Shown: in pieces, positions 1 to 64,000 of the stretch | Layout: every line of letters starts with the position of its first letter | How positions within the stretch are numbered: the first letter of the stretch is position 1 | Assembly: GCA_951799425.1 (NCBI GenBank) | Contig: OX637398.1 | Span: 17,866,270-17,930,269, forward strand | DNA from: Ilex aquifolium | Taxonomy: Eukaryota; Streptophyta; Magnoliopsida; Aquifoliales; Aquifoliaceae | DNA: 64,000 nucleotides | Direction: 5' to 3' | Program-made: the position numbers and the translations under genes | The notes under the pieces: generated by a model | Told to the model about the DNA's origin: nothing | What the model saw: only the letters and a program-made list of their open reading frames with translations | Database searches by the model: none

Positions 1-2099
1 AATGCCATGTATGTTAAACCGGGTTACCTAAGCCCCATGAATGAGATGAGACTCATGTACTCAACCCGAGCCCTTCCCGTCTCCCACACACACAATGCGA
101 ATGCCAATGTGTACCACATGCTATGAGTGAGATGAGACTCAATCATGTAACACAACCCGAGTCCTTCCCGACTCCCACAACACAATGCAATGTGTAATGA
201 ACCCGTCTTCGACGGAAAATATGATACTCATTGGATGAGTATATTTTATATCAAAATCTTGTGTCTTGTTGGGCAACGGATTTTGGAATTACACTGCCGG
301 TTCCGTACACCATGTCACTTTTCCGGAATTTCACCTCAGGGGAGTGACTGAACCAAGTGATTCCGGGTCTTTCACCCGAGGAAGTCGCCATGCCCCTTCT
401 TGCTATACCCAGACACAAGTTTTACTTATGCAATGCAACCATGCGACTCAAAAAGGATCGTCGATCCACTTTTCTCCCGAGTCCACATATCAAGCACCAA
501 ACAAGGTGTTGATTAACCATGCACCACCTACACATGCCTCCACTAATGACTAATGTCCATGAATGGAGTTACCAATGTCATGCTCTATATGCAATAATGC
601 CAATGAGCAATTTCCATGACCATATGCATTTAATACCACATAGATTGTGGTACAACACCCATGCACAACATCCTTATGACACAATGTCCATGTATGTGAT
701 GTTCCCGTACATATGCAATGTAATGACCCATTGCTTCTCTCATGCAAGGTTCATATGTAATGAATGCCATATGAACTGTCTCTACCACATTCCAACATAT
801 GGTATTAACAACAACCATGCACACACACACACCACTCATGATGTGAATTCCCTGTGCATATGCAATGCGATGTATCATTGCAATAACATTATGTCACATA
901 TGTAATGCATGCCATATGGACTAAATTAACATAATCAATTCCATTCCATGGCAATTTACATTATAAACGTATAAATTCCATGCTTCATCACAACAATTGA
1001 TATATCAAAATATATATCTGACATTCACAATTTCAACATAAATCATATCGTACACATATTATTTTCATTTACCACATAAGGCATAACATGTTATTTATCA
1101 TATACCAATTTCAATCCATTTAGGTATTTTGTCAAACACCTTCAAGGCAAACAACATGGTAACACATATCATGCCCAATTTTCACATAATTCAAGAAATT
1201 CCAATAGGCAATTTCTACATACCAATTTAGGATAAAATTATTTTACCTAAATTCCACCAATAGGCAAGTGTAATTTTCTAACAACCTACCCACCATCTTC
1301 ATTATTCCATAACCATAACATAGGTCAATATATATATATATATATCCATCCCATTTATCATAGGCATTTCTAGGTAAGAAATCAACCCAAGTAGGAGAAC
1401 CCCTACCTCTTGTAGCGTGAGAATCCCGTAGGAAGCTCCCAAGACCCGAAAACCCAACTCGAAGCTTGATTTTCCCAACTCCCGAAATTTCACCTTCGGT
1501 GAAATTCGTTGTTTTTGGTACCCACGCGTAGCCCTCGTCGCGTAGATGAACTTTGCCTTTTGAATCGACGAATTCCGACGGACGGAACTCCCGGAATCGG
1601 AGCGGGAAGCTTGGAGATCAAACTTTTCTCCTCTCTCCCTTCAACGTCTGAACCCAGACTGATTTCAGCAGAAAAATCTGCTGAAAATCAGAATTTTAAG
1701 CCTATTTATATTTTTCAATGTGTGGTTCAGATCGCGCCACACGCCCCCTCTTCGTTCGGGTTTATTTTCGTCCCGAAACGATTAAAATTCGTCCCGATTT
1801 AAGTTCAAATTATTTTCTATGAACTCTAATTAAATTATTTTCAATTTTCTCACATTTTGTCCAAAATTTCGTTTTTTGGGGTCACCCGAGACCTGACTGT
1901 CTCGTAAAACGTGAAAAATCCGACTATTTCGGAATTTGATGAAATTTTGCATGGTCACTAGATTTCGCGAGAAGAATTCAACGGCGAAGTCCGTTTCGTC
2001 ATCCGAGCTCTAGAAAAATTCAGGTTCGCAACCCGTTCATAGTGGCAAGTTATTGTTTTGCCCTTTTGTGAATAGTTCAAATTTTTCCCGGGTTTTACA
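1..2099 (-). mobile_element. LTR of tandem array A, first copy (cut by window start)
   Basis: Minus-strand LTR of a Ty3/gypsy-like family. The minus-strand 5' end reads TGTAAAACCCGGG at 2099, directly next to a polypurine tract. Base 1 corresponds to base 3940 of the next copy, so roughly 0.7 kb of this LTR lies left of the window. A TATA-like box (minus-strand TATAAATA) is at 1703-1710, followed by a hairpin at 1659-1691. The short open frames here are repeated with the LTR, show no family signature, and I take them as non-coding. Confidence 0.85.
1659..1691 (-). repeat. Hairpin just downstream of the LTR TATA box
   Basis: Inverted repeat with arms CTGATTTCAGCAGA and TCTGCTGAAAATCAG around a short A loop. 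On the minus strand it starts 12 bp after the TATA box (1703-1710), so it would sit at the extreme 5' end of LTR transcripts. It recurs at 5599-5631, 5997-6029 and, slightly altered, near 34925-34958 and the two later array copies. Confidence 0.7.
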
Positions 2100-3235
2100 T
2101 TCTTCCCCCCTTAAAAAGAATTTCGTCCCCGAAATTCACACCCACGTGCACATTCAACCATATGCATATGTCACAACAATACAGTCTAAACTGTCCCACA
2201 TGTATCCATCTCTCTCCCGGACTAGGTTCTAAACTCAACCAAGTTCGTTCGTAAAGGCACCACATATCCCATGTACCTCTGTCCCATTCCGGGACTACTA
2301 GAATACGAGGTAAAGTAACCTTCTTTGTAATTTGAAAATAGTACCGAAACATCCCAAGGCGAGGCATTCGGTAGTGAAGTCCTTATTCAACCTAGAGTTC
2401 TCACAACTCTACCAGTGTCATTCTATGAGGAGCCATAGAGTAGACAACATACCGGGGTGTAACTCAACATTGAAGTTTACATCCCTACGTGGAGGCGAAC
2501 ATTCGTAAGCTCATAAACATCTGAGGTGGGCCAAATTCCTGTCTCACCTCGTTCCCTAGGGTAAAGCTTGCTAGCTAACCCAGGAACTGTCCGTACCAAC
2601 GGAATTCATACTTTACTTGAGGTAAAACGTCATGCGTTTCTCCTAAAACTTAAAACATACACACTCCGAGGTGTAAACAGTGACCCGCTGACGATCACAA
2701 TCACTGACGACTCAGTGTGCCGTCAATTCGTCCATCCCAAGGATGACATCAAATTCTAACATGTCCGTGGAGTAGAATCCCCAAGAATCCTAGCTCACAT
2801 TCCCGACATACCCATTTAGTACTCACCCTAGCTCCTAGGGGAGAACTCACCCACAATGGCTCTTACAAGGTTTCAACCTCTAAGCCCAATTCCTTTATGC
2901 AATTTAAATTGTCATAAAACAATAACTAGTATCCCAATGTAGGGACTCAGTTCAAAACATTGTGAATTTTCTCATCGTCTCACTAGTAGACATTTACCCC
3001 ATGAACTATCCCGTTCACCCTTTTTCGAACTCCCAAGGTTATGTTTTCTAACCCTAGTGTTCCTCTTTTCCATATACATTTTACCATGTATACAATTTAC
3101 ACATAACACATAATCATGTAGCACATAATCATGTGACAAATAAAACACATAACATGAATGCACATGGAATGCAATGGTGTAAACCCATTTCCCTCAAGCC
3201 CTAGGTAATCGTATACCTATGCTCTGATACCAAGC
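2100..3235 (-). mobile_element. Short internal region of array A with pol remnants
   Basis: Lies between two LTRs. On the minus strand it starts with an initiator-Met tRNA primer site (3221-3232) and ends with a polypurine tract (about 2100-2114). Between them are remnants of the aspartic protease region (about 2568-2800; the family hallmark 'ILGMD' is readable on the minus strand) and of the N-terminal part of reverse transcriptase (about 2380-2560). At 1.1 kb it is far shorter than a full gypsy interior, so this is a non-autonomous, internally reduced derivative. No open gene. Confidence 0.8.
3221..3232 (-). other. Primer binding site, initiator-Met tRNA
   Basis: Minus strand reads TGGTATCAGAGC, complementary to the 3' end of plant initiator tRNA-Met. 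It lies three bases inside the LTR edge at 3236, as expected for a gypsy-type element read on the minus strand. Confidence 0.9.
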
Positions 3236-3350
3236 TGTAACGCCCCTAAATCCAGGGGTCCGTTGATTACCCATCAACCCGCGGAATACCTGCAGATACC
3301 TAGTATCTCGATATCACACTGTTATGCCCCATTTACCGGGGTCCATAACT

Positions 3351-3503
3351 TAACAAAATTTGGGCAGAGTCTCCTTTGTATGGGGAGCTCTACCCAATAC
3401 CCAACCTGTGCAATACACAATTACCAGACCCATCCGAGGTCAAATATAAAGCAATGGCCGCACCGGGTCCATGTATAAGTAAACATTGGCCACACTGGGT
3501 CCA
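3351..3503 (-). repeat. Shared LTR cassette with 32-bp direct repeat
   Basis: A segment beginning TAACAAAATTTGGGCAGAG, with GGGGAGCTCTACCC inside and two GGGTCC-ending repeats (3455-3470 and 3487-3502, period 32). Counterparts occur in array G (32596-32748 and later copies), solo LTR E (29784-29907) and solo LTR D (27097-27187, one repeat only), across LTRs of very different length. Confidence 0.8.
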
Positions 3504-5452
3504 ATTAACTATACTTAAATCAAAACATGAAAGGCTAATCTAACAATAGTCTTTATAAGTTCTATTACAATTATTTTACGCATTACATGCCCCAAAATAT
3601 AGTTTCTAACATGTAATTACACAAAACATTAAGTAAAGCCACATGCGGCTTTCTTCAAGCATGAGGGTCCAAAATGGAGCCATCCGCTGGTGTATCTCTC
3701 CCACCTGAAATGTGTTCCCGTATAGGGTGAGCCAACGCCCAGTAGAGTATTTCCTACAGAGGCTACTCCTCAACCTATATGCATATGAAATGTTCACATG
3801 CAACATCCATAAATCCGTAACCATTCCATCAAATAATATACAATTAAATGATGTAATGCTATAATGTCATGCCACAAATGAGGTGAGACCCACCCATGTG
3901 CACTCAACCCGAGTCCACTCTGACTCTCTTTACATGTCAATGCCATGTATGTTAAACCGGGTTACCTAAGCCCCATGAATGAGATGAGACTCATGTACTC
4001 AACCCGAGCCCTTCCCGGCTCCCACACACACAATGCGAATGCCAATGTGTACCACATGCTATGAGTGAGATGAGACTCAATCATGTAACACAACCCGAGT
4101 CCTTCCCGACTCCCACAACACAATGCAATGTGTAATGAACCCGTCTTCGACGGAAAATATGATACTCATTGGATGAGTATATTTTATATCAAAATCTTGT
4201 GTCTTGTTGGGCAACGGATTTTGGAATTACACCGCCGGTTCCGTACACCATGTCACTTTTCCGGAATTTCACCTCAGGGGAGTGACTGAACCAAGTGATT
4301 CCGGGTCTTTCACCCGAGGAAGTCGCCATGCCCCTTCTTGCTATACCCAGACACAAGTTTTACTTATGCAATGCAACCATGCGACTCAAAAAGGATCGTC
4401 GATCCACTTTTCTCCCGAGTCCACATATCAAGCACCAAACAAGGTGTTGATTAACCATGCACCACCTACACATGCCTCCACTAATGACTAATGTCCATGA
4501 ATGGAGTTACCAATGTCATGCTCTATATGCAATAATGCCAATGAGCAATTTCCATGACCATATGCATTTAATACCACATAGATTGTGGTACAACACCCAT
4601 GCACAACATCCTTATGACACAATGTTCATGTATGTGATGTTCCCGTACATATGCAATGTAATGACCCATTGCTTCTCTCATGCAAGGTTCATGTTTAATG
4701 AATGCCATATGAACTGTCTCTACCACATTCCAACATATGGTATTAACAACAACCATGCACACACACACATCACTCATGATGTGAATTCCCCGTGCATATG
4801 CAATGCGATGTATCATTGCAATAACATTATGTCACATATGTAATGCATGCCATATGGACTAAATTAACATAATCAATTCCATTCCATGGCAATTTACATT
4901 ATAAACGTATAAATTTCATGCTTCATCACAACAATTGATATATCAAAATATATATCTGACATTCACAATTTCAACATAAATCATATCGTACACATATGAT
5001 TTTCATTTACCACATAAGGCATAACATGTTATTTATCATATAACAATTTCAATCCATTTAGGTATTTTGTCAAACACCTTCAAGGCAAACAACATGGTAA
5101 CACATATCATGCCCAATTTTCACATAATTCAAGAAATTCCAATAGGCAATTTCTACATACCAATTTAGGATAAAATTATTTTACCTAAATTCCACCAATA
5201 GGCAAGTGTAATTTTCTAACAACCTACCCACCATCTTCATTATTCCATAACCATAACATAGGTCAATATATATATATATATATATCCAGCCCATTTATCA
5301 TAGGCATTTCTAGGTAAGAAATCAACCCAAGTAGGAGAACCCCTACCTCTTGTAGCGTGAGAATCCCGTAGGAAGCTCCCAAGACCCGAAAACCCAACTC
5401 GAAGCTTGATTTTCCCAACTCCCGAAATTTCACCTTCGGTGAAATTCGTTGT

Positions 5453-6242
5453 TTTTGGTACCCACGCGTAGCCCTCGTCGCGTAGATGAACTTTGCCTTT
5501 TGAATCGACGAATTCCGACGGACGGAACTCCCGGAATCGGAGCGGGAAGCTTGGAGATCAAACTTTTCTCCTCTCTCCCTTCAACGTCTGAACCCAGACT
5601 GATTTCAGCAGAAAAATCTGCTGAAAATCAGAATTTTAAGCCTATTTATATTTTTCAATGTGTGGTTCAGATCGCGCCACACGCCCCCTCTTCGTTCGGG
5701 TTTATTTTCGTCCCGAAACGATTAAAATTCGTCCCGATTTAAGTTCAAATTATTTTCTATGAACTCTAATTAAATTATTTTCAATTTTCTCACATTTTGT
5801 CCAAAATTTCGTTTTTTGGGGTCACCCGAGACCCGACTGTCTCGGGTTTATTTTGGTACCCACGCGTAGCCCTCGTCGCGTAGATGAACTTTGCCTTTTG
5901 AATCGACGAATTCCGACGGACGGAACTCCCGGAATCGGAGCGGGAAGCTTGGAGATCAAACTTTTCTCCTCTCTCCCTTCAACGTCTGAACCCAGACTGA
6001 TTTCAGCAGAAAAATCTGCTGAAAATCAGAATTTTAAGCCTATTTATATTTTTCAATGTGTGGTTCAGATCGCGCCACACGCCCCCTCTTCGTTCGGGTT
6101 TATTTTCGTCCCGAAACGATTAAAATTCGTCCCGATTTAAGTTCAAATTATTTTCTATGAACTCTAATTAAATTATTTTCAATTTTCTCACATTTTGTCC
6201 AAAATTTCGTTTTTTGGGGTCACCCGAGACCCGACTGTCTCG
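5453..6242 (-). repeat. 398-bp tandem duplication inside the LTR, doubling its TATA box
   Basis: The stretch starting TTTTGGTACCCACGCG at 5453 recurs at 5851 and both copies run to GACTGTCTCG. Each copy contains a minus-strand TATAAATA (5643-5650 and 6041-6048) and the adjoining hairpin (5599-5631 and 5997-6029). The junction lies in sequence resembling CGGGTTTATTTT, which also occurs inside the unit near 5697, so microhomology may have helped. The first array LTR lacks the duplication. Confidence 0.9.
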
Positions 6243-6437
6243 TAAAACGTGAAAAATCCGACTATTTCGGAATTTGATGAAATTTTGCATGGTCACTAGA
6301 TTTCGCGAGACGAATTCAACGGCGAAGTCCGTTTCGTCATCCGAGCTCTAGAAAAATTCAGGTTCACAACCCGTTCATAGTGGCAAGTTATTGTTTTGCC
6401 CTTTTGTGAATAGTTCAAATTTTTCCCGGGTTTTACA

Positions 6438-8889
6438 GTTTGGTCCCAAACTCTACATGTTGCCAAACTAGTATAGTTGTCAGATTCAAAACGCTATCTA
6501 TTGTGAAAACCTATGTCTTTCCAAATTAGTTTAATTGTCCAATACCAAACTCTATGTATTGTCAAACAAGTATAGTTGTCACTTTGTGTATTGTCAAACT
6601 AGAGTAGCTATCAGTGTTAAATGATTTAATCTATAAGTTATATCTCAAGTTGTCACGTTGTTCACAAGAATTTTTAATGTGAAATATATCAAGTAGATGA
6701 TATGAATGGCAAAACCAAAATATATATGGATAAGGTTATTAGTATATATCTATAGCATAAGGTTTAGTATATAAAAATTTAATAACTAATTTTACATCGA
6801 AGCCAATTATTCACAAAATGCATTTATATAGACTCGTAAATAAATGAATTATTAGTAAGCATAGAAGAAGAAAATATTTTGCTTTTTCTGGCGGATAGAC
6901 TACATATTTTGCGTTTCCACTACCACAAAATTTTTTACTCTTTCATAGTTGATCTTACTCACAGGGATTTGATTCATCTCGAATTTTTAATTTAGAATAA
7001 ATGTAAATTTACCAAATGTGAAAAACTTTAGAATAAGTAATATTTAGTTGTCTTAAGTTCTTTGATAACTAGATAAACATCTCAAATGGAGTTTGAGACC
7101 TACATTAAACTCAAAGAACTTGGGTAAAATTGAACCCTAAGCCTACATTAATTGAATGCCAAATCTGTGGGAGAGCAATGCTAACACAGCTAAACTTCAT
7201 GTACTCATGTACTTGAGAGCAAGGGTTGACCCTCACGTCTTAGAATCAGGGTTGCCCCTAACTCGACTACTGATGGCTGCTAAGGACCCCTAATAAAAAA
7301 ATGATAAGGTCACCATTTAAGGTCACTAAACAAGATCCATGTAGTATTACTCAAAAAATAAATACCGAAATCTATCAAAATATGCGACATGACTAATTAC
7401 CCACAAAAAAATATCATAATAGACTATAATTTATGTAACCGGTTATTTCTAGGGTCCTATAAATACAAGGGGCCATTTTTTTTTTCTCGAAAAGTTCTTT
7501 TTTTTTTTTTACAAAAAATATTTCTAAGGTAGGGTTACATAGGACACTCCCTCTTACAAAGTAAATTCTGAATACCTACAATTATAGTTGTTAGTATCAT
7601 ACAATTAGACCTATCAGAGTCTGACACGACGTGATGAATATATACGAATTGAAACGAATTAAGCGGACTTAGATAAGACCTTAACAGGTTCGGATGGTAA
7701 ACGGGTTGACCCGCAAGACACGTTTAATAAATGGGTCGTGTTTGGGTGTCTTGTCAACCCGTTTATTACATGTTTTCTCATTTAAATTAAATTAATATAA
7801 TAATAAATTAATAATTATATTTAAAAAATTAGCCATAATTTTTTTTAGTGACAACCACAAATATATATATATATATATATATATATTGTTTTTAGTGACA
7901 GCCACATAATTTTTTTTTTTAATTTAGTGGCAACCTCAGAAAATATTATAATAAATTATTTTGGATTGTAGTTTGTACTTTGTAATATGGTGTGTTATCT
8001 TTAAATGTCACATTTTTTTTTGTGTTAGTTTGTTAGTTTTATAAAGTTATACAGCATTTTTAAACAAACAGGTAAATGGGTATAATAGGAGGTTTGCCGT
8101 GTTTACTTGAACCTACCCAACACAACTCGTTTAAAAATAAACGGGTTAAACGAGTCGTGTCGTTTTGACACCCATACGTATAATATGTGATTTGTATCAT
8201 TGATACGTGTCGATACATCACAAAAATGATGCATGTTACTTAAGTGTATCGGTTTTGCTTCGTTCGTGTGATATATGACACAATATAACTTATACAAGAT
8301 GATACGTACGAGTCGTCTGATACAAGGCGAAACAGATTATTGTTATTTTTATTTTTTTGAATTTTAAACAGAAAACAACACCATTTCACATAGAAACAAT
8401 TTTTGTAAATACTAGGAAATGAAGTGACGTCGTTTCACTATCTACGGCTTTTAAAAATATAGAAGCATTCGTTTTTATGTGTTCTATCACAAGAGCAAAT
8501 AGTTTGATTATTAAAAGTATCATCTTCAGGCTCTTTTAGATGTTAAAATTAAAACTCTTTAAATTTTGATATTCATAAATTATGTTAGAAACTTGGGGTA
8601 TGTTTGGATTGTATCACCAAAACAGATTTTTTGTTTTCGAGTTTTAAAAAATAAGAGAACATGTTTGAATTGCATAAGAAATATCTCTATTTTCTAAAAA
8701 TTCCAAAAAGTAAAATATTTGAAAACACCTTTAACATGTTTTTGGCTTTTTGCACAACAACGAAAATACGTAGACTCCATTATTGTTCATTTAGAGTGCC
8801 CATATAAAAGGCAAGAAAACATTTATCTCTCCTCCTTTGAATGGCTACCATTCATCTCTCCTCATTTCAACATCTACCAGTCTTTCTTA
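6438..8889. repeat. AT-rich repeat DNA, left copy of a long-range duplication
   Basis: Colinear with 49757-52216 at visibly high identity over about 2.45 kb. It contains T-runs (7472-7510), an (AT)n tract (7858-7886), and a 570-bp segment (about 7608-8177) whose ends resemble non-autonomous hAT-like elements (GTCA/TGAC-rich ends with GGGTCGTGT inside), though I could not define clean terminal repeats. No gene is supported. Confidence 0.75.
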
Positions 8890-8910
8890 GAGCATCTCAT
8901 ATAAAGTTTT
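8890..8910. mobile_element. MITE, left end (split by LTR element)
   Basis: Starts GAGCATCTC next to a TTA (8887-8889). The rest of the same MITE resumes at 19406. Uninterrupted copies at 52217-52617, 54727-55133 and 57087-57485 show the intact form with inverted ends GAGCATCTCC...GGAGATGCTC and TTA flanks, as in PIF/Harbinger-derived (Tourist-like) MITEs. Confidence 0.75.
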
Positions 8911-9507
8911 TGTAAACCCCTACATTCTTGTCTTTATATAGTAACGTAATTAATTCGAAATGCTCATATATATGTAATGATGTAAGCATGAACTTTAAAG
9001 ATTGTAAGAGTATAAATAAAAATGTTAGGCGATGTAATAGGGTGTGTAGTAGAAGTTAGGAATTATTCTGGAGTTAAAGTACATTTTAGATAGAATTGGG
9101 GTAGGAAGGAATTTGACGCTGCTTTAGTATTTGGATCATAACTTTGTACCTTGATTTCCGTTTGATCTGAAATTTTTACAGTAGACACTAGACTTCGAGG
9201 ACTACAAAAGACTATTTCAAGAAGTTTTCCAAATCGACCTCTAAATAGGCCAAACATTCGTTGGAAGTTCAGCTATAAATGGAAGTCCGTTCGAACGTGA
9301 ATGGATCCGTTCGAACGATAGTTAGTCCCAATACTTTTGTGTCTGACATAACTCTGATGGAAAAACAAAAGTACTGGGAGGAAGCGATGTTCGAACGCCA
9401 AAATGACGTTCGAATGTTAGGTAGATAGTTCAAACATGAGGTCGCAATTCTGAGTATTAGATTTGTGACGCTTGGACTTTTTTCTCATATTGTAAATACC
9501 CAAGGAG
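8911..9507 (+). mobile_element. 5' LTR fragment of mosaic element B
   Basis: Begins TGTAAACCCC at 8911 after flank gtttt. It closely matches 17509-17825 of the downstream LTR, including paired GTTCGAAC palindromes and the stretch AAATACCCAAGGA near 9500, where LTR similarity stops and gag similarity starts. The outer flanks (gtttt at 8906-8910, atttt at 19406-19410) are a near-match target duplication. Confidence 0.75.
9289..9415 (+). repeat. Paired GTTCGAAC palindrome block in LTR B
   Basis: GTTCGAAC at 9289, 9309 and 9389 plus the variant GTTCGAAT at 9408. The two pairs are spaced 20 and 19 bp start to start, with CCCAATACTTTT and AAAAGTACTGGG forming an inverted repeat between the pairs. 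The related downstream LTR copy shows the same block at about 17613-17762. Confidence 0.85.
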
Positions 9508-9927
9508 CTCATGCACCGGGCAACAGGGACGAAAATCGAAGGATGGTAGTTCTTCGAGAATTTTTGAGGCAACGTCCGCCTACTTTCCAAGGAAGCCCAC
9601 ACCATTTGGATGCAGATAGGTGGATTCGCCGAGTGAAGAAAATGTGTGATGGCATGGGAGTTGCCGAGGATCTTCGGGTCGACTTAGCTACATATCTGTT
9701 AGAGGGGGAGGCAGACCATTGGTGGGACTCGGTGAAGAGAAAGAGGAACACTTATGAGCTTACCTGGGAGGAGTTTGATCAAATCTTCCAAGATAAATAT
9801 TTTCCTGAATCAGTCAGGGACAAGATGAGTTCATATTTTCTCGCTCTACGACAGGGTAACATGACGGTGGCGGAGTATGAGAGAAAGTTCGACGAGCTAT
9901 CCCGCTATGCCACGGAGTTCATATCTA
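9508..9927 (+). pseudogene. gag: gag fragment (Retrotrans_gag type)
   Basis: The reading frame carries the signature of plant gypsy gag: a stretch with DADRWIRRVKK, then LEGEADHWWDSV, then ELTWEEFDQIFQDKYFPESVR and [17 protein letters not shown]. It is only a segment of the capsid region. There is no start of its own (the open frame runs in from the LTR) and no zinc knuckle. It adjoins RNase H sequence directly, so it is part of a broken, internally reduced element. Fossil copy of an LTR retrotransposon. Confidence 0.85.
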
Positions 9928-10371
9928 CGAGGCTTGGGATGTGTGCTAATGCAGGGAGGCAAGGTAGTTGCTTATGGCTCGAGACAACTTAAGATTCATG
10001 AGTGGAACTATCCCACCCACGACTTGGAGCTTGCCGCTGTGGTGTTTGCTCTTAAGTTGTGGAGGTGTTACCTATATGGGGAAAAGTTTCAAGTATTTTA
10101 TGATCATAAGAGCCTCAAGTATGTATTCACACAGAAAGACTTGAATCTTTGGCAAAGAAGGTGGATTGAATATCTGGAGGATTACGATTTCACACTCAAC
10201 TACCATCCGGGGAAGGCTAATGTAGTAGCAGATGCACTGAGCAGAAAGTCTCGGGGTGAAATCAATGTGTTTGCGGTTAATAGGTGGAAGATGATTGATG
10301 TTTTAGAGGAATTTGAGCTACGGGTGGATAGACAAAAGGATCGACCATGCTTGTTTAACCTTGTAGCTTAA
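9928..10371 (+). pseudogene. pol: Reverse transcriptase end / RNase H fragment
   Basis: The frame reads through the RT-to-RNase H junction and the RNase H domain of gypsy pol: [43 protein letters not shown] and [15 protein letters not shown] are family signatures. The catalytic part of reverse transcriptase upstream is absent. Together with the gag piece before it and integrase after it, it shows a plus-strand element of the Tekay/CRM-like broad group, broken and reduced. I cannot assign the lineage more narrowly. Confidence 0.88.
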
Positions 10372-11580
10372 CCAATTCTCTGACAAAGAATTGTTGATTT
10401 GCAACGATTAGATACAGAGTTGGGAACTATCCGGGGTAGATTGGAGAGGAATGAGGTTGTTGAGAATTGGTCTATACATAATGATGAGTTACTGTTTCGT
10501 GGAAGACTATGTGTACCAAACAATGACCAAGTAAGGGAAGAAGTGTTGGGTGAGTGCCATCGTTCAAAATTCTCCATACATCCGGGTAGTACCAATATGT
10601 ATAGAGACATGAAGCGTCAATATTGGTGGAAAGGGATGAAACAAGACGTGGCCAAGTACGTTGCAAAGTGTGCGGTGTGTCAGCAGGTGAAGGTGGAGCA
10701 TCAAAAGCCCGGAGGATTACTACAATCCTTGCCTATCCCAGAATGGAAGTGGGATCACATCACCATGGATTTCGTGTCTAGTTTACCACGGATGTCACGA
10801 GGGCATAATGTCTTATGGGTCATTGTAGATAGACTCACAAAGTCAGCTCATTTCTTGAGTATGAAGACCACTGACACTTTAGAGACCTTGACCAAGCTTT
10901 ATATCCGTGAGATTGTTAGATTACATGGAGTTACACTCTCTATTGTGTCAGATCGGGATTCTCGTTTTGTGGCGCAATTTTGGCAAAGTCTACAACGAGC
11001 TATGGGGACAGAGTTGCACTTTAGCACCGCCTTTCATCCTCAAACGGATGGCCAATCCGAGAGGGTGATACAGATTTTGAAGGATATGTTACGTGCTTGT
11101 GTGTTGGACTTCAAGGGAAGTTGGAGTGATCATTTGCCGTTGGTGGAATTTTCATATAACAATAGTTTTCAATCTAGCATTGGCATGGAACCTTATGAGG
11201 CATTGTATGGAAGACCATGTAGGTCCCCGACTTGTTGGTTGGAAGCTGGAGAGAGTAGCTTGTTTGGACCAGAAATTGTTCGGGAGACTACGGAGAAAAT
11301 TCAACTCATCCAGGAGAGACTACACACGGCACAAAGTAGACAGAAAAGCTATGCAAATAGAAGAAGAAGACCATTAGAATTCCAAGAGGGGGACTATGTG
11401 TTCCTCAAGGTGTCACCCAAAAAGGGAGTGTTTAGATTTGGCAAGAAAGGAAAATTAGCTCCAAGGTACATCGGACCATTTGAAGTGATCAAAGTGGTGG
11501 GCAAAGTGGCGTATCAACTTCGGTTACCAGCTCAGTTGTCGGGGGTACATGACGTGTTCCATGTGTCAATGTTAAGGAAG
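10372..11580 (+). pseudogene. pol: Integrase segment (zinc finger, core, C-terminal domain)
   Basis: A long open stretch (10399-11580) shows an HHCC zinc-finger region (H...H near 10559-10580, CAVCQQVK near 10670), the D,D,E core (MDFVSSLP with VDRLTKSAHFL, then SDRDSRF, then HPQTDGQSERV) and the C-terminal GPF region (APRYIGPFEVI, VHDVFHVSMLRK). It is the best preserved coding stretch in the mosaic element. A solo LTR begins immediately at 11581, and integrase-type sequence resumes after it at 14837. Fossil; not an active gene as it stands. Confidence 0.9.
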
Positions 11581-14500
11581 TGTGAAACCCCGTAAAATTT
11601 GAACTATTCACAAAGGGGCAAAACAATAACTTGCCACTATGAACGGGTTGCGAACTTGAATTTTTCTAGAGCTCGGATGATGAAACGGACTTCGCCGTTA
11701 AATTCGTCTCGCGAAATCTAGTTACCCTGTAAAATTTCATCGAATTCCGAGATAGTCGGATTTTTGCACGTCGTTCGAGGCGACTGCGTGACGAATGACA
11801 TTTTAAAGGTCCCCAATAATGGATTTTATAAAAATTCCTTATAATTGGATTAAAGTTCCAATAAAATTAATTTGGACTTAATCCGGGACTTAATGAATCA
11901 TTTCGGGACGAAAAACGAACCCGAATAAGTGGAGACGTGTGGCGCGATTAGGGCCGCACATTCCGGGACTATAAATAGGGGTTTATTTTTGATATTTTGG
12001 AAGCAAATATCACATTTTCTGGCTGTGTTCAGCCGTTCAAAGAGAGAGAGAGGGAGAAGAGAGAGAAAAGGGTTTCTTAACCCTTTCTTCGGCGATTTCT
12101 CCGGCCTCCGTCGCTCGGACTCCGTCGAGCTAGAAGGGAGAAGTGATCTACGCGACGAGGGCTACGCGTGGGTACCAAAAACAATGGTTTTCACCAAAGG
12201 TGAAAAGATGGAAGTGTACGAAAATCAAGCTTCGAGTTGGTTTTCGGGCCTTGGGAGCTTCCTACGGGATTCTCACGCTACAAGAGGTAGGGGTTCTCCT
12301 ACTTGGGTTGATTTCTTACCTAGAATGCCTATGATTATGGCTTGGTATATATATAGATATGTGTACATATTTATATGGATATAGTTATGGAATAATGAAG
12401 AAAATGGGTAGGTTGTTAGAAAAATTACACTTGCCTATTGGTGGAATTTAGGTAAAATAATTTTATCCTAAATTGGTAAGTAGAAATTGCCTATTGGAAT
12501 TTCTTGAATTATGTGGAAATTGGGCATGATATGTGTTACCATGTTTTTTGCCTTGAAGGTGTTTGACAAAATACCTAAATGGATTGAAATTGTTATATGA
12601 TAAATAACATGTTATGCCTTATGTGGTAAATGAAAATCATATGTGTACGATATGATGTATGTTGAAATTATGAATTGTTGATATATGGTTTTGATGTATC
12701 AAAGTTGAGATGAAGTATGGAATTTATATGGTTATGATGTAAATTGACATGGAATGGAATTGATTGTGTGAGATTAGTTCATATGACATTCATTATATAT
12801 GAACATGATATGCAAGTGACAATTGTTCATTGCATTGCAAATGCACGGGAACATCGCATACATGGACATTGTGTCATAGGGATGTTGTGCATGGGTGTTT
12901 ATACCACAATCTATGTGGTATTAAATGTATGTGGACATGGGCATCACATTCATGGGATGTTAGCATGGGTGTGGGTGTGTTTGTGCATGGGTATTGTACC
13001 ACAATCTATGTGGTATTAAATGCATATGGACATGAAAAGAGTTGCTCATTGGCGGTCATAGCATATTGGGCATAAGGTTGTGTCACATTCATGGGAGTCA
13101 TTCATGAGTGTGGTGGTATGGTAGTTGCATATATCAATCATCATGCTTGGTGGTTGGTGGATGGGCTCGGGAAGGTTGGATTGATTATTCAACTGAGTCG
13201 CATGGTTGCATGAAAAAGAAGAAAAAGATTGGGTCGGGGTTAGCAAGAAGGGGCAAGACGACCTCTCGGGTGCAAGGCCCGGTGTTTCGGATACGCACTT
13301 CCGTTGGTATAAGAGCCCATAAAGTGTATTGGTGTACGCGGCACCGTTGGTGGAAAGAGTCCATAAATCCTGTGTCGGTTGGGTTCCGTTGGTGGAAGTC
13401 CATAAACGCCCACCCCAAAGAAAGACCCGGAGATTTTCTTAAATTAGTTGTTGAATTTATAACATCAACGGCGGATTTTACAACACACTGACATCTCATT
13501 GTGTGTGTGGGAGCCGGGAGGGCTCGGGTTGTGTTATATGATTGAGTCTCATCTCACTCATGGCATGTTATACACATTGACATTACATTGTGTTGTCGAG
13601 CCGGGAAGGGCTCGGGGTGAGTGCATAAATGAGTCACATCTCATTTCATGATACATCAAACACGTTGGCATTAGCATTGTGTTGTGGAGCCAGGGAGGGC
13701 TCTGGTTGAGTACTTGAGTCTCATCTCATTTCATGGGGCTTAGGTAGCCCGGTTTAACATACATGGCATTGACATGTAAAGGGAGTCGGAGTGGACTCGG
13801 GTTGAGTGCACATGGGTGGGTCTCACCTCATTCATGGCATGACATTATAGCATTACATCATTTAATTGTATATTATTTGATGGAATGGTTACGGATTTAT
13901 GGATGTTGCATGTGAACATTTCATATGCATATAGGTTGAGGAGTAGCCTCTGTAGGAAATACTCTACTGGGCGTTGGCTCACCCTATACGGGAACACATT
14001 TCAGGTGGGGACTATACGTCGATGGGAGACCCTCATACGGGACCCCAAGAATGAAGAAAAGCCGACTTGTGGCTTTTATGGTTTAACTTGTAAAGTTTTC
14101 GTATGAATTCCATTTTATTGTGTAAATATATGGAATTGTATTAAATGGACTTCCATGGACTTTTGATAATGTAGACAAACATATGTATGTATGTTTGGAA
14201 TGTTGTGGAAAGGTTTTAGTTGAATTGGAAATGAGTTGGAAGTGAAAACAACAGGCTGGAAACATTCTGGGCTTGTGATTAACGTTCGAACGGCATCCAT
14301 GTTCGAACGTCGTGAGCTTGCAGTACTTGGAGTTTTCGTCTGTAAACAGTGTTTTCTTCAGACAACCAAAGTACTGGGAGCAGATAACGTTCGAACGTCA
14401 ATCCTCGTTCGAACGGTTACAACGTTCGAACGTTGGGAGCCTGCAGTACTTAGGGGTTTCTCCAACAAACAGTGTTTTCATCAGGGAACCAAAGTACTGG

Positions 14501-14836
14501 GAGCAGTCCACGTTCGAATGCCAATCCACGTTCGAACGTTGGAAGTTAAACTGAAAATTTTCTGAAACTTTAAAACTAAGTCCTTATGCTTTTGGGCTTC
14601 GACTTCCTTTCTCTTTTCGGATTTAAATGAATTCCAAATGCAATACTTTGAGGGGTATTGAACCTTGGTTTAGTTAATGAGAAAAAGGATACACGGGATT
14701 ATAAGTGTGGGATAAAATCTTATTTTAAAGGATACTATTGAAGTGATGTCGGGTTATGCGACACTCACGGGTATATTCCGCGGGTTGACGGATGCTCAAC
14801 GGTCAACATAGGACCCCCGGAAAATGGGGCGTCACA
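11581..14836 (+). mobile_element. Solo LTR of family A (3.26 kb) inside integrase
   Basis: Starts TGTGAAACCCCGTAAAA and ends GGGGCGTCACA, with no primer site or polypurine tract attached, so it is a solo LTR. Flanks ggaag (11576-11580) and ggaat (14837-14841) are a near-match 5-bp target duplication. It is the same family as arrays A and G but on the plus strand; TATAAATA lies at 11970-11977. Unlike those LTRs it carries a palindrome block (14284-14537) near its 3' end. Confidence 0.88.
14284..14537 (+). repeat. GTTCGAAC palindrome block in solo LTR A
   Basis: Exact GTTCGAAC at 14284, 14301, 14389, 14407, 14424 and 14530, with one variant at 14512. Neighbouring copies are 17-18 bp apart within each group. 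The groups are separated by two similar spacers of about 80 bp, each containing CAGTACTT... and ...AAAGTACTGGGAGCAG arms. The same design appears in the 2.2 kb LTR family. Confidence 0.9.
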
Positions 14837-15110
14837 GGAATTGTCAATCGGATACAACACATGTCGTGGATTTGGAGGGAATTGAAATTCAAGATGGAGC
14901 AACATATGAAGGACAATCGGTGGAGATTCTCGATACCAAGGAGAAGGTGCTTCGCAATAAAGTAATCCAATTGGTGAAAGTCTTGTGGCAACATCATGGG
15001 GTGGAGGAAGCTACCTGGGAACTAGAGCTGGAGATGCGAGAGAAGTACCCTCATTTGTTCTCTACTTAAGGTAAGTTTCGAGGACGAAACTTTCTTTAAG
15101 GGGGGTGGAT
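14837..15110 (+). pseudogene. pol: Integrase C-terminal tail and polypurine tract
   Basis: After the solo LTR, sequence typical of the very C-terminus of gypsy pol resumes (THVVDLEGIEI, YEGQSVEILD, KVLRNKVIQLVKVLWQHH, EEATWELE...REKYPHLF), ending at 15069. It is followed by the conserved run-out (GTTTCGAGGACGAAACTTT) and a polypurine tract AAGGGGGGTGGA at about 15099-15109, just before the LTR at 15111. Confidence 0.88.
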
Positions 15111-17372
15111 TGTAAACCCCCACATGTTTATACTAATATAGTAATGTAATTGTTTGGTAATTCTTATATATGTAATGACCTAAAAATAAACCATATAGAT
15201 TGTAACAGTACGAATAAATACTAGGGAGACAAATTGATTGTGAAGTTTAAGTTTCGAAGGCGTTTAAACTTGGGAAATGTTGTTAGGTAAGTTTCTAAAT
15301 ATTTTTAGGTCAAAATAAGATTTCCATTGAATTCGGAAGATCGAGAAACCTTGGGAGAGGTAATATGGGGTGTATTAGAAGTTAGGAAGTATTTCGGAGT
15401 TAAAATAAATTTTAGAAAGAATTCGAATAGGAAGAAATTTGACACTACCTTAGTATTTTAGCTATAACTCTTTATTTCTAATTCCAATTGATCTGAGTTT
15501 TGGACAGTAGAAACTAGACTTCAAGGGCTACAAAACTGTATTTCACGAAATTTTCTAAATCGGCTTCTAAATAGGTCAAAATCGATCTGGAAGTTGAGGA
15601 TATACTGCCACCCACGTCCGGAAGGGAATAGACACGCGTCCGAACGCGTGTCGCAGAACGTTGGGCGAAGAAACACGCGTCCGGACCCAAGAAAACACAC
15701 GTCCGGACGCACCAAGCCGGGGGCTTCATGTCCCAGACCACTTGTTGGTGTTTTCTCCACTTTTCATCTCATTTCATCAAATCTAACTCTTGAGAGCCTT
15801 AGAGGGGAAGAAGGAAGGGAAAAACAAGAGATTAAGGTGTTGATTCAAGTGGGGAAAGATCAAATCTTCTAGTTCTTCACACAAAAACTAAGGAGCAAGG
15901 TAGGGGATTCTTCTCAAGTTCTTTCATTGAGGCTTAGGGTATTACATATGTATGTTTTCAATATTCTTGATAGTTATATGGTAAATACTTATGAGTTCTT
16001 GGTTTCCTTGTTATTGAAACATAGTTTTGAACAAAATACATGTTTGGGTTCAAGAAATATTGTTCTTGAATTTCCAAAATCCTAGTTTTTCTAAATACAT
16101 GTTTGGGTTATGAAAAATACATGGATTCTTGATTTCTAAATGTCTATTCTTGATTAAATCATGTTTTCATCTAATACTTGTTCTTGTTCCAAGAAATTAT
16201 GATTTTTGGCAAAACCCTAGAATTTTGAATATCGAAATTGTGAATGTTTTCTTGATATGATCTCTTGCATATTTTAATTCCTTTATTATTGTAGTATATT
16301 AAAAATTATGAAATTGTGCTACTTGAATTGTTAATGGAAATTGTGATTTGTTAAGATTGTGGTTGTTAAGAAAATTGTGGTTTCATCTTTTGTATGGTTT
16401 GTTGTGACGGACTTGAATTGCCTTCAAGAGCTACCATAGAGTGTTAGAGGTTAGTCTATCCCAGTGGGGGTGAGATGGTTTCCTAACACTTGTAGTGTAT
16501 TGTTGTTTGTAAGAGCAACCACTATTGTTCACGTAGGTTCGGGACTGAGGGCTGGTATACCTTTCCTGGGAAGGATTCGTCAATGCCGTGGGAGACGATA
16601 TACGCCCTTCCTAAAGTAGTTTGTGATGTGCCATGCGGGGAATGATTGGTTTATGGTGGGTGAATGAGGTAGAATCGTTGTGTAGATTCCTGATAAGCAA
16701 CCAACATATATGACAATGGGACGAAACCAACATACATGAGAATATGGAATGATGTTACTGAATTATTTATGGATTGCTTTAATTTCTTGTAATTTTATTC
16801 CTGTCATTGATTTACTATATTCCGTACACTTGAGATCATTATCACTATCATGGTTTTATTCTCAAAATCTATATATACTATTTTCCAAAAGAGACTTGCC
16901 ATCTTTTATTTGTTTTAAAACCTTGTTCGAGTTTGGGAGGATGTTGCTACAGAGCTTAGTGCTCACCCCTTACAAACAATATATTTTTCAGATTATAGTT
17001 TAGAGGAGGAGCTCGGAGTTGATGAGCATATACCTTGGAAAACTCAATTGGATGAAAGCGTGGATCCCGAGGGGAACGTATAGAGTTGTTCTCTTTATGT
17101 CCTAGACTATGAGAGGATTTTGGGACAATGTATAGATGATATTTTTTTTATTCCGCTGCAAGATAATAGTTTATTTTTGATGTACTTGTCTTAGTGGGGC
17201 ATATTCTTTTTGGAGGTAATGGACATGGTTTTACATATTCTTTTGGGATGATGTTATAGATATTGTGCATGATGAATGAAATTTTCTTTACTTATGGAAA
17301 TAATTAGTTGCTCTCCTGATGTGAATGGTTTTAGATAGTAATGCCGTCCAAGGGGGATTTTGGGGCGTTACA
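15111..17372 (+). mobile_element. 3' LTR, subfamily B1 (2.26 kb)
   Basis: TGTAAACCCC at 15111 directly after the polypurine tract, ending GGGGCGTTACA at 17372. It is the same broad family as the flanking B LTR pieces but a different subfamily: its palindrome block uses TCCGGA cores (15617, 15680, 15702, variant TCCGAA at 15639) in pairs 22 bp apart rather than GTTCGAAC. It therefore does not match the 5' LTR at 8911. Confidence 0.82.
15617..15707 (+). repeat. CGTCCGGACG palindrome block in LTR B1
   Basis: Cores TCCGGA at 15617, TCCGAA at 15639, TCCGGA at 15680 and 15702. Both pairs are 22 bp start to start, embedded in CGCGTCCG / ACGTCCGGACG contexts. It sits where the GTTCGAAC block sits in sister LTRs. 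Confidence 0.8.
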
Positions 17373-19405
17373 ATAGTAGAAGTTAGGAAGTATTCTGGAG
17401 TTAAAGTACATTTTAGATAGAATTGTGGTAGGAAAGAATTTGACACTGCTTTAGTATTTGGACCATAACTTTGTACCTTGATTTCCGTTTGATCTGAAAT
17501 TTTTACAGTAGACACTAGACTTCGAGGACTACAAAAGAGTATTTCAGGAAGTTTTCCAAATCGACCTCTAAATAGGCCAAACATTCGTTGGAAGTTCAGC
17601 TATAAATGGAAGTCCATTCGAACGTGAATGGATCCGTTCGAACAATAGTTAGTCCCAGTACTTTTGTGCCTGACAGAACTCTGATGGAAAAGAAAAAGTA
17701 CTGGGATCAAGCGATGTTCGAACGCCAAAATGACGTTCGAATGTCAGGTAGATAGTTCGAACCTGAGGTCGCGATTCTGAGTATTAGATTTGCGCCGCTT
17801 GGACTGTTTTCTCATACTATAAATACCCAAGGATGTCTTCCCTTTGCCATATTTCATCAGTTCTAACCCTAGAGAGTCTTGGAGATCAAGAAAGAAGAGG
17901 AGAAACACGAGATTAAGGAGAATTTTCACGTTGGAACGAACCAAACACGCTAGGTTTTAACACAAAACTATGGAATCGAGGTAGGGGATTCTTCTTGAGT
18001 TCTTTTATTGAGACTTAGGGTATTATCTATGTATGTTTTCAATCTTCTTGATTGTTATATGATAAATATTTATGAGTTCTTCGTTTCTTTATCTTTGAAA
18101 CATGGTTTTGAACAAAATAAATGTTTGGGTTCAAAGAATACTTGTTCTTGAATTTCCAAAACCCTAGTCTTGCTAAATACATGTTCTATTGTGAAATTCA
18201 TATGGATTCTTGATTTCTAAATTCATATTCTTGATTAAATCATGTTTTCATCTAATACTTGTTCTTGTTCTAAGAAATTATAATTTTTGGCAAAACCTAG
18301 AATTTTTAATATCGAAATTCTGAAGGTTTTCTTGATATGATCTCTTGCATATTTTAATTCCTTTTTTACTATAGTATATTGAGAATTGTGAAATTGTGAT
18401 ACTTGAATTGTTAATTAAAATTTTGATTGGTTAAGATTGTGGTTATTGAGAAAGTTGTGATTTCATCTCTTGTATGGTTTGGGTGTGACGGACTTCAATT
18501 GCCTTCGAGAGTTACCGTAAAGTGTTAGAAGTTAGTCTATCTCAATGGGGGTGAGATAGTTGCCTAACACTTGTAGTGGATTATTTTTTGTGAGAGCAAC
18601 CACTATTGTTCACGTAAGTTCGAGACTGAGGGATGGTATACCTTTCCTAGGAAGGATTCGTCAATGTCGTGAGAGACGGTATACGCCCTTTCTAAAGTGG
18701 TTTGTGATTTGGCCCTGCGTGGAATGATTGGGATAATGTGGTTGTGATGGGTGAACGAGGTAGAATCGTTGTGTAGATTTCTGAGAAGCAACCAATATAC
18801 ATGAGAATATGGGATGATGCTACTGAGTTATTTATTGAATGCTTTAATTTCTTGAATATTTATTCCTTTCATTGATTTACTGTATTCCGTACACTTGAGA
18901 TCATTACAACTGTCATAGTTTTACTCTAAAAAAAAATTTATATATGCAATTTTCCAAAAGAGACTTGTCTTCTTTTGTTGTTTTAAAACCTTGTTTGGAT
19001 TTGAGAGGGATTTTCTATGGGCTTTTGTTCACCCCCTACAACACATTACAGATTTTGGTAACGCGGAGGATGTCGAGTTAGATGTACAGGTTGATCTCGA
19101 GACTGGAGAGGTTCGGTATGATGATCCTGAAGTAGAGGCTTAGAGATGCTTTTTTTAGTTCTAATTATTGTATTTGGAGAGATTTTTGTGGAACAAATTT
19201 TTTAGTTAGTATTATTATTCCACTGCTAGATATTCTTTGGTTTTGGATTGTATGTTGGAGAAGTTTTAATGTTTTGTTGGTTTTAGTATTTATTATTTAT
19301 CTGGTAAATGAATTGTTCATTATCTAATGGTTATTTTTAGTTGTTCTCATGGTTGAATGGTTTGTAGATAGTAACGCCTTCCAGGGTGGATTTTGGGGCT
19401 TTACA
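17373..19405 (+). mobile_element. LTR B copy lacking its first ~136 bp
   Basis: Abuts the end of LTR B1 and starts inside the LTR (TAGTAGAAGTTAGGAAG, equivalent to about 9046). It matches the 8911-9507 fragment closely where they overlap and ends GGGGCTTTACA at 19405. TATAAATA is at 17818-17825. With 8911-9507 it forms the outer LTR pair of a mosaic whose middle comes from a B1-type element, which points to recombination between related elements. Confidence 0.75.
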
Positions 19406-19779
19406 ATTTTGTATTTTAACTATTCAAAAGTATATTTTTTTTTATTTTAGTTACTCACTTTTTCAATATACACCCCCAACAAGTTTTTTTTTTAAATATT
19501 ATTTCACATATTTTGTATCTTTGTTGGGACTGTTGAGGGAGAGAAAGAATGGAAGGAAAGACAGAAAGTGGACAAGAGATGTGTGAAAGGACATGAGGAG
19601 AGAGAAAAAATTATAAAATATTTATACAAGTTGCTACAGTAATGCTCTATATTTAAAGTATCACCTAACAAAATGCTATTTTACAGTTTTTGAACATATT
19701 TTGTTAGAGCATAATTTTTGTCTTTGGTTAACTAAATTTTAACTATTTTGGAATTTTTTATGTTCTATTGGAGATGCTC
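19406..19779. mobile_element. MITE, right part (continuation of 8890-8910)
   Basis: Continues the MITE after the LTR element: TATTTTAACTATTCAAAAGTAT at 19411 matches the uninterrupted copies, and the right terminal inverted repeat GGAGATGCTC ends at 19779, followed by TTA. The homologous uninterrupted copy at 52217-52617 acts as an empty site for the LTR element. Confidence 0.78.
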
Positions 19780-19805
19780 TTACAAGCTCTGAACATCGGC
19801 TCACC

Positions 19806-19882
19806 ATACGAATTGTGATGCCTCCAAGGATGGACTTGGATTTGTTTTGATGCAAGCCGGGAGAGTGGTAGCTTATGGTTCT
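19806..19882 (+). pseudogene. pol: Reverse transcriptase fragment, left part of pol remnant F
   Basis: A short plus-strand stretch resembling the gypsy RT/RNase H boundary (the VVAYGS signature near the end). It follows the end of the repeat DNA abruptly (after AACATCGGCTC at 19805) with no LTR, so the older element is truncated here. It stops at 19882 at the target duplication gttct of element C; matching pol sequence resumes at 29098. Confidence 0.75.
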
Positions 19883-22082
19883 TGTAACACCCCGCATTTT
19901 CTTTTATATATGTCTATAGATATATAGTAACGTAATTATGTTTTTGAAATGCAAATATATATGTAATGATGTATGCATGAGCTACGTAGATGATAAGATT
20001 AGAAATAAAAGGTTAGTGGAGGTAATAGTGTATGTTGTAGAAAGTTGGAAGTATTTTGGAGTGAAATCGCGTTTTTGAGATATTTTAGGTAGAAGAATTT
20101 TAGACACTGCCTTAGTGTTTGGATCATAACTTTTTATCATGATGCCCAATTGATCTGAAATTTCGACAGTAGATAGTAGACATCCAGGGCTACAAAAGTG
20201 TATCTCACGAACATTTTCCAAATCAATCTCTATATAGGCCAAAATTTCACTGGAAGTTTCAGCAGAAACTGGGATGACGTTCGAACGTGAATCGACGTTC
20301 GAACGTGAGGGAGTCCCAGTATTTTGGTGTCTGCAGAGCTCTGATGAAAATGCAAAAGTACTGGGAGCAACCAACGTTCGAACGCCAAAGTGACGTTCGA
20401 ACGTAAATCAATATATTGCACTGTTGACGTTCGAACGCCAATGACGTTCGAACGTGAGTTACGAATTCTGACTTTCAGAATCGCGCACATGAGGCCAATT
20501 CTTCCCCTATAAATACTTAAGGACACTCTTATAAGCCCCATTTCAACATTTATAACCCTAGAAAGGTTTAGAGAGGAAGAAAGAAGGGGAAAACACAAGA
20601 TCAAGGGTAGATTTGCATATTGAAGAAGATCCAATCTTCATCTTCTTCACTCAAAAACTAAAGAAGCAAGGTAGGGGATTTCTTCTCTTTCTCTTACATT
20701 GAGGTTAGGGCTTATGTATATATGTATGTTTTTCTCTAAATGTTATATATATGATATGAAATCATCCTCTCTTAGTCTTTTGGGCAAAGATTACATGTTT
20801 TTAACAAAGTTAGGGTTGAATACCCATGAAATCTCTTTTTGTGTTTCAAAACCCTAGTTTTTTTTGGAGAGTGATGGATTTTCTTCTTAAATTCTTCCTT
20901 GATTATTGATTTTGAAACCATAGTGCTTTGTGTTGAGTGATAAAATGATGTTGTGGTTATCTCTTGTATTTTTATAATTGTTTATCGAAATTGTCATGTG
21001 ATAAATTTGGGGGTTTTTAAGATATACTTGTAAATTGTGAAATTGTGATTGGTATTGTATCTCTTATGAGTGTGGGATGACCATGGGTGGCCTTTGACGA
21101 GATATCGTAGAGTGGGTAGACGTGTTGCTTGCTCCGTGTGGGTTGGCATTTCTCCTACCACTCGTAGTGGGGTTAGTGCTTTGGTAAGACTAAACCGCTA
21201 TTGCTCACGGGTGCCGTGTAAGAGGGTTAGTATACTAATACCTGGGTTGGATACGTCACTGCCATTGGTGTGGCATACGCTCTTCCTAAAGGATGGATAT
21301 CTTTGATAAGATTTGTGTGGGTGTGTGTGGGCTAGATATTACTCAATGTGTTGATTCATGGGGTTTGTCTTACATCATGTTTGAGATACATATACATATG
21401 GATGAATTGTTGTATTATTGTGGAAAATGGTTTCCTACAAGGATTTGTGGGAGTATGGGATTCCACAAGGCCTTGTGGGAAAATGGTTTATATTCTGGAA
21501 AATGGATATGTATTGGATCTTTGTTTCTTTTACTGTTCATTTAAATTACTGTTGCTACTTAAACTTGAGATCCATTTTAAAATGCCCCTGTTTTACTTCA
21601 AAGATTATGTATGTTATTTGTAAAATGAGACCGGCCATTTTATATGTTTTGATAAACCTTGTTTGGGTTTGGGAGGAATGTTGCTACGGAGCTTAGTGCT
21701 CACCCCCTACAAATTACATTTTTCAGATACGGTGCTAGAGGAGAACCTCGGAGTGGACGAGCAGGGGTATTGGGAGGCCCCATTCGAGGGAAATCTAGAT
21801 CCCGAGGTGGACATATAGAGATATAGCTTCTTTTGTACTAGACTAGAGAATTTATTTTGAGATCATGTATCATCTAGTATTCTGTTTATTCCGCTGCTAA
21901 GTTTAAGTATAATTCTTTTGGAATGTAATTGCCATAGCTTGGCTTATTCTTTTGGGATGATATTGTAAATTCTATGGATGATGAATGGAAAAATTTTCTT
22001 ATTGATGGATTATCTTAGTGCTCTCATTATGTAAATGGTTTTAGAATGTAATGTCGTCCAGGGTGTGTTTTGGGGCGTTTCA
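19883..22082 (+). mobile_element. Element C, 5' LTR (2.2 kb)
   Basis: TGTAACACCCC at 19883 to GGGGCGTTTCA at 22082, followed by a tRNA-Met primer site. About a dozen differences, mostly transitions, were seen by eye against the 3' LTR at 24784, so the insertion looks young (well under a million years at usual plant LTR rates). TATAAATA at 20508-20515 lies about 55 bp after the palindrome block. The left flank gttct (19878-19882) is matched at 29098-29102. Confidence 0.92.
20278..20454 (+). repeat. Six CGTTCGAACG palindromes in three pairs (element C 5' LTR)
   Basis: CGTTCGAACG at 20278, 20296, 20375, 20394, 20428 and 20445. Pair spacings are 18, 19 and 17 bp. Between pairs one and two, CCCAGTATTTT and AAAAGTACTGGG form an inverted repeat. 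The block ends about 55 bp upstream of the TATA box. The 3' LTR has the same block at about 25179-25355. Confidence 0.93.
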
Positions 22083-22086
22083 GATT

Positions 22087-22098
22087 TGGTATCAGAGC
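22087..22098 (+). other. Primer binding site of element C, initiator-Met tRNA
   Basis: TGGTATCAGAGC a few bases after the LTR edge at 22082, the standard plant gypsy primer site. Confidence 0.92.
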
Positions 22099-22389
22099 TT
22101 AGGCTTTAGGTCTTACATGGGAGCTGTAGGTTATGGATTACCACTAGAAAGGTAGGACTAGGTTGAATGAACTGTAGGCTTGCATTTGTTTGAAGTTATG
22201 TGTGTACCAGATATGTAAGATTTGTTGTTTATTTAGGTTAGGGGTTAATTATTTGTTCGAATTCGATGAATTGTCTTGCTACGCAATCGAGTTGTGGCCC
22301 CTGATGCAAAGAGGGCTAAACGCTTTGAACAAAATTTGAGGCCTTCCATTCGCGAGAAGAGGGTCACACTCTGAATTCGAGAATACAAG

Positions 22390-22860
22390 TACGTGTCCGT
22401 GGACGAGAACGAGGACGTGGACGTGGACGTGTCGGTGGACGTGAACGAGGACTTGAACTTGAACGTGGACGTGTACGTGGACGTGGACGTGATTGGACAA
22501 AGACCTCAGATAGTTCGAGAAGATGAAGTGACTCAGACTAGAACAAGCACTGACCCGCGCCAATGCTTTGCATGTGGAGAGTATGGGCACTTCAAACATA
22601 GATGCCCCTCGTTTCCCCCAATGACCAAACAAGCAACCGAGCAAGTACCAACAAACAAGCCACCTCTACAAAGGCCAGCACAGCAGATACCTCAGATAGC
22701 TCGAGGAGCGGGAGGCGTACCCGAGAGAGTAGGCCCGGATGCACGCCGCTGTTTCGCCTGTGGAGGTGTTGGGCACTTCAAGGATAATTGTCCATTACTT
22801 TCCACCAAAACCCACCGAGCAACGGGGCGAGTGAATGCAAACAAGCCACCGCTATGACAG
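22390..22860 (+). pseudogene. gag: Element C gag 3' part with two CCHC zinc knuckles
   Basis: The frame shows two CX2CX4HX4C knuckles, CFACGEYGHFKHRC (about 22564-22605) and CFACGGVGHFKDNC (about 22751-22792), separated by a Pro/Gln-rich linker. Upstream is a GTGGAC-type hexamer run (22392-22490), which in plant gag normally encodes an Arg-Gly-rich basic stretch. The capsid domain is not recognisable. Two knuckles instead of one is less usual for plant gypsy gag. The element is broken and internally reduced. Confidence 0.85.
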
Positions 22861-22929
22861 CAATTACCACCAAAGAGACCGATACAAGCTCATGCCCCCG
22901 GCGGCGCCAATTAAGGAAGGGTTTTTGCT

Positions 22930-23157
22930 ATGACTCAACCAGAGGAAAATGCCTCCAACGCCATCGTGGAAGGTATCGTTCTTTTCTATGATTCTTGGGC
23001 CCGAATGTTATTGGATTCCTATGCGACTCATTCTTTTGTACGTACTGCATATGCTGTGAAACTTGGATTGGGTTTCGAGGAAATAGAACTTACGGTATAT
23101 GTTAATTTGCCTACGGGAGAACAAGGGGATACCAGTAGGGTTATTATATATATGTAA
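22930..23157 (+). pseudogene. pol: Aspartic protease fragment of element C
   Basis: A short frame resembling the start of the gypsy aspartic protease domain: the stretch around MLLDSYATHSFVRTAYAVK aligns with the family's D-S/T-G-ATHSFV active-site region, followed by LPTGEQGDTSRV. Protease similarity ends near 23157 and neither reverse transcriptase nor RNase H follows, so element C could not move with its own enzymes. Confidence 0.75.
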
Positions 23158-23159
23158 TC

Positions 23160-24430
23160 TTTGAACCTAAATTATATCTACTTGCTAGGAAATCATCATG
23201 TTTTGTCATTCTTGTTAATATTACCTTGTTCTAAAATATATTATGGTTGGGTAAACTCTAAATCTTTTCTTATGCCTTCAAACCCTAGTTTACAAAGGAG
23301 ATGTGTTTTTCTCTTGATTTCTCCTTTGCTCTTGATTCCCGAACTTAAATATTATTTATTCTAAGCTATGTTATGGGTGGGTGACCACCAAATCCTTTTG
23401 GTATGCCCTTGAAATCCTAGTTTTCAAGGGAGAGGTGTTTTCTCTTTATCTTGCCCTTGTCATTGATTTCAAACCTTGATAGTCGTTTGTTATCGATTCC
23501 AATATATGATTATTACTTTATCTCTGATTCCAAGCTTGATATCCGTTGTTATTGATCTCGAGACTTAATTGTTTCCTTGTCCTTAATTTCCTAAGCTTAA
23601 TGATCCATTTGTTCTTGATATCTCAATTTGATATGCACTTGGTAGTGACTATAACCCTGGTGATTCAATTATTCTCAATATTCAATACTTGCTATTCTTT
23701 ATTCTTGATCTCCAAGCTTAATATTCATTTGCTCTTGATAGCCAAATTTGATATTGATTTGATTGATTCTAACTATTGTAATTCATGTATTCTTGATATT
23801 CAATACTTGACATCCTTTGGTTCTTGATTTCAAGACTTGGTTGTTCCTTTGTTTTTAATTTCCCCAGGCTTGATGATCCATTGGTTCTTGATAGCCAAAT
23901 TTAATATTCAATCGTTATTGATTCTAACCCTTGTCATTCATTTATTCTTGATATTCAATACTTCATATTCATTGGTTATTGATTTCAAGATTTGACATTC
24001 AATTGCTCCTGACTTCAATACTTGATATTCCTTCGTTCTCGGTTCCAAAACTTGAGACTTATTAGTTCTTGATTACAAAGTTTGATATGTCTTTGTTATT
24101 GACTCCAAGACTCGATTGTTACTTTGTTCTTGATTTCAAGCCTTGATTGGTTCTTATTTTGATTCCAAAGCTTGATATGGGTTTGTTATGGAATTCGAGA
24201 CTTGATTGTTCCTTTATTTTGGATTCCAAAAACTTGAGATTCATTTGTTATTAATTTCAAACCTTGCTTGTTCTTTTGTTCTTGATTTCCAAGCTTGATA
24301 GCCATTTATTCTTGACTCCAAAGCTTGATTATTTATTTGCTCATGAATTAAAAATTCTAATGATTGGTATTGACCAATAAACTGGTATTTTCGATGATAT
24401 TATGTTAATTTTTCTTAAATTATTTCGTTG
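23160..24430. repeat. Degenerate short tandem repeats replacing pol in element C
   Basis: About 1.2 kb in the place of RT, RNase H and most of integrase. From about 23460 on it consists of degenerate units of roughly 50-60 bp built on phrases such as TTCTTGATTTCCAAGCTTGA and TATTCATTTGTTCTTGAT. No coding signature on either strand. I do not recognise its source. Confidence 0.7.
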
Positions 24431-24439
24431 GAAAAATGT

Positions 24440-24783
24440 ATGTGGATTTGTGTCACACAAGAAGGGCGTGTTTCGATTCGGCAAGAAGGAGAAGTTAGCG
24501 CCAAGATATACCGGACCGTTTGAAGTGATCAAAGCGGTAGGCAATGCGGCGTATCAACTTCGACTACCAGCCCAGCTATCCGGAGTACATGACGTGTTCC
24601 ACGTGTCCATGTTGAGAAGGTGCTCCGTAACAAAGTTATCAGATTGGTGAAGGTTTTGTGGTAACACCACGGAGTGGAAGGAGCTACATGGGAACCGGAG
24701 CAAGAAATGCGGGAGAAGTATCCATATCTGTTTGCTACTTGAGGTAAGTTTCGAGGACGAAACTTTCTTTAAGGGGGGTGGAT
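24440..24783 (+). pseudogene. pol: Integrase C-terminal fragment and polypurine tract of element C
   Basis: The frame around KKGVFRFGKKEKLAPRY, then TGPFEVIK and VHDVFHVSMLRR is the GPF C-terminal region of gypsy integrase. It is followed by the same run-out as in element B (GTTTCGAGGACGAAACTTT) and the tract AAGGGGGGTGGA at about 24771-24782, adjoining the 3' LTR at 24784. Confidence 0.85.
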
Positions 24784-26982
24784 TGTAACACCCCGCATTT
24801 TCTTTTATATATGTCTATAGATATATAGTAACGTAATTATGTTTTTGAAATGCAAATATATATGTAATGATGTATGCATGAGCTACGTAGAAGATAAGAT
24901 TAGAAATAAAAGGTTAGTGGAGGTAATAGTGTATGTTGTAGAAAGTTGGAAGTATTTTGGAGTGAAATCGCATTTTTGAGATATTTTAGGTAGAAGAATT
25001 TTAGACACTGCCTTAGTGTTTGGATCATAACTTTTTATCATGATGCCCAATTGATCTGAAATTTCGACAGTAGATAGTAGACATCCAGGGTTACAAAAGT
25101 GTATCTCACGAACATTTTCCAAATCAATCTCTATATAGGCCAAAATTTCACTGGAAGTTTCAGCAGAAACTGGGATGACGTTCGAACGTGAATCGACGTT
25201 CGAACGTGAGGGAGTCCCAGTACTTTGGTGTCTGCAGAGCTCTGATGAAAATGCAAAAGTACTGGGAGCAACCAACGTTCGAACGCCAAAGTGACGTTCG
25301 AACGTAAATCAATATATTGCACTGTTGACGTTCGAACGCCAATGACGTTCGAACGTGAGTTACGAATTCTGACTTTCAGAATCGCGCACATGAGGCCAAT
25401 TCTTCCCCTATAAATACTTAAGGACACTCTTATAAGCCCCATTTCAACATTTATAACCCTAGAAAGGTTTAGAGAGGAAGAAAGAAGGGGAAAACACAAG
25501 ATCAAGGGTAGATTTGCATATTGAAGAAGATCCAATCTTCATCTTCTTCACTCAAAAACTAAAGAAGCAAGGTAGGGGATTTCTTCTCTTTCTCTTACAT
25601 TGAGGTTAGGGCTTATGTATATATGTATGTTTTTCTCTAAATGTTATATATATGATATGAAATCATCCTCTCTTAGTCTTTTGGGCAAAGATTACATGTT
25701 TTTAACAAAGTTAGGGTTGAATACCCATGAAATCTCTTTTTGTGTTTCAAAACCCTAGTTTTTTTTGGAGAGTGATGGATTTTCTTCTTAAATTCTTCCT
25801 TGATTATTGATTTTGAAACCATAGTGCTTTGTGTTGAGTGATAAAATGATGTTGTGGTTATCTCTTGTATTTTTATAATTGTTTATCGAAATTGTCATGT
25901 GATAAATTTGGGGGTTTTTAAGATATACTTGTAAATTGTGAAATTGTGATTGGTATTGTATCTCTTATGAGTGTGGGATGACCATGGGTGGCCTTTGACG
26001 AGATATCGTAGAGTGGGTAGACGTGTTGCTTGCTCCGTGTGGGTTGGCATTTCTCCTACCACTCGTAGTGGGGTTAGTGCTTTGGTAAGACTAAACCGCT
26101 ATTGCTCACGGGTGCCATGTAAGAGGGTTAGTATACTAATACCTGGGTTGGATACGTCACTGCCATTGGTGTGGCATACGCCCTTCCTAAAGGATGGATA
26201 TCTTTGATAAGATTTGTGTGGGTGTGTGTGGGCTAGATATTACTCAATGTGTTGATTCATGGGGTTTGTCTTACATCATGTTTGAGATATATATACATAT
26301 GGATGGATTGTTGTATTATTGTGGAAAATGGTTTCCTACAAGGACTTGTGGGAGTATGGGATTCCACAAGGCCTTGTGGGAAAATGGTTTATATTCTGGA
26401 AAATGGATATGTATTGGATCTTTGTTTCTTTTACTGTTCATTTAAATTATTGTTGCTACTTAAACTTGAGATCCATTTTAAAATGCCCCTATTTTACTTC
26501 AAAGATTATGTATGTTATTTGTAAAATGAGACCGGCCATTTTATATGTTTTGATAAACCTTGTTTGGGTTTGGGAGGAATGTTGCTACGGAGCTTAGTGC
26601 TCACCCCCTACAAATTACATTTTTCAGATACGGTGCTAGAGGAGAACCTCGGAGTGGACGAGCAGGGGTATTGGGAGGCCCCATTCGAAGGAAATCTAGA
26701 TCCCGAGGTGGACATATAGAGATATAGCTTCTTTTGTACTAGACTAGAGAATTTATTTTGAGATCATGTATCGTCTAGTATTCTGTTTATTCCGCTGCTA
26801 AGTTTAAGTATAATTCTTTTGGAATGTAATTGCCATAGCTTGGCTTATTCTTTTGGGATGATATTGTAAATTCTATGGATGATGAATGGAAAAATTTTCT
26901 TATTGATGGATTATCTTAGTGCTCTCATTATGTAAATGGTTTTAGAATGTAATGTCGTCCAGGGTGTGTTTTGGGGCGTTAC
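24784..26982 (+). mobile_element. Element C, 3' LTR (last base displaced to 29097)
   Basis: TGTAACACCCC after the polypurine tract, near-identical to 19883-22082, TATAAATA at 25409-25416. It runs to GGGGCGTTAC at 26982, where solo LTR D begins. The gttac there and gttaa at 29092-29096 fit a target duplication made by D; base 29097 is then the last base of this LTR and gttct at 29098-29102 is the right target copy of element C. Confidence 0.9.
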
Positions 26983-29091
26983 TGTAACACCCCAAAATAC
27001 ACCTTGGAAGCATTACTAGCCAATCACCATTCACATCATGAGAGCACTAAATAAATCCATAAACAATAAAGTTTCATCCATCAATCATTGATATTTAAAC
27101 AAAATTCGGGCAGAGTTTCCTTTGTACGGGGAGCTCTACCCAAAACTCAACCTGTGCAATTATACTATAATTGACCACACCGAGTCCCCAGATGCATCAT
27201 AACATAAACTTTCATTCAACATATATCACATCCACACTATCATCCCAAAAGAATAGGCCAAACAATGGCATTTACATTCCCAAAAGAATTTAAACCATAA
27301 TACGCAGCGGAATTTACAAAAGATAACTAGACTACACACAGTTTCAAAAGAATATTCTAGTCTAGACAAAAGTAGGCATCAGCTCTAAATATCCCACGCG
27401 GGATCCAAGTATCCCTCTAGGGAAACCTCTCCATGGCCTGGTTCACTAGCACCGAGCTCATCCTCAGGCACAAGATCTGAAAAAGTTTAGCAGTAGGGGG
27501 TGAGCACGAAGCTCTGTAAGAAAAATCCTTCCAAACCCAAACAAGGTTTAGAAAAGTGTATAAAACGGCCGGTCTTGTTTCGCAATTAACATATATAACA
27601 TTTGAAGTAAAACAGTGACATTTAACCATGATCTCAAGTTTAAATAGCAAGAATAAATTGAAGGGATGAATAACCACAATACACCATTTCAAATCCATTC
27701 TACCATTAATCATTTCAACAAGTTCTCCAAGGAATCCCATACTTCCCGAGAATCTTATCGAAATCATTTCTGGTATAATGCACGATAACCCACACTGTAT
27801 GTCCGATACAACCCACGTTACTAATCCGTTACCATTAGTGATAGGAAAAGTTCGTATCCACACGGCGTACAAAGGCGTCTACCCACTCTAAGTGGTAGGA
27901 AAAGTTCATACCCGTGTGGCATCCGAAGACGTCCACCAGCTACATGATACCCGGCCAATAGTAAACCATGTTTGTATCGTACAATCACACAAGAGGTAAA
28001 ATACCAACCAATAATCCCCATAATCAAAAATAGCATAAAACCCCCAATTTCCTTTCAAGCAATTTCCATAAAATCCACAATTTCATCATGAGGCAATTTC
28101 AAAGAAATCATGAAGAAAAATCCAAGAGATCATGTATAATAGCCTTTCAATACTCAACACAAGCACTATAGTTTCCAAATTGAGAATAAAAGAAGAGTTC
28201 AAGAGGAAAACCCAACACTCTTGAAAACTAGGGTTTTTCAAGCAAAAGAGGGATTTCATGGTATACAACCCTAAACTTGTGTACAACATGTGAATAATTG
28301 CAAGAGAATCAAGAAACAACATACCCATAGCAAATACACATCATTAAGAGTCCAAAACATACATATATCATAACCCTAATCTCAATGTAAGTGAATGGAA
28401 GGAAAACCCCTACCTTAGATCAAGACTTTAAACTTAGAACCCAAGTTCTTGTGATCTCCTCCTTCCCTTTTCTCCCTTCTTGATCTTCCTCTAGAGTCCT
28501 AAGAGAAGTGGGTTGAGAGTGGAATGAGAGAAATGAGGAAAAATGGGAGGAAATGGTGTTATATTTCGGCCAAATCCCGATTTTTACTGTTCACAGTCTG
28601 TTTTGGGGGTTCTCCGAACTTACTGTTTTCCTTATTTTTGACCATGATACACTTTGAATCTGAAAAAGTGAAAAACATGAAAGTTGTAGATCTAGATTTC
28701 TTCGGCATTGTGTCAAAATTTCAGCTCAATCGGACCATTGTAGCAAGAGTTATGACAATTCTACGACAACTGGTCCGGAGTAGGCAGCATACCAGGAGGC
28801 GCGCCTCAGCGCCCATTTGGGCGCCCCAGCGCCCACATTCTGTCCAAAATGGCTCCCCTTTTCATTTCCAATCCAATTTTAACCCTTCCACTCTAATCCT
28901 AACTTATCCCACATACTTTTCTACATCAACCTAATTAGTTCAAGTTTTATTATGATTTATTTTGTACATTTACATACCGAAACTAATCTTTAACTACTCT
29001 TTCCTTGAGTTATACTATTTTAACATTTCAAATGAAATAATTACTAAACACCTATGTCTTTTATTTTTATATACGCATGTGGGGTATTACA
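26983..29091 (-). mobile_element. Solo LTR D (2.1 kb) at the tip of element C
   Basis: Plus-strand ends TGTAACACCCCAAAAT and GTGGGGTATTACA, so a TG...CA LTR read on the minus strand, with no primer site or polypurine tract. It carries the GGGCAGAG/GGGTCC-type cassette near its 3' end (27097-27187) and a GCGCC-rich repeat pair at 28798-28836. Flanks gttac/gttaa are a near-match target duplication. It has a partial resemblance to the other 2.1-2.3 kb LTRs. Confidence 0.87.
28798..28836. repeat. GCGCC-rich repeat pair in LTR D
   Basis: GCGCCTCAGCGCCCA (28801-28815) and GCGCCCCAGCGCCCA (28821-28835), start-to-start 20 bp, preceded by the palindrome GGCGCGCC at 28798. It occupies the same neighbourhood relative to the conserved LTR core as the other palindrome blocks. 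Confidence 0.75.
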
Positions 29092-29102
29092 GTTAAAGTT
29101 CT

Positions 29103-29753
29103 CGATAGTTAAAGAACCATGGGCAGAACTACCCTACACACGACATGAAGTTGGCGTCCATTGTCTTTGCCTTGAAGGCTTGGCGCCACTATTTGTATGG
29201 TGAGCAGTTTGAGGTGTTTTCGGATCACAAGAGTCTGAAGTATATCTTTACATAGCGGGACCTCAATATGATGCAACACATGTGGATGGAGTATTTGGAG
29301 GACTACGACTTGACTTTGCATTACCACACGGTAAGGCAAACGTGATGGCTGATGCACTCAGTCGGAAGTCACAGGGAGTCTTGGCTAGTGTGGCTTCCCG
29401 AGAGTGGCATATGCTCGAGATTATGGGACATGGCACTTTCAGGAGTTTGGTGGCTATGCCTTCCTTACTGAGCAGAGTGATCGAGTCCTAGGGGCAGGAC
29501 ACAGAGACATTGTCCATCAGGGACTGGATACAGTTGGGTATAGGTGACGAGGGCTGGGCCATTCACACGGATGGTAGTTTTCGGTTCAAGGGAAGGGTTG
29601 TGGTTGCCTAGTCTACGGATTTGAGAGAGGAGATCCTCAAGGAATTTCATTGCTCCTGTTACCCACTTTCCACAGACATCGCGGGGGCATGATGCGGTAT
29701 GGGTGATAGTGGACCGACTTACGAAGTCGACACTCTTTTTGGCAGTGCGGATG
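29103..29753 (+). pseudogene. pol: RNase H and integrase N-part, pol remnant F
   Basis: Plus-strand gypsy pol fossil: RNase H signatures [31 protein letters not shown], then DALSRKSQG between about 29130 and 29400, followed by a short stretch of integrase with VDRLTKSTLFLAV near 29706-29750. It is closest to the internal region of the minus-strand element at 62183-64000. Multiple breaks; clearly old. Interrupted at 29753 by solo LTR E. Confidence 0.85.
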
Positions 29754-31311
29754 TGTAACGCCCCAAAAATCGGGGGTCATTATTTTAACAAAATTCGGGC
29801 AGAGTTTCCTTTGTACGGGGAGCTCTACCCAAAACAAAACCTGTGCAATTATACGACATTGACCACACTGGGTCCATTTATAAGTAAACATTGACCACAC
29901 CGGGTCCATTTATCCATACTCATATAACCACATGCAATTCATCTTTTACATTACATTAAAACAGTCCATATCCACTTTGGACGACATTACTATCTAAAAC
30001 CATTCACGATCATGAGAGCGACCAAATAACTTCGTAATCAAAAGAATTTAATACACCATTTACCATAAATACAATGTCATCCAAAAGAATGTGCCCAACT
30101 ACGGCACTTCCATCCCCAAAAGAATCAGACTAATTCTGTGCAGCGGAATAACAAAATATTGGGTTTTACAAAGTCTCAATCTAGAACAAAAGAAGGTAAT
30201 GCTCTAAGCATCCACCTCGGGATCCATACTCCCGTCGATCGGAGTCTCCCAATGTACTGGCTCCTCGACTCCCAGCTCATCCTCAAGTGTATAATCTGAA
30301 ATGTGGGTAGGTAGGGGGGGTGAGCACGAGACTCTGTAGGAAAATCCTTCGTAACCCGAACAAGGTTAATAAAAGCATATGAAATGGTCGGTCTCACTTT
30401 ACAATTAACATATCTAATTTTTGAAGTAAAACAAGGGCATTTTAAAATAGATCTCAAGTTTAAGTAGCAACATTAAATTAAATGAGCAGTAACAAAAAAA
30501 CCCAGCTACAATAAATAACCATTTCCAAAATATAAACTATTTTTCCACAAGACCTTGTAGAATCCCATACTTCCACAAGTCCTTGTAGGAAACCATTTCC
30601 ACAACAATAACAGTAATTCATAACTCAAATATTCTACAACAATATGTATATGTATCTCAAACATGATGCGAGGCGAACCCCATGAATCAACACATTGAGT
30701 AATATCTAGCCCACACACACACACACAAATCTTCTCAAAGATATCCATCCTTTAGGAAGGGCGTATGTCATACCAATGGCAGTGACGTATCCAACCCAGG
30801 CATTAGTATACTAATCTTTTTCCACGGTACCCCGTGAGCAATAGTGGTTTAGTCTTACCAAAGCACTAACCCCACTACGGGTGGTAGGAAAAATGCAAAC
30901 CCACACGGAGCAAGCAACACGTCTACCCACTCTACGATATCTTGTCAAAGGCCACCCATGGTCATCCCACACTCATAAGAGATACAATACCAAACTCAAT
31001 TTCTCAATTTACAAGCATATCTCAAAAATCTCCAAATTTATCATGTGACAATTCCAATAACCAATTAAGAAAAATACAAGAGCTCACAACAACATCATTT
31101 TATTACTCAACACAAAGCACTATAGTTTCGAAATCAATAATAAAGGAAGAATTTAAGAAAAAAATCCATCACTCTCCAAAAACTAGGCTTTTCAAGCAAG
31201 AAAAGAGATTTCATGGGTATTCAACCCTAACTTTGTTCAAAAACATGTAATCCTTGCAAAAAAAAGAATAAGAGAGGATGATTTCATATCATATATATAA
31301 CATTTAGAGGC

Positions 31312-31397
<86 letters not shown>

Positions 31398-32091
31398 CCC
31401 TAACATCAATGAACAAGAATGGAAGAAAACTCCTACCTTGAATCAAAATTCCAAGTAAGAATCCAAGCTCTAGTGACCTCTTTCTTCCCTTTTCATCCTC
31501 CCTTAATCTTCCTCTACGGTTCCAAGAGGTGTGGGGTGAGAGTGGAGTGAAAGAAATGAGGGAAAATGGGATGAAATGGTGTTATAAGGTCAGCCAAATC
31601 CCGATTTTACTGTTCATAGGCTGTTTGGGTGTTCTCCAAAATTACGGTTTTGCCACTAAGAATCTCTAATTTGATCCATAAGACTATCCTAAGGTTTTTC
31701 GACGTTCTGAATTCATTTTTAATGTTATTTTAACCTAAAAATATTTATTTTTATGATTTATCTCAAAACTAAAATAAATTTACACTCGAAACACTAAAAT
31801 TACTATTTTATTCCTCCAAACTGCTAGATGGCTAAACGGCTATTCCAATTTTTTTTCGGATTTCCCATGTTCAATGATAATATTATTTTGACTTAAAAAA
31901 ATTAATATTTTTGCTTAGTTACCCTTATCAACCTTAAACACCTCCAAAAATTAAATTTCACAATCCATTTGCCTCCCGTGTATTTATTCCTACTATTACA
32001 ATTTATAGGGTTCATGCATACCTCATCACCTATGTTAGTATTTTCAAAAATAATTACTTTCTATATAAAGATAAGAGTGTGGGGGTTTATA
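29754..32091 (-). mobile_element. Solo LTR E (2.3 kb) in integrase of remnant F
   Basis: TGTAACGCCCCAAAA at 29754 to the weathered end GGGGGTTTATA at 32091. Perfect 5-bp target duplication ggatg (29749-29753 and 32092-32096). No primer site or polypurine tract, so a solo LTR. Sequence around 30750-30960 matches element C's LTR on the other strand. It holds the cassette (29784-29907) with a 32-bp direct repeat and a long (AC)n/(AT)n microsatellite (31314-31396). Confidence 0.92.
31314..31396. repeat. (AC)n then (AT)n microsatellite
   Basis: About 33 AC dinucleotides followed by about eight AT dinucleotides, inside solo LTR E. Confidence 0.97.
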
Positions 32092-32351
32092 GGATGATCT
32101 TCACACTGGAGGAATTTTGTAGGCTGTATATACGGGAGATAGTCTGGTTGCATGGGGTGCCTGTATCTATAATATCGGATCAAAATCCCTGGTTCACGGC
32201 CCATTTTTGGGAGAGTTTTCAGTGGGCCATGGGGACACAGTTGATGATGAGCACAACTTTTCATCTCCAGACGGACAGTCAATCAGAGAGGACCATCCAG
32301 ACTTTAGAAGACATGCTACGGGCATGCGTCCTAGATTTCAAGGGTAGCTGG
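32092..32351 (+). pseudogene. pol: Integrase core fragment, right part of remnant F
   Basis: The frame shows EEFCRLYIREIVWLHGVP, then a degraded SDxD segment, HLQTDSQSERT and DMLRACVLDFKGSW, the middle and end of the gypsy integrase core. It follows the right target copy of solo LTR E. Pol similarity ends near 32351; 32352-32394 is unassigned, and an LTR fragment follows. Confidence 0.85.
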
Positions 32352-32394
32352 GAAAAACCGGTTACTGGTTTATACACTTCCGTCACTGTAAGTC

Positions 32395-32479
32395 AAAAAA
32401 AGTGTAACGGTGTACGGAACCGGCAGTGAGATTCCAAACTTCGAATATCCAACAAAGACACATGGTTTATTTTAAAAAG
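32395..32479 (+). mobile_element. Family A LTR fragment, left part
   Basis: Matches the reverse complement of 4204-4262 (GGTGTACGGAACCGGC followed by ATTCC...CAACAAAGACAC), so it is a plus-strand piece of a family A LTR. It stops at aaaag (32475-32479), the target of array G; the same LTR continues at 43456. Confidence 0.75.
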
Positions 32480-35363
32480 TGTGACACCCCAAAATCCGGG
32501 GGGTCCGTTGATTACCCATCAACCCGCGGAATACCTGTAGATACCTAGTATCTCGATATCACACTGTTATGCCTCATTTACCGGGGTCCATAACTTAACG
32601 AAATTTGGGCAGAGTCTCCTTTGTATGGGGAGCTCTACCCAATACCCAACCTGTGCAATACACAATTACCAGACCCATCCGAGGTCAAATATAAAGCAAT
32701 GGCCGCACCGGGTCCATGTATAAGTAAACATTGGCCACACTGGGTCCAATTAACCATACTGAAGTCAAAACATGAAAGGCTAATCTAACAATAGTCTTTA
32801 TAAGTTCTATTACAATTATTTTACGCATTACATGCCCCAAAATATAGTTTCTAACATGTAATTACACAAAACATTAAGTAAAGCCACATGCGGCTTTCTT
32901 CAAGCATGAGGGTCCAAAATGGAGCCATCCGCCGGTGTATCTCTCCCACCTGAAATGTGTTCCCGTATAGGGTGAGCCAACGCCCAGTAGAGTATTTCCT
33001 ACAGAGGCTACTCCTCAACCTATATGCATATGAAATGTTCACATGCAACATCCATAAATCCGTAACCATTCAATCAAATAATATACAATTAAATGATGTA
33101 ATGCTATAATGTCATGCCATGAATGAGGTGAGACCCACCCATGTGCACTCAACCCGAGTCCACTCTGACTCCCTTTACATGTCAATGCCATGTATGTTAA
33201 ACCGGGCTACCTAAGCCCCATGAAATGAGATGAGACTCATGTACTCAACCCGAGCCCTCCCTGGCTCCTCAACACAATGCTAATGCCAACGTGTTTGATG
33301 TATCATGAAATGAGATGTGACTCATTTATGCACTCACCCCGAGCCCTTCCCGGCTCGACAACACAATGCAAATGTCAATGTGTACGACATGCCATGAGTG
33401 AGATGAGACTCAATCATGTAACACACCCCGAGCCTCCACCATTGGTATTACTCACCCAATAACTAATTTAAGAAAATCTCCGGGTCTTTCTTTGGGGTGG
33501 GCGTTTATGGACTTCCACCAACGGAACCCAACCGACACGGGATTTATGGACTCTTTCCACCAACGGTGCCGCGTACACCAACACACTTTATGGGCTCTTA
33601 TACCAACGGAAGTGCGTATCCGAAACACCGGGCCTTGCACCCGAGAGGTCGTCTTGCCCCTTCTTGCTAACCCCGACCCAATCTTTTTCTTCTTTTTCAT
33701 GCAACCATGCGACTCAGTTGAATAATCAATCCAACTTTCCCGAGCCCATCCACCAACCACCAAGCATGATGATTGATATATGCAACTACCCCCCCACACT
33801 CATGCAAGTTTCCCATGAATGTGACATCACCTTATGCCCAATATGTCATGAATGCCAATGAGCAATTTATCTCCATATTAGACTCCCATAATACCACATA
33901 GCTTGTGGTACAAACACCCATGCACAAACATCCCTATGACACAATGTCCATGTATGCGATGTTCCCGTGCCATGCAATGTAATGAATCATTACATCAATA
34001 ATTCAATATTCAATATGCAATGTATGCCACATGAACTACTCCAATTCATTTCATCAAATCCCATGACAATTTACATCATAAGCATGTAATTCTCACAATC
34101 TTTCACCATGCCAATATATATTAAAATCATATATCAACAATCACAAATTTTCATGTAGCTCATATCATAAACATATAACTTAACTTTATCACAATTTCAA
34201 GTATGTTATTTCAATTTTATTAAAATAACCATTTCCACCAACTTAGGCATTTTGTTGAACACATTCAAGGCAAACAATTATGGTAGCACATATCATGCCC
34301 AACTTTCATATAATTCAAGAAATTTCAATAGACAATTTCTACATAACAATTTAGGATAAAATTATTTTACCTAAATTCCACAAAAAAGGCAAGTGTAATT
34401 TTTCTAACAACCTACCCATTTTCTTCATTATTCCATAACTATATACATATAAATATGTATACATATCTATATATATACCAAGCCATAATCATAGGCATTC
34501 TAGGTAAGAAATCAACCCAAGTAGGAGAACCCCTACCTCTTGTAGCGTGAGAATCCCGTAGGAAGCTCCCAAGACCCGAAAACCCAACTCGAAGCTTGAT
34601 TTTTCCAAATCCCGATTTTTCACCTTCGGTGAAAATCTTCATTTTTGGTACTCACGCGTAGCCCTCGTCGACGTGATCACTTCTCCCTTCTAGCTCGACG
34701 GAATCCGAGCAAAGAAATACAACTCGAATCTTGTTTTTCGTACACCCCCACCCGTTCACCTTCGGTGAAACTTGTTGTTTTTGGTACCCACGCGTAGCCC
34801 TCGTCGCGTAGATAAACTTTGCCTTTTGAATCGACGAATTCCGACGGACGGAACTCTCGGAATCGGAGCGGGAAGCTTGGAGATCAAATTTTTCTCCTCT
34901 CTCCCTTCAACGTCTGAACACATACTGATTTCAGCAGAAAATATCTGCTGAAAATCAGAATTTTAAGCCTATTTATATTTTTCAATGTGTGGTTCAGATC
35001 GCGCCACACGCCCCCTCTTCGTTCGGGTTTATTTTCGTCCCGAAACGATTAAAATTCGTCCCGATTTAAGTTCAAATTATTTTCTATGAAATCTCATTAA
35101 ATTATTTTCAATTTTCTCACATTTTGTCCAAAATTTCGTTTTTGGGGTCACCCGAGACCCGACTGTCTCGTAAAACGTGAAAAATCCGACTATTTCGGAA
35201 TTTGATGAAATTTTACATGGTCACTAGATTTCGCGAGACGAATTCAACGGTGAAGTCCGTTTCGTCATCCGAGTTCTAGAAAATTCAGTTTCGCAACCCG
35301 TTCATAGTGGCAAGTTATTGTTTTGCCCCTTTGTGAATAGTTCAAATTTTCCGAGGTTTCACA
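32480..35363 (-). mobile_element. Array G, LTR copy 1
   Basis: TGTGACACCCC to GAGGTTTCACA, 2884 bp, read on the minus strand. It differs from copy 2 by one base in a G run near its start; no other difference was noticed. TATA box (minus TATAAATA) at 34970-34977 and hairpin near 34925-34958. A local duplication of the CACCTTCGGTGAAA...GTAGCCCTCGTCG segment (about 34618-34680 and 34756-34808) is present in every copy. Confidence 0.93.
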
Positions 35364-36526
35364 TTCTTCCCCCCTTAAAAGAATTTCGTCCCCGAAATTC
35401 ACACGCACAACCACGTTCAACCACGTGCCTATGCTTCCGTTTGTGGTTCTTTAACCGTCGTGAACCATAAACCATCACTCTCCCGGACTATATTCAAATA
35501 CAATCAAGTCCGTTCTTGGAGGTATCACAATATCAAGTGTACCTCTGTCCCATTTCCGGGACTACTAGAATACGAGGTAAAGTAACCTTCTTTGTAATTT
35601 GACAATAGTACCGAAACATCCCAAGGCGAGGCATTCGGTAGTGAAGTCCTTATTCAACCTAGAGTTCTCACAACTCTACCAGTGTCATTCTATGAGGAGC
35701 CATAGAGTAGACAACATACCGGGGTGTAACTCAACACTGAAGTCTACATCCCTACGTGGAGGCAAACATTCGTAAACTCATAACCAACTGAGGTAGACCC
35801 AAAATCCTGTCTCACCTCGTCCCCTAGGGTAAAGCTTGCTAGCTACCCCATTAACTGCCCGTACCAACGAAATTTATACAACACTTGGGGTAAAACGTCA
35901 TGCGTTTCTCCTAAAACTTAAAACATACACACTCCGAGGTGTAAACAGTGACCCGCTGACGATCACAATCACTGACGACTCAGTGTGCCGTCAATCCGTC
36001 CATCCCAAGGATGACATCAAATTCTAACATGTCCGTGGAGTAGAATCCCCAAGAATCCTAGCTCACCTTCCCGACATACCCATTTAGTACTCACCCTAGC
36101 TCCTAGGGGAGAACTCACCCACAATGGCTCTTCCAAGGTTTCAACCTCTAAGCCCAATTCCTTTATGCAATTTAAATTGTCATAAAACAATAACTAGTAT
36201 CCCAATGTAGGGACTCAGTTCAAAACATTGTGAATTTTCTCAGCGTCTACCTAGTAAAGCAAGTGTCCCACACTAGTAGACATTTAACCCATGAACTATC
36301 CCGTTCATCCTTTTCCGAACCCCCAATGTTATGTTTTCTAACCCTAGTGTTCCTCTTTCCCATATACATTTTACCATGTATATAATTTAAACATAACACA
36401 TAATCATGTAGCACATAATCATGTAACAAATAAAACACATAACATGAATGCACATGGAATGCGATGGTGTAAACCCATTTCCCTCAAGCCCTAGGTAAAT
36501 CGTATACCTATGCTCTGATACCAAGC
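35364..36526 (-). mobile_element. Array G, internal region 1
   Basis: 1163 bp from polypurine tract (about 35364-35380) to primer site (36512-36523, minus TGGTATCAGAGC). It carries the same protease (about 35836-36060) and RT N-terminal (about 35640-35820) remnants as array A's interior, so both arrays descend from one already reduced element. No open gene. Confidence 0.88.
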
Positions 36527-39409
36527 TGTGACACCCCAAAATCCGGGGGTCCGTTGATTACCCATCAACCCGCGGAATACCTGTAGATACCTAGTATCTC
36601 GATATCACACTGTTATGCCTCATTTACCGGGGTCCATAACTTAACGAAATTTGGGCAGAGTCTCCTTTGTATGGGGAGCTCTACCCAATACCCAACCTGT
36701 GCAATACACAATTACCAGACCCATCCGAGGTCAAATATAAAGCAATGGCCGCACCGGGTCCATGTATAAGTAAACATTGGCCACACTGGGTCCAATTAAC
36801 CATACTGAAGTCAAAACATGAAAGGCTAATCTAACAATAGTCTTTATAAGTTCTATTACAATTATTTTACGCATTACATGCCCCAAAATATAGTTTCTAA
36901 CATGTAATTACACAAAACATTAAGTAAAGCCACATGCGGCTTTCTTCAAGCATGAGGGTCCAAAATGGAGCCATCCGCCGGTGTATCTCTCCCACCTGAA
37001 ATGTGTTCCCGTATAGGGTGAGCCAACGCCCAGTAGAGTATTTCCTACAGAGGCTACTCCTCAACCTATATGCATATGAAATGTTCACATGCAACATCCA
37101 TAAATCCGTAACCATTCAATCAAATAATATACAATTAAATGATGTAATGCTATAATGTCATGCCATGAATGAGGTGAGACCCACCCATGTGCACTCAACC
37201 CGAGTCCACTCTGACTCCCTTTACATGTCAATGCCATGTATGTTAAACCGGGCTACCTAAGCCCCATGAAATGAGATGAGACTCATGTACTCAACCCGAG
37301 CCCTCCCTGGCTCCTCAACACAATGCTAATGCCAACGTGTTTGATGTATCATGAAATGAGATGTGACTCATTTATGCACTCACCCCGAGCCCTTCCCGGC
37401 TCGACAACACAATGCAAATGTCAATGTGTACGACATGCCATGAGTGAGATGAGACTCAATCATGTAACACACCCCGAGCCTCCACCATTGGTATTACTCA
37501 CCCAATAACTAATTTAAGAAAATCTCCGGGTCTTTCTTTGGGGTGGGCGTTTATGGACTTCCACCAACGGAACCCAACCGACACGGGATTTATGGACTCT
37601 TTCCACCAACGGTGCCGCGTACACCAACACACTTTATGGGCTCTTATACCAACGGAAGTGCGTATCCGAAACACCGGGCCTTGCACCCGAGAGGTCGTCT
37701 TGCCCCTTCTTGCTAACCCCGACCCAATCTTTTTCTTCTTTTTCATGCAACCATGCGACTCAGTTGAATAATCAATCCAACTTTCCCGAGCCCATCCACC
37801 AACCACCAAGCATGATGATTGATATATGCAACTACCCCCCCACACTCATGCAAGTTTCCCATGAATGTGACATCACCTTATGCCCAATATGTCATGAATG
37901 CCAATGAGCAATTTATCTCCATATTAGACTCCCATAATACCACATAGCTTGTGGTACAAACACCCATGCACAAACATCCCTATGACACAATGTCCATGTA
38001 TGCGATGTTCCCGTGCCATGCAATGTAATGAATCATTACATCAATAATTCAATATTCAATATGCAATGTATGCCACATGAACTACTCCAATTCATTTCAT
38101 CAAATCCCATGACAATTTACATCATAAGCATGTAATTCTCACAATCTTTCACCATGCCAATATATATTAAAATCATATATCAACAATCACAAATTTTCAT
38201 GTAGCTCATATCATAAACATATAACTTAACTTTATCACAATTTCAAGTATGTTATTTCAATTTTATTAAAATAACCATTTCCACCAACTTAGGCATTTTG
38301 TTGAACACATTCAAGGCAAACAATTATGGTAGCACATATCATGCCCAACTTTCATATAATTCAAGAAATTTCAATAGACAATTTCTACATAACAATTTAG
38401 GATAAAATTATTTTACCTAAATTCCACAAAAAAGGCAAGTGTAATTTTTCTAACAACCTACCCATTTTCTTCATTATTCCATAACTATATACATATAAAT
38501 ATGTATACATATCTATATATATACCAAGCCATAATCATAGGCATTCTAGGTAAGAAATCAACCCAAGTAGGAGAACCCCTACCTCTTGTAGCGTGAGAAT
38601 CCCGTAGGAAGCTCCCAAGACCCGAAAACCCAACTCGAAGCTTGATTTTTCCAAATCCCGATTTTTCACCTTCGGTGAAAATCTTCATTTTTGGTACTCA
38701 CGCGTAGCCCTCGTCGACGTGATCACTTCTCCCTTCTAGCTCGACGGAATCCGAGCAAAGAAATACAACTCGAATCTTGTTTTTCGTACACCCCCACCCG
38801 TTCACCTTCGGTGAAACTTGTTGTTTTTGGTACCCACGCGTAGCCCTCGTCGCGTAGATAAACTTTGCCTTTTGAATCGACGAATTCCGACGGACGGAAC
38901 TCTCGGAATCGGAGCGGGAAGCTTGGAGATCAAATTTTTCTCCTCTCTCCCTTCAACGTCTGAACACATACTGATTTCAGCAGAAAATATCTGCTGAAAA
39001 TCAGAATTTTAAGCCTATTTATATTTTTCAATGTGTGGTTCAGATCGCGCCACACGCCCCCTCTTCGTTCGGGTTTATTTTCGTCCCGAAACGATTAAAA
39101 TTCGTCCCGATTTAAGTTCAAATTATTTTCTATGAAATCTCATTAAATTATTTTCAATTTTCTCACATTTTGTCCAAAATTTCGTTTTTGGGGTCACCCG
39201 AGACCCGACTGTCTCGTAAAACGTGAAAAATCCGACTATTTCGGAATTTGATGAAATTTTACATGGTCACTAGATTTCGCGAGACGAATTCAACGGTGAA
39301 GTCCGTTTCGTCATCCGAGTTCTAGAAAATTCAGTTTCGCAACCCGTTCATAGTGGCAAGTTATTGTTTTGCCCCTTTGTGAATAGTTCAAATTTTCCGA
39401 GGTTTCACA
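36527..39409 (-). mobile_element. Array G, LTR copy 2 (shared by both units)
   Basis: 2883 bp, exactly 4046 bp before copy 3 and apparently identical to it. It serves as 3' LTR of one unit and 5' LTR of the next. TATA box at 39016-39023. Confidence 0.93.
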
Positions 39410-40572
39410 TTCTTCCCCCCTTAAAAGAATTTCGTCCCCGAAATTCACACGCACAACCACGTTCAACCACGTGCCTATGCTTCCGTTTGTGGTTCTTTAA
39501 CCGTCGTGAACCATAAACCATCACTCTCCCGGACTATATTCAAATACAATCAAGTCCGTTCTTGGAGGTATCACAATATCAAGTGTACCTCTGTCCCATT
39601 TCCGGGACTACTAGAATACGAGGTAAAGTAACCTTCTTTGTAATTTGACAATAGTACCGAAACATCCCAAGGCGAGGCATTCGGTAGTGAAGTCCTTATT
39701 CAACCTAGAGTTCTCACAACTCTACCAGTGTCATTCTATGAGGAGCCATAGAGTAGACAACATACCGGGGTGTAACTCAACACTGAAGTCTACATCCCTA
39801 CGTGGAGGCAAACATTCGTAAACTCATAACCAACTGAGGTAGACCCAAAATCCTGTCTCACCTCGTCCCCTAGGGTAAAGCTTGCTAGCTACCCCATTAA
39901 CTGCCCGTACCAACGAAATTTATACAACACTTGGGGTAAAACGTCATGCGTTTCTCCTAAAACTTAAAACATACACACTCCGAGGTGTAAACAGTGACCC
40001 GCTGACGATCACAATCACTGACGACTCAGTGTGCCGTCAATCCGTCCATCCCAAGGATGACATCAAATTCTAACATGTCCGTGGAGTAGAATCCCCAAGA
40101 ATCCTAGCTCACCTTCCCGACATACCCATTTAGTACTCACCCTAGCTCCTAGGGGAGAACTCACCCACAATGGCTCTTCCAAGGTTTCAACCTCTAAGCC
40201 CAATTCCTTTATGCAATTTAAATTGTCATAAAACAATAACTAGTATCCCAATGTAGGGACTCAGTTCAAAACATTGTGAATTTTCTCAGCGTCTACCTAG
40301 TAAAGCAAGTGTCCCACACTAGTAGACATTTAACCCATGAACTATCCCGTTCATCCTTTTCCGAACCCCCAATGTTATGTTTTCTAACCCTAGTGTTCCT
40401 CTTTCCCATATACATTTTACCATGTATATAATTTAAACATAACACATAATCATGTAGCACATAATCATGTAACAAATAAAACACATAACATGAATGCACA
40501 TGGAATGCGATGGTGTAAACCCATTTCCCTCAAGCCCTAGGTAAATCGTATACCTATGCTCTGATACCAAGC
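39410..40572 (-). mobile_element. Array G, internal region 2
   Basis: Same 1163-bp interior as 35364-36526; the short open frames within it translate identically. Primer site at 40558-40569. Confidence 0.9.
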
Positions 40573-43455
40573 TGTGACACCCCAAAATCCGGGGGTCCGT
40601 TGATTACCCATCAACCCGCGGAATACCTGTAGATACCTAGTATCTCGATATCACACTGTTATGCCTCATTTACCGGGGTCCATAACTTAACGAAATTTGG
40701 GCAGAGTCTCCTTTGTATGGGGAGCTCTACCCAATACCCAACCTGTGCAATACACAATTACCAGACCCATCCGAGGTCAAATATAAAGCAATGGCCGCAC
40801 CGGGTCCATGTATAAGTAAACATTGGCCACACTGGGTCCAATTAACCATACTGAAGTCAAAACATGAAAGGCTAATCTAACAATAGTCTTTATAAGTTCT
40901 ATTACAATTATTTTACGCATTACATGCCCCAAAATATAGTTTCTAACATGTAATTACACAAAACATTAAGTAAAGCCACATGCGGCTTTCTTCAAGCATG
41001 AGGGTCCAAAATGGAGCCATCCGCCGGTGTATCTCTCCCACCTGAAATGTGTTCCCGTATAGGGTGAGCCAACGCCCAGTAGAGTATTTCCTACAGAGGC
41101 TACTCCTCAACCTATATGCATATGAAATGTTCACATGCAACATCCATAAATCCGTAACCATTCAATCAAATAATATACAATTAAATGATGTAATGCTATA
41201 ATGTCATGCCATGAATGAGGTGAGACCCACCCATGTGCACTCAACCCGAGTCCACTCTGACTCCCTTTACATGTCAATGCCATGTATGTTAAACCGGGCT
41301 ACCTAAGCCCCATGAAATGAGATGAGACTCATGTACTCAACCCGAGCCCTCCCTGGCTCCTCAACACAATGCTAATGCCAACGTGTTTGATGTATCATGA
41401 AATGAGATGTGACTCATTTATGCACTCACCCCGAGCCCTTCCCGGCTCGACAACACAATGCAAATGTCAATGTGTACGACATGCCATGAGTGAGATGAGA
41501 CTCAATCATGTAACACACCCCGAGCCTCCACCATTGGTATTACTCACCCAATAACTAATTTAAGAAAATCTCCGGGTCTTTCTTTGGGGTGGGCGTTTAT
41601 GGACTTCCACCAACGGAACCCAACCGACACGGGATTTATGGACTCTTTCCACCAACGGTGCCGCGTACACCAACACACTTTATGGGCTCTTATACCAACG
41701 GAAGTGCGTATCCGAAACACCGGGCCTTGCACCCGAGAGGTCGTCTTGCCCCTTCTTGCTAACCCCGACCCAATCTTTTTCTTCTTTTTCATGCAACCAT
41801 GCGACTCAGTTGAATAATCAATCCAACTTTCCCGAGCCCATCCACCAACCACCAAGCATGATGATTGATATATGCAACTACCCCCCCACACTCATGCAAG
41901 TTTCCCATGAATGTGACATCACCTTATGCCCAATATGTCATGAATGCCAATGAGCAATTTATCTCCATATTAGACTCCCATAATACCACATAGCTTGTGG
42001 TACAAACACCCATGCACAAACATCCCTATGACACAATGTCCATGTATGCGATGTTCCCGTGCCATGCAATGTAATGAATCATTACATCAATAATTCAATA
42101 TTCAATATGCAATGTATGCCACATGAACTACTCCAATTCATTTCATCAAATCCCATGACAATTTACATCATAAGCATGTAATTCTCACAATCTTTCACCA
42201 TGCCAATATATATTAAAATCATATATCAACAATCACAAATTTTCATGTAGCTCATATCATAAACATATAACTTAACTTTATCACAATTTCAAGTATGTTA
42301 TTTCAATTTTATTAAAATAACCATTTCCACCAACTTAGGCATTTTGTTGAACACATTCAAGGCAAACAATTATGGTAGCACATATCATGCCCAACTTTCA
42401 TATAATTCAAGAAATTTCAATAGACAATTTCTACATAACAATTTAGGATAAAATTATTTTACCTAAATTCCACAAAAAAGGCAAGTGTAATTTTTCTAAC
42501 AACCTACCCATTTTCTTCATTATTCCATAACTATATACATATAAATATGTATACATATCTATATATATACCAAGCCATAATCATAGGCATTCTAGGTAAG
42601 AAATCAACCCAAGTAGGAGAACCCCTACCTCTTGTAGCGTGAGAATCCCGTAGGAAGCTCCCAAGACCCGAAAACCCAACTCGAAGCTTGATTTTTCCAA
42701 ATCCCGATTTTTCACCTTCGGTGAAAATCTTCATTTTTGGTACTCACGCGTAGCCCTCGTCGACGTGATCACTTCTCCCTTCTAGCTCGACGGAATCCGA
42801 GCAAAGAAATACAACTCGAATCTTGTTTTTCGTACACCCCCACCCGTTCACCTTCGGTGAAACTTGTTGTTTTTGGTACCCACGCGTAGCCCTCGTCGCG
42901 TAGATAAACTTTGCCTTTTGAATCGACGAATTCCGACGGACGGAACTCTCGGAATCGGAGCGGGAAGCTTGGAGATCAAATTTTTCTCCTCTCTCCCTTC
43001 AACGTCTGAACACATACTGATTTCAGCAGAAAATATCTGCTGAAAATCAGAATTTTAAGCCTATTTATATTTTTCAATGTGTGGTTCAGATCGCGCCACA
43101 CGCCCCCTCTTCGTTCGGGTTTATTTTCGTCCCGAAACGATTAAAATTCGTCCCGATTTAAGTTCAAATTATTTTCTATGAAATCTCATTAAATTATTTT
43201 CAATTTTCTCACATTTTGTCCAAAATTTCGTTTTTGGGGTCACCCGAGACCCGACTGTCTCGTAAAACGTGAAAAATCCGACTATTTCGGAATTTGATGA
43301 AATTTTACATGGTCACTAGATTTCGCGAGACGAATTCAACGGTGAAGTCCGTTTCGTCATCCGAGTTCTAGAAAATTCAGTTTCGCAACCCGTTCATAGT
43401 GGCAAGTTATTGTTTTGCCCCTTTGTGAATAGTTCAAATTTTCCGAGGTTTCACA
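40573..43455 (-). mobile_element. Array G, LTR copy 3
   Basis: Ends TGTGACACCCC (40573) and GAGGTTTCACA (43455). The flank aaaag at 43456-43460 repeats 32475-32479, so one 5-bp target duplication bounds the whole three-LTR array. TATA box at 43062-43069. Confidence 0.93.
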
Positions 43456-43794
43456 AAAAGGCCATTGGATGTGCAACATCAATGGTAAGGGCTTGGAATG
43501 CCCGGTTTTATGCTCATGACATTGCATGGGTTGTGGGAGCCGGTAAAGACTCGGGTTGAGTTGCATGAGTGGGTCTCATCTCATTTCATGGCATGACATG
43601 ATAATTTCTGCCATTAAAATGCATATCCTTGAATGGATGATTGTTGTTTATTGAATGTTACATGTGAACATTTCATATGCATTTAGGTCGGGGATGTGCC
43701 GTAATGACGGGTTATGTGGCATTCACGGGTGTTTCCGCAGGTTGACGGTTGGTCAACGGGTTGACAAAGGACCCCCGGTTTTAGGGGCGTCACA
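43456..43794 (+). mobile_element. Family A LTR fragment, right part
   Basis: Continues the LTR interrupted at 32479: GGGAGCCGGTAAAGACTCGG and CATTTCATATGCATTTAGGT motifs match family A in plus orientation, ending in the canonical ACCCCCGG...GGGGCGTCACA at 43794. It is shorter than a full family A LTR. The flank beyond it (cgaat) starts the CAD-side DNA. Confidence 0.82.
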
Positions 43795-44725
43795 CGAATC
43801 CTTTGTAAGGATATCACCATGATTTTGTACATTTTTATTATCTTATGTAATGTAATGATATTTGATAAATCGAATCCAGTTATGTCATGATTATATACCC
43901 ATATGATAGAATTTGGCTGATCATCTTCATTCCTTGGATGCAATCTTGCTTCAATGTATCAAACCTATAAGAAAATCCACTATCTGCTGGTTTTCCAGGG
44001 GTGGTGACCGTGACAAGGTGTTCTCATGGGTGGAACTATGGTCTTGTCACATGCTCGTAAGATGGTACCGAGGTCAAAATGTATCAAATAAAAGTAGATC
44101 GCCACGACAACCGGTGTTCCTCATAAGCATCCAAGATTTTTAAGGGGATTATATGACAATATACATTAGTTCATTATCTTTAAGGTTTCTTGAAGAATTT
44201 GTTGTAGATATCAAGTGAAATTCAAACATTTTACATTCCAAAGAATCATCAACTTTTTGCTGAGAGGATTTGACGAGCTTTTCCATTTGTTTTGTGTTAT
44301 CCTCGACCAATTTCTATGCACATATTTTGAGCTTTATTGTACTACTGGATTTTTTAATTAGTAAAATCACTTTGTGTTCCTTACTAGAGATTTTTTGTAA
44401 TAAATATCAATTTTTTCTTCTCCTTCGAATAGGTTTTGATTATTTCTTTCTCAATGGGTCTCACACACATAGTGCACAAATTGAAATGAAATTAGTCAAA
44501 AAAAAAATACACAAGAAATTGGATATTACAAAAAAAAAAACCCGCAAATTATATATTACCACAGAATGCAATGTAGGTCCTAGACTGGCCACATACATTG
44601 ACTTTATTGAATTTTAAACCACAACCAACTGGATTCACCCATTGACTTTCATTTTTTGACATTCACAACAAAATGAGTGCCAAATTTGACAACTATGACG
44701 AAAAAAAACACAAGGACTCAAATGT
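43795..44725. other. Downstream flank of the CAD-like gene, no gene seen
   Basis: AT-rich single-copy-looking DNA between an LTR end and the stop codon of the CAD-like gene. Plus-strand frames at 43913-44143 and 44270-44617 show no family signature. It presumably includes the gene's 3' UTR (minus strand, just below 44726), but no clear poly(A) signal can be assigned. Confidence 0.5.
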
Positions 44726-47711
44726 TCATACAACCATAGGAAGCATATTCCCAAAGGAAATCACATAAAATGAATTACAAGCAGCCGGCTTGAGGGTGTT
44801 TCCCATGTCGATAACAAATCGGAATGGAACCTTTTTTTTCACAAGATGCTCCATTGCTTTGTTCACATCTTCTATAGAAATAAGCTCAATATCTGATTTT
44901 ATGTTATGTTTTGCTGCAAATTCAAGCACCTCTTGTGTTTCCTTCATACCCCCAATAACACTTCCAGAGATTATCTTTCGCTCTGTCATTCCATATTCCA
45001 TGTCAACTATAAGAATAGTGGGGATGGTGATGCATCTGAGTGTAATTAAAATTAGTTATGTTGAATATACTTACGACGAAGCACAGGAATGGTATGTAGG
45101 TCAACTGCCTTCTCAGGTTCACCAAGCATGATAAGTTTCCCATGAGACTTTAGTATTTCGATTAATGGCATGATAGGGTGAGATTCAGGGACTGTATCAA
45201 TAATACCATCCAAAGTACCTATCGCAGCCTGCTCATATAAAGCACAACCACTTGAGAATTAGGAAAATTTTAGTTATTTTTTCATATACATTAGTAGATC
45301 TAGCACTATTACATGGAATAATGCACATAGGCGGAGCTATATTTATATATTCTAAAAATCTTACATATATTTTTTTACTTATACCCACCCAGTAATTTTT
45401 TTATTTCAATTCTTTAGTATTTTTTATTGTATTAAGGCTTTCTCTAGATGACCTTAATTTTATTATTCATGAATTTTTGCAAGTAAAAATTCTTTCAATT
45501 GACCTTCATTTGTTTTTTATTTTTTCTATGAGAAATCGACTCTATTTCTATTCGAGTGTTGGTTATAGTATTTATTATGTGTCAAACAATTTTTAATTTA
45601 TTTACTATGTTTAGCTCTTAATTTTTAATTTTGTAGTTTTACTATGCTAATATCTAAGTAATAATGTTTGGAACGTCGTTTGTCAAATAAATTTAATGAA
45701 TTGTTATTGAATAACTGGTTTTTTTAATTACAAAAATGACAATTAGCTCAACTTTTTTTACAATTGCTATAATTAGTCATTTTTTTATACTTATACAATA
45801 TACATTATTTTTTGTCTTTTTTATGTTAAATGGACTTCATGTATCAAATATGATATGATATAATAAAATATAAATAGATTATATAGTGTGATTGGTTAGG
45901 AGGACAAAAATTAGATTGTATAATTAAAGTTCCCACCCTAAACTAAATTCCTGGGTCCGTCCCTGATAAAGCATGTATATTAAACGACAAAGAGCTCGAA
46001 ATAGGGCACAATAAAACCCCAGAAAAATAAAGGCATTAGAAATCAAGGCTAATTGACTCGTTGATTTTAATTGTGAAAAATCTTTTAAAAAAAATAAAAA
46101 AGGGTGGTCAATGCAGCTAAGCCTAGTTGGTTAATCTTAGGAATTTTCATAAGTAAATGACGACAGTTAGATTTTAACCAACACTTACCTCCATTTGTTC
46201 TGTGTCATTGCTGTCTAAAAATGAATCGGCACCAAGATGTGTAATGGCTGTGTCCTTCTTCCAAGGGGATGTGCTGATCACTGTTACCTTGACCCCAAAA
46301 ACCTTGGCAAATTTCACAGCTAAATGACCTAATCCACCAAGACCCACTATACCCACATGCATACCAGGCTTGTTAAGGTCAAAGTATTTCAAGACACTGT
46401 AACTTGAGATCCCAGCACATACAAGAGGAGCACCCTCAGCAAGAGGCAAATTTTCCGGCCAACGAAGCACAAAGTACTCATCAACAACCATAATATCGGA
46501 GTACCCTCCATATGTGGGGGTTCCATCATAGTAGGTGTCATTGCAGATTTCTTTAAGTTTAGGGCAGTAATTTTCAAGATGGTGGTGACAAAAATAACAT
46601 GAGTGATCAGATCCAATCATAATGCCTACACCAACATTGTCCCCCACTTTGAAGTTGTTTACCTTGCCTCCCACCTCTGTCACTACACCCACAAGCTCAT
46701 GCCTGTGTCAATCACAACTATTTCAGACATAGACAAGAAGTAATTAATAAATGGTTGGAATTATTTTCCCTACTTAATTGGTAATGGGAAGCATCCATAA
46801 AGAGACATTGAAGCCACAAGAACTCAAATGTGCGTGTGTGTGTGTGTCAGAGAGAGAGAGAGAGAGACTATATAAACATACCCTGGTACAAGAGGATATT
46901 TGGAATTGAGCCATTCGTTCTTTATAAGATGATAGTCCGTGTGACAAATCCCACAATACAAAACTTTGAAAGTAACATCATGATCGCCCGTAGCCCTACA
47001 CCATCATATAAAAAACATCAATTCACTTATATATCTCGATATCATATATTGTGTCGCTACCGTATTTCTACTTTTCAATATACAAAAATGAATCACGTGT
47101 ACCATTTCTTATTTTAAGACTTTTAATACTGTATCATTTTTCAATCAATGGTTGTAGATGATCCAATTCAAAATATATTACTGATATGGATGAAAGTATG
47201 ATGGTAATTTAAGTACTCCATAAAATCGATCATGTGCCAGTTCCAAATGTTCCTGAGCAGAAAAGCCGTTTTCAAGTAGTGTTCAATCGATTACGTAGTA
47301 ATCAATATTCGATTGATTGGTCAGAGGTTATCCGTAAAAAAGATTTGTTCAAGCCACTTCCTTTCTTTTTGTCCAAGTCACTTCTTGTTTTGTCCAAGTT
47401 GATTTTCTTTTTGTTTAACTCACTTCTTTTTTTCTTTGTGAATTTCGGGAATATCCGCATTCATAGGTCCGAGTGAAAACATCACATTCAAACTATGAGA
47501 AGAAATGTTGTGTATATATATATATATGAGCAAGAATAAAAGATATGCTCTTCGCATACCCATAGGTATATAGCTAGGATACAAGACTGTGAAACAATAG
47601 CGGTGGGAATAGAATAGAATACCTCCTTGTGAAATTGAAAGGAGAGAGTTCCCCAGATGTGTCTCTAGCTGCCCATCCAATGGTCGGCACTGACTCTGCT
47701 GCTTTCACCAT
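44726..47711 (-). CDS. Cinnamyl-alcohol-dehydrogenase-like Zn/NADPH alcohol dehydrogenase, 5 exons
   Basis: Exons on the minus strand: 47623-47711, 46882-46995, 46189-46702, 45075-45228, 44726-44982, all with GT...AG introns and one open frame of 375 codons plus stop (family about 355-365). Family role: NADP(H)-dependent interconversion of aldehydes and alcohols in the cytosol (cinnamaldehydes, or monoterpenoid or sugar-alcohol substrates). Seen: catalytic zinc ligands Cys47 (GICHTD), His69-Glu70 (PGHE), Cys163; cofactor loop GLGGLG at 188-193; VISTSP after the second beta strand, as in class II CAD / mannitol-dehydrogenase-like proteins rather than lignin CADs. Odd: the structural zinc set reads Asp100, Cys103, Cys106, Cys114; position 100 is normally Cys. 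The C-terminus extends about 17 residues past the usual NTLKP end. The exact substrate cannot be told. Host gene, apparently intact, in a sea of repeats. Confidence 0.93.
46832..46868. repeat. (GT)n(GA)n microsatellite in intron 2 of the CAD-like gene
   Basis: A GTGTGTGTGTGTGT run followed by an AGAGAGAGAGAGAG run within the 179-bp intron between 46703 and 46881, close to the donor of exon 2. Confidence 0.9.
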
Positions 47712-47807
47712 TACAGACTGCTGTGAATAAAATGGAATGGAAGTAGAGGGGAAAAAACACGTACAGAGAGTGTTTTGAGTAGTGAGTTGGGTACAAAGTT
47801 GGAGAGG

Positions 47808-47815
47808 TATATATA
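47808..47815 (-). promoter_or_regulatory. TATA box of the CAD-like gene
   Basis: TATATATA on the minus strand, about 97 bp upstream of the ATG at 47711. The intervening leader is CT- and T-rich (CTCTCTGTACGTG, TTTTTTCCCCTCT), typical of a plant 5' UTR. No other strong TATA candidate lies at a suitable distance. Confidence 0.6.
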
Positions 47816-48180
47816 ATGCTTGGAGATAGCTTGGTCTGACGTAGGCAATTTGATAAGCATGATGCACAGCTATCCAGTTGTATCAAATCTTCAATTATGT
47901 TATTGTATTAGATTTTCAATTATGTTATTGTATTGGATTAATTATAGTGTACTTCTCAATTACATTGGATATTTTCTCTACAAGTTGGTGTTTTTTGAAT
48001 GGCTCATAATTTTAATGTTGAACTTATCATAGCAGTAGCTGCCTGTCCTTATTGTTCATCGATAGTTTTCTTATTCATGAGTGGGTGAATTCTTGTGACC
48101 CATGAATTAATGGTCTTACATGAGTACGTTCTCTCGTAAGGGATCTTGTAAGGGGTGAATTCTTGTGACCCATGAATTTA
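47816..48180. other. Upstream region of the CAD-like gene with a 26-bp direct repeat
   Basis: AT-rich DNA without genes. A 26-bp stretch beginning GGGTGAATTCTTGTGACCC occurs at 48083-48108 and again at 48153-48178, 70 bp apart. Confidence 0.6.
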
Positions 48181-49438
48181 CAGCAAAAAGGGTTCGAAGA
48201 TACCAATTATCACATTTGAAGGAAGAGATGTCATAATCGTGGATAATTTTACAAACATAAAGATAAATGTATAACACCGATGGGATGCACTAGTGACGTA
48301 CATGTATCACCTTTGAGTGTGAGTTTTACCATAATTATGGATAAATTTACATGTTTAGAGGAGAATTTATGACTGTTTTGGTTAAAATTACTAAAATTAT
48401 GGGTAAGACTATGAGGATTAAGAATAAATTTACGTTAAAAGTATGTTAAGTTAAAACTGTGGTGGATAAATTTATTGCAATTGGTGTTAGGTTACGATAT
48501 CAAAAGAAAAATTTACTATAATTCAGGGTTAAATACAACAATTGTGGGGAGGATTACTAGTATATAAGACAATTTTACCTTTAATTTGGTTAATTTTACA
48601 ATAATCGTAAGTAATTTTACAAACATAAAGGTAAATGTATGACACCAGTGGGATGCACTAGTGATGTATTTACGACAAATGAGTTTAAAAATGTCAATCA
48701 ATACTTTTACCACCATATTGATTACATTTAATATCGTTAAGAATCGTATTACAACAGTTATGATAAGATTTATCATAACTGTGTGTAATTTACCACAATT
48801 TAGGGTCCATTCACCACCTTTGAGGATGAGTTTACCACAATTGCGGATAAATTTACAAGTTTAGACGAGAATTTATAATTTTTTTTTATGACTATGACAG
48901 CTTTGGGCAACAACTTTGGGTAACATTATGAAGATAAATGGTGAATTTACCACAGAAGTAGGTTAAGTTAAAACCATAGTGGATGAATTTACCACAATTG
49001 TGGTAACATTACAACATCAAAAGGAAAATTGACTACAATTTAGGGTTAAGTTAGAATGATTATGGATAAGGTTATTAGTATATAAACCAATTTTACTTTC
49101 ATGTTAGTTAATATTACGATAACCATGGATAATAATACAAATTTAAATGTAATTTTACAACATTGGTGGGGTGCACTAGTGTCGTATTTACGTCAAATGT
49201 GGTGAAAGGTGTCATTCATACTTTTAGGACCATATTGCTAGGATTTAATATCATTAAAAATAATATTACCACTGTTGTGATAAGGTTTACAAGAACTATG
49301 GGTAATTTCCCACAACTAAGGGTAGATTTACCACCTTTGAAAATGAGTTTACAACAATCATGGATAAATTTACAAGTTAGAGGAGAATTTATGACTTCTT
49401 TAGTTAAAATTATGACAATTTTGGGCAATGTATACTAG
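48181..49438. repeat. Three diverged tandem copies of a ~0.5 kb AT-rich unit
   Basis: The phrase GATGCACTAGTG (or GGTGCACTAGTG) marks the copies at 48284, 48652 and 49170. It is followed each time in the same order by GAGTTTACCACAATTGCGG-like, GATAAATTTAC-AAGTTTAGA-GGAGAATTTATGA-like and GGTTAAGTTA-like phrases. The first copy lacks an internal part (spacing 368 versus 518 bp). Unit sequence is rich in TTTAC and CACAATTGTGGTAA-like inverted motifs. No gene seen. Confidence 0.8.
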
Positions 49439-49700
49439 TAACTTTACTCATAACCGTGGTAAGTTTACTCATAACTGTGATAAATTTACACACAACTGTG
49501 ATAACTTTAACCAAAGTAGTTATAAATTTGTCCAACATAGTAGTAACTTTACCTACAATGGTGATAAATTTACCACAATTGTGTTGACTTTAACCAAAAT
49601 AGTTGTAAATTTGTGTCATATAATAATAACTTTACCCACAACTATAGAAATTTTATCCACAATTGTGATAACTTTAACCAAAATAATTGATGTATACTAA
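49439..49700. repeat. Minisatellite of ~20-22 bp degenerate units
   Basis: Repeated phrases such as TAACTTTACTCATAACTGTG, GATAAATTTACCACAATTGTG and TAACTTTAACCAAAATAGTT, in loose tandem order. Similar in composition to the larger units just before it. Confidence 0.75.
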
Positions 49701-51086
49701 TGCATTATTTACTTGAACTCTATATAATAATTGGCTGGTCCCAAACTATTATAGTTGTTTGGTCCCAAACTCTATATGTTGCCAAACTAGTATAGTTGTC
49801 AGATTCAAAACTCTATCTATTGTGAAAATCTATGTATTGCCAAATTAGTTTAATTGTCCAATACCAAACTCTATGTATTGTCAAACAAGTATAGTTGTCA
49901 CTTTGTGTATTGTCAAACTAGAGTAGCTGTCAGTGTTAAATGATCTAATCTATAAGTTATAACTCAAGCTGTCACGTTGTTCACAAGAATTTTTAATGTG
50001 AAATATATCAAGTAGATAATATGAATGGCAAAACCAAAATATATATGGATAAGGTTATTAGTATATATCTTTAGCATAAGGTTTAGTATATAAAAATTTA
50101 ATAACTAATTTTACATCGAAGCCAATTATTCACAAAATGCATTTATATAGACTCGTAAATAAATGAATTATTAATAAGCTTAGAAGAAGAAAATATTTTG
50201 CTTTTTCTGGCGGATAGACTACATATTTTGCATTTCCACTACCACAAAAATTTTGACTCTTTCATAGTTGATCTTACTTACAGGGATTTGATTCATCCAG
50301 AATTTTTAATTTAGAATAAATTTAAATTTACCAAATGTGAAAAACTTTAGAATAAGTAATATTTAGTTGTCTTAAGTTCTTTGATAACAAGATAAACATC
50401 CCAAATGGAGTTTGAGACCTACATTAAACTAAAATAACTTGGGTAAAATTGAACCCTAAGCCTACATTAATTGAATGCCAAATCTGTGGGAGAGCAATCC
50501 TAACACAGCTAAACTTCTGTTTCAAGTGACACATGTACTTGAGAGCAAGGGTTGACCCTCACGCCTTAGAATCAGGGTTGCCCCTAATCTCGACTACTGA
50601 TGGCTGCTAAGGACCCCTAATAAAAAAATGATAAGGTCACCATTTAAGGTCACTAAATAAGATCCATGTAGTATTACTCAAAAAATAAATACCAAAATCT
50701 ATCAAAATATGCGACATGACTAATTACCCACAGAAAAATATCATAAAAGACTATAATTTATGTAACCAGTTATTTCCAGGGTCCTATAAATACAAGCGGC
50801 CATTTTTTTTTCTCGAAAAGTTCTTTTTTTGGTGACAAAAAATAATTCTAAGGTAGGGTTGCATAGGACACTCACTCTTACAAAGTAAATTCTGAATACC
50901 TACACTTATAGTTGTTAGTATCATACAATTAGACCTGTCAGAGTCTGGCATGACACGATTAACATATACGAATCGAAATGAATTAAGCGGATTTAGATAA
51001 GACCTTAACGGGTTCGGGGTGGTAAACGGGTTGACACGCCAGACACTTTTAATAAATGGGTCGTATTTGGGTGAGTCTTGTCAACC
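49701..51086. repeat. Right copy of the repeat DNA, part before the tandem array
   Basis: From 49757 it is colinear with 6438 onward (GTTTGGTCCCAAACTCTA...). It shows the uninterrupted state at the point where array A ends at 6437. It contains the same T-rich tract near 50805 and the same hAT-like-looking left end near 50930. No gene. Confidence 0.78.
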
Positions 51087-52216
51087 CGTTTATCACCTGT
51101 TTTCCTATTTAAATTAAATTAATAATTATAATTAAAAAATTAGCCATAATTTTTTTTAGTGACAGCCACAAAATTTTATGTGGTTGCCACAAAATATATA
51201 TATATATTGTTTTTAGTGACAACCACATAATTTTTTTTTAATTTAGTGACAACCACAAAAAATATAATAATAAATTATTTTGGATTGTAGTTTGTACTTT
51301 GTAATATGGTGTGTTATCTTTAAATGTCACATTTTTTTTTTGTGTTAGTTTGTTAGTTTTATAAAGTTATATAGCATTAGCATTTTTAAACAAATAGGTA
51401 AATGGGTATAATAGGTGGTTCGCCGTGTTTACTCGAACCTACCCAACACAAATCATTTAAAACTAAATGGGTTAAATGAGCCGTGTCGTTTTGACATCCC
51501 TACATATAATATGTGATATGTATCATTGATACGTGTTGATACATCACAGAAATGATGCATGTTACTTCAGTGTATCGATTTTGCTTCGTTCGTGCGATAT
51601 ATGACACAATGTAACCGATACAAGACGATACGTACGAGTCATCCAATACTAGGCGAAGCAAATTATTGTTATTTTTATTTTTTTGAATTTTAAACAGAAA
51701 ACAACACCATTTCACACAGAATTTTTTTTTGTAAATACTAGGCAATGAAGTGACGTCGTTTCACTATCTACGGCTTTTAAAAATTTAGAAGCATTCTTTT
51801 TTTATTTTTTCCATCGCAAGGGAAAATAGTTTGATTATTAAAAGTATCATTTTCAAGCTCTTTTAGATGTTAAAATTAAAACTCTTTAAATTTTGATATT
51901 GATAAATTATGTTAGAAACCTGGGGTATGTTTGGATTGTATCTCCAAATCCGATTTTTTGGTTTCGAGTATTAAAAAATAAGAAAACATGTTTGAATTGC
52001 GTAAGAAATATCTCTATTGTCTAAAAATTCCAAAAAGTAAAAAATTTGAAAACACCTTTAACATGTTTTTGGCTTTTTGCATAACTACGAAAATACGTGG
52101 GCTCCATTATTGTTCATTTAGAGTGCCCATGTAAAAGGCAAGAAAACATTTATCTCTCCTCCTTTGAATGGCTACCAGTCATCTCTTATCATTTCAACAT
52201 CTACCAGTCTTTCTTA

Positions 52217-52617
52217 GAGCATCTCCAGTAAAGTTTTATATTTTAACTATTCAAAAGTATAACTTTTTATATGACTTACTCACTTTTTCAATATACACCC
52301 CAACAAGTTTTTTTTTAACTTACTTCTTTTAAATATTATTTCACATATTTTGTATCTTTGTTGGGACTGTTGAGGGAGAGAAAGAATGGAAGGAAAGACA
52401 GAAAGTGGACAAGAGAGGTGGGAAAGGACATGAGGAGAGAGCAAAAATTATAAAAATATTTATCCAAGTTGCTATAGTAATGCTCTATATTTAGAGTATC
52501 ACCTAGCAAAATGATATTTTACAGCATCTGAATATATTCTGTTAGAGAATAATTTTTGACTTTGGTTAACTAAATTTTAACTATTTATGAATTTTATATG
52601 TTCTATTGGAGATGCTC
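52217..52617. mobile_element. MITE, uninterrupted copy with TTA flanks
   Basis: 401 bp. Ends GAGCATCTCC and GGAGATGCTC are inverted repeats; TTA stands on both sides (52214-52216, 52618-52620). A 3-bp TTA/TAA duplication and these ends fit PIF/Harbinger-derived Tourist-like MITEs. The interior is AT-rich with a GAGGGAGAGAAAGAATGGAA tract and has no frame. Confidence 0.82.
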
Positions 52618-52745
52618 TTAAAAGCTCTGAACATCGGCTCTCGGCTTTTTATTTGACTCGTAACCATACACATGATTTGTTGGCTTGAAATTTTTGTGGG
52701 CTTTTCTTTAAGGGGTCTAGATTTGTTCAAGAATGCAAAAAAACG

Positions 52746-53080
52746 TAGATATGTGCTTTAAATCAGTAGATCTATGTTTGAAATCATCAAATTAGTGTTA
52801 GAAATCATGTGATCTGGGTTTGGTATTTGTAGATCTGTGTTTGAAATCATCAAATCAATAGATCTGTGTTTGGTATTAGTAGATATGTGTTTGAAATCAT
52901 CAAATCAGTGTTGGAAATCATGAGATCTATGTTTTGTATTAGTAGATCTGTGTTTGAAATCATCAAATTAGTGTTAGAAAGCATCATATCTGTGTTTTGT
53001 ATTAGTAGATCTGTTTTTGAAATCATCAAATCATTGTGATCAGCTCTGCGTTTGAAATTATTCGATCAATGTTTCAAGTT
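52746..53080. repeat. Minisatellite of GATCTGTGTTTGAAATCATC-type units
   Basis: Alternating phrases GTAGATCTGTGTTTGAAATC, ATCAAATCAGTGTTAGAAAT and GATCTGTGTTTTGTATTA in a loose tandem array. Homologous blocks at 55262-55565 and 57614-57950 vary in unit number. Confidence 0.82.
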
Positions 53081-53084
53081 GTGA

Positions 53085-53609
53085 AATTCGAGAAAATTAA
53101 AACTTAATTAAAAAGGGTAAAACTGTAATTAGTTGTTACGGTACGAGTTGATAACCCAAATTTTACTACAACTTGAATGACGAAACAGACCTCACCGTCA
53201 GATTCGTATCATGAAATCTAGTTACCTATACAATTTTCATTGAATTTCGAGACAGTCTGATTTTTTACGTTTTACGATGCGATGGGTGTCGCGTGACTAA
53301 AATTATCGTGATCAAATTTTATTCACATTACTCAAAAAAATAATTTGAAATTAGCTCAATAAAAATATACTAAACTTAATGCGGGGCGAGATTTAATTGA
53401 TTCGGAATAAAATTTGACCAGTTAAAGTGGGACATGTGGTGCAACAAGGGCCAAACAAATTACAAAATATAAAAAGTGGAAAGTTTTGGGTTTTCTCCCA
53501 TTTTTCTTCCCACATGCCATCTGATAAGGAGAGATGGAGAAGAGAGAAAGAAAAGCAAAACCTCATTTCCCTCTTCCGTTTTAGATCCGCAGAGATTCAA
53601 TCGTCGGAT
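53085..53609 (+). mobile_element. Worn family A LTR 5' piece inside each tandem unit
   Basis: Phrases GAATGACGAAACAGACCTCA, GAAATCTAGTTACC and GAATTTCGAGACAGTCTGAT parallel 11670-11770 of the solo LTR, followed by a GAGATGGAGAAGAGAGAAAG tract like 12040-12075. Equivalent pieces are at about 55570-56092 and 57958-58478. Older than the array, as all units share it. Confidence 0.7.
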
Positions 53610-56092
53610 CGTTTATCACCTGTTTACCCATTTAAATAAAATTAATGTAATAATAAATTAACAATTATTTTAAAGAAATTAGCCATTTTTTTTAGTGACA
53701 GCCACAAAAAAATTTCTATAAATTGTTTTTAGGGACAGCCACATAATTTGTTTTTTAATTTAGTGACAACCCCAGAAATTATAATAATAAATTATTCTGG
53801 ATTGTAGTTTGTACTTTGTAATATGGCGTGTTATCTTTAAATATCACATTTTTTTTGTTAGTTTGTTAGTTTTATAAAGTCATATAGCATTTTTAAACAA
53901 ACAGGTGAATGGGTCTAATAGGTGGTTTGTCGTGTTTACTCGAACCTACCCAACACAAATCATTTAAAACTAAATGGTTTAAATGAGCCGTGTCCTTTTT
54001 GACATCCCAACGTATAATATGTGGTATGTATCATTGATACGTGTTGATACATCACAGAAATGATGATTGTTACTTCAGTGTATCGGTTTTGCTTCGTTCG
54101 TGCGATATATGACACAATATAACCGATACAAGACGATACGTACGAGTCTTCCGATACAAGGCGAAACAGATTATTTTTATTTTTATTTTTTTGAATTTTA
54201 AACAGAAAACAACACCATTTCACACAGAAAAACAATTTTTGTAAATACTAGGCAATGAAGTGACATCGTTTCACTATCTACGGCTTTTCAAAATTTAGAA
54301 GCGTTCTTTTTTTATTTGTTCCGTCACAAGGGAAAATAGTTTGATTATTAAAAGTATCATTGTCAAGCTCTTTTAGATGTGAAAATAAAAACTCTTTAAA
54401 TTTTGATATTGATAAATTATGTTAGAAACCTGGGGTATGTTTGGATTGTATCTCCAAATCCGATTTTTTGGTTTCGAGTATTAAAAAATAAGAAAACATG
54501 TTTGAATTGAGTAAGAAATATCTATGTTGTCTAAAAATTGCAAAAAGTAAAAAATTTGAAAGCACCTTTAACATGTTTTTGGCTTTTTGCATAACAACGA
54601 AAATACATGGGCTCCATTATTGTTCATTTAGAGTGCCCATGTAAAACGCAAGAAAACATTTATCTCTCCTCCTTTGAATGGCTACCAGTCATCTCTCCTC
54701 ATTTCAACATCTACCAGTCTTTCATAGAGCATCTCCAATAAATTTTTATATTTTAACTATTCAAAAGTATAACTTTTTATATTACTTACTCACTTTTTCA
54801 ATATACACCCCAACAAGTTTTTTTTTTTTTTTTAACAAACTTCTTTTAAATATTATTTCACATATTTTATATCTTTGTTGCGACTGTTGAGGGAGAGAAA
54901 GAATGGAAGGAAAGACAGAAAGTGGACAAGAGAGGTGGGAAAGGACATGAGGAGAGAGCAAAAATTATAAAATATTTATCCAAGTTGCTATATTAATGCT
55001 CTATATTTAGAGTATCACCTAGCAAAATGATATTTTACAGCATCTGAAAATATTCTGTTAGAGCATAATTTTTGACTTTGGTTAACTAAATTTTAACTAT
55101 TTATGAAATTTATATGTTCTATTGGAGATGCTCTTACAAGCTCTGAACATCGGCTCTCGGCTTTTTATTTGACTCGTAACCATACACATGATTTGTTGGC
55201 TTGAAATTTTTGTGGGCTTTTCTTTAAGGGGTCTAGATTTGTTCTAGAATGCAAAAAAACGTAGATATGTGCTTGAAATCAGTAGATCTATGTTTGAAAT
55301 CATCAAATCAGTGTTAGAAATCATGTGATCTGGGTTTGGTATTTGTAGATCTGTGTTTGAAATCATCAAATCAATAGATCTGTGTTTGGTATTAGTAGAT
55401 ATGTGTTTGAAATCATCAAACTAGTGTTGGAAATCATCAGATCTATGTTTTGTATTAGTAGTTCTTTGTTTGAAATCATCAAATCAGTGTTAGAAACCGT
55501 CTTATCGGTGTTTTGTATTAGTAGATCTGTGTTTGAAATTATTAGATCAATGTTTGAAGTTGTGAAATCCGAGAAAATTAAAACTAAATTAAAAAGGGTA
55601 AAACAGTAATTAATTGTTACGGTACGAGTTGATAACCCGAATTTTACTACAACTTGAATGACGAAACAGACCTCACCGTCAAATTCTTATCGTGAAATCT
55701 TGTTACCTAGACAATTTTGCATTGAATTTCGAGACAGTTTGATTTTTTAAGTTTTACGATGCGATGGGTGTCGCGTGACTAAAATTATCGTGATCAAATT
55801 TTATTCACAGGACTCAAAAAAATAATCTAAAATTAGTTCAATAAAAATATACAAAACTTCATGCGGGACGAGATTTAATTGATTCGGAATAAAATTTGAC
55901 CAGTTAAAGTGGGACATGTGGCGCAACAAGGGCCAAACAAATTACAAAATATAAAAAAGGGAAAGTTTTGGGTTTTCTCCCATTTTTCTTCGCACATGCC
56001 ATCCGGTAAGGAGAGATGGAGAAGAGAGAAAGGAAAGACAAAACCTCCTTTCCCTCTTCCGTTTTAGATCCGCAGAGATTCAATCGTCGGAT
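53610..56092 (+). repeat. Tandem array unit II (2.48 kb)
   Basis: Same order of parts as unit I: MITE 54727-55133, minisatellite 55262-55565, LTR piece about 55570-56092. Several percent diverged from its neighbours, so the array is not recent. Confidence 0.88.
54727..55133. mobile_element. MITE copy in unit II
   Basis: Same inverted ends as 52217-52617, with left flank ATA and right flank TTA. It was copied with the tandem unit, not by separate insertion. Confidence 0.78.
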
Positions 56093-58478
56093 TGTTTACC
56101 ACCTGTTTACCAATTTAAATAAAATTAATATAATATTAAATTAATAATTATTTTAAAGAAATTAGCCATTTTTTTTAAGTGACAGCCACAAAAAAAATAT
56201 CTATAAATTATTTTTAGTGACAGCCACATAATTTGTTTTTTAATTTAGTGACAACCACATAAATTATAATAATAAATTATTTTGGATTGTAGTTTGTACT
56301 TTGTAATATGGCGTGTTATCTTTAAATATCACATTTTTTTTGTTAGTTTGTTAGTTTTATAACATTTTTAAACAAACAGGTGAATGGGTCTAATAGGTGG
56401 TTTGTCGTGTGTACTCGAACCTACCCAACACAAATCATTTAAAAATAAACGGAGCCGTGTCGTTTTGAAATCCCTACGTATAATATGTGATATGTATCAT
56501 TGATACGTGTTGATACATCACAGAAATGATGCATGTTACATCAGCGTATCGCTTTTGCTTCGTTCGTGCGATATAGGACACAATATAACAGATACAAGAC
56601 GATACGTACGAGTCATCCGATACAAGGCAAAACAGATTATTGTTACTTTTATTTTTTTGAATTTTAAACAGAAAACAACACCATTTCACATAGAAATAAT
56701 TTGATTATTAAAAGTATCATTTTCAAGCTCTTTTAGATGTTAAAATTAAAACTCTTTAAATTTTTATATTGATAAATTATGTTAGAAACCTGGGGTATGT
56801 TTGGATTGTATCTCCAAATCCGATTTTTTGGTTTCGAGTGTTAAAAAATAAGAAAAGATGTTTGAATTGCGTAAGAAATATCTCTGTTGTCGAAAAATTC
56901 CAAAAAGTAAAAAATTTGAAAATACCTTTAACATGTTTTTGGCTTTTTGCATAACAACGAAAATACGTGGACTCCATTATTGTTCATTTAGAGTGCCCAC
57001 GTAAAAGGCAAGAAAACATTTATCTCTCCTCCTTTGAATTGCTACCAGTCATCTCTTCGCATTTCAACATCTACCAGTCTTTCTTAGAGCATCTCCAATA
57101 AAGTTTTATATTTTAACTATTCAAAAGTATAACTTTTTATATTACTTACTCACTTTTTCAATATACACCCCAACAAGTTTTTTTTTTAACTAACTTCTTT
57201 TAGTTATTATTTCACATATTTTGTATCTTTGTTGGGACTGTTGAGGGAGAGAAAGAATGGAAGGAAAGACAGAAAGTGGACAAGAGAGGTGGGAAAGGAC
57301 ATGAGGAGAGAGCAAAAATTATAAAATATTTATCCAAGTTGCTATAGTAATGCTCTATATTTAGAGTATCACCTAGCAAAATGATATTTTACAGCATCTG
57401 AACATATTCTGTTAGAGCATAATTTTTTCTTTGGTTAACTAAATTTTAACTATTTATGAATTTTTTATGTTCTATTGAGATGCTCATACAAACTCCGAAC
57501 ATCGGCTCTTGGTTTTTTATTTGACTCGTAACCATACACAAGATTTGTTGGCTTGAAATTTTTGTGGGCTTTTCTTTTAGGGGTCTAGATTTGTTCTAGA
57601 ACGCAAAAAATCGTAGATATGTGCTTGAAATCAGTAGATCTATGTTTGAAATCATCAAATCAGTGTTAGAAATCATCAGATCTGGGTTTGGTATTTGTAG
57701 ATCTGCATTAGAAATCATCAAATCAACAGATATGTGTTTGGTATTAGTAGATATGTGTTTGAAATCATCAAATCAGTGTTGGAAATCATGAGATCTATGT
57801 TTTGTATTAGTAGATCTATGTTTAAAATCATCAAATCAGTGTTAGAAACCATCATATCTGTGTTTTGTATTCGTAGATCAGTGTTTGAAATCATCAAATC
57901 ATTGTCATCAGCTCGGCGTTTGAAATTATTAGATCAATGTTAGAGGTTGTGAAATCCGAGAAAATTAAAACTTAATTAAAAAGGGTAAAACTGTAATTAG
58001 TTGTTATGGTACGAGTTGATAACCCAAATTTTACTACAACTTGAATGACGAAACAGACCTCACCGTCAAATTCGTATCGTGAAATCTAGTTACCTAGACA
58101 ATTTTCATTGAATTTCGAGACAGTTTGATTTTTTAAGTTTTATGATGCGATGGGTGTCGCATGACTAAAATTATCGTGATCAAATTTTATTCACAGGACT
58201 CAAAAAAAAAATCTAAAATTAGTTCAATAAAAATATACTAAATTTAATGCGGGGCGAGATTTAATTGATTCGGAATAAAATTTGACCAGTTAAAGTGGGA
58301 CATGTGGTGCAACAAGAGCCAAACAAATTACAAAATATAACAAGGGGAAAATTTTGGGTTTTCTCCCATTTTTCTTCCCACATGCCATCCGATAAAGAGA
58401 GAGGAAGAAGAGAGAAAGAAAAGACAAAACCTCCTTTCCCTCTTCTGTTTTAGATCCGCAGAGATTCAATCGTCGGAT
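56093..58478 (+). repeat. Tandem array unit III (2.39 kb)
   Basis: Same order: MITE 57087-57485, minisatellite 57614-57950, LTR piece about 57958-58478. A stretch of about 100 bp present in the other units near AAATACTAGGCAATGAAG is missing near 56696. Confidence 0.87.
57087..57485. mobile_element. MITE copy in unit III
   Basis: Same inverted ends, the right one slightly worn; left flank TTA, right flank ATA. Copied with the tandem unit. Confidence 0.76.
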
Positions 58479-59116
58479 CATTTATCACCTGTTTACCGAT
58501 TTAAATAAAATTAATATAATAATAAATTAATAATTATTTTAAAGAAATTAGCCATTTTTTTTAGTGACAGCCACAAAAAAATATCTATAAATTGTTTTTA
58601 GTGTCAGCCACATAATAAATTTTTTAATTTAGTGACAACCACATAAATTATAATAATAAATTATTTTGGATTGTAGTTTGTACTTTGTAATATGGCGTGT
58701 TATCTTTAAATATCACATTTTTTTTGTTAGTTTGTTAGTTTTATAAAGTTATATAGCATTTTTAAACAAACAGGTGAATGGGTCTAATAGGTGGTTTGTC
58801 GTGTTTACTCGAACCTACCCAACACAAATCATTTAAAACTGAATGGGTTAAATGAGCCGTGTCGTTTTGACATCCCTACGTATAATATTTGGCATGTATC
58901 ATTGATACGTGTTGATACATCACAGAAATGATGCTTGTTACTTCAGTGTATCGGTTTTGCTTCGGTCGTGCGATGTATGACACAATATAACCGATACAAG
59001 ACGATACGTACGAGTCTTCCTATACAAGGCGAAACAGATTATTGTTATTTTTACTTTTTTGAATTTTAAACAGAAAACAACACCATTTCACACAGAAAAA
59101 CAATTTTGGTAAATAC
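58479..59116 (+). repeat. Tandem array unit IV, partial
   Basis: First 638 bp of a further unit, stopping at AAATAC (59111-59116), where the LTR of element H begins. The rest of the array may continue beyond element H, outside the window. Confidence 0.85.
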
Positions 59117-62100
59117 TGTGACGCCCCAATTTCCGGGGGTCCTTTATTAACCGTTGACCATCCGTCAACCCGCGGAAATACTCGTGATAGTCGTATAACC
59201 CGACACCACGTCATTCACATGTTTTTAACCGGATTTACCATCCACAAGATCAATTATACCTCAAATTATGTCCATTTATGTCATAGGAACCAAAGAAAAC
59301 CAAGCCCAAAAGCATGGCTAAGCATTTTGAAAATTTCAAATTTTTGGAAAACCTTCCGGAAGGTTTTGACTCAACCTTCCGGAAGGTTTGCTCACTGGAA
59401 AAGTTCTTCCGGAAGGTTTTTCTTAACCTTCCGGAAGGTTTTGCCTTCTGGAAATAGATTGAAAAAATGAAACGTGTCGGCCTTCCGGAAGGTGTACTCA
59501 AACCTTCCGGAAGGTTTTGCTCACTGGAAAGGTTCTTCCGGAAGGTTTTTCAATCCCAATTCAACCAAAACCATTCCATTTCCATCCCAAACATGGATAA
59601 CTATATTTTCCACATTATACATGTTCTATACAAGTTCCATAGCATAAAATTCCACATTTTTACACATCAAAAGTGAAATTTTATAAAAGTTTTACAAAAC
59701 TCAACCCAAGGCCACAAGCCGGCCCCCTTCATGCTTGATGCTCTCCAAGTGAGCCATCCGCCGGTGCAAAACTCACACCTGAAAATGTTGTCCCGCGAAG
59801 GGTGAGCCACGCTCAATAGGATATCCTCCTACAGAGATTACTCCCCAACCTAAGTGCATATGAAATGCGCACACGCAACAAATCAACAAGCATCAACCAA
59901 TCTAACAAGAATATATACCTCAATGTTAGAAAGCTACCATGCTATGCTATGTCATGCCATGATTTGAGATGGAACTCACTCATGCACCTTGTCCCGAGTC
60001 TTCCCCGACTCACACCACACAATGCAAAAGCCAATGTGTATGAACCCGTCTATTGACGGAAAAACCCTCACAATGATCGTTTGAATTAAAAGTTATGTCT
60101 TTATAAAAACCCAATCATTGTTGGAGGCTACCCATTGAATGGGTGTTTTTATACAACAAAATCTTGTGTCTTCCTGGGCAACGGATTTTGGAATCGCACC
60201 GCCGGCTCCGTGGGCCTATCTACACTTTTTGGACTTGCACCGTCGGAGTGTATGAACCAGTGGTTCCGGGTTTTTCACCCGAGGGAGTGTCTAGCCCTAC
60301 TTGCTTTACCCGACACAAGTTTTCCTTATGCAATGCAACCGTGCAACTCAGTCGGATCTTCGATCCCGACTTTCCCGAGTTCACATACCAACCACCAAGA
60401 TTTGGTGTTTGATCCACAACACATGCACACACCCACACTCATGCCTATGACCCATGAATGTGATGTCAACTCACCCACACACACTCATGTCTTATAACTA
60501 TGAATGTGATGTGCCCATGAGAATGCAATGTAATTTACCCTTGCATCTTCTCCACATGTTCAATATGTATGAATGCCATATGAACAACTCAACAATAAAT
60601 CCACCTATCCATGGTACTTCATATCATAAGCATATGCATATAAATACCATAATTCAACACTTTGTCAACACCTCGTAAGCATGTGCATATCAACGTTTTC
60701 CTTAATCACAATATCTAAGCATGTTATACATAGTTCATGCAAAACATACTTCACATTTTCATCGAAACATTTACTCAACACCTTCAAGGCATCCAAGATC
60801 ATGTAATCACATAATATACTCAAATTCATCATAAAGCTCAAGAAATCATATCAATTGATTTCTACACAATTATTACACATCTACATTTCCTTACACATAA
60901 CATCCAACAACAAATCCGAAAGCATGTTTTCACAATTCCCATGCAATTTAACACACTTAAATCCCTATTGGCATTTAAACAAACACTATGCAAGCATACA
61001 ATCATATAATCATAATCATGCTCAATTCTCCTCACATGGATCAAGAACTCACATAAGTGACTTTCACTCGATCAATTCAAGATACAATTTATTCTATCTA
61101 TTCCTTAATGTTCATATATCATACTTTCTCAAGAAATTATTTAGAACCATTTCTAAATGTCCATTTCATTTAGAAGTTCACTTTACCCAATTTCCCATAT
61201 CAATTTTCCATACTCCAAGCTCTTTTATAAAATTTACCCAACAAGTAAATATATGCACCCATTTCATACCAACCTTGCTTAGCACATTTGGCACCCATTT
61301 CCTACACATGAAATCCATTGGTGGTACATTAAACTAGAGAATGTGATTTAAATCATACCACCCATTCTCAATACCCACTTCATCCAATTAACCACAATAG
61401 GCAAGTGATACATATATATATACACCTACCCATTCCATATAACTTTCCTAAGTTGGAAATAAACCTAAGTAGGAAGAAAACCCTACCTCTTGTAGCGTGT
61501 AGAATCGCCATGGGAAGCCCCTAGAACTCAAAGCAAGCTTGAATCCTTCACTTCCAAATTTTCGGCCCTCCAACGTTCGGTGAAAACCGTCGTTTTTGGT
61601 ACCCACGTGTAGCCCTCGACGCGTAGAGCAACTCTTGTTCTTGGCCCGAGTCGATTTGAGCGCTAGAACGGAGTAGATCGTAGAGAGAAGGTGGAGTTTT
61701 CTCTCATTTTCCCTCTCTTCTTTTCTCTCGGCTGAAACCGGCTGAATGGTGAAGGTGAAGTCTGATTTTTCAGACTTTAGGCTCCTATTTATATTTTTAG
61801 AATACTTGGCCCACAATTGGCCACACGTCCCTTTTAATTCCGGGTTCGTTTTAATCCCGAAACGATTAAATTTCGCTCCGGTTCGAGTTCAAAATATTTT
61901 TATTTTAACTTGCCTCTAATATTTTCCCAAACTTTAAAATTTTATAAAAATTTCGTGTACGGGGTCACCCGAGGCCCGTTCGTCTCGTAAAACGCGAAAA
62001 ATCCGACTATCTCGGAATTCAACGAAATTTGACGTGGTAACTAGATTTCGCGAGACGAATCCAACGGTGAAATCCGTTTCGTCATTCGAGATCTAGAAAA

Positions 62101-62182
62101 ATTCAGTTTTTCAACTAGTCCCGAAGTGGCAATTCACCTATTGCCCTTGTTCGTCAAAGTTTAAATTTTCCGGGGTTTCACA
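59117..62182 (-). mobile_element. Element H, LTR (3.07 kb)
   Basis: TGTGACGCCCC at 59117 to GGGTTTCACA at 62182, minus-strand reading, next to a polypurine-like tract, so it is the 3' LTR of an element running off the window. Family A organisation, TATA box (minus TATAAATA) at 61786-61793. Near the 3' end it carries seven CTTCCGGAAGG palindromes instead of the GGGTCC cassette. Open frames such as 60855-61337 have no family signature. Confidence 0.87.
59352..59545. repeat. Seven CTTCCGGAAGG palindromes in the LTR of element H
   Basis: Full or near-full CCTTCCGGAAGG at 59352, 59375, 59406, 59427, 59481, 59503 and 59535. Three pairs are 22-23 bp start to start; spacers repeat TTTTGCTCACTGGAAA. 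The block lies about 235-430 bp from the LTR 3' edge, close to where solo LTR A has its GTTCGAAC block. Each core fits TTCnnGAA. Confidence 0.93.
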
Positions 62183-64000
62183 TTCTTCCCCCCTTCACAC
62201 CCTCATGCCCATTCGACTATATGCATAAGTTACAACAATACTGTCTAAATTGTCCCACATGTATCCGTCTCACTCCCGGACTAGGTTCTAGACGCAACCA
62301 AGTCCGTCCGTAAAGGCACCACATATCCCGTGTATACAACCTGCAGAATTCCTCCTGTGTGAAGGTCATCCGCACTGTCAAAGGGCGTGCCGACTTAGTA
62401 AGCCGGTCCACTCTCACCCACACCGCATCATGTCCCCGCGATGTCCGTGGCAAGTGGGTCACAAAACCCATTGTGACATGCTCCCACTTCCACTCAGCCA
62501 CCTCCAAGGGCTAGAGCAGCTCTGTTAGTCTCTAGTGCCCAGCCTTCACCTGTCGACATGCGAGACATCTACTGACAAGGTTTTCAACGTGTCTCTTTAT
62601 TCTACTCCAATAACACTGGTGATGAAGATTATGGTACATCTTCGTGCCACCTAGACGTACCCGGTCTCTGATAGATAACAATTCTGGGTCCTATCCGTGG
62701 GAATCGATCACTCTGCTCAGTAGGGAAAGCATAGTCACCAAGCTCCCTAAAATACCCTGAGTCTGACCCCGATAATACAGCCCGTACTGTCCTACACTCT
62801 CAAGCATCCGCCACTCTCGGTGAGCCACACTAGCCACAACTTCTTGTGACTTCCGGCTAAGTGCATTAGTTACCACATTTGCCTTACCCGGATGATAATG
62901 CAAAGTGAAGTCGTAACCCTCCAAATATTTCATCCACCTGCGTTGCCTCATGTTAAGGTCCCGTTGTGTAGAGATATATCTCAGACTTTTGTGGTCTGAT
63001 AAAGCCTCAAACTTCTCACCATATACGTAGTGGCGCCAAGCTTTCAAGGCAAGATAATGGCCGCCAACTCCGTGTCACGTATAAGATAATTTTGCTTGTG
63101 GTTCTTTAGTTGTCCAGAACCATAAGCCACCGTTCTCGCGAACTACATTAATACCCATCCATGTCCGTCCTTAGAAGCATCACAGTTCACTGTGTACTTC
63201 TGTCCCCTCTCCGGAACTACTAGAATAAGAGGTGCAGTAAGCTTCCTCCATAAATTTGGTCATTAGTACCAAAGCGCCCCAAGGTGAAGTATTTGGTCTA
63301 ACGAAGTTCTTGTTCAACAATTCTTGTATTCGGACCTAGAGTTTTCACAACTCTACTGGTTCCATTCTATGCAGAGTCATAGAAATGGGCGATGTACCGG
63401 GATGCAACTCAATGGTAAATTCTACATTCCTATGCGTAGGTAATCCCGGTAGTTCATCCGAAAAATATCCCCACACTCACAGACAACCCGAGGTAGACCC
63501 AACTCTTGTCTCACCTCGTCCTCCAAGATAAGGCTCGCAAGCCAACCCATCTACCATTCGTGCCAACGGAAACCATACACGATTTGGGATAAAGAGTCGT
63601 GCTTTTCCCCCTGGAATTTGAAACAAACACCATTCGGTGTGTAAGCAGTGATCCTCTTACGATCACAATCAACGACGACGCGGTGTGTCGTCAATCAATC
63701 CATTCTCAGGATGGCATCAAACCCGACATGTCCACGACCCTAAGGTCCATAGTGAGTAGAGTCCCCAAGATCTCTAACTCACAACCGTCATATCTGATCA
63801 ATGCAGGCCCTAGTCCCTAAGGTGGAATTCACCCCTGAGGACTCTTCTAGGGTTATAATATTTAAAACTGTACCATGCACAAAACATGAAAAATAACGGT
63901 ATTTGACACGCTCAAGTCAAATAACACGTGTACCCATAAATAAGGAATAAGTGATGTACCGTGGGTCGCTGCCTGATCCCCCGACTCACTCTATGGTGCA
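62183..64000 (-). pseudogene. pol: Element H interior: protease, RNase H and integrase fossils
   Basis: On the minus strand, reading from high to low coordinates: a protease-region remnant (about 63820-63590), an RT-edge remnant (about 63500-63250), RNase H (63047-62691: KAWRHYVYGEKFEALSDHKS, then [15 protein letters not shown]), an integrase zinc-finger region in other frames (about 62690-62510), and the integrase core start (62507-62330: FVTHLPRTSRGHDAV, then VDRLTKSA). Closest in the window to remnant F. Several breaks; not an active copy. Gag, primer site and the other LTR would lie right of the window. Confidence 0.82.

Follow-up and report, generated by a model that had tools for sequence, protein, structure and literature searches.

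Clustered CG-centred palindromes in the LTRs of Ty3/gypsy-type elements of Ilex aquifolium look like a counterpart of the palindromic boxes of Sireviruses

Sireviruses, which belong to Ty1/copia, contain palindromic repeated-motif (RM) boxes in the CpG islands of their LTRs (Bousios et al. 2010, PMC2829016). In the sections of that paper drawn on here, the TATA box follows the CpG island by 37 bp on average, the boxes bear a CGG-CCG signature that is missing from Tnd-1, and box letters vary by element (e.g., CGGTCGACCG, GTCGGACGTCCGAC, and ACAATCGATTGT). The authors suggested that different boxes bind different nuclear factors and, contrasting them with classic Ty1/copia elements, called RM boxes Sirevirus specific; the same sections name a box I in the U3 of Tnt1. 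LTR palindromes of maize Sireviruses are peaks of small RNAs (Bousios et al. 2016, as related in parts of PMC10760457 and PMC5311732). Plant Del LTRs are described as having plastic 5′ CpG islands, the cluster that holds all eudicot elements showing a main pattern without such islands (Cruz et al. 2014, parts of PMC4029996), and no word beginning with "palindrom" occurs in the main text of that paper.

We analyzed one window, the whole stretch of 64,000 nucleotides, which domain matches and PBS identify as a nest of Ty3/gypsy-type LTR elements. Profile matches place an RNase H-like ORF (9865-10371) upstream of integrase (10384-11595), the Ty3/gypsy order; these ORFs sit between blocks A and L3 (below), which does not imply their assignment to individual LTRs. 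A gag match is present, a Ty3_capsid match falls below its cut-off, and the chromodomain match at 14839-15066 is weak and below cut-off (E 0.0069). The PBS TGGTATCAGAG occurs at four sites, 22087 (+) and 3222, 36513, and 40559 (-). Del/Tekay elements are chromodomain-bearing Ty3/gypsy elements with long LTRs and a tRNA-Met PBS, defined by phylogenetic placement of RT. Long LTRs, a weak chromodomain match, and a TGGTATCAGAG PBS, taken as hallmarks of these plant chromoviruses, suggest that the elements of this window probably belong to the Del/Tekay lineage, an assignment by hallmark. LTR orientation was set from PBS and TATA boxes (LTR position 626 in 2.2-kb and ~390 in 3.2-kb LTRs), and U3 and U5 were assigned from the same marks rather than from transcript ends. 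The LTRs are as follows.

19883..22082, + strand: 2.2-kb LTR C, a 5′ LTR, with the PBS TGGTATCAGAG at 22087
24784..26982, + strand: 2.2-kb LTR D, the 99.4% identical partner of LTR C
15111..17372, + strand: 2.26-kb LTR E, related to LTR C
17374-19041, + strand: LTR of the 2.2-kb family, start missing
from 8911, + strand: LTR of the 2.2-kb family
26983..29091, - strand: LTR G, related to the 2.2-kb LTRs, starting at 29091
start ~32091, - strand: related LTR of the 2.2-kb family
11577..14836, + strand: 3.26-kb LTR L3, TATA box at 11970
59117..62183, - strand: 3.07-kb LTR K, of the 3.2-kb family like L3
3236-6437, - strand: LTR of the 3.2-kb family
32480-43455, - strand: LTR array of the 3.2-kb family

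LTR L3 sits between the integrase end and the chromodomain-like stretch of another element. The array at 32480-43455 comprises three 2.9-kb LTR copies and two internal stretches, with a period of 4046 and 99.97-99.99% identity; either this LTR-internal-LTR-internal-LTR array formed very recently or it reflects the assembly. At 5453-6242, a 398-bp tandem duplication (100% matches) doubles the promoter region and yields one TATA box at LTR position 390 and another at 788. Elsewhere, 51087-59117 consists of tandem units of 2.4-2.5 kb, with subrepeats of 21, 63, and 113 bp within 52745-57905; a stretch related to these units occupies 6438-8910, and an alcohol-dehydrogenase-like gene fragment lies at 46174-46707 (-).

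Blocks of short palindromes lie within these LTRs, as listed here.

9288..9436, + strand: block A, five copies of CGTTCGAACG (two perfect, two with one change, one decayed)
17615..17763, + strand: block B, five copies of CGTTCGAACG, each with one or two changes
20278..20454, + strand: block C, six perfect CGTTCGAACG
25179..25355, + strand: block D, six perfect CGTTCGAACG, absent from the preliminary description
15615..15709, + strand: block E, four CGTCCGGACG-type palindromes, one a perfect 10-mer, steps 22/41/22
14283..14538, + strand: block L3, in U5, seven CGTTCGAACG-type palindromes, five perfect, in two units of ~123 bp
59348..59549, - strand: block K, in U5, seven perfect CTTCCGGAAG, steps 23/30/22/54/22/31
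28796..28835, - strand: GCGCC-rich cluster in LTR G, four GCGCC, steps 8/12/8

Blocks A, B, C, and D share a plan, consisting of a pair, inverted AGTACT arms, and a second pair, followed by one or two more copies. In block C, the inverted repeat TCCCAGTATTTTG...CAAAAGTACTGGGA lies between two pairs and a third pair comes after; block D is a near-identical copy of block C. All 24 occurrences of GTTCGAAC in the window lie in blocks named by the preliminary description or in the block at 25180-25354. That description, which had proposed a layout of paired palindromes in at least six LTRs, gave a distance of 17-20 bp for the CGTTCGAACG pairs, and the within-pair steps agree. Two of the CGTTCGAACG blocks that it listed, at 9289-9415 and about 17613-17762, are present, the former with just two perfect 10-mers and the latter with none among its five copies, three of which keep the 8-bp core and all of which keep TTCGAA. 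The 22-bp step reported for TCCGGA pairs is likewise found in block E, although its letters (15617-15707) comprise three TCCGGA and one TCCGAA. The reported CTTCCGGAAG pairs 22-23 bp apart do not describe block K fully: its seven copies, at 59353-59544, have steps of 22-31 bp and one of 54, and form an array that is in part duplicated (about 129 bp) rather than simple pairs. The GCGCC-rich pair said to be 20 bp apart exists as a cluster, but its palindromes GAGGCGCGCCTC (GC-centred) and GGGCGCCC are unlike, making it a weak member of the set. No CG-centred 8-bp palindrome was found in the minus-strand LTR from ~32091, nor at the U5 end of either 3.2-kb-family copy beginning at 3236 or 32480. 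In LTR 3′ ends at 3236-3500 and 32480-32750, a GGCCRCACYGGGTCC-like repeat pair and a hairpin-like GGGCAGAGTCTCC...GGGAGCTCTACCC replace the palindromes; both also occur in an LTR end of the other family (29754-29940), and this stretch is perhaps a further module common to the two LTR families.

The palindrome clusters of CGTTCGAACG, CGTCCGGACG, and CTTCCGGAAG far exceed chance. The window contains 19 pairs in which the same CG-centred 8-bp palindrome recurs after 10-35 bp, against simulated means of 0.03 (1-kb pieces) and 0.06 (200-bp pieces) and a maximum of 1 (100 runs for each piece size). Block B has none of these pairs, all of which belong to A, C, D, E, L3, and K, and the sole other identical 8-bp palindrome pairs at this distance are AT runs. 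Perfect CG-centred palindromes of at least 10 bp number 28, compared with a simulated mean of 9.8 and a maximum of 19 (30 Markov-1 runs). When the distance is widened to 400 bp, six more pairs of identical 8-bp palindromes other than AT runs appear in the window, and none is CG-centred. The palindromes are no product of chance, but the independent cases number two or three rather than the six counted earlier.

The CGTTCGAACG module is in U3 in the 2.2-kb family and in U5 in the 3.2-kb family. A TATA box, TATAAATA, lies at 20508..20515 (+), ~52 bp past the end of block C, and the corresponding box for block B is ~53 bp downstream, at 17818, so that the gap between block and TATAAATA is 52-53 bp in LTRs B, C, and D. 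In LTR A, a TATA-like site that has decayed is found equally far from the block, and in LTR E a TATA box was not found. The blocks of the 3.2-kb LTRs L3 and K lie 231-298 bp from the LTR 3′ end, block L3 being the one at 298 bp. The U5 placement of block L3 fits the dimensions given for a rice element with LTRs longer than 3.2 kb, in which U3 spans 1-244, R ~2 kb, and U5 ~1 kb (the part of PMC3485330 that describes it).

Within each family, different palindromes occupy the same place between alignable flanks: CGTTCGAACG at 20278 stands opposite CGTCCGGACG-type copies at 15615 in the 2.2-kb family, and CGTTCGAACG at 14283 stands opposite CTTCCGGAAG at 59353 in the 3.2-kb family. In the 2.2-kb family, lineages keep 68-75% aligned identity in the left flank of the block, yet block E is unlike block C; blastn pieces of LTRs E and C flanking the block are 74% and 78% identical, and E matches C at 187/275 positions of the left flank compared with 45/107 in the block outside palindromes. 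L3 and K have both flanks in common, but not the block. Alignments of blocks E and K with C, and of K with L3, scored no higher than shuffles. The first palindrome and spacer of E and C still align (CGTTCGAACGTGAATCGA versus CGTCCGGAAGGGAATAGA), providing the single site at which the two halves of a palindrome appear to have changed together, the outer letters of CGTCCGGAAGGGAATAGA now being asymmetric. Block C matches the reverse complement of L3 with a score of 76 (maximum of 100 shuffles, 24), and 33 with palindromes masked (maximum of 200 shuffles, 18). The plus orientation gives 64 (shuffle maximum 27) and, when masked, 30 (maximum 20); the match appears in both orientations since the module comes close to being an inverted repeat. 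Judged from these scores, the CGTTCGAACG blocks of the 2.2-kb and 3.2-kb LTRs are one homologous module, and the earlier observation that the block occurs in both families therefore stands as one shared module, not repeated invention. The idea that letters differ while layout is kept holds in that different palindromes take the same LTR position, and fails in that spacing depends on the motif (17-20 bp for CGTTCGAACG, 22 for CGTCCGGACG, 22-31 plus 54 for CTTCCGGAAG). Given the homology of the module, motif-dependent spacing, and the U3 versus U5 locations, the proposal that selection acts on the arrangement rather than on one sequence is not supported. We entertain, tentatively and with considerable doubt, a portable cassette, in which the module would be exchanged between the two LTR families (U3/U5) and its palindromes would switch letters in matched halves, sharing and re-tuning sites for a few host factors.

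Palindromes outlast their surroundings in some comparisons and not in others. CpGs are kept more often in palindromes than outside the block in C-A (10/14 versus 1/17, p 0.0004), C-B (9/14 versus 7/37, p 0.005), and C-E (9/10 versus 10/39, p 0.0003), with no such excess in B-E (6/10 versus 13/31, p 0.47), B-A (8/11 versus 6/9, p 1), or C-D (18/18 versus 29/32, p 0.54), the last being 99.4% identical copies that afford little power. In L3-K the relation is reversed (0/7 versus 47/110, p 0.04), which fits replacement of the block. The seven comparisons thus comprise three that favor palindromes, three without difference, and one reverse, and their p-values are rough, given the small counts and the kinship of the LTRs. 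A different alignment, of the block and its near flanks, gave 10/15 versus 0/18 for C-A and 9/15 versus 1/17 for C-B. Sequence identity in C-A is 45/50 in palindromes and 72/96 elsewhere in the block (p 0.048); post hoc removal of the decayed fifth palindrome of A gives 38/40 versus 79/106 (p 0.005), a figure on which we do not rely. The two L3 units are identical at 38/40 palindrome positions versus 70/93 others (p 0.007), whereas identity is equal in A-B (46/50 and 88/96) and similar in the K units (30/30 versus 29/31, p 0.49). Of 29 CGTTCGAACG copies, 28 retain an intact TTCGAA core, compared with 46 of 58 outer CpGs (p 0.05); without near-copies B and D, the values are 17/18 for the central CpG and 30/36 for outer CpGs. 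Decay of individual palindromes, which the preliminary description would have counted against its proposal, is seen in part: 10 of the 13 changes in these copies are C-to-T or G-to-A, nine of the 10 at outer CpGs, and some changes in A and B are common by descent. Observed/expected CpG is 1.84 in block C, compared with 0.73 and 0.46 on its two sides, and ranges from 1.3 to 1.8 in A, B, C, D, E, and L3.

We favor, with a probability of roughly 0.55, the reading that the blocks are clusters of two-fold-symmetric binding sites for host proteins, serving as an LTR enhancer in chromovirus-like Ty3/gypsy elements. From the palindromes, their position, their replacement, the homology of the module, and the retention of CpGs in three of seven comparisons, all observed here, we infer protein binding, a dimer, enhancer action, and the kind of factor. 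A dimeric host factor would bind the CG-centred palindromes 50-230 bp before the TATA box of 2.2-kb LTRs and drive transcription, making the block a promoter-proximal U3 enhancer; different palindromes presumably answer to different factors. Turnover of the block would be fast, through replacement, duplication, or exchange between elements, so that related LTRs carry different palindromes while their flanks stay alignable. The U5 copies of the 3.2-kb LTRs may also act on transcription, and enhancers are able to do so from U5, although the enhancer reading does not predict that position. Also counting against it are the LTRs of both families that have no block and the small number of lineages, which are mutually related and come from one window. 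Neutral, minisatellite-like growth, whereby a palindrome that arose by chance where the LTR changes fast would multiply through slippage and duplication into functionless repeats, seems unlikely to us. It would account for the missing blocks, the predominance of C-to-T and G-to-A changes, the duplicated units inside L3 and K, and the four of seven CpG comparisons in which constraint is unsupported. The plain minisatellites contemplated earlier describe only two of seven blocks, since TRF (score of at least 40) reports arrays at 14282-14538 (L3) and 59353-59454 (K), and the other five are not head-to-tail arrays. Neutral growth also leaves unexplained why three different motifs should all be CG-centred palindromes when no other non-AT pair is, and why palindromes outlast spacers in C-A and between L3 units and their CpGs outlast others in C-A, C-B, and C-E.

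Two further alternatives concern the transcript and the CpGs. U3 and U5 are both transcribed, and palindromes pairing in the transcript could form hairpins that feed small-RNA silencing or promote RNA dimerization. Predicted folding of the blocks is strong (z of -6.2, -8.1, -8.5, and -3.8), and in maize Sireviruses small RNAs map preferentially to the LTR regions rich in palindromes (parts of PMC10760457 and PMC5311732). However, these z values do not discriminate because any repeated palindrome folds well, and consensus folds of six module copies showed no covariation gain (terms +0.95 and +1.14), with 4/39 and 4/38 pairs changed on both sides in some sequence; this result says little because core pairs hardly vary. 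Hairpins as the selected feature, an earlier suggestion, thus gain nothing from folding, and with the TATA-adjacent position left unexplained we regard an RNA-level role as quite unlikely. Still less probable is that dense CpGs matter as a CG-methylation platform or protected island, and not the palindromes as such. The CpG ratios of six blocks and the variable 5′ CpG islands of monocot Del LTRs (parts of PMC4029996) would agree with this, but block K has an ordinary ratio of 0.87 with all seven copies perfect, LTR G has 0.73, block C is only 47% GC over 191 bp, and palindromy would be unnecessary. Palindrome-targeted integration was set aside, the relevant part of PMC6911290 giving merely a slight preference and none for Tekay (p 0.61). 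Nothing on palindromes appeared in the part of PMC11656987 consulted. In viral contigs, the integrase protein of the window had no relative; the palindrome-pair pattern occurred in four stretches and the AGTACT-arm pattern in three, and these seven loci, having no blastn match to the window (1e-5), were taken as chance matches. The heat-shock element, TTCnnGAA, fits CTTCCGGAAG and not TTCGAA, and was dropped. The tRNA B box, which GTTCGAA resembles, was dropped as well because the last base does not fit in most copies, and so was a cell-cycle TTYGAA element.

Returning to the reading of the blocks as clusters of protein-binding sites, the literature matches listed included no earlier report of such boxes in LTRs of Ty3/gypsy elements, Del, or Tekay, and no LTR title among those listed for the literal palindrome strings other than the GCGCC one. 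As far as the literature was searched, what is new is the occurrence in this superfamily, the presence of copies in U5, and a module common to two LTR families. If confirmed genome-wide, palindromic LTR boxes would be shared by Ty1/copia and Ty3/gypsy, the two great groups of LTR retrotransposons in plants, and would not be a Sirevirus peculiarity, and the host factors on which plant transposons rely would become directly testable, from palindrome to protein. The sharing between U3 and U5, if true, would mean that LTR control modules move between families.

Compared with the Sireviruses as portrayed in the sections cited, the blocks have a repeated dyad-symmetric palindrome in a CpG-rich upper half of the LTR, with letters that depend on the element. 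Copies number 4-7 per LTR here and 3-14 per 3′ LTR in Sireviruses (Table 3, PMC2829016); the Sirevirus criterion of at least eight copies per whole element includes the linker, whereas ours are counted per LTR only. The short distance before the TATA box is also similar in B, C, and D, though not in L3 or K. Unlike Sireviruses, the elements here are Ty3/gypsy-type by domain order and have a second location in U5, and the CGG-CCG core is missing: CGTTCGAACG has none of it, and CGTCCGGACG and CTTCCGGAAG hold CCGG, the opposite order. As in the described maize Sirevirus hotspots, palindromes cluster where the LTR is cis-regulatory and show strong predicted structure and high variability, a likeness drawn from sequence alone and in another superfamily. 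With the Del islands, as far as described, they share richness in CpG, poor conservation, variable length, and a place toward the 5′ side of the LTR, and the lineage is probably the same. Tandem U3 repeats of Tnt1 turn over between subfamilies, and the symmetric or repeated U3 cis-elements here similarly appear to differ between subfamilies; Tnt1 differs in being a Ty1/copia element with short LTRs and other motifs. Set beside the Sirevirus boxes (the sections of PMC2829016 cited), the blocks of this window look like a Ty3/gypsy counterpart of the same design.
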